Under the pieces are notes generated by a model. It was not told the origin of the DNA, did no database searches, and saw only the letters and a program-made list of their open reading frames with translations. Source: a virus. Taken from it: a stretch of DNA of 32,263 bases. Shown here one piece after another: positions 1 through 32,263 of this stretch; position 1 is the stretch's first letter; each line of letters opens with the position of its first letter. The stretch spans positions 1 through 32,263 of IMG/VR virus record IMGVR_UViG_3300010371_000086; one strand, 5' to 3'. The position numbers and the translations under genes are program-made.

Positions 1-2270
1 ACCGTGATCGTGACATCGGTGGGCGCAGTGACGACACGGTAGTAGGCGGCGACGAGATAGTTGCCTTCGCGTGGCGTAGCCACGTCGACGAGGTCGATCG
101 CGCTCGTGTCGGCGATAACCAGTTCTTCGACGTTGTACGACGCGACGTCTCCGACGACAGCCTCGAATCCGACCGCGGGCGTGTTCGTAGCGGACGTGGA
201 GTTGAACGGCTGAACACCGGCAACCGTCGCGTTGTCGACAGCCCCTGCGATGATCGTGAACGGCGGTCGGTTGACCGTCGGAGTTCCGGTCAAGTCGAAA
301 TAGGCCGCATTGTTGGACCCGGTCAGGACGAGGGTGACCGCATACTTCTTTCCCTTCACAAGAATGAACGGAGTTCCGAGCGCTACTCGCTGCCACCCTG
401 ATGCCGTCTCGTCGGTGCTCGCTACTTCACAAAGCGGCCCGTCCCCGATGTTGTTGTCCGCGTCGTAGATGCGCAACGTGTGCGTCGAAAGCGCGTCGCC
501 AGCGACTTTGAAGAAGCGCAGCGCCGACACTTCGACGGGCTCGTCCGCCTGAACGACCGTGCCCCATTCCCATATCGGCGACGCCATGCTCGACGGCACA
601 GAGCTTGGCATCCACACGTGGACTTTGTTGTCGGACGTGGCGACATTCTTCGGCGCGTACTGATACCCGTTATGAACGAGCGCCGTACCGAACCCAGAGC
701 CGTTGCAGCGCACGGCCACGCCGTCTGCTAGCTCGACGTCCCACGTCGTCGAGTTGTCGTGGTTCGCGTTGTTCGCCTTGATATTTCCCTTGGAGCGGGA
801 GTGCGCACCCACAACGGTCACGACGGGGTTGAACGTGCCCGTCCCGTCGCCAAACGTTAGTTTGTTATCCCAGAAATTATTATAGTCGGAGCCTCCGGTT
901 TCGGCGATCCCGGGGCTGTTCGACGCGTACGTTCCCGGCGTCCAAATCAGCCTATTGCCGTAGACGTCGGTGTGCGTCGTGTTGGCGAGCCAAATACCAG
1001 GATTGCCGCCCCCGCCAGAGGCTTGAACGCGATTGCCAGACACGTCACAACGGGTGCACGTGTCGAGCAGGATCGTATTCGACTCGCGGACGTAGTTGGC
1101 GATGACGGAGACGTCTCGGCAGTGATTGACCTCGATGGCCGTCGCGAGACTGACGCCGCCTGAGTCTCCCATGATCGTGTTGCCGATGATCAGTCCCGGT
1201 CCGCACTGCCCTTCAAGCGGATCGTCGGTTCCTTGCTGGACGAAGATTCCCCACGTGTTGCCCGCCGTGCCATCACCGACGCTGTCGCGCCCGACGTCGA
1301 TCGTGTTGTTGGCGATGATGAAGTTTTCGCAATGCCCGTCGCCGTCGTTCGTCTCGATGTCGATATACGTGCCCTGCGACAGCGGGCCGCCGCGGAATTC
1401 GTTGCCTATGATCCGCAACCCCCGGAAATTTACCGCTCCTATATTCTGCGTCGAGACGTTGATGAACCTGCAACCAATGATGGAAACGTCCTCGGCGAAG
1501 TCTCCGGGCGGCCCGCTGATTGTAAGCTGGATGGAGCCGCCGATTCCGATGCCGATCGCGTGCGTGCTATCGAGGCGAACGCCGCGGAAGTCGATCCTCT
1601 TCGCATTCGCGAGCGCAAACGTTTGTGACGTGCCGTTGCCGGCATAATTCAGGCCGGTTCCGCTGATCGTGAAGTCGGCGAAAAGAGCGTCGCCGTACGC
1701 GATGTTGGTCGCGTCGTATTGGTCCGTGTAGCGAGCGAACATATAGTTGTAAAGGGAACCGTCCCCGGTGGGATCCGTGTGCTCCTTGATCACCGTCGAC
1801 GGACCTTGACCAATGATCGAAACGAACTGCCCGCGGTTCATTTCAAAAAGCGCCGATCCCGCGGGGATGTTATTGGCGTACGTCGCCGAACCGAGACGGA
1901 GGACGCGGTGGTTCGATAACGCGACGTGCGTAGCGAAATTGTATTCGCCAGTCGGAGAATCGGGAACGACGATCGTTGCCGGCCATGCACCGGCGGCGGC
2001 GTCGAGCGCGTTGATCGCAGCGCCGAGATCCTCCGCGGCGGTGTCGACGTAGAACGTGCGCGCAGCGGCAGCTACGGCCCAAACCGGAGGAGCTGATTCA
2101 CCTTGCGACATAAGGAATTTGCCGCTCGTGCCCGTTTTATCGGGGAGCTGCTCGCCTGATGCTCCTGGATCTCCCTTCGGACCCTGTGGGCCACGAGTGC
2201 GGAAATCATTACTATCGGGAATCGGTACAAGCTTGCCCGACTCGACATCATCAATCCATTGACGACCCAT
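1..2270 (-). CDS. Tail fibre/tailspike with collagen-like stretch and right-handed beta-helix (C-terminus cut by window edge)
   Basis: The reading frame is open from an ATG at 2270 to the window edge, so 756 residues are visible and the end is missing. The start has a GAGGT Shine-Dalgarno 7 nt upstream. Residues 27-41 are five Gly-X-Y triplets (GPQGPKGDPGASGEQ), a short collagen-like trimerising segment common in phage fibres. Residues about 90-480 carry the short repeating pattern of a pectate-lyase-like parallel beta-helix (many 'I.GN.I', 'ISGN' and 'VYGNR' turns), as in tailspikes that bind or cut surface polysaccharide. Residues about 565-670 resemble DUF4082, a beta-sandwich often found in extracellular and carbohydrate-active proteins. 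The role in host-surface recognition is inferred; no catalytic residues can be assigned by eye. Codon use is visibly richer in ACG, GCG, GTC and GAC than in the adjacent tail genes, which suggests horizontal replacement of the receptor-binding gene. Confidence 0.85.
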   Translation of the reverse strand, partial: MGRQWIDDVESGKLVPIPDSNDFRTRGPQGPKGDPGASGEQLPDKTGTSGKFLMSQGESAPPVWAVAAAARTFYVDTAAEDLGAAINALDAAAGAWPATIVVPDSPTGEYNFATHVALSNHRVLRLGSATYANNIPAGSALFEMNRGQFVSIIGQGPSTVIKEHTDPTGDGSLYNYMFARYTDQYDATNIAYGDALFADFTISGTGLNYAGNGTSQTFALANAKRIDFRGVRLDSTHAIGIGIGGSIQLTISGPPGDFAEDVSIIGCRFINVSTQNIGAVNFRGLRIIGNEFRGGPLSQGTYIDIETNDGDGHCENFIIANNTIDVGRDSVGDGTAGNTWGIFVQQGTDDPLEGQCGPGLIIGNTIMGDSGGVSLATAIEVNHCRDVSVIANYVRESNTILLDTCTRCDVSGNRVQASGGGGNPGIWLANTTHTDVYGNRLIWTPGTYASNSPGIAETGGSDYNNFWDNKLTFGDGTGTFNPVVTVVGAHSRSKGNIKANNANHDNSTTWDVELADGVAVRCNGSGFGTALVHNGYQYAPKNVATSDNKVHVWMPSSVPSSMASPIWEWGTVVQADEPVEVSALRFFKVAGDALSTHTLRIYDADNNIGDGPLCEVASTDETASGWQRVALGTPFILVKGKKYAVTLVLTGSNNAAYFDLTGTPTVNRPPFTIIAGAVDNATVAGVQPFNSTSATNTPAVGFEAVVGDVASYNVEELVIADTSAIDLVDVATPREGNYLVAAYYRVVTAPTDVTIT

Positions 2271-2288
2271 TTACCGACCTCGAAAGGG

Positions 2289-2636
2289 TTAGATTGACGA
2301 AGGCTTCGAGAATGTCGGCTGATCGACGCGCGCTACTTGAGCCGGCATATCGATACGAGCGGTGTTGGCCGTTGTGAATGCCGAAAGATCAGAACCAACC
2401 GCATACGACAGAGTCTTCACATTCGACGAACCGTCGTTTGCGATCTTGCGAGCACGAATGTGCGTCGTGTCGACAATCTGCGTGATGAGGACTGCTTGAT
2501 TTTTCCCAGTTGTGTCGCTTAGATAAGCGACACAGCCAACGTAATACGGGTCTGACTTGGCAACTTGAAGCTTGCCGTCTGCGCCACCGTTTCCGGCGAG
2601 CGCTTCGCCGAACTTCGGAATTTGAATGCTAGGCAT
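2289..2636 (-). CDS. Small probable virion protein, function unknown
   Basis: This gene encodes 115 residues with no family I recognise. The protein is rich in Ala, Thr, Ser, Val and Asp with alternating hydrophobic residues, so a small beta-rich structural protein is likely. It lies 18 nt upstream of the tail fibre on the same strand, in the late gene block, which suggests a fibre-attachment, chaperone or minor virion role (inference). The ATG at 2636 has a GAGGAG Shine-Dalgarno that sits inside a short inverted repeat (2645-2658). The conserved minus-strand sequence CGGCAATCTT lies about 21 nt upstream of the start. Confidence 0.7.
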   Translation of the reverse strand: MPSIQIPKFGEALAGNGGADGKLQVAKSDPYYVGCVAYLSDTTGKNQAVLITQIVDTTHIRARKIANDGSSNVKTLSYAVGSDLSAFTTANTARIDMPAQVARVDQPTFSKPSSI

Positions 2637-2644
2637 TTTGAGAG

Positions 2645-2658
2645 TACTCCTCGGAGTA
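2645..2658 (-). repeat. Short inverted repeat over the ribosome-binding site of the 2636 gene
   Basis: TACTCC and GGAGTA form two 6-base arms around two bases. On the minus-strand transcript this can fold as a 5-bp stem with a four-base loop, and the GGAG of the Shine-Dalgarno lies in the 3' arm. It could modulate translation of the small protein downstream. The stem is short and may be chance. Confidence 0.3.
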
Positions 2659-2667
2659 AGATTGCCG
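2658..2667 (-). promoter_or_regulatory. Conserved minus-strand upstream sequence, copy 1 (CGGCAATCTT)
   Basis: Read on the minus strand, this sequence lies 21 nt upstream of the ATG at 2636. Similar sequences precede the starts at 6251, 10165, 17605 and 29897. It could be part of a late promoter. Function is inferred from recurrence only. Confidence 0.3.
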
Positions 2668-2669
2668 TG

Positions 2670-3182
2670 CTAGTCGTCAAACCACTTGTACTGATCAAGA
2701 AACTTGTAGACGGCTGCATAGCCACCCTTCGAGTATTCGCGACGCAGATCAGAGAGCTTAATACCAAATTTGAGGTTGTATGGGAGTTGGACGTGCGGCG
2801 TGTCCTTGATGCTCTTCCAGCCGCCGCCCCATTCGAGGCCGAGCTTTGCCGCTTCCTCACCAAGTATCGCGTAGTGCGAGTCGGTGTAGTCGGGCTTGAG
2901 ACCTTCCTTCGACGGGTAATTAGCGTCACGGCAGAAGTCAACAGCTATTCCGAAATTGTGGAGGCTCTGGCCACCCTTCGCATTCGTAACGATGCCGCCA
3001 GGAGCAGTGCGCCCTTTCGCGTAGATCGCGTTCTGTTCGTCGTAGGTGCGTAGACCGCACGTGGCTACGAAGTACACCCCACGCTTCTGGCACGCGCCTA
3101 TAACCATGCTGACGCGCTCCAGGAACGGCTGGTAGAGGCCCAGCGTATCGATACGCCCAAAGTTGTCGTCGTTGTCGGTCAT
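2670..3182 (-). CDS. Endolysin, M15-family L-alanyl-D-glutamate-type zinc peptidase
   Basis: This 170-residue, single-domain enzyme should cut the peptide stem of peptidoglycan at the end of infection. The M15/VanY signature is complete: H75 and D82 in SLHNFGIAVDF, and D127 with H130 in KDTPHVQL. The seven-residue His-Asp spacing and the Asp-x-x-His pair match the T5-type endolysin layout (zinc ligands His, Asp, His, plus a catalytic Asp). There is no signal peptide and no separate cell-wall-binding domain, so it presumably needs a holin, which I did not identify in the window. Its ATG overlaps the TGA of the upstream HNH gene (ATGA), so the two are translationally coupled. Length is normal for a Gram-negative phage endolysin. 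Confidence 0.9.
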   Translation of the reverse strand: MTDNDDNFGRIDTLGLYQPFLERVSMVIGACQKRGVYFVATCGLRTYDEQNAIYAKGRTAPGGIVTNAKGGQSLHNFGIAVDFCRDANYPSKEGLKPDYTDSHYAILGEEAAKLGLEWGGGWKSIKDTPHVQLPYNLKFGIKLSDLRREYSKGGYAAVYKFLDQYKWFDD

Positions 3183-3574
3183 TGTTCTAGATAGATTGCA
3201 GCCCTGCGTAGAAGCTCGGGCGAGTCTTTAAAGTGGCCGAGGCCATGATTGCAGTTTGCGCAGAGCAATCCTCGGATCCGCTGCGTTTTATGGTCATGAT
3301 CGATTGAGAGACGAGGCTTAGAGCTGCAAGGTTTTTGGCAGATAGCGCAAACGCCGTTCTGATTTGCAACCATTTCCTCGAATTTCTCGACGGTGAGCCC
3401 ATGATACCTCCGACGGAGAGTCTTTGCTTTGATACGATCGGGATGTGCCAGCCTCCACGCATCACTTGCTGCCTTAAAACAGACGATACAAGGTAGACGC
3501 AACTTGCCGTTTCTTTTATAGAAATCCTCGGTACTCCGAAAATTTTGGCACTTAGTGCAAAACTTTTGTTCCAT
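3179..3574 (-). CDS. HNH endonuclease, recombination endonuclease VII family
   Basis: The product is 131 residues from the ATG at 3574; an in-frame TTG at 3613 is less likely. An N-terminal zinc-ribbon-like part (C6/C9 and C29/C32) is followed by the endonuclease VII core: C76/C79, the DHDH active-site motif at 92-95, and C105/C108 in LLCANCN. T4 endonuclease VII resolves branched DNA during packaging, whereas stand-alone relatives scattered in phage genomes are usually mobile homing nucleases. Placement directly in front of the endolysin, overlapping it by four bases, with an unrelated plus-strand gene behind it, favours a mobile element that has settled without breaking the lysis gene. Neither start has a strong Shine-Dalgarno, so expression may be low. 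Confidence 0.85.
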   Translation of the reverse strand: MEQKFCTKCQNFRSTEDFYKRNGKLRLPCIVCFKAASDAWRLAHPDRIKAKTLRRRYHGLTVEKFEEMVANQNGVCAICQKPCSSKPRLSIDHDHKTQRIRGLLCANCNHGLGHFKDSPELLRRAAIYLEQ

Positions 3575-3600
3575 GCAGTCAAGATTGTTACCGAATGTGC

Positions 3601-3629
3601 TTGACTTGCCCAAAAATCGGGATTAGGCT
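3601..3629 (+). promoter_or_regulatory. Probable sigma70 promoter of the lipoprotein gene
   Basis: TTGACT at 3601-3606 and TAGGCT at 3624-3629 are separated by exactly 17 nt, as in host vegetative promoters. The -35 box is a 5/6 match. The -10 box is weak (3/6) but keeps its key A and final T. Transcription would start near 3636, giving a short leader that carries an AGGAGG Shine-Dalgarno at 3638-3643, 5 nt before the ATG. This suggests expression by host RNA polymerase independent of the surrounding late genes. Confidence 0.5.
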
Positions 3630-3648
3630 AGAACCATAGGAGGCTCAC

Positions 3649-4167
3649 ATGCGCAATTTCTTTGGGTTTTTCGTGCTGTTCCTGACGGTGCTCGCTGGCT
3701 GCGGTGCTCAGGATTGTCCGCACAATCCCTACAATCCGCCCTGCTCCGACGGTAGCTGCGTTTCTGATCCTGTCGGCCCCGAGGGCTGGTCGACGATGGC
3801 GCAGGACATTTGGGACTATTACAAGGCGAACACGCCGTTCCACGGTCCCGACGTTGTGCCGAAGGACATCAAGTGGCACTGGTACGTCAAGGGAAACGAC
3901 ACCACGCACAACGATCAGGACTTTTGGGCCGACGGTGATCCCGGCGTCGCAGGCGATACGATCGTGTGGCCCTGCATCTTCGGCAACAGCGTTAGCGACA
4001 TCTACATCATGGATTGGGGCATCGACCATGGAGTGCTGCACCACGAGCTATTGCATGCGTGGCTGGCGTACTCGACGAGCGGGCTCGACGGCGACCAGAG
4101 CCATTCGAGCGTGTGGTGGTCGACGGTCCTCCCGCAAGCGCAGAAGGACATCCCCTACGCCTATTAG
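3649..4167 (+). CDS. Lipoprotein with HExxH zinc-metalloprotease signature (moron)
   Basis: This 172-residue protein has a short N-terminal charge (R2), a hydrophobic stretch and a lipobox LAGC with the lipidated Cys at 18, so it should be exported and membrane-anchored. The mature part has several Cys and carries HHELLHAW at 131-138, giving a HExxH zinc site (H132, E133, H136). H152 in the GDQSH segment could be a third ligand. It is the only plus-strand gene in the left half of the window. It has a canonical AGGAGG Shine-Dalgarno and a likely sigma70 promoter, and its end overlaps the convergent stop of the 695-residue tail protein by 3 nt. Plausible jobs are changing the host surface, superinfection exclusion or helping lysis; none is shown. 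The lipobox and HExxH are clear, but protease activity is inferred. Confidence 0.8.
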   Translation: MRNFFGFFVLFLTVLAGCGAQDCPHNPYNPPCSDGSCVSDPVGPEGWSTMAQDIWDYYKANTPFHGPDVVPKDIKWHWYVKGNDTTHNDQDFWADGDPGVAGDTIVWPCIFGNSVSDIYIMDWGIDHGVLHHELLHAWLAYSTSGLDGDQSHSSVWWSTVLPQAQKDIPYAY

Positions 4168-6251
4168 AGGCCCGGAGGATTGTTCCAGATGTTCCAGGCG
4201 CCTTCGATGGGCCCGAAGCTGCACGACGCGTTGTTGCTATCAACCGAGATAATGAACTTCATGTGGAACGAGAAGTCCGCACCGTTAGGAATGTTCGTGT
4301 TGATGCTTGCGGAGTAAGTCAGATCGTTGATGTAGAACCATACGATCGGGATATTGCCCGCTGCAACGCCCTGAGCTGAAGTCGAACCAAACCACTCGAT
4401 ACGCAGACGATCAGGACGAGAGAATGCGTTGGCAGCGATGCCGGTTGCGACTGACGTCTGAGTGCCGCTGTTGCACGTCTCGATGTGATACTGCGTGCCG
4501 TCGTAGCGGAAGCGAACGTAGTCGTTGTCCGATACAAGATCGCCTGTACCAAAGCCCCACGAAGCGTGACCGGTGTTGAACGACATATCACCTTGGAACG
4601 TCGCCACGAGCGGAGTGAAGCCCGTGCTGGTAACGTTAAACAGATTGCCTGTTTCAAGGTGCGTGACTTGGTTTGCGTTACCGACGCTCAGATTGACTGA
4701 TGCACCGTTGTACTCGCCAGTGTCGCTACGACCAAAGTCGATGATCGACGAAGCGACGGCTGCGGTTTGCGCCTTCCACTGGATGGTGCCGGTCATCGGC
4801 GACTGCGTTATGTTGTTGTTGATGCCGGTGAGGGCGACGCCGGTCCAGTCTTCGTAGAAGCGACCGTTGCGGCCCATCATGTAGCCGTTGCGATCGATCA
4901 AGAAACGGTTCTGGTTGTTGCCGTCTTGTACGAGCATCATGCCGTTGTTCGTAGATAGATCTGTACGAACAGCCTGGATCGCTGTGCTTGTTGCCTGAAC
5001 AAGCAGCTTACCGCTTGAGTCAGGATTGAACACAACCGGCGCAGCAGGATTGCCAGGAGTGCGCTGGAGCTGCACGAGACCAACAGACGTCGTCGTAGCG
5101 ACGGCGAACGTCGTACCTACGGCGTAATCGCTACCACGCGTAAAGATGCTTGCGCCGAATCTCCACGCGATGACGATACGCGAGCCAGGGATCAGCGGTG
5201 AGCCGAGCGTAGCAAGAGGGGCCTTCGCAGCGTTCAGGTTTGCATTCATCGTGCGATCGAGATCGACGTAGATGCAATCGCCTGCTGCAAGGTCAGTCAA
5301 GCCTGGAGTGTCGACAGTGACGTCGATGACAGTGTTCTGCCATCCCGGCGTGTTGTCGAACAGAATATTGAGGCCCTTCCAATGGAGGTTGGTGCCGTCC
5401 CATTCGAAGTTCTGTCCGTTGGTGAACGTCGACCCCGAACGAGTCATCGTGATGTTGATGATGTTCGTCGGCGTGTACCAATGGAGACCGCCACCGATCT
5501 CCCACAGACGCGTCATGACTGCGTCTGCCCAATCCTTCATATTGGTAATCGCCTTGTCGGCTACACCATAGTCGGTGCCGTTGTCGTTTTCAGTGCGACC
5601 AGCCGGCCACGGATAAGTATAGTTGACGTTCGGAACAGAGCCGCCCGAGCCGAGGCGATAGAACAGCTCGCGTGCGTCAACGATACCATTCGAAACGACG
5701 TTATTCGACGAGTCGGTCGTGACGATCGCAATTGGACAAATGCCCGGCGTCGTCGAGAAGTCTTGCGTCGTGACAGTGATGACGTAATCGAGTGTGCGGC
5801 CGAGAGGAACGTCCTTCGGTGTTTCCGCATTCGTACGAGGATTGAGGAATTGCACCAAGTCAGATGTCGTCGCATCCGCGCTGCGGACGAGATCGATACC
5901 AACGTAGTTCACTGTGTTCGCAGTGAAGCCGCCTTCCACACGAGGATTCGTGACGGAGTTGAGCACTTCCACCGGACGATCGGCAGGAACGAAGAAGATG
6001 GTACCTGCCTCCGTTGCACGCGGATGCATGACGACAGCATTTGCGACAACGAGCTGCATCGTCGACGCAGGTTGACCCGTCATACCAACGGTGACTGCAT
6101 CGAAGCCCGTGACAACCATCGGCGTATCGCCAGCCATGATACGACCAGCGAGCACATCGAAGTCTGCGCAGATCGACGACTCGATTGCACGGATGTGCGG
6201 AATATCGACACGCTGCTGACCGAGCCAGTTTTGCTGACGAAGAACGCTCAT
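4164..6251 (-). CDS. Large virion protein, probable tail fibre or baseplate-attached protein
   Basis: The 695-residue product has the low-complexity, Thr/Asn/Gly-rich, beta-strand-dense composition of phage fibre proteins. The first 60 residues (MSVLRQQNWLGQQRVDIPHI onward) are the likely attachment end. A shaft-like middle follows, and the last about 200 residues, with segments such as RFRYDGTQYHIETC and a WFYIND strand, look like a lectin-type beta-sandwich tip. I do not recognise a named family. It lies in the minus-strand tail block just after the tube-like 140-residue gene and is preceded by CGGCAATCTT about 20 nt upstream of its ATG. A receptor-binding or fibre role is inferred from composition and position. 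Confidence 0.75.
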   Translation of the reverse strand: MSVLRQQNWLGQQRVDIPHIRAIESSICADFDVLAGRIMAGDTPMVVTGFDAVTVGMTGQPASTMQLVVANAVVMHPRATEAGTIFFVPADRPVEVLNSVTNPRVEGGFTANTVNYVGIDLVRSADATTSDLVQFLNPRTNAETPKDVPLGRTLDYVITVTTQDFSTTPGICPIAIVTTDSSNNVVSNGIVDARELFYRLGSGGSVPNVNYTYPWPAGRTENDNGTDYGVADKAITNMKDWADAVMTRLWEIGGGLHWYTPTNIINITMTRSGSTFTNGQNFEWDGTNLHWKGLNILFDNTPGWQNTVIDVTVDTPGLTDLAAGDCIYVDLDRTMNANLNAAKAPLATLGSPLIPGSRIVIAWRFGASIFTRGSDYAVGTTFAVATTTSVGLVQLQRTPGNPAAPVVFNPDSSGKLLVQATSTAIQAVRTDLSTNNGMMLVQDGNNQNRFLIDRNGYMMGRNGRFYEDWTGVALTGINNNITQSPMTGTIQWKAQTAAVASSIIDFGRSDTGEYNGASVNLSVGNANQVTHLETGNLFNVTSTGFTPLVATFQGDMSFNTGHASWGFGTGDLVSDNDYVRFRYDGTQYHIETCNSGTQTSVATGIAANAFSRPDRLRIEWFGSTSAQGVAAGNIPIVWFYINDLTYSASINTNIPNGADFSFHMKFIISVDSNNASCSFGPIEGAWNIWNNPPGL

Positions 6252-6271
6252 TGTGGGATTACCTGTTTGAG

Positions 6272-6281
6272 AAGATTGCCG
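6272..6281 (-). promoter_or_regulatory. Conserved minus-strand upstream sequence, copy 2 (CGGCAATCTT)
   Basis: This is identical over 10 bases to the copy before the 2636 gene and has almost the same distance (20 versus 21 nt) to the start codon at 6251. It is a candidate late-gene signal. Confidence 0.35.
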
Positions 6282-6704
6282 TTATACGTCGGCTTCGTTT
6301 GTGAAAATGACTCCGCTGAAACTGAACGAGCCCATTAGGAGGCCCTTCGCTACAGCGTTCCACGATTGCCCTTCAATCGTGGCTTGGTTGATCTGAAGAA
6401 TGGTTGTATCGGTCTCGCGCTCCACGAGCTGAATCGTGATGTACTTTTCGCGTGACTGTTGGATTTGAGGAGCCTGGATGCCAGCACCTTCGAGACCGCC
6501 ATCAGCGATCATACGATATACCGTCATCGTGCCTGTGACTTCGAGAGTCGTGGGCATGTACTCCTGCACAAGAGGCGAATCGACTGAGCGTGCCTTCTTC
6601 TTCGGTGTCGAGCTGGTCCATTGGATGCCAGCGCAACGACCGTATTGCTGGCCATTGATAATGACCAAAATTCGAGCTGCAACAAGTAGACGTGGACGTG
6701 CCAT
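6282..6704 (-). CDS. Virion protein with possible tail-tube-like fold
   Basis: This 140-residue protein has a regular beta-strand pattern, including TTLEVTGTMTVYRM and a C-terminal MGSFSFSGVIFTNEAD strand pair, reminiscent of the beta-barrel of tail-tube or baseplate tube-like proteins. I cannot assign it to a specific family by eye. It may be a tube terminator, a baseplate tube segment or a minor decoration protein. Its ATG at 6704 shares one base with the TAA of the Kelch protein gene (TAATG), so the two are coupled and probably made together. Confidence 0.65.
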   Translation of the reverse strand: MARPRLLVAARILVIINGQQYGRCAGIQWTSSTPKKKARSVDSPLVQEYMPTTLEVTGTMTVYRMIADGGLEGAGIQAPQIQQSREKYITIQLVERETDTTILQINQATIEGQSWNAVAKGLLMGSFSFSGVIFTNEADV

Positions 6705-9700
6705 TACTGATCTCCACCGAAGATCCAGACCACGTCTGATGTCTTGCCCGTGCCTGTGTCAGGCGAGCCTTCATTGCCGAGGCCACGATCACCTGGATAC
6801 GTGACAGTGATATCCACTTCCACGCCGGCTGCCGCTGCATCATTGATAGCTTGCTCTGCACCGATGCGGCCCGAAGGCGAATCGGTCAAGTAGAACGATC
6901 CTACGAGTTGAGGCTGAGTGGGTACCCATGGAGACTTCTGTTGAAGCAAGCAAACCTTTGCACCGCTCAACACGGTCTTCGGAAATACGAACGAGAAATC
7001 CAAGGCAAGCTCAGTCGTAGACAAACGACCGAAGTACTTCACCGGATACACCATGTTCTGGTAACCGAAATCGAACACGAGCCAGCCTTCCTCATCCGGG
7101 AATTGCGTCGCGTCAGTGACGGTAATGAATTCGTATTGCAGACCAGCGTCGAGATCCATCGTCAGATCTGACTCAATGTCAGTGACAGGAATGCCACCAT
7201 CGATGTCGAACGAGAACGGACCAGGGAATTCTCCAGGAGCCGCAGCTTCATTTTGAGCTGTGCACGCGCCTGTCTTGACGTAGTCCTGCTCGACGGTTTC
7301 GTACTGGAATGTGTTGCCGTCGATGACCGCAGTGATCTTGTGCGTGCCGTTCAAGCCACCGCTGATCGATGACTCAGAAGAGAGTGAGATGACACGATAG
7401 TGAGAATCCTCAGTAGCAGCTTGCGAAGCATAGCCGCACGCCACAACGAACAGATTGTCAGTGAGGGCTGCGCCCGCTGTTTGCTCCATAGCGACGTCGA
7501 GCTTCGCAATAGAGATTGACCACGTGAACGTATCGAGATCGAAGATCTCAATGTCCGTCGTATCAGGATTGCCACCAGCGACGTAGATCTTGCGGCCGAA
7601 TTGAACGGCAGCGAAGAACGCACGACCGTGCTTCATTGACGGCAACTGAATGACGCCATTCAGAGTGACCATTTCACATGTGTTGAGCAGCTCGGGTGTG
7701 ATGCTGGTCTGGAGTGTGTCGTAGCCCCAACCGCCCATAACGATGACATTGAAACCATCACCAACGTAGAACGATTGATGACCGAAACGAGCGTACTGCA
7801 TTTCGATGTTCGAACGTGCCCAAGCAGGAGTGCCCGGCAAATAGAATTCGACATCGTTGAGGATCGGGCCCATGTCGGTGTTGTCGGTGAAGTCAAGATC
7901 ACCTGTTGCGAGCGTGCGCCCACCGGTGACCATAAAGATCTCACCAATCAATCCAGTGTCGGGAATATGTACGGTGCTTGCCTGCAAACGACCGGTAACC
8001 ATATTTGCATCCGCGGTCCATGTATTTGCGAGAGGATCGTAGATTTGCGACGTAGCAACGGCAGGCCCAGCGGGAACAGCTTGGCCACCGAATGCAAGAA
8101 TCTTCCCGTTGTTCAATTCGCCGATGCCAGGAGCCGCTACAGCGAATGCGAGGTTGCTGCCTGAATCGACAGAGCCACCAGGAAGAATGAAACGAGTTGA
8201 GTCGCTATTGCCCGGTGACGTGAAATCCGTGCCGCCGATCTGGATGGCTTGCCCATTGCGGATCGCTCCGGTCATTTGCATGAAGCCCATGAACGCGAAG
8301 GTCGCTCCAGTGTCACCACCAATAGCCGGTTTCACCAGCGTGTATTGAACACCGCCAGCGAGAGTCGCGGCCGAGCCATACTGCAAAACTTCGTGGTGTT
8401 GGTTCGGCGTAGCGGCAGCCTGAATACCACCAGCTACAGCGATCGAACCATCGCCGAGGTTGCAGACGTGAGGCATGCGACGAACCTGATTGCCGTTCGT
8501 TGCAGAGATCAGCGAAGAAACTGAAACGTGCGAATAGTCGGTCGTGAGGTTGCCATCTCCAGCCACCTTCGTAGGCAAGCCCAATACAGGACGTGCGCCT
8601 TCGATATAGACGGTGTCGCCAACCAAGAAGTCATGTGACGGAGCTATAGCGGTAACAACACCATCTACACGTTCTAGCGATGTGACATCGACAAGAGATT
8701 GGCCTTGTGCATATGCACCGCTCAGCTCTGAGCGTGACACAGCCTGCGAGGTCGCAGGCAACACAACGTCAACACGATCGCCAGGAACCGAAACGATGAC
8801 TGCACGCGACGATGTTGTGTGAATCGTATTCTTCGTAGGACGGAAATACAGCAGATCGCCTTGGAGCGTTTGCACGAGAGCGAGCTGTTGGACCGCTGAG
8901 CGATTCTCAACTTCGAAGTACTGTGTGAGCGTGCCCGAAGGATACGTTACCGACACAGCGGTGACGGTAAATGATCCGCGGTTTGCAACGTTGAATTCAG
9001 ATCCAAAGATGTTGACATAGTCGCCTTCTTGGAGCTGCGAGAGATCGACCGCGTTCGATGTCGTAGTAAAACGCATCGTACCTGCGGCCACATCGGCAGT
9101 GATGTTCCACGTCGGTGTTGCGCTCGGACCAGTGTAGATCGGCAATAGCGTAGAGAACTGCAAGACGTTCTGCGCCTTGCCTCCCTGCACACGCACTGAC
9201 GAGCTTAGACCAAGTGCTCCCGAAAAAATTTGAACAGTCGTTTCGCCAGTAGTCGGATCTACAACCGGCGCAGCATAAGCCAACGAACCGGCCAGACGGC
9301 AATAGCGAGTGATTGCGGCAGCGATCTCGACAGCCTTAGCTTGGCTGATGATTGCGAAGTCCTTCGTGCTGAACACGACGGGCACTTCGACTTCCTCGTC
9401 AATCAAGATCGAGAGATCGTCACCATCATTCAGGAAGTACGGCTCTGACTGAGCTGAGCTGTCCGACGCACGCAGCGACGAGTCGCCATAGAACACTTCG
9501 AGGATTTCGAGGAATGATTCTTCAGTGAGCTTGTTGTTGGTGAGACGAATCGTGTACAGACGGAATGTGTCGTCTGACATACCCATATTGATGGGACGCT
9601 CAATGCCTGCGTCTGATGCTTCGCGGTCGAGGTACAAGCCGCTAGCGGTCGAGATGAATAGCTGATCAAATGCTAGCTGAGCATTCTCGCGATTTGTCTT

Positions 9701-10165
9701 TTCACCAGTCGCTACCGCTGCGATCAGAGCGTCCCAACCATCGCCCTTGAGAGCTGCGTTGAGGTGCTTGCGAATAACGTCTGCATCGGTGTCATTCAAC
9801 GAGCCAGCGTTGACAGGCTCGATTGAGCCAGACGTGGTGACGTTAAAGTTGAGGATGCGAGGATCAGTCAGCGGGCTCGACGTTGCTGTCTGGATATTCG
9901 TAGAGCCGATGACGCTCCACATGCCTACCGCTAGAGGACCCGCGAGGATGAGATCGATGTTCTGCGGATCGCCTGTGGTGACACAGCTAACGACCATTCC
10001 AGGCCCAGGACCAGCGAGAGTCCAGTTAGCCGGGTTCAACGCATCGTGTGCTCCCGTCGGAGATGCCTGCAACGGGATCTGCGTAAAACGTACTCGTAGC
10101 GTAGCAAGTGCAACCTGCTCGACGCTCTCTAGTTCTAGAGCAATACCTACGAATACGACAGACAT
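6704..10165 (-). CDS. Giant tail protein with a seven-bladed Kelch-type beta-propeller
   Basis: The product has 1153 residues. Residues about 40-110 resemble an Ig-like domain of the S-layer/SbsA type (NPANW motif). Residues about 180-290 contain a segment (GMSDDTFR, ILEVFYG) that I associate with baseplate-attached tail proteins. Residues about 560-915 hold seven evenly spaced glycine-pair strands typical of Kelch blades: AVAGG near 576, IQIGG near 641, LAFGG near 690, MVTGG near 745, VIVMGG near 807, YVAGG near 861 and VVACG near 907. A beta-propeller commonly mediates protein or sugar binding, so this is probably a host-recognition or fibre-hub component (inference). The remainder is beta-rich. 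It lies between the second propeller protein and the 140-residue gene, with very short junctions on the same strand. Confidence 0.8.
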   Translation of the reverse strand: MSVVFVGIALELESVEQVALATLRVRFTQIPLQASPTGAHDALNPANWTLAGPGPGMVVSCVTTGDPQNIDLILAGPLAVGMWSVIGSTNIQTATSSPLTDPRILNFNVTTSGSIEPVNAGSLNDTDADVIRKHLNAALKGDGWDALIAAVATGEKTNRENAQLAFDQLFISTASGLYLDREASDAGIERPINMGMSDDTFRLYTIRLTNNKLTEESFLEILEVFYGDSSLRASDSSAQSEPYFLNDGDDLSILIDEEVEVPVVFSTKDFAIISQAKAVEIAAAITRYCRLAGSLAYAAPVVDPTTGETTVQIFSGALGLSSSVRVQGGKAQNVLQFSTLLPIYTGPSATPTWNITADVAAGTMRFTTTSNAVDLSQLQEGDYVNIFGSEFNVANRGSFTVTAVSVTYPSGTLTQYFEVENRSAVQQLALVQTLQGDLLYFRPTKNTIHTTSSRAVIVSVPGDRVDVVLPATSQAVSRSELSGAYAQGQSLVDVTSLERVDGVVTAIAPSHDFLVGDTVYIEGARPVLGLPTKVAGDGNLTTDYSHVSVSSLISATNGNQVRRMPHVCNLGDGSIAVAGGIQAAATPNQHHEVLQYGSAATLAGGVQYTLVKPAIGGDTGATFAFMGFMQMTGAIRNGQAIQIGGTDFTSPGNSDSTRFILPGGSVDSGSNLAFAVAAPGIGELNNGKILAFGGQAVPAGPAVATSQIYDPLANTWTADANMVTGRLQASTVHIPDTGLIGEIFMVTGGRTLATGDLDFTDNTDMGPILNDVEFYLPGTPAWARSNIEMQYARFGHQSFYVGDGFNVIVMGGWGYDTLQTSITPELLNTCEMVTLNGVIQLPSMKHGRAFFAAVQFGRKIYVAGGNPDTTDIEIFDLDTFTWSISIAKLDVAMEQTAGAALTDNLFVVACGYASQAATEDSHYRVISLSSESSISGGLNGTHKITAVIDGNTFQYETVEQDYVKTGACTAQNEAAAPGEFPGPFSFDIDGGIPVTDIESDLTMDLDAGLQYEFITVTDATQFPDEEGWLVFDFGYQNMVYPVKYFGRLSTTELALDFSFVFPKTVLSGAKVCLLQQKSPWVPTQPQLVGSFYLTDSPSGRIGAEQAINDAAAAGVEVDITVTYPGDRGLGNEGSPDTGTGKTSDVVWIFGGDQ

Positions 10166-10176
10166 GGGATAGCTAG

Positions 10177-10186
10177 AAGATTACGG
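10177..10186 (-). promoter_or_regulatory. Conserved minus-strand upstream sequence, copy 3 (CCGTAATCTT)
   Basis: This is a variant of the CGGCAATCTT sequence, 11 nt upstream of the ATG at 10165. It overlaps the stop region of the upstream gene, and chance similarity cannot be excluded. Confidence 0.2.
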
Positions 10187-11959
10187 CGTCCACGAGAGTG
10201 TGTACGATTGACCGATCGTCTGCGACGAGGTCGTGAGACGGTAATTCAAATCAGTGATCTTGGTGACGCTGAAGATGGTGATCGGAGGAGTGATGCCCCA
10301 ATTCGTTACGTCGAGAGCATCCGATTCATTCGGTGCGAAGGTGAACGTGACATCGACAGTGAATTCATCGAGTGATCTGGCGAATTGCAGAGCAGGAATG
10401 CTCGCTACCCCGGTGAAGTCCATCGAGTACGGTCCAAGGAAGCCGTTCGAACCTGACATAATACCAACCGGAATATTGAGCGTATAAGAGCCGCCTTGAG
10501 TCTGGTTCGTAGTGGTCAATTCGATGGTAGATCCAACGATATTAACGGCAGTGACTTGAACTGAATTAGGAACAGTGATCGTCCAATTCGAAGGTGCCGC
10601 AGCAGGACCCGTCAGTGCTGTCGGAGCCATGTTGAACGCTACGGTTACCTTGCTAGCAGAACCTGTACATGAAGTAGCGACGAATGAGCCGCTGGTACCA
10701 TCATCATAGATGACACGCGGTCCCTCGCCTGCTGTACCACCAATATACGGAGGATTGGTAGCTTGACCGTCGCCTTCGATCATGTCGACGTCGAAGGTGA
10801 GCGTGCCACCAGAAGGCACTGCGATATTTAGGTTATCGCCCGGAAGAAATTCAGTACGTGATCCGCCACCATCGATCGACCAATAGAACTTGGTCTTGCG
10901 TAGATCGTAGGTCGAGCCCTTATCACCGACGTAGTTGCCGGGAACAGCAATGCGCTCAATCGTTCCGCCTTGCGGGAAGCTCTTGTTCCAACGAGCGCGC
11001 TGAGTACCGAAGAGGTTCTTGACGACAGCGCAGAAGCTATTCGCTCCTGCACCTGTCGTACTCACGAATACAGCGTACTTGTCGTTGACCGCAATACCAG
11101 GAGTCGGATTTGAGTCCTGCAAACCAGAGCCGCCCAATTGGGGCTGCTGATAGACGAGACGCTTGTCGACCATATCAGGACCAATCGACGCGCCTGGAGA
11201 AACCACGAGGCGATCAATCCAGAATGCAAGGGCGTTGTAGACGATAGGATGATCGGTACTATCTACGTAGAAGTCGAGAACGTATCCAGGAAACGTATGG
11301 CCCGGCCAAGTTGCATTGTCCTGAATAAAGGTCCAAGTCTCTTGCAGCGTCAGCGTGGCTTCGTCGTACTTCGTTACATTGTTACCGTCAATAGAATACA
11401 AGAAGCCATTGCGAGCAAAAATCATATCCGCGCTGCTTGGTAGCGTGCGGCCCGTAGCTGTAGCAGCAGGAAAGTTGTATTCAGCAGGAATGCTGCTTGG
11501 GTAATTGACAATCCAAACGAGATCGCTGGCCGATGCACGGACGACCGACATGGGACGCGGATACGACGGATCAGCGCTCATATCCATGCTGCGACTGACT
11601 GTACCGTCGTAGTTGTATTCGACTACCGCTTCGTTGCTGTAATCGCCTGCGTAGAACACACTGCCATCGTACGCAAAGATACCCATTGCACCAGCCGGAG
11701 TCGTGATGCCCGTATTTGAGGCATCAGCCAATAGGTACTTAGTGCATATGCCTGTGTAATCAGACAGCCAGAAATGCGCGCCGTCTGGATCGATCATAAT
11801 TGAACCGATTGACGAAACGAAGGCAGGAGCTACGACAGCATCATCCTGTACCGTAATGCGATTGGGCAAACCGCTGCCAGCAGTCTTGAACTGCATACCG
11901 CCCGACAAAGTCGGACCACCGCCTCCGCTAAGGGGCAGTTCCAGATCAATCAATGCCAT
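10181..11959 (-). CDS. Tail protein with N-terminal beta-propeller-like region and C-terminal Ig-like domains
   Basis: The product has 592 residues. Residues about 45-340 show repeating strand motifs of an NHL/YVTN-like propeller (FWLSDYTGI, VFYAGDYSN, LVWIVNYPS, FLYSIDGNN, LDFYVDSTD). Two C-terminal repeats, about 405-500 and 505-592, each have a W-x-I core (SNWTITVP; TNWGITPP) and end in similar strands (QTQGGSYTLN; QTIGQSYTLSW), so they are tandem Ig-like domains of the SbsA type. The N-terminal SGGGGPTLSGG run is probably a flexible linker. The gene lies 6 nt after the gpJ-like gene and 15 nt before the Kelch gene on the same strand, consistent with a fibre or host-recognition complex on the baseplate. 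No enzymatic motif was seen. Confidence 0.75.
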   Translation of the reverse strand: MALIDLELPLSGGGGPTLSGGMQFKTAGSGLPNRITVQDDAVVAPAFVSSIGSIMIDPDGAHFWLSDYTGICTKYLLADASNTGITTPAGAMGIFAYDGSVFYAGDYSNEAVVEYNYDGTVSRSMDMSADPSYPRPMSVVRASASDLVWIVNYPSSIPAEYNFPAATATGRTLPSSADMIFARNGFLYSIDGNNVTKYDEATLTLQETWTFIQDNATWPGHTFPGYVLDFYVDSTDHPIVYNALAFWIDRLVVSPGASIGPDMVDKRLVYQQPQLGGSGLQDSNPTPGIAVNDKYAVFVSTTGAGANSFCAVVKNLFGTQRARWNKSFPQGGTIERIAVPGNYVGDKGSTYDLRKTKFYWSIDGGGSRTEFLPGDNLNIAVPSGGTLTFDVDMIEGDGQATNPPYIGGTAGEGPRVIYDDGTSGSFVATSCTGSASKVTVAFNMAPTALTGPAAAPSNWTITVPNSVQVTAVNIVGSTIELTTTNQTQGGSYTLNIPVGIMSGSNGFLGPYSMDFTGVASIPALQFARSLDEFTVDVTFTFAPNESDALDVTNWGITPPITIFSVTKITDLNYRLTTSSQTIGQSYTLSWTP

Positions 11960-11965
11960 TTGGGA

Positions 11966-14900
11966 TTAGTCTCCGACGAAGGAGATTAGGATATCTTGGT
12001 CGAGATTGAGGACGAGCGGCTTCTCAAACGGCTGCACGTTGATCAAGTCTGAACCAGTGATCATTTGCGGGCTGAGCATGATGACGCTAATTACGCCCGG
12101 AACCTTCGCTGCGGTTGCGATGTCAATCAACGCAATCGGCTGACCGACGCCCGTCTTGTTGATGATAGCTGCGACGCTCGACTTGGCCGACTGAGTGATC
12201 AAGTCGGTATTCGCGCCTGAGCGTGCACGCAATGCAATTGACACCTGAATGCGCTTGATAGGAGCACCTTCGATGTTGATGTTCGCACCAGCAGCGACCA
12301 CACCAGGGAATGCACCACTGTCAGCCGGATCGCCGTACTCGACTTGGTTCGTCGCCTTGATGAGGCCCGTGTTGTACTGGTAGCCGTCGATGCCGTTTGC
12401 AACGTCACCACTGAATGCGAGCTTGTCGCGTGCAGTAATGATCGAGCCCGCGGCTGCCGTGATCCATTCGCTTCCTTGCGGTGCCGAAAACTTCAAATCG
12501 GCAAGCGATGGATTTGTAGCGTTCTGAGCGATTGATACGATCTTCTTGACGAAGTGCGAAGGATGCGCCTCGATGTCCTGCACGAGGTTTGCGTCTGTTG
12601 AACCAAGAGCACCAACAGCACCAACAGCTACCGGCGTACGTTGTGAGACGTCGACAGTGAATTCGTAGAGCGAGCCACCAACAGTCAAGCCAGGAACGTC
12701 AGTGACGGTCCATGAGCCGAGGTTGTTAATGTTCCACAAGTTGGTCGAGATTTGGATCGTATCGCCCGGCAATACTGAATTAGGCGAAACAAATACTACG
12801 TCACACTCAGCAACGTTCTGCGGCTCGAAGTTAGGATTCTCGATCCACACACTACCAGGGCTTGAACCCCAGCCAGGAGCAGTCACGTGCACAACGCGGT
12901 AGAGACCGGTGTTGGCGTCTCCAATTTGCGGCATTGAAGTAGGAGCGGCCGGCAACGTGAGGTTAATCCAATCGCCTTCCTTCACGAGAGGCGTGAAGAA
13001 CGGACCACCGCTACGCAATACCCAATCATTCGTGCCGAAAGTTGTATCGCTGATGCAGACGAAATCGCCCTGCTTCTCAAACTTGAGACCGACGTTGCTC
13101 GTGGCCGAGCGCTGCGTGACGACCTTGGTGCCGGCGCCGTTAAAGGTGAACACACCGAGCGTTGACAACGAAGTGAGGTTGGTGCCCGCATCGAACACGC
13201 CGCTCTTCGGCATGACGTTCTCGTTGTCGATGTTCACCCACATACCAGCGTAGAGCGCTAGTGTATTTGCAGCCGGAACGCTCAAGAGCAAAAGGTTGTG
13301 TGACTGAGCTGCTGTGCCCAAAACCTGAGCTGAGGCAGCGTTTGCACCACCACCCTGAACCTGGATTGAGCCAGTCGACCCAGGAAGCAATGAGCTGAGC
13401 TGCACCTTCGTGCCTGCGCTCGATGCCTCAATATCAGCCACCGACGACAAGCCAGTGACAGCAAGCGTGTTGAACCATTCGACGACATTCTCGGTCGTAC
13501 GAGGCACAACGCGGATGATTTCGTTGATCCAATCGCTATTGGTTACGAGCGATGAATCGATTTGGTTCTTGAAGACGATCGTGTAGTTGCCAGCGATTGA
13601 ACCAGGAGCGGTCGTGGTCTTGACGTAATTGATACCGTCAACCAAGTTCGTCCATGCAGGCGAAGCTGCCGCATCCTCCTCAGAGCTGCGATCGATAATG
13701 CCCGTACCAGTGCTGACGAGAGTGCCAGTGACGATCGGATTGTCGAGCGCAGCTACAGCAGAGACGATTGCAGCAGCCGTTTGTTCTGCGTTTGCGAAGA
13801 TACGGAAGTTGGTCGATGCGCCAAGCGGAACGCCCCATTCAACAGTCGTTAGAGCTGAGCCAGAGAACGGAATCGAGCCTGACCAGTCTTGATTGTTGAC
13901 GTTGGTGATATAGATCGGCGGAATGAAGCTGCCGAACGGTTGCTGCGGACCATTGATGAACATATAGTCCGAAACAACGACCGAACCGCCAGCCAGTGAG
14001 GCTTCGCCTGCACTGTCGAAGCTGATCGTGCCCGAGCCCGAGAACGCTGCGACTGAAGCGCTAGCATCTGAATATGTGATAGTCGTAGCAGTACGTGCGG
14101 TGATTGCGTATGCACCTGACGGATAATTGATGTCAGTGCTGTTTACGTAAATAACGTCCGCAACGTTCCAACCGTGATCGAGGCAGCCCGTAGGCAGTGT
14201 CACAGTGAGTGTCGGAGTGTTTGCAGCGCGAGTACCCGAAGCGATCGACATGCCGACGATGTACGTAGCGTCGCCCATGCCTGCCGCATTTGTCGGAACA
14301 ATCCAACCAACACGAGTCGTGCCGCGGATATTGGTGAGCGTGCGATCGGCACCTGATGCGAGCGTGATGCTGACTTCAGTCGTGGTATCTGCGTTGTTCG
14401 AGACTACGACCGATACAGGCTGATTCGATGATTGAGGAACGCTGTAGCGAACCTGCGCATTATTACCGTCAGGCCCGAGACGATAATAGCGCCACAGCAC
14501 TGCACGATTTGCATCAGCAGCCATCGTCTTGCCACGAGCGGCCATGAACACAGCGAAGTCGTCGAACGAATAGTCAAGGCCGAATGCTGCGGCGAGTGAT
14601 GCATTGCCGTTGTCAGCGTCGACGAAGTCGTTGGTCACGCCATACGTCGGTGATGTCGGCTTGAACGTACGCCACATCGGAATCGAGAAGCGCTTGAGTG
14701 TAACGTCACCATCGACCAACACGCCGAATTGATCGCTCGGCGAGAGCATGAAGCCATTCGCGAACATCATTCGGTCAGTCACCATCCAACGCTGTTCAGG
14801 CGTCGAACGGATATCCATCTCCCAATTCGAAGCATTTGCGAATGCATCCTTGAGAGTCGTGGTGAAACCGAATTGCGATCCCCACGCTGTATCAGTCAAT

Positions 14901-17605
14901 GGAGTGAGACCGAGGTCGTCATTACGCAGACCATATAGCGTCAATCCAGTGTCGGGAATCTCATTCGGCAGACGTTCAATAACGATATCATCCTGCGTAC
15001 CACCATTCGTCACGTAACGAGCCAAGTGGAAGTCAGGCGTGCCGACCAACGAATTGCCAGACTCGATCGAAGCCATGTGGCCGGTCAGGTTCTTCGTTGC
15101 ATTCGCTACAGGCAGACCGAGCTTCTGTGCCTCAACGTCTGCTGCTACCAATGCGATATCGCCATTCACATCCGAGAATGTGTTAGTGCGAACGCGGAGA
15201 ATATTAGTCCGATATGTAGTGGCGAGAGCACCAACCAGCTCCTCATCCAAAGCATTGGCAAGAGACGTAGCGGTGTACAGCGAGCCTGATGAGATCGTGT
15301 CGTGCTGTAGAGGCAGATCGGTAGACGTACGGCAGAACTGGATACCATTGCTCGTGAGAGTGATTGGTCCACCAGAGTACGTCGTATTCTTTTCAAAATA
15401 GAAATACTGGAAACCGGTGTCGACAGCCGATACGCGGTATGATCCGGTCAATGCTCCTAGAGCACTATCCCAGAACACGACCCAATCACCAGCCAATAGA
15501 TTCTGGAATACAGCCGTACCTGCATCACACTTGATGAGGAAGCCGTACGCAGTAGCCGTAGCAGTGAATGTGAGAGGAGTGCCGTTGTTGACACCAGTCG
15601 GGATCACAGCAGCATCAGCGTCCATAGCCAGCCACAAATTCGCCTGAGCCGCTAGGTTGAGCGTTGAGATCGAAGGCGACTGGAGGAAGGCTCGGGTTTG
15701 TGTCGAGCCTGCTGAAAGCTTCTGGCCCACTGTGAGCGGTGTTTGAAGAGCCAGCTCGCCAGTGTTGCGATTGAGTGTGTAATCGCTGTTGGCACCCAGT
15801 GATACCTGCGTATCGAACATGTGGTTCGAAACAAGATCACCCGATACGATCTGCACCTTGCCATTGGCTGAGTGCTGACGGTTCGAGGCTACGACCAACA
15901 CACCAGCCTCTACGCTCGCAGTGATGCCTGGGATACGGTAGTTGAAAACCTTGGCCCATGCATCGAGCGTATTGCGGCCTAGCGTAGTGAAGCCCGTATT
16001 AGCGTCAATGAAGTCTTGATCGGTGAACTTCGGGAATTGCGCTGCATCGAATGAGAGCTGGATACCATCGACCTTCACCACGAGGGATTGAGGCGATGTC
16101 ATCGTAGCCCATTCAGCGATCGGCTTAGACAATGCCTCGGCCGTACGCCCATCCTTAGATAGGAGTCGGTCATCGAGGTAAAGTCGCATCGTATCCACAC
16201 GACCAGCAGGGAATAGCAGCGCTGAATTAGCGTCATCGCCATCCGTGACAGTCTGTAGCTGGATCGATTCGTTGGTATCAGCCTTAGCCGTTACAACAAC
16301 GAGCGTGCCTGAGCCTGCCGTGCGTGCTTGCCAATTAAGGGTCGTATCTGCATTGATAGATGCAACCACTTCGTAGGCTGTAGCGTTCGTGATGTTTCTG
16401 AAGCCATCCACATCGAACGTGTGCTCAGTCACTACGCCATCCACAGCGAAGCTCAGCTTCATTCCTGAAGCGAGTACGTATGGTGCTGCGTTGAGTGACT
16501 GGATGTATGCCTTGGCGATCGGACGTTGTGAGACTTTAAAGTATTGCTCACCACCGAGGGCTGAATCAATGAGTGATTCAATAGCCACACCCTGCGCACG
16601 CATCTCATAGCCCGTACCGTCATCGATATACAGCGTGGTCGGGTAACCCTGACGAGTAACCACCGACGCTGAGAGCACGCGCTTATTTTCGTCACTCGAA
16701 GTAACACCGACGGCAAACGTCTGGATAGCCAGTGCCGTGCCCTTGGTGCGTGACTGAGTTGCTTGACGAATACGCTCGCGGTAGGTGTCATCATCTTCAA
16801 CGCTCGTACCGTTTGTAAGCGGTAGAGGATTAGAGACTTGTGCACCAGTGAATGGGCCATTACCTGATCCCCATCCATTGATAGCGAGCGCAGCTACGTT
16901 GCCCGAGATGCCCGGAACAATCGCTACGACCAATACACCCGTGATCGAAGTCTCGCCATCAGGAATGGTCGAGTTGAACAACGTCTTGAATTGGACTGCT
17001 GCTGCGGTATTCCCTTGAGGTGTTTGTACTACCGTACCCGCTGGAATTTGGCGGTCGCCACCTTGCGCAAGGACCACGCCCTCCCCTTGGTTGTGAAAAC
17101 GAAGGGTAGGTGTGCTCAATGCTAGTGTCCAATACGTGCCGTTATTTGTCTTGCTCGTGTAAGCAAGTGGGCCTTCGAATTGGGGTGTGTTGCGTCCAAG
17201 ATAAACAGATCCCGTGTTCGGATATAGTGACGCATCAACGACGTTAATGCTAGTCGAGCCTACAATCGGAGCCGGTGTTCCCTGAAAGATCTTTGAAGCA
17301 ACTTTTGTAAATGAAGAATCGGTGATCGTAACTGTACCCGAGGCAGGGTTCTGCGGAATGCGAGGAGTGCTCTCATCCGCACCGATACGATCAAGCGCAT
17401 CCCCTGAAGCGTTGTCGAGAGACTGGGCTTCGAGGAGTGTGAAGATATCCTCACTGCTACGAAGCTGAGACTGTGCGACAGATTCTAGGATACTGAGAAC
17501 GGGCGAGCCCACCTTCAGCGAACGCAGACCAAAGCGTGACAAAAACGCATCGATCATGTCGCCGATAATTTGTGAGTACGAACGAGGTACTGGGATCGTC
17601 GCCAT
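11966..17605 (-). CDS. Giant baseplate wedge protein, gpJ (P2)/gp6 (T4)-like, with a very large internal insertion
   Basis: The 1879-residue product starts with a typical baseplate-J N-terminus: SPVLSILESVAQSQLRSSED, then SGDALDRIGAD and ASGTVTITDS. The family core continues to about residue 370, including AGTVVQT, SVEDDDTYRERI and the GY-x-TTLYIDDGTG region. The C-terminal family segment, about 1690-1879, includes IKRIQVSIALRARSG, VAAIINKTGVGQPI and a PGV-x-SV-x-MLSP stretch. Relatives are usually about 300-660 residues. Here more than 1200 residues of beta-rich, adhesin-like sequence lie between the two halves, and this insertion probably protrudes from the wedge. It is the first gene of the left minus-strand tail block, and the plus-strand cassette lies directly upstream. 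The start codon has no strong Shine-Dalgarno. Confidence 0.88.
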   Translation of the reverse strand: MATIPVPRSYSQIIGDMIDAFLSRFGLRSLKVGSPVLSILESVAQSQLRSSEDIFTLLEAQSLDNASGDALDRIGADESTPRIPQNPASGTVTITDSSFTKVASKIFQGTPAPIVGSTSINVVDASLYPNTGSVYLGRNTPQFEGPLAYTSKTNNGTYWTLALSTPTLRFHNQGEGVVLAQGGDRQIPAGTVVQTPQGNTAAAVQFKTLFNSTIPDGETSITGVLVVAIVPGISGNVAALAINGWGSGNGPFTGAQVSNPLPLTNGTSVEDDDTYRERIRQATQSRTKGTALAIQTFAVGVTSSDENKRVLSASVVTRQGYPTTLYIDDGTGYEMRAQGVAIESLIDSALGGEQYFKVSQRPIAKAYIQSLNAAPYVLASGMKLSFAVDGVVTEHTFDVDGFRNITNATAYEVVASINADTTLNWQARTAGSGTLVVVTAKADTNESIQLQTVTDGDDANSALLFPAGRVDTMRLYLDDRLLSKDGRTAEALSKPIAEWATMTSPQSLVVKVDGIQLSFDAAQFPKFTDQDFIDANTGFTTLGRNTLDAWAKVFNYRIPGITASVEAGVLVVASNRQHSANGKVQIVSGDLVSNHMFDTQVSLGANSDYTLNRNTGELALQTPLTVGQKLSAGSTQTRAFLQSPSISTLNLAAQANLWLAMDADAAVIPTGVNNGTPLTFTATATAYGFLIKCDAGTAVFQNLLAGDWVVFWDSALGALTGSYRVSAVDTGFQYFYFEKNTTYSGGPITLTSNGIQFCRTSTDLPLQHDTISSGSLYTATSLANALDEELVGALATTYRTNILRVRTNTFSDVNGDIALVAADVEAQKLGLPVANATKNLTGHMASIESGNSLVGTPDFHLARYVTNGGTQDDIVIERLPNEIPDTGLTLYGLRNDDLGLTPLTDTAWGSQFGFTTTLKDAFANASNWEMDIRSTPEQRWMVTDRMMFANGFMLSPSDQFGVLVDGDVTLKRFSIPMWRTFKPTSPTYGVTNDFVDADNGNASLAAAFGLDYSFDDFAVFMAARGKTMAADANRAVLWRYYRLGPDGNNAQVRYSVPQSSNQPVSVVVSNNADTTTEVSITLASGADRTLTNIRGTTRVGWIVPTNAAGMGDATYIVGMSIASGTRAANTPTLTVTLPTGCLDHGWNVADVIYVNSTDINYPSGAYAITARTATTITYSDASASVAAFSGSGTISFDSAGEASLAGGSVVVSDYMFINGPQQPFGSFIPPIYITNVNNQDWSGSIPFSGSALTTVEWGVPLGASTNFRIFANAEQTAAAIVSAVAALDNPIVTGTLVSTGTGIIDRSSEEDAAASPAWTNLVDGINYVKTTTAPGSIAGNYTIVFKNQIDSSLVTNSDWINEIIRVVPRTTENVVEWFNTLAVTGLSSVADIEASSAGTKVQLSSLLPGSTGSIQVQGGGANAASAQVLGTAAQSHNLLLLSVPAANTLALYAGMWVNIDNENVMPKSGVFDAGTNLTSLSTLGVFTFNGAGTKVVTQRSATSNVGLKFEKQGDFVCISDTTFGTNDWVLRSGGPFFTPLVKEGDWINLTLPAAPTSMPQIGDANTGLYRVVHVTAPGWGSSPGSVWIENPNFEPQNVAECDVVFVSPNSVLPGDTIQISTNLWNINNLGSWTVTDVPGLTVGGSLYEFTVDVSQRTPVAVGAVGALGSTDANLVQDIEAHPSHFVKKIVSIAQNATNPSLADLKFSAPQGSEWITAAAGSIITARDKLAFSGDVANGIDGYQYNTGLIKATNQVEYGDPADSGAFPGVVAAGANINIEGAPIKRIQVSIALRARSGANTDLITQSAKSSVAAIINKTGVGQPIALIDIATAAKVPGVISVIMLSPQMITGSDLINVQPFEKPLVLNLDQDILISFVGD

Positions 17606-17642
17606 TCTAGTAGTGACCTAGGCTTAGAGGGTTTCGCTAAAG

Positions 17643-17651
17643 AAGATTGCG
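17643..17651 (-). promoter_or_regulatory. Conserved minus-strand upstream sequence, copy 4 (CGCAATCTT)
   Basis: This copy lies 37 nt upstream of the gpJ-like start, in the divergent gap between the two gene blocks. It abuts the first plus-strand TATAAG element, so the two signals sit back to back. It is a candidate late promoter element. Confidence 0.35.
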
Positions 17652-17669
17652 ATCCGCTATAAGTGAAGT
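17651..17669 (+). promoter_or_regulatory. TATAAG element 1, before the HNH gene
   Basis: GATCCGCTATAAG is followed by 6 nt and then the GTG start at 17670. A degenerate partial copy (TTTCGCTAAAG) lies just upstream at about 17632-17642. It belongs to the 11-copy family described in the findings. Confidence 0.7.
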
Positions 17670-18128
17670 GTGGAAGTATCAGTAGATCTGTTTTGGGCAA
17701 AGGTCGACCGATCCCAGCTCTCGCCGGGAGGCTGTTGGTTGTGGACGGCTGCCGTTCGAAGCGGCTATGGCGTATTTAGCGTCAAGCGAGTGCCGACCTA
17801 TGCCCATCGTATCTCTTTTGAGCTAGAACATGGGCCAATTGGTGACTCTCATGTGCTTCATAGATGTGACGTGAAGCTGTGCGTGAATCCAGATCACCTA
17901 TTCCTCGGCACACACCAAGACAACATGCAGGACATGGTTCTGAAGAGACGCCACGCTTACAAGATTCGTCATGGTCGTAGGAAACTCACTGAGGATCAAG
18001 TTGAGGCAATCAAGGAAATCTATCACGAGGGCGCACTGAGCCAGAAGGCGATTGCGCTGCTCTATGGTATCAGCCATCAACAAGTGAGTCGAATCGTGAA
18101 CGGGACACGATGGCGAGATCCGCTATAA
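17670..18128 (+). CDS. HNH homing-type endonuclease with C-terminal helix-turn-helix
   Basis: The 152-residue product starts with GTG, placed 6 nt after TATAAG as in most genes of this cassette. An N-terminal CWLWTAA..GYG segment is typical of phage HNH_3 proteins. It is followed by HRISFELEHG and the zinc/active-site region VLHRCDVKLCVNPDHLFLG (H64, C66, C71, N73, H76). Residues 105-148 (KLTEDQVEAIKEIY onward, then ISHQQVSRIVNG) form a helix-turn-helix that probably reads target DNA. This is the first gene of the plus-strand block, at the border with the baseplate genes. It may therefore have helped move the cassette into this site (inference). The stop codon TAA lies inside the next TATAAG element. 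Confidence 0.88.
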   Translation: MEVSVDLFWAKVDRSQLSPGGCWLWTAAVRSGYGVFSVKRVPTYAHRISFELEHGPIGDSHVLHRCDVKLCVNPDHLFLGTHQDNMQDMVLKRRHAYKIRHGRRKLTEDQVEAIKEIYHEGALSQKAIALLYGISHQQVSRIVNGTRWRDPL

Positions 18129-18135
18129 GAAGTCC
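18117..18135 (+). promoter_or_regulatory. TATAAG element 2
   Basis: GATCCGCTATAAG ends 6 nt before the ATG at 18136. The TAA stop of the HNH gene is contained within TATAAG, so coding sequence and signal overlap. Confidence 0.7.
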
Positions 18136-18372
18136 ATGACAATTTATCCTACTCTTGAATCGTCTCGTGAAGCCCTTACCAAGACAATCCTCGACAGAAT
18201 CGTTGCCAGTCTTCAACAGTATGGCTCTTTTAAAGTTAAGATGTTCGATCATACATATGAAGTACAGAGAATCTATCGTTCTCATTTCGAAGGCTTCAAG
18301 CTCGGCGGCTACGAAGTTTCTGAAAGAGTAGCCGATGAGATCACTGTAACGATTCCTATGCAGCAATCATAA
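18136..18372 (+). CDS. Hypothetical protein, 78 residues
   Basis: I recognise no family. The protein has an amphipathic helix-like N-terminus (SSREALTKTILDRIVASLQQYG), then beta-like strands (FKVKMFDHTYEVQRIYRSHF) and a C-terminal EITVTIPM strand, so it is probably a small soluble alpha/beta protein. It has its own TATAAG element and is followed by another before the next gene, forming a single-gene unit. Confidence 0.7.
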   Translation: MTIYPTLESSREALTKTILDRIVASLQQYGSFKVKMFDHTYEVQRIYRSHFEGFKLGGYEVSERVADEITVTIPMQQS

Positions 18373-18391
18373 CAATCGCTATAAGAGGGAC
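18373..18391 (+). promoter_or_regulatory. TATAAG element 3
   Basis: CAATCGCTATAAG is followed by AGGGAC and the ATG at 18392. It deviates from the family only in its first bases, and the spacing to the start codon is again 6 nt. Confidence 0.7.
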
Positions 18392-18640
18392 ATGAAGGCT
18401 GCACCCGATCCGAACGTCATCACGATTCCGACGACTGCTCAGTCGGTCGACAGGCTCTATGAGCACGTCAAGACGATGGCGATCGAGGCCATGGCCAAGG
18501 AAGGCTACTTCAAGTGGTCTCCCACCGTGCAGCAGCAATCGCACAAGAACATCGCCACACGACTAATGGGCGAATTTGCGGCAGCCGGCTACACATCCCA
18601 AATGTACGGCGCAACCGGTTTCCAAGTGTGGTTGCCCTAA
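18392..18640 (+). CDS. Hypothetical protein, 82 residues
   Basis: I recognise no family. The N-terminus (NVITIPTTAQSVDRLYEHVK) leads into helical sequence, and the C-terminus ends in GFQVWLP. The pattern suggests a small soluble alpha/beta protein. The layout (helix, LMGEFAAAGY, G-F-x-V strand) loosely recalls the preceding 78-residue protein, but no clear paralogy was seen. It is a single-gene unit between two TATAAG elements. Confidence 0.7.
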   Translation: MKAAPDPNVITIPTTAQSVDRLYEHVKTMAIEAMAKEGYFKWSPTVQQQSHKNIATRLMGEFAAAGYTSQMYGATGFQVWLP

Positions 18641-18658
18641 ATTCGCTATAAGAGGCAC
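18640..18658 (+). promoter_or_regulatory. TATAAG element 4
   Basis: ATTCGCTATAAG is followed by AGGCAC and the ATG at 18659. It abuts the stop codon of the preceding gene. No TTGACA-like -35 box lies at the expected distance. Confidence 0.7.
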
Positions 18659-19012
18659 ATGAGCACGAAAACCGGCAAGAAGATCACCATCACGCAAGAG
18701 ATGTGGGACAAGGCTGTTGCAGAAGCGATTCCCGAGCTGGGTAAGCCGGGTGGCGAGTACTGCAAGAATTGTCTGATGGCTCAGGCTTTCAAGACGACCG
18801 GCATCAAGGTGCATGGCGTCAGCTTTAGCTGGGTCACTGGTCGCGACGACAATGACAGGAGCGTCAGCCTCGGCCTGGGCGATGATGCTGTCGATCTGCG
18901 CCAGAAATTCGATATGTACGCTCGTGCGATTGCGCACAAGATGACCGACGTGCCTGCTCTGCCGACGTTCCCCGTCGAAGTCTCATACGACGATTGGCGA
19001 TTCGATGAATAA
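18659..19012 (+). CDS. Hypothetical protein, 117 residues, with CxxC motif
   Basis: I recognise no family. An N-terminal 'TITQEMWDKAVAEAI' helix is followed by a YCKNCLMAQAF motif near residue 36 that could bind metal or form a disulfide, then SFSWV and a helix around residues 80-95. The C-terminus is acidic. It is the first gene of a two-gene unit, and its last eight bases overlap the next reading frame, which implies translational coupling. Confidence 0.7.
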   Translation: MSTKTGKKITITQEMWDKAVAEAIPELGKPGGEYCKNCLMAQAFKTTGIKVHGVSFSWVTGRDDNDRSVSLGLGDDAVDLRQKFDMYARAIAHKMTDVPALPTFPVEVSYDDWRFDE

Positions 19013-19412
19013 GGCTGTCCAAGAAGCAATCGAGCGTGGTCAGAAGAAGCACGCCGAAGAGCAAGAAGAGAAGCGTCTCGCAGCCGAGAAGAAGCGCGAG
19101 GAAGAGCGAATTGCCCACGAGAAGTGGAAAGCCGACACTCTCGCTTGCTGTCACGCTTGGATCAAGGACAAGCTGCCAACGCTGCTCGAAAGAGAAGCGG
19201 GGCTCGGCCACGACAAGATCACGTTCAACTCCTATTACAAGCCCACAGAGCTTGAAAATTGGGGTGACGAAGCTCTTGCTCTGCTGATGCCTTTGCTCGT
19301 CACCGAGGCTGGTCTCAAGGCAACAGCAACTCGTCACTGGGTAGAACCAGTCAACGACGACGGCATGCATTGGGAAGGTCACTATAGCTACAACTTCGAG
19401 ATCCGCTGGTAG
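19005..19412 (+). CDS. Hypothetical protein with N-terminal charged coiled coil, 135 residues
   Basis: I recognise no family. Residues about 3-45 are very rich in Glu, Lys and Arg (EERIAHEK, EKKREEE) and should form a long helix or coiled coil. A compact domain follows with CCHAWIKDKLP, NSYYKP and C-terminal aromatic strands (HYSYNFEIRW). The start ATG lies inside the last codons of the preceding gene. It ends immediately before a TATAAG element. Confidence 0.7.
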   Translation: MNKAVQEAIERGQKKHAEEQEEKRLAAEKKREEERIAHEKWKADTLACCHAWIKDKLPTLLEREAGLGHDKITFNSYYKPTELENWGDEALALLMPLLVTEAGLKATATRHWVEPVNDDGMHWEGHYSYNFEIRW

Positions 19413-19430
19413 ATCCGCTATAAGCGGTAC
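19412..19430 (+). promoter_or_regulatory. TATAAG element 5
   Basis: GATCCGCTATAAG is followed by CGGTAC and a GTG start at 19431. The preserved 6-nt spacing is the main reason to choose GTG over the in-frame ATG at 19479. Confidence 0.7.
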
Positions 19431-19649
19431 GTGAAGCTTTCAACCATCAAGTTCCATTTTCATGTTCAGCGACACCGCATGAAGAAGCGGATTCGTCGCA
19501 CTCTCTATCGATCGGTCTGCTTCGTTGTTGGTCACAAGTGGTTCAACTCAACGAGCTGGAGCGGAGTCAGCAAGACATGTAAGCGCTGCTCGAAGTTCTG
19601 GATGATTCGTCGATCGACGGTGATTCGCTCGGGTGGAGTTAATTTCTAA
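19431..19649 (+). CDS. Basic zinc-ribbon-like miniprotein, 72 residues
   Basis: A possible metal site is C30, H35 and C50/C53 in the pattern C-x4-H...CKRC. This 'C..GH.W...C.RC' layout recurs in small phage and prophage zinc-ribbon proteins. The protein is strongly basic (FHVQRHRMKKRIRRTLYR) and might bind nucleic acid (inference). The GTG start is supported by the upstream element. The TAA stop overlaps the ATG of the next gene (TAATG), so the two form a coupled pair. Confidence 0.65.
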   Translation: MKLSTIKFHFHVQRHRMKKRIRRTLYRSVCFVVGHKWFNSTSWSGVSKTCKRCSKFWMIRRSTVIRSGGVNF

Positions 19650-20584
19650 TGAGCCAAGGCAAAGATCCATTTTGGGATGCACAAGTAAAGCGTATTGCTG
19701 AATTGATGGAAGAATCAATTCGCTCAGGCAAGCCGATCGTCACTGCTGTACAGGTTCCTCGCACGCCTGAGAAGGTCGACATCTTTTTCGATCCACAAGG
19801 GCGAGACTTCGACAAGATCACTCTACCGAGAGTGAAGGGCTTCACGCATCCTCGTCAGCCTCTCGTCGCTGCGATGATCCCTCCGCACGCGATGCCGGCA
19901 CACGTGATTCCTGGTGGCATCGGTCCTGTGAGCATGAACGCGCCCTATACGGGTGGTCGCACGAGCCCGCAGGCAATCCAGCACGCTCAGTCGAATGGCT
20001 GGGATGTGCTCGCACCAAAGGGCGATGAGCTATTCATCGACATCGACTCCGATGCGCAGTACCAAGCGTATCTGCGTGCGAAGCCGGTGTTCGAGCAGAA
20101 CATCATGGCATTTGTCGCTGAAGCGGTCATTCCTTCGAAGTCAGGCACGCCGGGCAAGAAGCATATCTACATTCGCCTCTCAAGGGCTCTGGGGTCGAGA
20201 AAGACGCGCATCACGTACCAAGCGATGTTGCAATCAGATGCAGTACGAGAGATCTTGAGCCAGTCACGCTACGACGCTGGCGATCCCGAGCCGGTCCTCT
20301 TCTTCGAGAATCCTGGTTGTGCACCGAAGGGCTTCGGCCGCTATCTGTATCAGGCTCCTGCGGTCGGATCGATTACGGTCAGTGCATCTCCAGCACCTAA
20401 GCAGAGCTTGGGCTACTTCACCAAGCCTTCGGCACCAGCACAGCCCAAACCGGCTGTGTTCTCTTCTGCACCAGCACCAGCAGATCCGAACGATCCCACG
20501 AAGTGGCCGCACAAGTGCGATCGTTGTGGTGGACCAGCCTACAACGGTTTGTTCAGCTCCGATTGCAAGAATAAGTGCCACTAG
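19649..20584 (+). CDS. Primase/AEP-like protein with C-terminal zinc finger (putative)
   Basis: This 311-residue protein is the largest of the cassette. The central part (about 112-225) reads NGWDVLAPKGDELFIDIDSD, then SKSGTPGKKHIYIRL, an Arg-rich QAMLQSDAVREIL helix and PVLFFEN. The D131-x-D133 pair followed by Ser...His (S165, H172) resembles motifs I and II of archaeo-eukaryotic primase folds, and similar uncharacterised phage proteins share the LQSD..RE / LFFE pattern. Activity is not shown. A Pro/Ala-rich linker (about 245-288) leads to a zinc finger (C290, C293, C306, C310) closely similar to the one ending the 130-residue protein at 25663. It could act in priming or nucleic-acid repair; confidence in the coding call is high and in the function low. 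Confidence 0.75.
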   Translation: MSQGKDPFWDAQVKRIAELMEESIRSGKPIVTAVQVPRTPEKVDIFFDPQGRDFDKITLPRVKGFTHPRQPLVAAMIPPHAMPAHVIPGGIGPVSMNAPYTGGRTSPQAIQHAQSNGWDVLAPKGDELFIDIDSDAQYQAYLRAKPVFEQNIMAFVAEAVIPSKSGTPGKKHIYIRLSRALGSRKTRITYQAMLQSDAVREILSQSRYDAGDPEPVLFFENPGCAPKGFGRYLYQAPAVGSITVSASPAPKQSLGYFTKPSAPAQPKPAVFSSAPAPADPNDPTKWPHKCDRCGGPAYNGLFSSDCKNKCH

Positions 20585-20586
20585 TC

Positions 20587-20605
20587 GATTCGCTATAAGG
20601 GGCAC
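20587..20605 (+). promoter_or_regulatory. TATAAG element 6
   Basis: GATTCGCTATAAG is followed by GGGCAC and the ATG at 20606, with 6-nt spacing. It starts 2 nt after the stop codon of the preceding gene. Confidence 0.7.
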
Positions 20606-21076
20606 ATGAGTGCCCTTTTGCCGGAATCGAAGACATCACTCAGATATCTGGTCGACGATTACGATATGCGACAGATCCGCGTGGCATTTGGCCTGGGCGG
20701 ATTCGAAGAGATCGGTAGTGGTCGCCATCGCGTCACCTTCCGCAATCCCTACACCAGTAGCGTGATCAAGGTGCCTCACTCCAGAGCGGGTGAGGATGCG
20801 AACAAGAACGAATACGACATGTTCGTTCGCTTGAAAGATCCTCGTCTCGCTCGCTGCTCAATCGAAGTGTTCGAGGGTGTCAAGATCCTCCACATGGAAG
20901 AGGTCGTCGACGCTGCGCCCTGCGCTTTGAGTGCGGGAGAATTCTATCGGAAGAACCGTCAGAAGTTCGAGCCGTGGTGTGGTGAGTGTGATGGCGGTCA
21001 GTGCGGCTGGACTCGTGATGGACGACTCGTGGCGTGGGACTACGCGAACCACGAGTACGTTTTCAAGAGGAAATAG
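20606..21076 (+). CDS. Minimal protein-kinase-like protein (putative, catalytic loop missing)
   Basis: This 156-residue protein shows a kinase-like N-lobe pattern: a glycine-containing loop (EEIGSGRHRVTF, 35-45), a Lys in a VIKVP strand (K55), a Glu in the following helix (N68-E69-Y70) and a hinge-like LHMEEV (96-100). Near the end, WTRDGRLVAWDYAN (136-149) could correspond to the metal-binding DFG-type strand, with D145. No HRD-type catalytic loop is visible and the length is about half that of a kinase domain, so it is probably a pseudokinase-like or shrunken fold. CGECDGGQC may bind metal. The target is unknown. It is the first gene of a unit with its own TATAAG element; its TAG overlaps the next GTG. 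Confidence 0.7.
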   Translation: MSALLPESKTSLRYLVDDYDMRQIRVAFGLGGFEEIGSGRHRVTFRNPYTSSVIKVPHSRAGEDANKNEYDMFVRLKDPRLARCSIEVFEGVKILHMEEVVDAAPCALSAGEFYRKNRQKFEPWCGECDGGQCGWTRDGRLVAWDYANHEYVFKRK

Positions 21077-21240
21077 TGCTACGCGGCTGCCCACACCACG
21101 AGATTTGTCGCAATGAGATCCAGAACTGGCTTCGTTGGATGAAAGCGCCTTGGATCACGAGGGACGTACACGAAGTTCCTCCTCCAGGCTTGCCTCCATG
21201 CTGGGATGCCCTCCAGATCTATTGGACAGATTCGATATAA
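21076..21240 (+). CDS. Small hypothetical protein, 54 residues
   Basis: The GTG at 21076 overlaps the preceding TAG (TAGTG) and has AGAGGA just upstream, so I start it here rather than at an earlier ATG that would overlap by 42 bases. The protein is rich in Trp, Pro and Cys (CPHHEIC, NWLRWMKAPW), and CPHHEIC could bind a metal. The function is unknown. The TAA stop lies inside the next TATAAG element. Confidence 0.55.
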   Translation: MLRGCPHHEICRNEIQNWLRWMKAPWITRDVHEVPPPGLPPCWDALQIYWTDSI

Positions 21241-21251
21241 GGAATACAAAT
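21229..21251 (+). promoter_or_regulatory. TATAAG element 7 (variant)
   Basis: GATTCGATATAAG has one change in the CGC core. Ten bases separate TATAAG from the ATG at 21252. The stop codon of the preceding gene lies inside it. Confidence 0.6.
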
Positions 21252-21593
21252 ATGGAAATCTCGTACGGCAGCAAGCGCAAGGATGGGTCGATCTCGTTTT
21301 ACCTCGGTGAGCAAATCACGAGAGAACAGCTCGAAACTGTCGTCGAGAAGCATCGTGAAGGCTTGTTGATGACAGGTGGTGATGTGCATCTCGATCCCAC
21401 GCATACCATCCTCAGCTACAACGCGAAGGCTCCAGGCTGCATCATGCAGCATCTCTATCACGATCCCTCGCCGTCCAATGCATTCTGTCGCAATCGTGCA
21501 GTCGCGATTTGGTTCGACGACATGTACAAGCCGACGTGGCCTGACTGGATGCTACGCGACATGATGATGCAATCAAAGCTGGTCGAAGAATAG
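21252..21593 (+). CDS. Hypothetical protein, 113 residues
   Basis: I recognise no family. The start is set at the ATG after the TATAAG element; a longer frame opens upstream but would overlap the 54-residue gene. A beta-hairpin-like N-terminus (SYGSKRKDGSISFYLGEQ) precedes a helix (TREQLETVVEKHREG). Residues 42-75 include His and Cys (HLDPTHTIL, PGCIMQHLYHD) that could form a metal site. The C-terminus is helical and Met-rich (WMLRDMMMQSKL). It is a single-gene unit. Confidence 0.7.
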   Translation: MEISYGSKRKDGSISFYLGEQITREQLETVVEKHREGLLMTGGDVHLDPTHTILSYNAKAPGCIMQHLYHDPSPSNAFCRNRAVAIWFDDMYKPTWPDWMLRDMMMQSKLVEE

Positions 21594-21611
21594 ATCCGCT
21601 ATAAGAGGCAC
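21593..21611 (+). promoter_or_regulatory. TATAAG element 8, with separate Shine-Dalgarno
   Basis: GATCCGCTATAAG is followed by AGGCAC as elsewhere, but the ATG is 18 nt downstream at 21624 and has its own AGAGG Shine-Dalgarno. The block is therefore conserved even where it is not the ribosome-binding site. Confidence 0.75.
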
Positions 21612-21623
21612 ACAGAGGTCGAA

Positions 21624-22181
21624 ATGGAAAACAAGGAATCAGAGAAGTTCGTCAAGTCGTCGGTTCGTTGGACGCCTGCTCTCAAGCGCAAGGCTCTCGT
21701 GATCGCTCTCGAAGCGGAGCGCACTGCGGAGCGTCTCGACGCTGGTGTCGAGAAGAAGTTCGGCACGGGCGAAGCCTTCGATGAGAAGGGTCAGCCGGTC
21801 TGTGCATTCGGTTGCGTGCTCTCGGCAGCTCACTGCTTGCCCGAGGAAGTGCAGCGCGTGATGAAGATGTCCAAGGAAGAGCTGAAGAAGCTCATCGAAG
21901 AGGACGAAGAGCTGTACGCCATCGAGAACAACGTCGAGGCGTTCGCCAAGTCGCTCGGGCTCAACGAGGAAGATGTCGAGTACGGCAAGACCGAGACGGT
22001 CACGGGCGAAAGCGGTTACCCGTATTCGTCGACGCCGCCCAGCACGCTGCGTCTCACGTGCGATCGCGTGGGCGAAGCCAACGACGACACCAAGTCGGGC
22101 TGGGAGCGTCGCCGCAAGAAGATCGCGAAGGCTCTTCGCAACTTCTCGAAGGCTCTCCTCCAGGATTCCGGCCTTCTGTAA
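21624..22181 (+). CDS. Hypothetical acidic/helical protein, 185 residues
   Basis: I recognise no family with confidence. The N-terminal half is helical (RKALVIALEAERTAERLDAG) and contains PVCAFGCVLSAAHCLP near residue 60, a Cys-rich helix. This is followed by a strongly acidic, Lys-rich helix (SKEELKKLIEEDEELY), which may form a coiled coil, and a basic C-terminus (WERRRKKIAKALRNF). The TAA stop overlaps the ATG of the next gene. It is the first gene of a three-gene unit that has a normal leader and Shine-Dalgarno after the TATAAG element. Confidence 0.7.
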   Translation: MENKESEKFVKSSVRWTPALKRKALVIALEAERTAERLDAGVEKKFGTGEAFDEKGQPVCAFGCVLSAAHCLPEEVQRVMKMSKEELKKLIEEDEELYAIENNVEAFAKSLGLNEEDVEYGKTETVTGESGYPYSSTPPSTLRLTCDRVGEANDDTKSGWERRRKKIAKALRNFSKALLQDSGLL

Positions 22182-22366
22182 TGTTCGAGCACGGCGGCAA
22201 TACCCACAATTGCGGCTGCCCCATGGGCAACTGCGATTGTCCTACGGTGGTTCAAAAACCGCTGTGTGAGAAGCATCCCACCTACAAAGTCCTACGCAAG
22301 CCCACAGCCAAGTGCCTCAAGTGCCATGAGCTGTGGGCTCGCAAGCTCGCTCTCCAGGAACAGTAA
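22181..22366 (+). CDS. Cysteine-rich miniprotein, 61 residues, probable zinc binder
   Basis: The start ATG overlaps the previous stop (TAATG). The protein holds an N-terminal cluster (CGCPMGNCDC, residues 11-20) and a second set of potential ligands (C29, H32, C45, C48, H49), so one or two zinc sites are likely. No family was recognised. The next gene starts one base after its stop. Confidence 0.65.
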   Translation: MFEHGGNTHNCGCPMGNCDCPTVVQKPLCEKHPTYKVLRKPTAKCLKCHELWARKLALQEQ

Positions 22367-22367
22367 C

Positions 22368-22496
22368 ATGCGCGATTGCCACTTCTGCGACGGCACCTTC
22401 TATAGTGCCTATTTCCACGAATGTTGGTGGCATGAGGAATGGTTTTCGTTCTGGAAAGAGCTGTGCAAGTGGGTCTGGTACTTCGGCGGTAGATAG
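22368..22496 (+). CDS. Very small Trp/Cys-rich protein, 42 residues
   Basis: This open frame begins one base after the preceding stop and ends just before a TATAAG element. The 42-residue product has CHFC (4-7), C19 and C33, and eight aromatic residues in the last two thirds (FSFWKELCKWVWYF), so it may fold around zinc or sit on a membrane surface. The exact fit between neighbours and the coupling are the evidence that it is real; the function is unknown. Confidence 0.55.
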   Translation: MRDCHFCDGTFYSAYFHECWWHEEWFSFWKELCKWVWYFGGR

Positions 22497-22514
22497 ATTC
22501 GCTATAAGGGCCAC
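22496..22514 (+). promoter_or_regulatory. TATAAG element 9, with separate Shine-Dalgarno
   Basis: GATTCGCTATAAG is followed by GGCCAC, then AGGAGG, and the ATG at 22527, 18 nt after TATAAG. The layout is identical to element 8. Confidence 0.75.
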
Positions 22515-22526
22515 AGGAGGCCCAAA

Positions 22527-22847
22527 ATGGCGAAGAAGCTCAGTCAGGCAGACAAGGATCTGAATGCTCTGATCGCGAAGAAGGGGCGTGTCACCGCGTC
22601 TCGCGTGATCCTCATGGAGCGTGTCGCGATCCTGGATGCACAACTCGCGAACATCAACGACAGCATCTACACCTACCGTCAAGAGAAGTCTCGCGTCGAA
22701 GGCGAAACCCTCACCGCTACCGAGCGCTCGATGGTTCTCGCTCGTGACTACATCCCCGCCATCAAGTCCGTGCGTGCTCGCACGAACCTCGGTCTGAAGG
22801 AAGCGAAGGATCTGGTCGACGCTTACCGTCAGAAGAACGGGCTGTAG
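22527..22847 (+). CDS. Coiled-coil protein ending in a ribosomal L7/L12-like helical hairpin
   Basis: In this 106-residue protein, residues 1-60 are helical and charged. Residues 76-99 read IPAIKSVRARTNLGLKEAKD plus LVDA. This matches the core of the bL12 C-terminal domain, where bacteria have the pattern IKAVR..TGLGLKEAKDLVE. In the ribosome this surface contacts translation factors such as EF-Tu and EF-G. The rest of the bL12 domain is absent, so this is not a full ribosomal protein. It may be a stalk mimic that binds a host factor, or use the hairpin for other protein contacts (inference). The product at 23090 has a related C-terminus. The Shine-Dalgarno AGGAGG is strong, suggesting high expression. 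Confidence 0.75.
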   Translation: MAKKLSQADKDLNALIAKKGRVTASRVILMERVAILDAQLANINDSIYTYRQEKSRVEGETLTATERSMVLARDYIPAIKSVRARTNLGLKEAKDLVDAYRQKNGL

Positions 22848-22849
22848 TC

Positions 22850-23047
22850 ATGGCAAAGCAACTCGTCGTGTGCCTCTTCTGCGGAAGGGACCAGACTACT
22901 ATTCCCGACGAAGAGACAATGGTTCAGTCGGGCAATGCGTCACAGGGCATTTGTTCGATCTGCATTCCGCAGTGCCAAGCCTTGTGCGCAGCTAGTGCGC
23001 GTAAGAAGGGCTGGAAGAAGAGCACCAAGCTGAGTCTGGTGAAGTAA
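22850..23047 (+). CDS. ClpX-type zinc-finger miniprotein, 65 residues
   Basis: The start lies 2 nt after the L12-like gene, so the two are co-translated. C8/C11 (VCLFCGRDQ) and C35/C38 with a further C42 (GICSICIPQC) match the C-x2-C...C-x2-C-x3-C pattern of the ClpX N-terminal zinc-binding domain (family pattern C.FCGK.Q ... ICDECV.LC). In ClpX this domain dimerises and docks substrates and adaptors. The AAA+ part is missing, and the loop between the Cys pairs is 23 residues rather than about 18. A free domain of this type could compete for ClpXP adaptors (inference). The C-terminus is basic (RKKGWKKSTK). Confidence 0.7.
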   Translation: MAKQLVVCLFCGRDQTTIPDEETMVQSGNASQGICSICIPQCQALCAASARKKGWKKSTKLSLVK

Positions 23048-23067
23048 TCACCAGAAGTTTCCCAACT

Positions 23068-23089
23068 AATTCGCTATAAGGGCAACGTC
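23068..23089 (+). promoter_or_regulatory. TATAAG element 10
   Basis: AATTCGCTATAAG is followed by GGCAACGTC and the ATG at 23090, 9 nt after TATAAG. It heads a six-gene unit that includes coaD. Confidence 0.7.
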
Positions 23090-23431
23090 ATGTCCAAATC
23101 GAAGAAGAGCCAAGAGCAAAAGAATCTCGAACGCGAGATCGAGAAGGTGCTCAAGCAGAAGGACAAGCTTGTGGCAAAGCGTCTCCGTATGGAGATCGCG
23201 AACCGGATCATCGAGCGTCAGATGAATGCTCTCTCCAACACACTCAATCTCCTCATCAACAAGATGATGGAAGCGCCCGTCGCTCTCACACAAGAAGAGC
23301 TTCGTCTCGCCCAGGTCAACCGTGGCCGCGCGATCATGGCGGTCCACGACCGTCTGAACCTGCCGATGGATGCAGCTCGTGCAATGGTCGACGACGCGCT
23401 TCGAGCGTCTCCGCACGAAGAGGAGAACTAA
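23090..23431 (+). CDS. Coiled-coil protein, divergent relative of the L7/L12-like protein
   Basis: Residues 1-60 of this 113-residue protein are Lys/Glu-rich and strongly helical. Residues 77-105 (RAIMAVHDRLNLPMDAARAM onward) match the layout of the L12-like hairpin in the 22527 product (A-I..V..R.NL...A...MVD). The two probably derive from one ancestral gene with the same design: an N-terminal coil, then the hairpin. The key LGLKEAK residues are changed here, so the binding partner may differ. It is the first gene of a unit that continues through membrane proteins and coaD. Confidence 0.7.
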   Translation: MSKSKKSQEQKNLEREIEKVLKQKDKLVAKRLRMEIANRIIERQMNALSNTLNLLINKMMEAPVALTQEELRLAQVNRGRAIMAVHDRLNLPMDAARAMVDDALRASPHEEEN

Positions 23432-23432
23432 C

Positions 23433-23633
23433 ATGAAGTCGTTCACGAAAGCGATCTGGTGGATCGTGCTCCTCGTCGGCATCGGCGGCATGGTCGCCAT
23501 GTGCTGCGGCTGCGTCGACGGTGCTTCAATCGAAGCCTGTGGCAAGGCGTGCGGTTCGGTTGGCGTGAGGTTCGTCAACTCCGAGCTGTGCCAGTGCAAT
23601 CCGCAGCCTTCCAAGGCAGAGAGCTGCAAGTAG
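23433..23633 (+). CDS. Exported or membrane-anchored Cys-rich miniprotein, 66 residues
   Basis: I start at the ATG one base after the preceding stop. A basic N-terminus and a hydrophobic segment (about 8-23) are followed by MCCGC. VAMC resembles a lipobox, but Met before the Cys is unusual, so it may be a lipoprotein or have a non-cleaved anchor. The mature part has further Cys (36, 40, 53, 55, 65), suggesting disulfides outside the cytoplasm. The function is unknown. The next gene begins directly after its stop. Confidence 0.65.
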   Translation: MKSFTKAIWWIVLLVGIGGMVAMCCGCVDGASIEACGKACGSVGVRFVNSELCQCNPQPSKAESCK

Positions 23634-23894
23634 ATGGGCCCGATTCTTATTATCCTTCTCGGCCTACTATGGGTTGTGCTGGGCTTCTTCTGCTTCGGCT
23701 TTTGTCATCAATTCTTCGACAACAGAAGCGATGTGGACGAGGAAGATCTGAGGGGAATCGCCTTCACGACTCTGTTCGCACCAATTGTCGCATTCATCGG
23801 TCTCTTTGTGGGTCTTTGCGTGTGGCTGTGGAAGGGCTTACTGGGTCCGATTGTCGATCTCGGTGCGAAGCTCGCTAAGAAGGTGCAAGAATGA
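23634..23894 (+). CDS. Two-pass membrane protein, 86 residues
   Basis: Two hydrophobic segments (about 2-24 and 41-66) flank a short acidic loop (DNRSDVDEEDLR), and the tail is amphipathic and basic (LGAKLAKKVQE). It could be a holin-like or other inner-membrane protein, but it lies far from the endolysin and nothing in it is specific. Its ATG follows the previous stop without a gap, and its end overlaps the next ATG (ATGA). Confidence 0.65.
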   Translation: MGPILIILLGLLWVVLGFFCFGFCHQFFDNRSDVDEEDLRGIAFTTLFAPIVAFIGLFVGLCVWLWKGLLGPIVDLGAKLAKKVQE

Positions 23895-24112
23895 TTGCTG
23901 TACCCATCATATTCGGAACTATCTTCTACGTGCTCCTCATGGTTTTGTCTGCTTCTATCATGGGTAAGATCACTGGAGGACGGTGCCAAACTGCTGATGG
24001 GGAAATCGGCGTATTCTTCGCCGTGCTCATCCCCATTATCGGTATCATGGTCGGAATTGTCGTAGGTGTCTGGTGGATCTGCACCGAAGCTTATCAAATT
24101 GGAGGCAGATAG
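23891..24112 (+). CDS. Two-pass membrane protein, 73 residues
   Basis: Hydrophobic segments at about 2-24 and 40-64 surround a short loop (KITGGRCQTADGEIG). It overlaps the preceding membrane gene (ATGA) and the following coaD-like gene (TAGTG), so all three are coupled. The two membrane proteins may act as a pair. A holin role cannot be excluded. Confidence 0.65.
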   Translation: MIAVPIIFGTIFYVLLMVLSASIMGKITGGRCQTADGEIGVFFAVLIPIIGIMVGIVVGVWWICTEAYQIGGR

Positions 24113-24624
24113 TGACACCGATCTACGCAGGCACGTTCGATCCCTTGACCAAGGGGCACATGAACGTCATCGACATGATGGTCAGGCACTTCGGCAAGGG
24201 CGTGGTGTTGCTCGCAACCAATCCGAACAAGCAGCACATGCTGACGGGTGAAGAGCGACACAACCTCATCCGCGATGCATTGCACCGCGACTACAATGCG
24301 ATACTGAAGTACAAGGTCGGCGTCTCAGCCACGTACGGATACGTCGCTGACTGGGCCCGCGATCTGTACGGCGACGAAGCCGTGCTCGTGCGTGGCGTGC
24401 GCAACGAGAAGGACTATCTCTACGAGAAAGAGATCGCCGACTTCAATCGCAAGCGTGCGCATGTCGAGACAATCCTGATTCCGGCCAACGACAACTACCA
24501 GCACGTCAGCTCGACGCAGATCAAGGAATGGATGCGCGTGGGCAACTGGGAAGAGATCAAGCGCTACACGCCGGAGTCGGTGATGCAGTACCTCATGCAG
24601 AAGATGATTCAGGAGAAGAAGTAA
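24112..24624 (+). CDS. coaD: Phosphopantetheine adenylyltransferase (CoaD-like)
   Basis: The 170-residue product starts at a GTG overlapping the previous stop (TAGTG). It has the full nucleotidyltransferase signature of CoaD, which transfers AMP from ATP to 4'-phosphopantetheine in coenzyme A synthesis: GTFDPLTKGH (7-16) with the T/HxGH motif, K40, VLVRGVR (91-97), YEKEIADFNRK (104-114) and HVSSTQIKEW (131-140). The spacing T8-H16-K40 equals that of E. coli CoaD T10-H18-K42. Length matches the bacterial enzyme (about 160). A related nucleotidyltransferase such as NMN adenylyltransferase is possible, but the RG-x-R and E-Y/YE regions fit CoaD best. A CoaD-like enzyme in a phage would be an auxiliary metabolic gene. 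It sits between membrane miniproteins and a pair of unknown paralogues. Confidence 0.88.
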   Translation: MTPIYAGTFDPLTKGHMNVIDMMVRHFGKGVVLLATNPNKQHMLTGEERHNLIRDALHRDYNAILKYKVGVSATYGYVADWARDLYGDEAVLVRGVRNEKDYLYEKEIADFNRKRAHVETILIPANDNYQHVSSTQIKEWMRVGNWEEIKRYTPESVMQYLMQKMIQEKK

Positions 24625-25055
24625 TGTCACTTCGTCATGACATCAAGTATTCCTGGGCTCCGTACGAGCGCGACTACGATTACGACTTTTTCGGCAAGCA
24701 CGTGTTCTATCCGCCGAAGGTCACTCTCGGTGCGTACACGATGAAGGAATGGAAAGACATGAACAAGAGTCTCAAGGACTGCACGACGGAAGAGATCCGT
24801 GCAGAGCTGAAGAAGCGTGAAGAGCGCGACCAGCACATGAAGGACATGACGTGGCAGAAGGTCATGAACGTGACCAACGATCAGTGGCCGGGCGGCATGA
24901 CGTTCCACCGCATTGCCAAGGCCGCTGCGATGCTCGGCTACAAGTACTTCGTGGTCAAGGGCTACCAGAACGTCTACGCCGTCGGAGAGCCGATGTGGAG
25001 CGAGCCCGGCTTCCACTTCAAGTCGCTGCCGATCGACAAGAGCGAGATTCGCTAA
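24624..25055 (+). CDS. Hypothetical protein, 143 residues, paralogue of the next gene
   Basis: The ATG overlaps the coaD stop (TAATG). An aromatic, Asp-rich N-terminus (YERDYDYDFFGKHVFYPP) is followed by a domain shared with the 25068 product: TTEEIRAELKKREERD, a TWQKVMNV segment, and LGYKYFVVKGYQNVYAV near the end. The family is unknown. The shared domain (helix, TW, LGYKYFV, YAV) probably folds as a small alpha/beta unit. The stop TAA lies inside the next upstream element. Confidence 0.75.
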   Translation: MSLRHDIKYSWAPYERDYDYDFFGKHVFYPPKVTLGAYTMKEWKDMNKSLKDCTTEEIRAELKKREERDQHMKDMTWQKVMNVTNDQWPGGMTFHRIAKAAAMLGYKYFVVKGYQNVYAVGEPMWSEPGFHFKSLPIDKSEIR

Positions 25056-25067
25056 AAGAGGTACATC
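25046..25067 (+). promoter_or_regulatory. TATAAG element 11 (TAAAAG variant)
   Basis: GATTCGCTAAAAG is followed by AGGTACATC and the ATG at 25068, 9 nt after the core. One base differs from TATAAG. It appears to be the last copy, and the eight genes after it are coupled. Confidence 0.65.
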
Positions 25068-25355
25068 ATGAGTATCGTGCTAAAGAACTTCACCACCGAA
25101 GAGCTGAAGGCCGAAGTGCAGCGTCGTGAGGATCGTGAGAAGATCCTCAAAGAGCTGACGTGGAAGAACGTGCTCAACATCGGAGCCAAGGCGGCAACCG
25201 AATGGGTGCAACTCCAGGAGTGCGCGAAGCACGCAGTCAAGCTCGGCTACAAGTACTTCGTCATCGACACGTACCCGCACCTGTACGCCGTCGACAACAA
25301 GCAGTGGTGCGGCTACCAGGAAGTCAAGTTCGCTTCGGTCTGCGACGTCAAGTGA
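25068..25355 (+). CDS. Hypothetical protein, 95 residues, tandem paralogue of the 24624 gene
   Basis: The whole protein aligns with the C-terminal two thirds of the preceding product: LK-x-x-TTEE, RRE-x-R, LTWKNVLN, LGYKYFVI and LYAV occur in the same order and spacing. It lacks the aromatic N-terminal extension. The LGYKYF core is retained while the middle has diverged, suggesting an old duplication with selection on the core. Its TGA overlaps a downstream GTG (GTGA). Confidence 0.75.
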   Translation: MSIVLKNFTTEELKAEVQRREDREKILKELTWKNVLNIGAKAATEWVQLQECAKHAVKLGYKYFVIDTYPHLYAVDNKQWCGYQEVKFASVCDVK

Positions 25356-25666
25356 GCAAGCTCGGCTACATAAGGGTGATGGTCGGGATCGCTTTCTTGT
25401 ACGCATGCAAGAAGAGCTATTTCAGATTCCAGAAGCTCGCCCTCGTGTTCCGTCGTCTCGGCTGGCGCATCGCTGGTCGTGGCAAGGCGCCGCCGCTCAC
25501 ATACGCGGTACACATCTACGCGTGCGTGCGTTGCCATGCTGAGCATAAGCTCGCTACGACAGACATCAGTCACATCGCAAAACCAATGGAAGAGATGTAC
25601 TGCTCCAAGTGTCGCGATCGCATGGAAATGGGCTGGATGCAATCGACTGTGGAGATCGTCCGATGA
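25352..25666 (+). CDS. Zinc-ribbon protein, 104 residues
   Basis: I start at the GTG that overlaps the preceding stop (GTGA); an ATG at 25379 with AAGGG just upstream is an alternative that would remove nine residues. C58/C61 (YACVRCH) and C84/C87 (YCSKCRDR) form a likely zinc ribbon. The N-terminal half is basic and aromatic (KKSYFRFQKLALVFRRLGWR) and may bind nucleic acid (inference). The end overlaps the next ATG (ATGA). Confidence 0.65.
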   Translation: MSKLGYIRVMVGIAFLYACKKSYFRFQKLALVFRRLGWRIAGRGKAPPLTYAVHIYACVRCHAEHKLATTDISHIAKPMEEMYCSKCRDRMEMGWMQSTVEIVR

Positions 25667-26055
25667 TTATCGACAATCTGGAGAAGTGGGCGCGCGATAA
25701 CGCCGGCCGCATGGTCAAGGTCAAATCGATGAGCCATCCGACCGGACGTGTGGTTGGTTTCAAACGCGAAACCGGCTACCTCTGTCTCGACGGAGGATCT
25801 GGGCGACTATCGGCAACGAGCACGACCGTGTTCGTGATCGACGCGGATAGAAAGGCTCCGGTCTATCGCTGGGTCAGCCCGATGAGCATTGTCGAGTTTC
25901 TCGACGGGCCCATTAAGAAGGCCGCGAGTGTTTCAGGCAGGACCATCGCCGAATTTCCTCACGTGTGTCCTGCGTGCAAGGGGCCTGCGTACATCGGATT
26001 CAACACGACCGTTGCGTGTCAGAAGAATTGTGGAGTGAAGAGTGGGCTTCTTTGA
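25663..26055 (+). CDS. Hypothetical protein, 130 residues, with C-terminal zinc finger shared with the 19649 product
   Basis: The start overlaps the previous TGA (ATGA). The N-terminal part (HPTGRVVGFKRETGYLCLDG) looks like a small SH3-like or OB-type beta-barrel, but no family is certain. The C-terminal C102/C105...C119/C123 finger (VCPACKGPAYIGF) matches the tail of the 311-residue protein at 19649, including the GPAY residues between the Cys pairs. The shared module suggests a common partner or a common origin of the tails. Confidence 0.7.
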   Translation: MIIDNLEKWARDNAGRMVKVKSMSHPTGRVVGFKRETGYLCLDGGSGRLSATSTTVFVIDADRKAPVYRWVSPMSIVEFLDGPIKKAASVSGRTIAEFPHVCPACKGPAYIGFNTTVACQKNCGVKSGLL

Positions 26056-26512
26056 TCGATTCTTGACTCGCGAAATCAAGTCGCAGGCTGGTCGCGTCGT
26101 ATTCCGTCGATGGCGTGCCATCAATACGCGATGGTTCCAAGTGCTGATCCATGCGGTCTACGACCACGATCGTGACCATTTCATGCACGACCATCCGTGG
26201 AACTTCCTGAGCTTCATCCTGAAGGGTGGCTACATGGAGTTGTACTGCGATCAGAACAGCATCGTGAGTACGCGTGTGGCGAGTCCATTCACGTTCAAGC
26301 GCATGCAGGCAGCCGGCGAGTACCACAAGATCCTGCGCCTGTTGAACGGCACGAGCTGGAGCTTGGTCGTCACTGGCAAGCGTGAACGCACGTGGGGCTA
26401 TCTCACCAACCAAGGCTGGATGAACAACGAGAAGTATCGCCGCCTGAAGGCTTTGGGCGTATTCGGTCCAGAGCCCAGCAAGCGCTACTCAATTTCACCA
26501 TCACGTCGATGA
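26042..26512 (+). CDS. Cupin-like protein, 156 residues
   Basis: The GTG start lies inside the preceding gene (14-nt overlap), with GGAG upstream. Residues 40-66 contain HDHPWNFLSFILKGGYMELY, a cupin-type first motif with H49 and H51 and a possible E66. A later H95 (GEYHKILRL) and a WSLVVTGKRERTWGY strand pair could complete the metal site. Small cupin-like proteins of this type occur in phage genomes; their reactions are mostly unknown. It may be an oxygenase-like, isomerase-like or simply sugar-binding cupin. The fold call is moderate and no substrate is proposed. Confidence 0.7.
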   Translation: MGFFDRFLTREIKSQAGRVVFRRWRAINTRWFQVLIHAVYDHDRDHFMHDHPWNFLSFILKGGYMELYCDQNSIVSTRVASPFTFKRMQAAGEYHKILRLLNGTSWSLVVTGKRERTWGYLTNQGWMNNEKYRRLKALGVFGPEPSKRYSISPSRR

Positions 26513-26757
26513 AGATCCAAACGCAACCAGAAGTGCCTTGCCCGCGTGGCTGCGGCCTTATGGAAGGTCGTGGCGAGTGCGGAGCTATGGACCTCTATCA
26601 CTGCGTTGCATGCGGCAAGATGGAGTGGAAGCGCTACCAGCAGCGTCGCGGCGCAGTCTACAAGACTGCCGGCGATGATCCGATCATGGTCACTGCGGTG
26701 TCGAATTGCTACTCCGCTGACTTCGTCATCGTCGCTGACGAGTACAAGTACGAATGA
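26509..26757 (+). CDS. Zinc-ribbon miniprotein, 82 residues
   Basis: The ATG overlaps the preceding TGA (ATGA). CPRGCG (11-16) and CVACG (32-36) form a C-x3-C...C-x2-C site, with C24 in between. The C-terminal half has no recognised motif. This is one of several zinc-binding miniproteins in the cassette and may bind RNA, DNA or a protein. Confidence 0.65.
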   Translation: MKIQTQPEVPCPRGCGLMEGRGECGAMDLYHCVACGKMEWKRYQQRRGAVYKTAGDDPIMVTAVSNCYSADFVIVADEYKYE

Positions 26758-26945
26758 TCTGGACGCTCATCATAGGCTTCTTTGCTGTGCTTGAGCTTGC
26801 GGTCATCATTCGCACCGGTCCGAAGAAATATTTCTTCGGTGAGCATCAGTATTGGAAAGGTTTCGAGCCAACACCACTCGATCCAGACAAATGCTATTGC
26901 AAATGCCATGAGGATGAGGAAGAGGACGATGATGACGTGGAGTGA
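26754..26945 (+). CDS. Membrane-anchored acidic miniprotein, 63 residues
   Basis: The start overlaps the previous stop (ATGA). One transmembrane segment (2-19) is followed by a basic patch (RTGPKKYFF), a CYCKCH cluster (47-52) and a tail of almost only Glu and Asp. The layout suggests an inner-membrane anchor exposing a metal-binding or DNA-mimicking acidic tail to the cytoplasm. The function is unknown. Confidence 0.6.
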   Translation: MIWTLIIGFFAVLELAVIIRTGPKKYFFGEHQYWKGFEPTPLDPDKCYCKCHEDEEEDDDDVE

Positions 26946-27189
26946 GATTCAGGAAGCGAAGTACGAATTCATGCGCACGATCGGCACCTACGAGCCGGGT
27001 ATGAAGATCGATCTGCCCGAATGGTTCAAGGGCGTCGGCATTGGATTCGACATCGGCAAGAACGAATACCTGCTACGCGTCAACGTGCGTAACGATGCAG
27101 ACGTGGGCCTAGCCGAGGCCGCAATCGAGCGCATGGGCTACACGGGCGGATACGAGATCCACGCCGTGGGCGATATCATAGCGCTATGA
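26929..27189 (+). CDS. Hypothetical protein, 86 residues
   Basis: Two adjacent ATG codons (26929 and 26932) follow GAGG, and either may be used. The start lies within the acidic tail of the preceding gene. The protein looks like a small alpha/beta fold: helix (WSEIQEAKYEFMRTIG), strands (YLLRVNVRND), helix (VGLAEAAIERMG) and a final strand. A ferredoxin-like or ACT-like fold is possible but not supported by motifs. Confidence 0.65.
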   Translation: MMTWSEIQEAKYEFMRTIGTYEPGMKIDLPEWFKGVGIGFDIGKNEYLLRVNVRNDADVGLAEAAIERMGYTGGYEIHAVGDIIAL

Positions 27190-27404
27190 GAATGACGATG
27201 AACGCAATCGAGTTTGCCAAGCGCCATGCTGAAGTGTCGCCGAACGCGAGGCATCGGCAGCCACGCATTGACGCGTTCGCCGCGACCCGGCCGGACGACG
27301 AGCAACGCAGCTATTCGGGGTGGGCTGTTGAATTTGCCACGTGGGAGAACCCGAGCGGCGAATGCGAGGGCATCAAGGCGCTCTGCCCGTGCGGCGACGA
27401 GTGA
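27186..27404 (+). CDS. Small hypothetical protein, 72 residues
   Basis: This is the last gene of the plus-strand cassette, starting with an ATGA overlap. Codon use is more GC-rich than its neighbours. The C-terminus ends in CEGIKALCPCGDE, a possible small metal site; the N-terminal part is basic. Only 15 nt separate it from the convergent end of the baseplate gene, and I see no hairpin terminator there. Confidence 0.55.
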   Translation: MRMTMNAIEFAKRHAEVSPNARHRQPRIDAFAATRPDDEQRSYSGWAVEFATWENPSGECEGIKALCPCGDE

Positions 27405-27419
27405 GAACTACCAGAATCG

Positions 27420-29897
27420 TTAGCCCTGTAGCTTGAACGTAACAGGAATGTTCTGGCTCACGCCACGAATACCAACCTGCAATTGGATCAACACTGACGG
27501 ACCCTGCTTCGCAATCGAAGCTGATTCAACACCAGTGAACGTAGGATCGTCTGCAAAGAGATCCTGGCAGCTACGCAGTAGCGTCTGTGCATCCACATCT
27601 GCTGTGGACTCGCCCGGCTTGATTGCCAGACCAAAGCTCGGATGACGAATAAGCGTGCCCTGCGGCGTGCTCAAGCGAATGCGTGCGGTTTGTACGACGT
27701 TCGCGAGACCAACGGCAAGACGACAATCACCATCAGGTGTGATCGCAAGATCCAAGCTCTCTGTCAACAAGATGTCTACGCCAGCCGCCTCGACAAGCGG
27801 ATCGAAGTAGTTCACACCTGGAATCGACTTGAGACGATAATCCTCATCAGCCGGCTCATCAGGAGACGGGATGTAGATTTGCATCATCGAGTTGACAGTG
27901 TCAGGCAAGAACGCATGCAGCGATGCCTGAGCAAGCGTAGAGAAGCGTGCTAGGTCTGGATCGCCATCGAGCGTGAGGATCGTCTGGCCCGACATTAGCG
28001 TTTCGAGCTTCACGATGCGACGCGATGTACGTGCTGTCGTGGTCGAGCTGAGCCACACTTGCTGGCCGATGAATAGATTCGTTGCATCGCCGATGGTGAC
28101 TTGGTTGTCGTGACCATTCGTGAGAAGCGGCAGATCGAAGCCCACTTCATCTACGTACGGAGCGCGCAGGCCATTGAGCGTTGCAATCTCGATCCAACGA
28201 TCGGGCGATAGCAAGTAGCGCTGTGCAAGCTCTTCGAGTGTCATTCCATACGGGAACGGCACAGCGAACTTCGATTGAGGCTTCGTGAATGCGATGCCAG
28301 ACTTCGATGCAAGACCGGCAACATAGTTGATCGAGTCGACCTGGAATTGGTTGGTTTCACCAGATGCAGCGAGACGATTCAGCTCCATGATCACGCGATT
28401 CATCGCGAAGATGACTTGGAAGTCTTGCGTCGACGGTGTGCGAGTCGTAGTAGGTGCTGCACGCCCATACGTAGCTGCATACGTAGCGTTGCCAGCACCA
28501 ACGAAGTCAGCGTAGTCGCTCATAGCCTGTACGAATTGATCACGACGCTGTTCGTAGTCGAGGCGAGTGATCTGACGAACACGATCACGTTCATTCACGA
28601 TAGAGCGAATGACGAATGGAGATAGAGATACTGATGCGACGTTAATACGACTAAAGAAGTCATAGTACATCTCGGGGTTCTCGAAAATCTTTTGTGCGTA
28701 GTCAGTCGTCGTCGAGCCGTCGATGACATTCACGTCCTGCGAGAGACCGCCCTGAGTTGTTGCTTGATCTGTCTGCGAAGCGATCTGGCCAATCTGAGCA
28801 AACAAGTCCTGCGTCGATTGCTGAGCATTAAAGAATGCAGCGGGCACGCCCTGGGCTGCGTACTGCACGCCAACGGCAGTGATGATTGCTTGCTTTGCGT
28901 CGCTGATGATCTGCACGGGCAAATCGGCAAATGCGATCGGCACACCAAGAAGATCCTTCACCCACAACACGGTCTCACGGATCGGCGTGAACAAGAATGT
29001 ATCGACATCACCACCCACAGCTTGGATCGTGTCGCGAACACCTTCGAGTACCTGACGTGCCTTCATCAGCGATGCGAGCATGTTGCCAAGAGCAGAAGGC
29101 TGGCGAGTAACAGGTGTGAATGAATTAGCGGGTGGTCCTGACTGTTGCAGGTTCACGCGCTTCCACGCCTTGAATGCAAGCGTGAATGGGTACTCGTACG
29201 GAGAATCGGCAGAACGGGTTACGTTGAACTGCGTCGGAGTGACGAGATAGACAGCCTGATCCTTCCAGATAGCCAAAGCGAGGACGTAGTCCTGAGACGT
29301 TTGCAGCTTCTTGAACGCAGCATAGTTCTCAAAAAACTCTTGAAGCTTTCTGAATTGGTAATATCCAGTAGTCTTAGAAATGGTCGTGTCTTGGAAATCG
29401 TCATCAGTGACGATATTCGGAGAAGCTGATATGCCGGTAGCGAGCGAGACTGCCGATTGAGCTGTACGCTGAGCTGCGGCTACAGTGCCGGCAAAGATAC
29501 CTGAGAAGAATCCAGCGGTCGAGCGTGATGGAGCTGAGCCCTTGAGAGGCAACACTCCGGTCGTGCCGCTCATGGTGATAGCTCGAACAGGAGCACCGCC
29601 GTGCTGCTCGCTGAAGCCGTCGAGCTTCACTTCTCCATTGATCGCGAATGGCATCGAATACGAGACGCCTGATGGGCCGATCGGCAAGGTGAACTGCCAC
29701 TTCGAAGCAGTCTGGTCAATGATGTACTGACCGTTTTCACGCTTCACGAGGAGCAACTGATAAGGGAATTGCTGATTCCAACGAAGCGTATCGATGTCAG
29801 CATGAGTCCAGAACGGATCGTTCTGCTCTACTGAGCTATTGTCCTTCGCTGAGATAGCATCCGCATTGATCGATGCGTTGTTCTTAACCGTCGCCAT
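27420..29897 (-). CDS. Baseplate protein: LysM-like domain fused to a gp25-like wedge domain
   Basis: The product has 825 residues. The N-terminus (FWTHADIDTLRWNQQFPYQL, then TASKWQFTLPIGPSG) is a virion-type beta domain. A middle helical region follows. Residues about 545-590 (TLEELAQRYL, WIEIATLNGL) form a LysM-like segment as in T4 gp53-type baseplate proteins. The last about 125 residues (GDCRLAVGLANVVQTARIRL, then HPSFGL and a C-terminal VTFKLQG) resemble gp25/gpW, the conserved wedge protein that starts sheath assembly. Two usually separate baseplate proteins therefore appear fused. It follows the spike gene with a 23-nt gap and precedes gpJ in the ancestral order, but block D now intervenes. 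CGCAATCTT lies 14 nt upstream of its ATG. Confidence 0.8.
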   Translation of the reverse strand: MATVKNNASINADAISAKDNSSVEQNDPFWTHADIDTLRWNQQFPYQLLLVKRENGQYIIDQTASKWQFTLPIGPSGVSYSMPFAINGEVKLDGFSEQHGGAPVRAITMSGTTGVLPLKGSAPSRSTAGFFSGIFAGTVAAAQRTAQSAVSLATGISASPNIVTDDDFQDTTISKTTGYYQFRKLQEFFENYAAFKKLQTSQDYVLALAIWKDQAVYLVTPTQFNVTRSADSPYEYPFTLAFKAWKRVNLQQSGPPANSFTPVTRQPSALGNMLASLMKARQVLEGVRDTIQAVGGDVDTFLFTPIRETVLWVKDLLGVPIAFADLPVQIISDAKQAIITAVGVQYAAQGVPAAFFNAQQSTQDLFAQIGQIASQTDQATTQGGLSQDVNVIDGSTTTDYAQKIFENPEMYYDFFSRINVASVSLSPFVIRSIVNERDRVRQITRLDYEQRRDQFVQAMSDYADFVGAGNATYAATYGRAAPTTTRTPSTQDFQVIFAMNRVIMELNRLAASGETNQFQVDSINYVAGLASKSGIAFTKPQSKFAVPFPYGMTLEELAQRYLLSPDRWIEIATLNGLRAPYVDEVGFDLPLLTNGHDNQVTIGDATNLFIGQQVWLSSTTTARTSRRIVKLETLMSGQTILTLDGDPDLARFSTLAQASLHAFLPDTVNSMMQIYIPSPDEPADEDYRLKSIPGVNYFDPLVEAAGVDILLTESLDLAITPDGDCRLAVGLANVVQTARIRLSTPQGTLIRHPSFGLAIKPGESTADVDAQTLLRSCQDLFADDPTFTGVESASIAKQGPSVLIQLQVGIRGVSQNIPVTFKLQG

Positions 29898-29911
29898 GGC
29901 TTGTGACTATA

Positions 29912-29920
29912 AAGATTGCG
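29912..29920 (-). promoter_or_regulatory. Conserved minus-strand upstream sequence, copy 5 (CGCAATCTT)
   Basis: It lies between the spike gene and the gp25-like fusion, 14 nt from the start at 29897, and is followed on the minus strand by TATAG. It is a candidate late-gene signal. Confidence 0.35.
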
Positions 29921-30859
29921 TTAGTCAGTCTTGTTCTTAGACGACAGATACTTCTTAGCCTGAGCTTCCATCTTGGCGATAGCCGTAGCCATCTTGTTCA
30001 GCTCGGCCACAGCCAAAGCAAGCTGCACCGACGCCGAGGTGACGTTAGGAGCTGCCGCCACTGCGCCAGTGATGGGCGTAGCCATTGAAGCACCGGCTGC
30101 TGCGAGCTGAGTGCTAGCGATCGTGAGCTTCTGAGCTACGTTCTGTAGGCCAGTCTGAAGAGACTGATTCATATCATGCTCGGCGTTGCGGTATGTGTCG
30201 CCGAGGATGAAGTGATCGGTAGCATCGCCGATTTCGAGAGCTTGATTCTCTTTGACGATGATCTTGCCATCTTTGTTCAGCGTGATAGATGCACCGACGG
30301 TCTTCTTGTCGACACCATCCTGCAACGAACCATCGATCTTCGTAGGGCCATTACGCGTGATGCTCACTTCGCCATCGTTGTTAATGAGTACTACGATGCC
30401 GTTAAATGTGAAGCGGAAGTAATGCCCGAGCTTCTGATCTGCATCGCCGTTCTGCGACTTGTCTTGTGGATCGCCAATCGCGCCGATAATTACTGGAAAC
30501 TGGGTCTCGCCATTGATGCAAGCCAACAGCACCTTCGAGCCGAGGCCGAGGCGATTGGTTGAAGGCTTCGATACGCTCTTGTCGCCACGTAGGTTGTAAG
30601 AGACGTTGTCAGCAACGCCACCGAACACGTTCGAGATGATGCAGTTGTCATAGATCTTTCCCACACCAGCCTTGGTGTCGGGATCTCTGTACTGCACATA
30701 GACTGAGTATTCAGTGAATTGCTTCGAGCGTGAGCGTTCATCATTTGCGTAGATGACCTCCTGTACTTCACCAAAGTGAAGTTGGATATCATCGAACACT
30801 CCTCCATCAGAGAAGCGCTGAGTCTTGCCTATACGTAGATGGCTAGGAATTACTGGCAT
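29921..30859 (-). CDS. Baseplate spike/puncturing protein, gpV-like with OB-fold
   Basis: In this 312-residue protein, residues about 20-135 form the OB-fold typical of gpV/gp5-type spikes, ending in FPVIIGAIGDPQDKS. Residues 146-217 show repeating short strands (FTFNGIVVLINNDGEVSI; ITLNKDGKIIVK; ALEIGDATDHFILG), the start of the beta-helical needle. The C-terminal 90 residues are instead Ala-rich helices (ASTQLAAAGASMA; AVAELNKMATAIAKMEAQAK), an unusual end for a needle, and may be a trimeric coiled coil. The ATG overlaps the TAA of the hub gene (TAATG), with GGTAAGG as Shine-Dalgarno. Confidence 0.82.
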   Translation of the reverse strand: MPVIPSHLRIGKTQRFSDGGVFDDIQLHFGEVQEVIYANDERSRSKQFTEYSVYVQYRDPDTKAGVGKIYDNCIISNVFGGVADNVSYNLRGDKSVSKPSTNRLGLGSKVLLACINGETQFPVIIGAIGDPQDKSQNGDADQKLGHYFRFTFNGIVVLINNDGEVSITRNGPTKIDGSLQDGVDKKTVGASITLNKDGKIIVKENQALEIGDATDHFILGDTYRNAEHDMNQSLQTGLQNVAQKLTIASTQLAAAGASMATPITGAVAAAPNVTSASVQLALAVAELNKMATAIAKMEAQAKKYLSSKNKTD

Positions 30860-32263
30860 TAGACCTTACCCGGCTTTCCTGAACGCAGACCATCGTTGAC
30901 TTGCTCATTTGGCGTCGTGTGATCGTCAGTGATGCCTGGATCGTACTGAGTGAGATCGTCCTGAGCCACACCAGGATAGATGGCCGCTTCGGTGTTAGAA
31001 GCTGATACGTCAGCAACGGTCTCGGGAGCTGTGCGCATACCGTTCGACAAAGAAAGCTGTGTTTGGAATGTGCGATTGCCGTTCGCGTCTATAGCACACT
31101 GATGCACAACGCCTTCGATGTGATAGACAACGCCGTCAAATTCGAGGTTATCACCTTCGCAAATAGGAGCCGAAATGCCCGTGCTCTGCATGGTACCGTT
31201 TAGCGTGAATTGTGATCCAATGAGACGGTCTGCGACCAAGTCCATCCACACACCAGGAGTCTTACCCACTTGATTGACAGCGTCGCAGGCGACAGTTTGG
31301 ATGTATGGTCGCAGACCGGATCTCTGGATATCAATATCATCACGCACGGGCGGATTCACCACGAGCTGACGGACAATCGGAATACCTGTGTTATAGCTGT
31401 TCTGTCCGTAGACATGAACGAAGTTGACGCGTGTTGCATCGGAACGCCCAACTCTCACCTTAGAGAGCAAGACCGGCGACATCTTCCATCGAGGCAAGCT
31501 AAGAAAGCGTGTGACCGGAATCGAGACGTTCTGATTTTGGTTGAGAGGCCCACTCTGATTTGAGGGCAATCCACTCGCCATCTGCTCGGCGAATATGTCC
31601 GTGGTGAACGGGATCTGACGAACAATGAGCTGTGGAACGATATAGCCGTCCTTGTTCACACGCAGACACGTGTACATCTCATTGACGGTTGCATTGAGGA
31701 ATTGCTCAAGCACATTCCAGAACGGAGTGTTCGTGAATGTCGGCATGAGAGGCATGAATGCTCCCAGCAGAGGCGTGCCTGTGTAATGGTGAGGGTTGTT
31801 GCTAGTACCACCGCTATCTTGCGTGTCAGGCAGAAACATCGTGTACGAAGAGATTCCTGAATTCGTATTCGAGTACTGCTGCACTCCAAATACAAGCTCG
31901 ACGATATCTGCAAACGCAAGCACGCCACCGGTCTTTGAACGCGATTCCTTGTTGAGAGCGTCACCGATCTCCTCGGGCACAAGGTACGCGAACGGAGCTT
32001 CCTTGTTGTTCGTCGTTGACGAAGGACCGAGCGCTCCTGTTGCAGCTTGCAGTCTCGTGCCGCCAGGATTGATGTTGGGGCTGATGCCCGAGCCGAATAG
32101 GATCTCGAACAGAGATGGAATCAAGACATGGACATTGTCTTGGATGCCACCATTCTTTGTAGAGCGAAATAGCTCGTTGATGTTGAGACCGATCTTCGCG
32201 AGCCACGTACCGACTTGGTTCTTCGCAAACTCAGCGAAGTTGTATTCGTAGAATATCGAAGAA
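30859..32263 (-). CDS. Baseplate hub protein, gpD/gp27-like (N-terminus cut by window edge)
   Basis: The frame is open to the right edge of the window, giving 467 visible residues; a TTG at 32124 is not the true start, because the upstream frame continues with protein-like sequence (NFAEFAKNQVGTWLAKIGL). The hub signature is seen in the centre: RFLSLPRWKMSPVLLSKVRV, YGQNSYNTGIPIVRQLVV and the EGDNLEFDGVVYHIEGVVHQ strand. These suggest the gpD-like barrel that docks the spike. The C-terminus is Thr/Asp-rich and probably flexible. It sits directly upstream of the spike gene with a TAATG overlap, the usual hub-spike order. Confidence 0.75.
   Translation of the reverse strand, partial: SSIFYEYNFAEFAKNQVGTWLAKIGLNINELFRSTKNGGIQDNVHVLIPSLFEILFGSGISPNINPGGTRLQAATGALGPSSTTNNKEAPFAYLVPEEIGDALNKESRSKTGGVLAFADIVELVFGVQQYSNTNSGISSYTMFLPDTQDSGGTSNNPHHYTGTPLLGAFMPLMPTFTNTPFWNVLEQFLNATVNEMYTCLRVNKDGYIVPQLIVRQIPFTTDIFAEQMASGLPSNQSGPLNQNQNVSIPVTRFLSLPRWKMSPVLLSKVRVGRSDATRVNFVHVYGQNSYNTGIPIVRQLVVNPPVRDDIDIQRSGLRPYIQTVACDAVNQVGKTPGVWMDLVADRLIGSQFTLNGTMQSTGISAPICEGDNLEFDGVVYHIEGVVHQCAIDANGNRTFQTQLSLSNGMRTAPETVADVSASNTEAAIYPGVAQDDLTQYDPGITDDHTTPNEQVNDGLRSGKPGKV

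What the first reader, a model, noticed from the sequence alone, without database searches (positions are those of the whole stretch)
17651..25067. Eleven near-identical TATAAG elements, each heading a translation unit
GATYCGCTATAAG + RGGNAC occurs on the plus strand before the starts at 17670, 18136, 18392, 18659, 19431, 20606, 21252, 21624, 22527, 23090 and 25068, and I noticed no copy elsewhere in the window. Nearly all other cassette genes overlap, abut or lie within 2 nt of the previous stop. TATAAG resembles a -10 box, but no -35 is conserved, and the GATYCGC flank is fixed instead. In six copies the start codon is exactly 6 nt after TATAAG, where +1 would be expected, so these mRNAs may be leaderless. 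In elements 8 and 9 the start is exactly 18 nt away with its own Shine-Dalgarno, yet the block is intact, so it is not simply a ribosome-binding site. This suggests a dedicated phage promoter class, read by a phage RNA polymerase or a modified host enzyme. An RNA-processing site is the alternative.
Basis: partly seen in the sequence, partly recalled or inferred. Interest (0 to 1): 0.9.

Follow-up and report, generated by a model that had tools for sequence, protein, structure and literature searches.

The report
Phage middle promoters without a -35
A large, previously undescribed relative of Myxococcus phage Mx1 switches on its DNA-replication and host-takeover genes from about 43 near-identical short promoters whose predicted RNA start falls exactly on the start codon in many cases, which gives a clear, testable picture of how this phage family times its genes.

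Summary
All 11 elements are at the stated places, on the plus strand only; a matrix trained on 32 copies from outside the window scores them 19-31 bits, and the next best window site 9. The element recurs about 43 times in two contigs of one Mx1-like phage. It heads replication, nucleotide, chaperone and small-gene operons (0/78 structural homologues versus 22/64 others across five contigs, p=2e-9). Structural genes carry a second motif, YAATCT[TA]: eight copies in the window, all on the minus strand. In 42/43 copies the bases 6-7 nt after TATAAG are pyrimidine-purine, 26/27 where no start codon explains it. That marks a start site at fixed distance from a -10 box, so 16 mRNAs would be leaderless. 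Relatives carry diverged versions (CGTTCGCTATAGR, GATTCGATAGAA, AACGTGCTATAAT) in one clade of the phage sigma tree; at one orthologous site other phages have host-type promoters. No T7-like RNA polymerase gene was found. The family encodes one sigma factor that ends before region 4.2. Best reading: a middle promoter class of -10 plus adjacent-box type, read by host RNA polymerase modified by a phage factor.

The parts
17651..17663 (+). element 1, GATCCGCTATAAG; inferred +1 at 17670 = GTG start codon of the HNH/HTH gene 17670-18128 (leaderless). Lies in the divergent gap to the late gene 11966-17605 (-)
   Evidence: YR at 17669/17670
18117..18129 (+). element 2; inferred +1 at 18136 = ATG of 18136-18372
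18373..18385 (+). element 3 (CAATCGCTATAAG); inferred +1 at 18392 = ATG of 18392-18640
18640..18652 (+). element 4 (AATTCGCTATAAG); inferred +1 at 18659 = ATG of 18659-19012
19412..19424 (+). element 5; inferred +1 at 19431 = GTG of 19431-19649
20587..20599 (+). element 6; inferred +1 at 20606 = ATG of 20606-21076
21229..21241 (+). element 7 (GATTCGATATAAG); inferred +1 at 21248, 4-nt leader to ATG 21252
21593..21605 (+). element 8; inferred +1 at 21612, 12-nt leader with Shine-Dalgarno to ATG 21624
22496..22508 (+). element 9; inferred +1 at 22515, 12-nt leader AGGAGGCCCAAA to ATG 22527
23068..23080 (+). element 10 (AATTCGCTATAAG); inferred +1 at 23087, 3-nt leader to ATG 23090
25046..25058 (+). 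element 11 (GATTCGCTAAAAG); inferred +1 at 25065, 3-nt leader to ATG 25068
29912..29918 (-). late motif CAATCTT before the baseplate-assembly gene 27420-29897 (-)
17643..17649 (-). late motif CAATCTT before the J-like baseplate gene 11966-17605 (-), back to back with element 1
10177..10183 (-). late motif TAATCTT before the kelch gene 6704-10165 (-)
6272..6278 (-). late motif CAATCTT before structural gene 4164-6251 (-)
3581..3587 (-). late motif CAATCTT before the gene in 3179-3613 (-)
3192..3198 (-). late motif CAATCTA before the VanY/peptidase M15 endolysin-like gene 2670-3182 (-)
2658..2664 (-). late motif CAATCTT before gene 2289-2636 (-)
2290..2296 (-). late motif CAATCTA before gene 3-2270 (-)

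Best explanation
The element is a dedicated pre-late (middle) promoter of a lytic, Mx1-like contractile-tailed phage. Anatomy, with +1 as the inferred start: box GATYCGC at -19 to -13, -10 hexamer TATAAG at -12 to -7, a G-rich spacer RGNNA, then Y(-1)R(+1). There is no -35. RNA starts at a fixed 7 nt after the hexamer, so about 16 of 43 mRNAs begin at the A/G of the start codon (leaderless); most others have short leaders, often with a Shine-Dalgarno. The promoters drive replication, nucleotide, chaperone and small takeover genes, and in G026 the operon NMNAT-helicase-sigma. That sigma, which ends before region 4.2, would then switch on late structural genes from the YAATCT[TA] motif. The middle element is most likely read by host RNA polymerase whose -35 contact has been replaced by recognition of the GATYCGC box, through an early phage factor or altered sigma. 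Shown: sequence, distribution, gene classes, YR signature, clade distribution, sigma gene and its truncation. Inferred: that it is a promoter, the start site, timing, leaderless translation.
For: Independent matrix finds exactly the 11 sites. 29 copies in G001 (window phage, 99.9% identical) and 14 in G026. YR at one fixed offset in 42/43 copies and 26/27 non-start copies. Box, G and A of the spacer are conserved also where the start is 18 nt away. 0/78 structural versus 22/64 other homologues carry it; the late motif shows the reverse, 28/78 versus 1/64. Diverged versions are top 10-mers of G018/G008 (55 and 35 copies, ~0.1 expected) and G002 (24, 0.03 expected). Right after the sigma gene the promoter is kept in ours, L173, L153, L193, L155, G018, while other family members have host-type TTGACA/TATAAT there. 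L166 versus L173 (54% vs 41% GC): element and 6-nt spacing kept, flanks diverged. Element phages form one clade of the sigma tree (0/500 shuffles). Host-type TTGAC-N15-18-TANNNT is enriched in Mx1, G011, G002 but not in ours or G018.
Against: No transcript data exist. About a third of the genome is missing (115 kb of a family size near 170 kb). The hexamer ends in G, not T, unlike most sigma70 -10 boxes. The AYR positions could be part of a protein site rather than a start signature. YR is weaker in G018. One copy (G026 12887) lacks YR.
Confidence: 0.8

Rival explanations
1. The element is read directly by the phage-encoded sigma factor (sigma70 regions 2 to 4.1, no 4.2), which would serve both middle and late genes, as phiEco32 gp36 does. 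(This rivals only the 'reader' part of the best explanation, not the promoter part.)
For: Sigma without region 4.2 predicts single-element promoters with starts 6-8 bp downstream, exactly the geometry seen (PMC8948821 for phiEco32). It is the only recognisable sigma in the family genomes searched, and element phages form one clade in its tree.
Against: Sigma is family-wide, as is the late motif YAATCT, while the element is limited to one clade. Sigma lies inside an element-headed operon, so it would have to start its own synthesis.
Confidence: 0.33
2. Promoter of a phage single-subunit RNA polymerase (T7 type): GATTCGCTATA aligns in register with T7 GACTCACTATA, RNA starting right after TATA.
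For: Contiguous, highly conserved block, no -35; G018 form CGCTATAG[GA] resembles CACTATAGG.
Against: No PF00940 gene in any of 17 records including near-complete G002, G018 and Mx1; T7 control found at 1e-110. The fixed YR lies 8-9 nt after TATA, not at +1/+2. Orthologous sites in relatives are host-type promoters, and L177 has a canonical TATAAT in the same frame.
Confidence: 0.05
3. RNA-processing site that trims polycistronic mRNA just before start codons.
For: Sits at gene junctions, often overlapping the previous stop codon.
Against: Element 1 has no same-strand gene upstream and lies between divergent genes; G026 has a back-to-back divergent pair. No shared RNA fold: of six stretches, three fold no better than shuffles, and the others form unrelated hairpins. 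Relatives have host-type promoters at the orthologous place.
Confidence: 0.04
4. Translation-initiation element (extended ribosome-binding site).
For: AAGRGG lies close to many starts.
Against: Start distance ranges from 6 to 18 nt and more while the block and YR stay fixed; copies with a separate Shine-Dalgarno keep the block. Structural genes never have it.
Confidence: 0.02

Closest known systems
phiEco32 sigma gp36 middle/late promoters (PMC8948821)
   Same: Single contiguous element (tAATGTAtA), no -35, start 6-8 bp downstream, phage sigma without homology to region 4, host core enzyme
   Different: Different sequence; phiEco32 uses one element for middle and late genes, here two elements split non-structural and structural genes; our sigma keeps region 4.1; reader of the present element unproven
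T4 late promoters (TATAAATA, sigma gp55) (own knowledge)
   Same: -10-only promoter, phage sigma lacking the -35-reading region
   Different: T4's drives late genes; the present element avoids structural genes; no gp33/gp45-type coactivator identified
T4 middle promoters (MotA box + sigma70 -10, AsiA) (own knowledge)
   Same: Host sigma -10 plus a phage-specific box replacing the -35, for replication genes
   Different: MotA box is centred near -30; here the box abuts the -10; MotA or AsiA homologues were not specifically searched
AR9 / phiKZ early promoters (AAATATATATTAT-6N-G, PMC5312081)
   Same: Long contiguous element with start after exactly 6 nt
   Different: Read by virion multisubunit RNAP of jumbo phages; GC content, genome size and gene content differ; long leaders in AR9
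T7-class promoters
   Same: In-register resemblance GACTCACTATA / GATTCGCTATA
   Different: No T7-like RNAP found; start signature at another place
Myxococcus phage Mx1 (OR576727, PMC10720576)
   Same: Same phage family: syntenic baseplate, kelch, NAD and replication genes, same sigma, same late motif
   Different: Mx1 lacks CGCTATAAG and uses many TTGACA-type promoters; its AGATCCGC half-sites occur in both orientations (operator-like)

Membership tests
phage-sigma single-element promoters (phiEco32 gp36 / T4 gp55 type) | contiguous -10-like element without -35 | tested here: met
   logo over 29 copies, no signal from -40 to the box
phage-sigma single-element promoters (phiEco32 gp36 / T4 gp55 type) | phage encodes a sigma70-type factor lacking the -35-binding part | tested here: met
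   profile and fold match sigmaA regions 2-4.1, protein ends before 4.2
phage-sigma single-element promoters (phiEco32 gp36 / T4 gp55 type) | that sigma recognises this element | not testable with these tools
   needs in vitro transcription; indirect evidence points rather to the late motif
T7-type single-subunit RNAP promoters | phage encodes a PF00940 RNA polymerase | tested here: not met
   0 of 17 family records, T7 control positive; the window phage itself is about two thirds covered, and G026 was not in that search
T7-type single-subunit RNAP promoters | initiation at the base after TATA | tested here: inconclusive
   sequence signature places +1 seven nt after TATAAG; no RNA data
canonical sigma70 promoters | -35 TTGACA with 16-18 nt spacing | tested here: not met
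canonical sigma70 promoters | -10 TATAAT | tested here: inconclusive
   TATAAG in ours, TATAGR in G018, TATAAT/TATAGT in L177
T4 middle (MotA/AsiA) promoters | MotA/AsiA-like factor and box near -30 | not tested
   box is at -19 to -13 here; no targeted search for MotA or AsiA homologues was run
phiKZ-like multisubunit phage RNAP promoters | phage-encoded beta/beta' subunits | not tested
   no beta/beta' search was run over all large proteins; none seen among those annotated

The most novel reading that the evidence does not exclude
A clade of large phages has replaced host-type promoters by a new promoter kind in which a phage-encoded factor reads a 7-bp box directly abutting the -10, fixing the start so precisely that many mRNAs begin at the start codon. 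Together with a separate -10-only late class this splits the genome into two programmes, with one sigma lacking region 4.2 handed from the first to the second, and the box and -10 drift clade by clade with their reader.
Probability: 0.45. Interest if true: 0.75.

Novelty: new variant of a known kind. Interest (0 to 1): 0.62.

Why it matters
It gives a first promoter map for a widespread family of Mx1-like phages (122 sigma relatives in one scan of a viral collection) that has almost no functional data. It defines two promoter classes, a candidate cascade and predicted start sites to the base. The series TTGACA/TATAAT, box+TATAAT, GATTCGC+TATAAG, CGTTCGC+TATAGR across relatives is a natural experiment in how a virus escapes the need for a -35 element, and Mx1 in Myxococcus makes part of it testable in the laboratory.

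Tried and rejected
T7-like RNAP reading: attractive by sequence register, rejected for lack of the gene and for the position of the YR signature. The phage sigma as sole reader: kept as a rival, not the favourite, because sigma and the late motif are family-wide whereas the element is clade-limited. Mx1 AGATCCGC as a direct homologue: set aside, since it occurs in both orientations around -35 and -10 and as a palindrome, so it looks like an operator. G009 CAGATTGGCA repeats: pentapeptide-repeat-like 15-bp coding repeats, not promoters. Second sigma: region 2 and 4 models found only the known sigma and HNH-type HTHs or weak matches. Relatives in bacterial genomes: none. Exact megablast against named phages: none. 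G011 first seemed to lack sigma; it sits at its contig end (L187). Search of the literature for the motif: nothing relevant.
Full report
OBSERVATION. The 11 elements are present at the reported positions, on the plus strand only. GATYCGCTATAAG is exact in six, has one mismatch in four and two in one. CTATAAG occurs nine times against about one expected. As an independent test I built a 21-bp matrix from 32 copies lying outside the window: it finds exactly these 11 sites at 19.3-31.1 bits, the next window site scores 9.0 and the best of 20 surrogate sequences 12.7.

WHOSE GENOME. The window is a 32-kb virus record. It is 99.9% identical to part of a 71-kb IMG/VR contig (G001, IMGVR_UViG_3300010373_000043), which carries 29 copies on both strands. 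A 44-kb contig of the same metagenome (G026, IMGVR_UViG_3300010373_000070) carries 14 more, has complementary genes, no overlap, and tetranucleotide correlation 0.976 with G001 against 0.81 or less for every relative compared; I take it as another piece of the same phage (inference). The nearest named phage is Myxococcus phage Mx1 (169.6 kb; baseplate protein 40% identical, syntenic; PMC10720576). Related contigs were fetched with a two-sequence baseplate alignment and a sigma alignment.

ANATOMY. Over 29 copies the conserved block is A-G-A-T-Y-C-G-C-T-A-T-A-A-G-R-G-N-N-A-Y-R; nothing is conserved further upstream, so there is no -35. The last two positions were the informative surprise. In all 29 copies of G001 and 42 of 43 over both contigs, bases 6 and 7 after TATAAG are a pyrimidine and a purine. 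Sixteen of these purines are the first base of ATG/GTG, but in the other 27 copies it is still true 26 times (chance about 0.25 each). Pyrimidine at -1 and purine at +1, seven nucleotides after a -10 hexamer, is the textbook start signature (own knowledge). The natural reading is a -10 box TATAAG (-12 to -7) with an abutting box GATYCGC (-19 to -13). Sixteen transcripts would then start on the start codon; many of the others begin with a short leader, some of which open almost with the Shine-Dalgarno (elements 8 and 9: ACAGAGGTCGAA-ATG, AGGAGGCCCAAA-ATG). The spacer G and A are kept in those copies as well, so the block is not a ribosome-binding site.

WHICH GENES. Using Mx1 homologues as anchors in G018, G008, G002, G001 and G026, the element (in its clade-specific form) lies just upstream of 22 of 64 non-structural genes (GroEL, DNA polymerase III, helicase, RecA, SSB, Clp, dNMP kinase, NAMPT, peptide deformylase, AAA ATPase) and of none of 78 structural ones (Fisher p=2e-9). 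Structural genes carry a different motif, YAATCT[TA] (CAATCA in G018/G008): 28 of 78 structural and 1 of 64 others. It is found over the whole family. In the window it occurs eight times, all on the minus strand and each before a late-strand gene. At 17643-17663 the late motif and element 1 stand back to back between divergent operons.

RELATIVES. Diverged forms of the element are the most enriched words of related phages: GCGTTCGCTATAG[GA] (55 copies in G018, 35 in G008), AGATTCGATAGAA (24 in G002), with GATTCGCTAGAA (L149/L150), ATTCGCTATACG (L205), GATTCGCTATARA (L193), GTTTCGCTATAGG (L153), TTTCGCTATAAAG (L155) and AACGTGCTATAAT (L177, 5 copies, 0 in control). On a tree of 81 sigma proteins these phages fall in one clade of twelve (0 of 500 shuffles as clustered; basal support 81/64, so a single origin is likely, not proved). 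At one orthologous place, just after the sigma gene, the element is kept in at least six of them although flanks differ, and between L166 and L173 (54% and 41% GC) the 6-nt spacing is kept at other orthologous starts too; other family members have host-type TTGACA or TATAAT promoters at that place. Host-type TTGAC-N15-18-TANNNT is enriched in Mx1 (43 against 12), G011 (47 against 19) and G002 (25 against 4) but not in ours (3 against 4.8 and 0 against 3.1) nor G018 (4 against 5.9). So the class looks like a replacement for host-type promoters that dispensed with the -35.

READER. No T7-type polymerase gene was found in 17 family records, with T7 itself found at 1e-110. The family-wide sigma (47% identical to the query in our phage, L166) matches sigmaA/sigma70 from region 2 to region 4.1 and stops exactly before region 4.2, the -35 reader. 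This explains promoters without -35 and closely parallels phiEco32 gp36, whose single-element promoters start 6-8 bp downstream (PMC8948821). Because this sigma and the late motif are both family-wide while the element is clade-limited, and because sigma itself is in an element-headed operon in ours and G018/G008, I assign sigma to the late motif and leave the element to host RNA polymerase modified by another, unidentified early factor. Sigma reading both remains a serious rival (0.33). A screen for clade-restricted regulators was inconclusive.

ALTERNATIVES. RNA processing: element 1 has no same-strand gene upstream, G026 has a back-to-back pair, folds are not shared, and relatives have plain promoters at the same site. 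Ribosome-binding site: rejected above. Chance: excluded.

LIMITS. Everything is sequence inference: no transcript has been mapped, the host is unknown, about a third of the genome is missing, timing is inferred from gene content, and a phiKZ-type multisubunit RNAP was not searched for specifically.

Noticed in passing
window 29912, 17643, 10177, 6272, 3581, 3192, 2658, 2290 (minus strand): A second promoter-like motif YAATCT[TA] precedes the late-strand genes and occurs nowhere on the plus strand; it is family-wide.
   Followed up: yes
L166:9995-11011 (G026), Mx1 2071-3078: Family-wide phage sigma factor, sigma70 regions 2-4.1 without 4.2; 122 relatives in viral contigs.
   Followed up: yes
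L038-L041 (Mx1): Mx1 has AGATCCGC / GCGGATCT half-sites in either orientation between TTGACA and TAGTAT, some as a palindrome AGATCC-GCTAGTAT-GGATCT: looks like an operator on early promoters.
   Followed up: partly
Mx1, e.g. 125841, 115767, 84523 (minus): Mx1 has another start-proximal word WAGATCAACGCAGTA..GRCATG that may be its own middle promoter.
   Followed up: partly
window 19400-19424: The left half of the element is tandemly duplicated (GATCCGCTGGTA GATCCGCTATAAG) across the previous stop codon.
   Followed up: no
window 24625-25055 and 25068-25355: Neighbouring genes look like tandem paralogues (shared MTWQK/LTWK and LGYKYF stretches); the second has its own element.
   Followed up: no
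window 24073-24624 (+): Nucleotidyltransferase of the NMNAT/PPAT kind; Mx1 has several NAD/CoA genes in the same region and G026 puts an NMNAT homologue in the sigma operon.
   Followed up: partly
window 17670-18128 and L037:9367-9840: HNH endonuclease genes with a C-terminal helix-turn-helix that weakly matches sigma region 4, both close behind a copy of the element.
   Followed up: partly
L115-L120 (G009), start and 28.4-29 kb: Long genes with 15-bp periodic DNA repeats (pentapeptide-repeat-like) mimic a motif.
   Followed up: partly

What the first reader, a model, noticed from the sequence alone, without database searches (positions are those of the whole stretch)
24112..24624. Phage-encoded CoaD-like enzyme
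All key CoaD motifs and spacings are present. A CoA biosynthesis step in a phage is uncommon and would be an auxiliary metabolic gene; it could boost CoA or be repurposed for another nucleotidyl transfer, for example NAD-related. It lies between membrane miniproteins and unknown paralogues rather than with nucleotide genes.
Basis: partly seen in the sequence, partly recalled or inferred. Interest (0 to 1): 0.65.

Follow-up and report, generated by a model that had tools for sequence, protein, structure and literature searches.

The report
Phage-borne coenzyme A biosynthesis gene (CoaD)
A virus of bacteria related to Myxococcus phage Mx1 carries an intact-looking gene for the penultimate enzyme of coenzyme A synthesis, inserted with other cargo genes between two tail-baseplate genes; such genes were already known from other large phages, so this is a well-supported new member rather than a new kind of thing.

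Summary
ORF 24112-24624 (+; GTG start, GGAGG six bases upstream, 170 aa) passes NCBIfam's CoaD equivalog cut-off (TIGR01510, 110.6 vs 103.3 bits) and scores only 36.7 (cut-off 112.45) as an NMN adenylyltransferase. The 50 best PDB matches of its AlphaFold model (pLDDT 96) are all CoaD/PPAT, and the catalytic and phosphopantetheine-contacting residues of E. coli/H. pylori PPAT are kept, apart from Ala for Pro8. The NAD-enzyme alternative is not supported. The carrier is a virus: a 71-kb contig holds the same region at 99.9% identity, and structural genes are syntenic with Myxococcus phage Mx1. CoaD lies in a 9.8-kb opposite-strand cargo island between two baseplate genes that are direct neighbours in most relatives. 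Among Mx1-like phages coaD is sporadic and varies in position, so it is cargo. In other large phages coaD is often fused to, or next to, coaE, and coaD phages usually also carry NAD salvage (NAMPT), which points to coenzyme supply during infection. Phage coaD is already annotated and reported as an auxiliary metabolic gene, so novelty is low. Activity, expression and host are untested; no coaE was seen in the available 71 kb.

The parts
24112..24624 (+). coaD-like gene, 170 aa, GTG start
   Evidence: TIGR01510 over cut-off; PDB sequence hits all PPAT; AF2 model and Foldseek; active-site residues kept
24101..24105 (+). Shine-Dalgarno-like GGAGG, 6 bases before the GTG
   Evidence: sequence
23634..23894 (+). 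hydrophobic miniprotein ORF upstream (86 aa)
   Evidence: ORF list; weak phrog_7899 match, unknown function
23891..24112 (+). hydrophobic miniprotein ORF (73 aa) whose stop codon overlaps the coaD start by one base
   Evidence: ORF list
24624..25055 (+). unknown ORF (143 aa) starting on the last base of the coaD stop codon, paralogue of the next
25068..25355 (+). unknown ORF (95 aa), paralogue of the previous
   Evidence: 39.5% identity over 81 aa
17606..27419 (+). opposite-strand cargo island between two baseplate genes
   Evidence: the flanking genes are direct neighbours in most Mx1-like relatives; Mx1 has its own island here with coaD, NMNAT-like and NAMPT genes
11966..17605 (-). baseplate J-like gene flanking the island
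   Evidence: 54% identity to Mx1 baseplate J over the first 450 aa
27420..29897 (-). baseplate assembly gene flanking the island on the other side
   Evidence: 40% identity to the Mx1 baseplate assembly protein

Best explanation
A functional phage-encoded phosphopantetheine adenylyltransferase (CoaD/PPAT), carried as cargo by an Mx1-like phage. Inferred mechanism: during infection the protein works like bacterial PPAT and transfers AMP from ATP to 4'-phosphopantetheine, giving dephospho-CoA and pyrophosphate. Host CoaE (none was seen in the available part of the phage genome) would finish CoA. This would keep the CoA pool up, or bypass host regulation of the PPAT step, while the host is being taken over. 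Shown by computation: homology, predicted fold, retained active site, phage location, island insertion and patchy distribution. Inferred: activity, expression, and benefit to the phage.
For: TIGR01510 equivalog 110.6 bits over its 103.3 cut-off against 36.7 for TIGR00482 with cut-off 112.45. All 34 PDB sequence hits are PPAT. AF2 pLDDT 96, pTM 0.90; Foldseek top 50 all PPAT, target-normalised TM 0.80-0.94. Window residues T8, H16, K40, R94, G95, R97, D101, Y104, E105, N112, S133, S134, T135, K138, E139 sit at E. coli T10, H18, K42, R88, G89, R91, D95, Y98, E99, N106, S128-S130, K133, E134; T10, H18, K42, R88, R91 and S128-S130 are catalytic or substrate residues in PMC12784347. Phage carriage: whole window at 99.9% identity in a 71-kb viral contig, synteny with Mx1. 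Role in CoA synthesis rather than NAD, by analogy: 22 of 44 coaD-bearing phage records also have CoaE against 0 of 34 Mx1-like records without detected coaD, with coaD-coaE fusions in six (Pfam-checked in three) and adjacent genes in several more (coordinates).
Against: No CoaE was found in the 71 kb available, so the pathway argument rests on other phages. E. coli Pro8 is Ala6 here, and mutating Pro8 to Ala in H. pylori PPAT abolished activity (PMC12784347), though Ala is also found in 6 of 83 bacterial CoaDs and 26 of 44 phage CoaDs. The branch is long, with no relative above about 40% identity apart from the same virus. No expression or assay data.
Confidence: 0.85

Rival explanations
1. 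It is a phage NMN/NaMN adenylyltransferase (NAD salvage) that resembles CoaD.
For: Phages with coaD usually also carry NAMPT (15 of 19 records searched), Mx1 places coaD next to an NMNAT-like gene, and both families share the nucleotidyltransferase fold. In a small tree E. coli NadD fell beside the window and L050.
Against: TIGR00482 and other NMNAT models score far below cut-off; the best sequence and structure neighbours are all PPAT; the PPAT RGxRxxxDxxYE motif and N112 are kept. The NadD placement has an end branch of 5 changes per site and is not meaningful. In Mx1 the NMNAT role seems already filled by the neighbouring gene.
Confidence: 0.04
2. A decayed or non-catalytic CoaD kept as a relic or as a structural or regulatory protein.
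For: Low identity to all others; Pro8 replaced by Ala; short insertions around 63-68 and 88-91.
Against: No stop or frameshift; identical in two contigs; complete active site despite about 30-38% identity to anything else implies long purifying selection; high-confidence fold.
Confidence: 0.05
3. A host (bacterial) coaD in a misassembled or mixed contig rather than a phage gene.
For: Many 'phage' hits in databases look like host contamination (several short records; an E. coli coaD and a run of near-identical bacterial-type contigs).
Against: The gene sits inside a gene-dense island flanked on both sides by phage baseplate genes, and the same arrangement recurs in a second, 71-kb contig at 99.9%; a sequenced isolate, Mx1, has a coaD between the same two genes.
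Confidence: 0.01
4. The point of the enzyme is its product dephospho-CoA itself (for example as a 5' cap of phage RNA), or coenzyme repair against a host defence, not general CoA supply.
For: No coaE seen in the window virus, Mx1, G038 or G015; coaD tracks NAD salvage within Mx1-like phages (3 of 3 with coaD against 1 of 15 without, Fisher p=0.005); NAD reconstitution by phages is a known counter-defence (Osterman et al. 2024, listed in PMC13292451).
Against: No direct evidence for either; host CoaE would convert dephospho-CoA; half of the coaD phages bring coaE, which argues for CoA; no CoA-depleting defence is known to me.
Confidence: 0.05

Closest known systems
Bacterial phosphopantetheine adenylyltransferase CoaD/PPAT (TIGR01510; E. 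coli CoaD, E. faecalis PPAT 3nd5)
   Same: Fold, approximate length, catalytic and substrate residues, SS(S/T)xxKE motif
   Different: About 30-36% identity; Ala for Pro8; about 6- and 2-residue insertions; GNWE instead of the usual GGDVSxxVP after the SSxxxKE helix
coaD of Myxococcus phage Mx1 (WNM70272.1, OR576727.2)
   Same: Relative with the same structural gene order; coaD on the opposite strand in an island between the same two baseplate genes
   Different: 31% identity; common origin of the two coaDs neither shown nor rejected (AU p 0.29-0.41); the Mx1 island also has NAMPT and an NMNAT-like gene, and no other window island gene tested had a match in the Mx1 stretch
coaD of viral contig G038 / L050 (IMG/VR 3300019458_000002, 171.7 kb, Mx1-like)
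   Same: Sister of the window CoaD in the tree (98/87 and 97/85); shares the (G/N)WE variant; baseplate J 51% identical
   Different: Very long branch; scores 94.8-95.4 bits, under the TIGR01510 cut-off; its coaD lies elsewhere in the genome, not between the baseplate genes
coaD of Dolichocephalovirinae (Brevundimonas/Caulobacter phages), Microcystis phage MaAM05, Lak phages; coaD/coaE auxiliary metabolic genes of snow viruses (PMC11097641)
   Same: Phage-encoded CoaD already annotated or detectable
   Different: Different phage groups and sequence branches; several coaD phages also carry coaE

Membership tests
CoaD / PPAT (TIGR01510) | Score over the curated equivalog cut-off | tested here: met
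   110.6 vs 103.3 bits, profile 3-154 of 155
CoaD / PPAT (TIGR01510) | (T/S)FDPxTxGH ATP-binding motif with catalytic His18 | tested here: met
   GTFDPLTKGH, H16; His invariant in all 83 bacterial rows
CoaD / PPAT (TIGR01510) | 4'-phosphopantetheine phosphate ligands T10, K42, R88 | tested here: met
   T8, K40, R94; role of these residues from PMC12784347
CoaD / PPAT (TIGR01510) | R91, D95, E99, N106 and SS(S/T) active-site residues | tested here: met
   R97, D101, E105, N112, S133-S134-T135
CoaD / PPAT (TIGR01510) | PPAT fold | tested here: met
   AF2 pLDDT 96; the 50 best PDB matches are all PPAT
CoaD / PPAT (TIGR01510) | Hexameric assembly and adenylylation of 4'-phosphopantetheine | not testable with these tools
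   needs purified protein
NMN/NaMN adenylyltransferase (TIGR00482, TIGR01527, TIGR01526) | Score over curated cut-off | tested here: not met
   36.7 vs 112.45; 22.3 vs 181.2; 21.5 vs 341.15 bits
Phage auxiliary metabolic gene | Host-type metabolic gene on a contig with phage structural genes on both sides | tested here: met
   flanking baseplate genes homologous to Mx1, second contig
Phage auxiliary metabolic gene | Expressed and changes host metabolism in infection | not testable with these tools
   no transcript or metabolite data
Mx1-like phages | Homologous baseplate and tail genes in the same order as Mx1 | tested here: met
   baseplate assembly 40%, baseplate J 46%/33%, kelch protein 33%, two more at 39% and 44%, in order

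The most novel reading that the evidence does not exclude
In Mx1-like and other large phages coaD and the NAD-salvage genes (NAMPT, NMNAT) form one coenzyme-rebuilding cargo set that restores CoA or dephospho-CoA as well as NAD when a host defence or takeover drains them; the coaD part would imply an unknown CoA-directed defence or a use of dephospho-CoA in RNA capping.
Probability: 0.07. Interest if true: 0.75.

Novelty: new member of a known kind. Interest (0 to 1): 0.33.

Why it matters
It adds a second case, in a relative of Myxococcus phage Mx1, of a CoA biosynthesis gene stored in a cargo island between two baseplate genes. It also supports the view that large phages supply coenzymes (CoA and NAD) in infection. 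Mx1 is an isolated phage of a laboratory-tractable host, so the question of what a phage gains from coaD could be tested by deletion.

Tried and rejected
A tree with NadD, NadR and an NMNAT-like outgroup was discarded: outgroup branches of 3-10 changes per site make it uninformative, so family was decided by curated profiles, diagnostic residues and fold. A clade of all Mx1-like coaDs is neither supported nor rejected (AU p 0.21-0.41), so one or several acquisitions cannot be told apart. A Myxococcota donor was sought in 141 genomes; the best identities (up to 40%) are hardly better than for other bacteria or phages, so no donor is named and the host stays unknown. Short 'phage' records with coaD (Enterococcus, Listeria, Salmonella, E. 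coli, faecal clones) and contigs L039 and L065-L099 look like host contamination or flanking host DNA and were not used as phage evidence. No tRNA or Rfam element lies in the window. The Mx1 gene annotated as NMN adenylyltransferase (WNM70263.1) matches no NCBIfam model at E<=1e-6, while the one annotated 'cytidylyltransferase' (WNM70271.1) matches NMNAT models, below their cut-offs.

Full report
Observation. The frame 24112-24624 on the + strand encodes 170 aa from a GTG start with GGAGG six bases upstream. It scores 110.6 bits against the NCBIfam CoaD equivalog TIGR01510 (cut-off 103.3) and 36.7 against TIGR00482 for nicotinate/nicotinamide nucleotide adenylyltransferase (cut-off 112.45). 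Pfam gives the general cytidylyltransferase-like domain. All 34 PDB sequence matches at E<=0.001 are phosphopantetheine adenylyltransferases. PHROGs places it in a phage family of unknown function, phrog_29208.

Fold and active site. An AlphaFold model built on 82 aligned sequences has mean pLDDT 96 and pTM 0.90. The 50 best Foldseek matches in the PDB are all PPAT. In an alignment with 83 bacterial and 44 other phage CoaDs, the window protein keeps the residues studied as catalytic or substrate-binding in H. pylori and E. coli PPAT (T10, H18, K42, R88, R91, S128-S130, the last as Thr; PMC12784347), plus D95, Y98, E99, N106 and E134. The one departure is Ala for Pro8, which is common in phages (26 of 44) and rare in bacteria (6 of 83). 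A (G/N)W(E/R/Q/D) segment after the SSxxxKE helix is found in the window protein, in 10 of the 44 phage proteins and in 1 of the 83 bacterial ones; its meaning is unknown.

The carrier. The window is a virus record; a second IMG/VR contig of 71,188 bases holds the whole window at 99.9% identity with an identical coaD. The minus-strand structural genes match Myxococcus phage Mx1 (OR576727.2, 169.6 kb; long contractile tail per PMC10720576) in order: baseplate assembly 40%, baseplate J 46%/33%, kelch protein 33%, then 39% and 44%. In the phage collection only Mx1 matched the J protein over most of its length, but IMG/VR gave about 55 clear relatives.

The island. In most of those relatives the baseplate assembly gene abuts baseplate J with under about 150 bases between. 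In some there is 0.5-1 kb, and in L187, L201 and L231 there is about 2.5-7 kb. Mx1 has about 6.2 kb and the window 9.8 kb of opposite-strand genes there. So this is a place where cargo is gained or lost, and coaD is part of that cargo in both Mx1 and the window virus. The other window island genes tested have no match in the 49-kb Mx1 stretch searched.

Distribution. Of 38 records searched with TIGR01510 (36 Mx1-like, plus G037 and G038), four had a CoaD: the 71-kb copy of the window virus and G037 over cut-off, G038 (L050) and G015 below it. G038 and G015 are Mx1-like by their baseplate J, with coaD outside the baseplate site. The window CoaD is sister to that of G038 (98/87 and 97/85); Mx1 and G015 coaDs are unresolved. 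Hence the gene is sporadic cargo, perhaps acquired more than once.

What it does. The simplest mechanism is ordinary PPAT chemistry. Two lines from other phages bear on its use. First, 22 of 44 coaD-bearing phage records also encode CoaE, and none of 34 Mx1-like records without detected coaD do. In six the two are one protein (Pfam CoaE and nucleotidyltransferase domains in L052, L053, L064). In G040, G041, G048, G054/G058, G056 and LR756501 the genes lie next to each other (coordinates). Second, coaD phages tend to carry a NAMPT/NAPRTase gene (PF04095): 15 of 19 against 1 of 15 Mx1-like phages without coaD (p=3e-5), and within Mx1-like phages 3 of 3 (Mx1, G038, G015) against 1 of 15 (p=0.005). 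In Mx1 the gene after coaD matches NMN adenylyltransferase models below cut-off, and NAMPT follows.

Known or new. Phage coaD is annotated in Brevundimonas, Caulobacter, Microcystis and Myxococcus phages. coaD and coaE are reported among abundant viral auxiliary metabolic genes in snow (PMC11097641), and the Microcystis phage paper (PMC8093824) mentions the enzyme. The window gene is a new, divergent member. The coaD-coaE fusion clade and the baseplate cargo site are the more interesting by-products.

Limits. No biochemical, expression or host data; contigs are incomplete; co-occurrence counts are not corrected for phylogeny.

Noticed in passing
L052, L053, L056, L060, L062, L064 (about 5986-7160 of each locus): A supported phage clade in which CoaD is fused to CoaE (dephospho-CoA kinase) in one polypeptide, analogous to the animal CoA synthase but with a bacterial-type CoaD. 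The literature searches made here did not bring up a report of it.
   Followed up: partly
window 17606-27419; L187, L201, L231; L006: A cargo insertion site between the baseplate assembly gene and baseplate J in Mx1-like phages: most relatives have the genes adjacent, some hold 0.5 to nearly 10 kb of extra sequence, opposite-strand genes where examined.
   Followed up: partly
window 22527-22847: A 106-aa ORF whose C-terminal part matches the ribosomal protein L7/L12 C-terminal domain (PF00542, 30.3 vs 25.9 bits).
   Followed up: no
window 26042-26512: ORF matching phrog_4786 ('cysteine dioxygenase', E=2.9e-28), another possible metabolic cargo gene in the same island.
   Followed up: no
window 17670-18128: HNH endonuclease (PF13392) with a helix-turn-helix at the edge of the cargo island, next to baseplate J; might bear on island mobility.
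   Followed up: no
L009:5989-7146: In a 462-kb uncultured phage (LR756500) CoaD carries a C-terminal extension of about 210 aa with no Pfam match, HD-hydrolase-like by eye.
   Followed up: no
G001 (71-kb copy of the window virus), parts outside the window: By sequence reading only: peptide deformylase-like, KptA/Tpt1-like, CCA-adding-enzyme-like, Nudix and ClpP-like ORFs; an AAA_28 ATPase confirmed by Pfam.
   Followed up: partly
OR576727.2 124119-124673 and 128517-129152: Mx1 annotations look swapped: the gene called NMN adenylyltransferase matches no NMNAT model, while the 'cytidylyltransferase' matches NMNAT models (below cut-off).
   Followed up: partly
G072 (Polyangiaceae) C20:440484-440891 and C22:438325-438783: This myxobacterial genome has two CoaD homologues; the L149 copy groups with CoaDs of large phages (L023, L024, L028, L048), suggesting gene exchange.
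   Followed up: no
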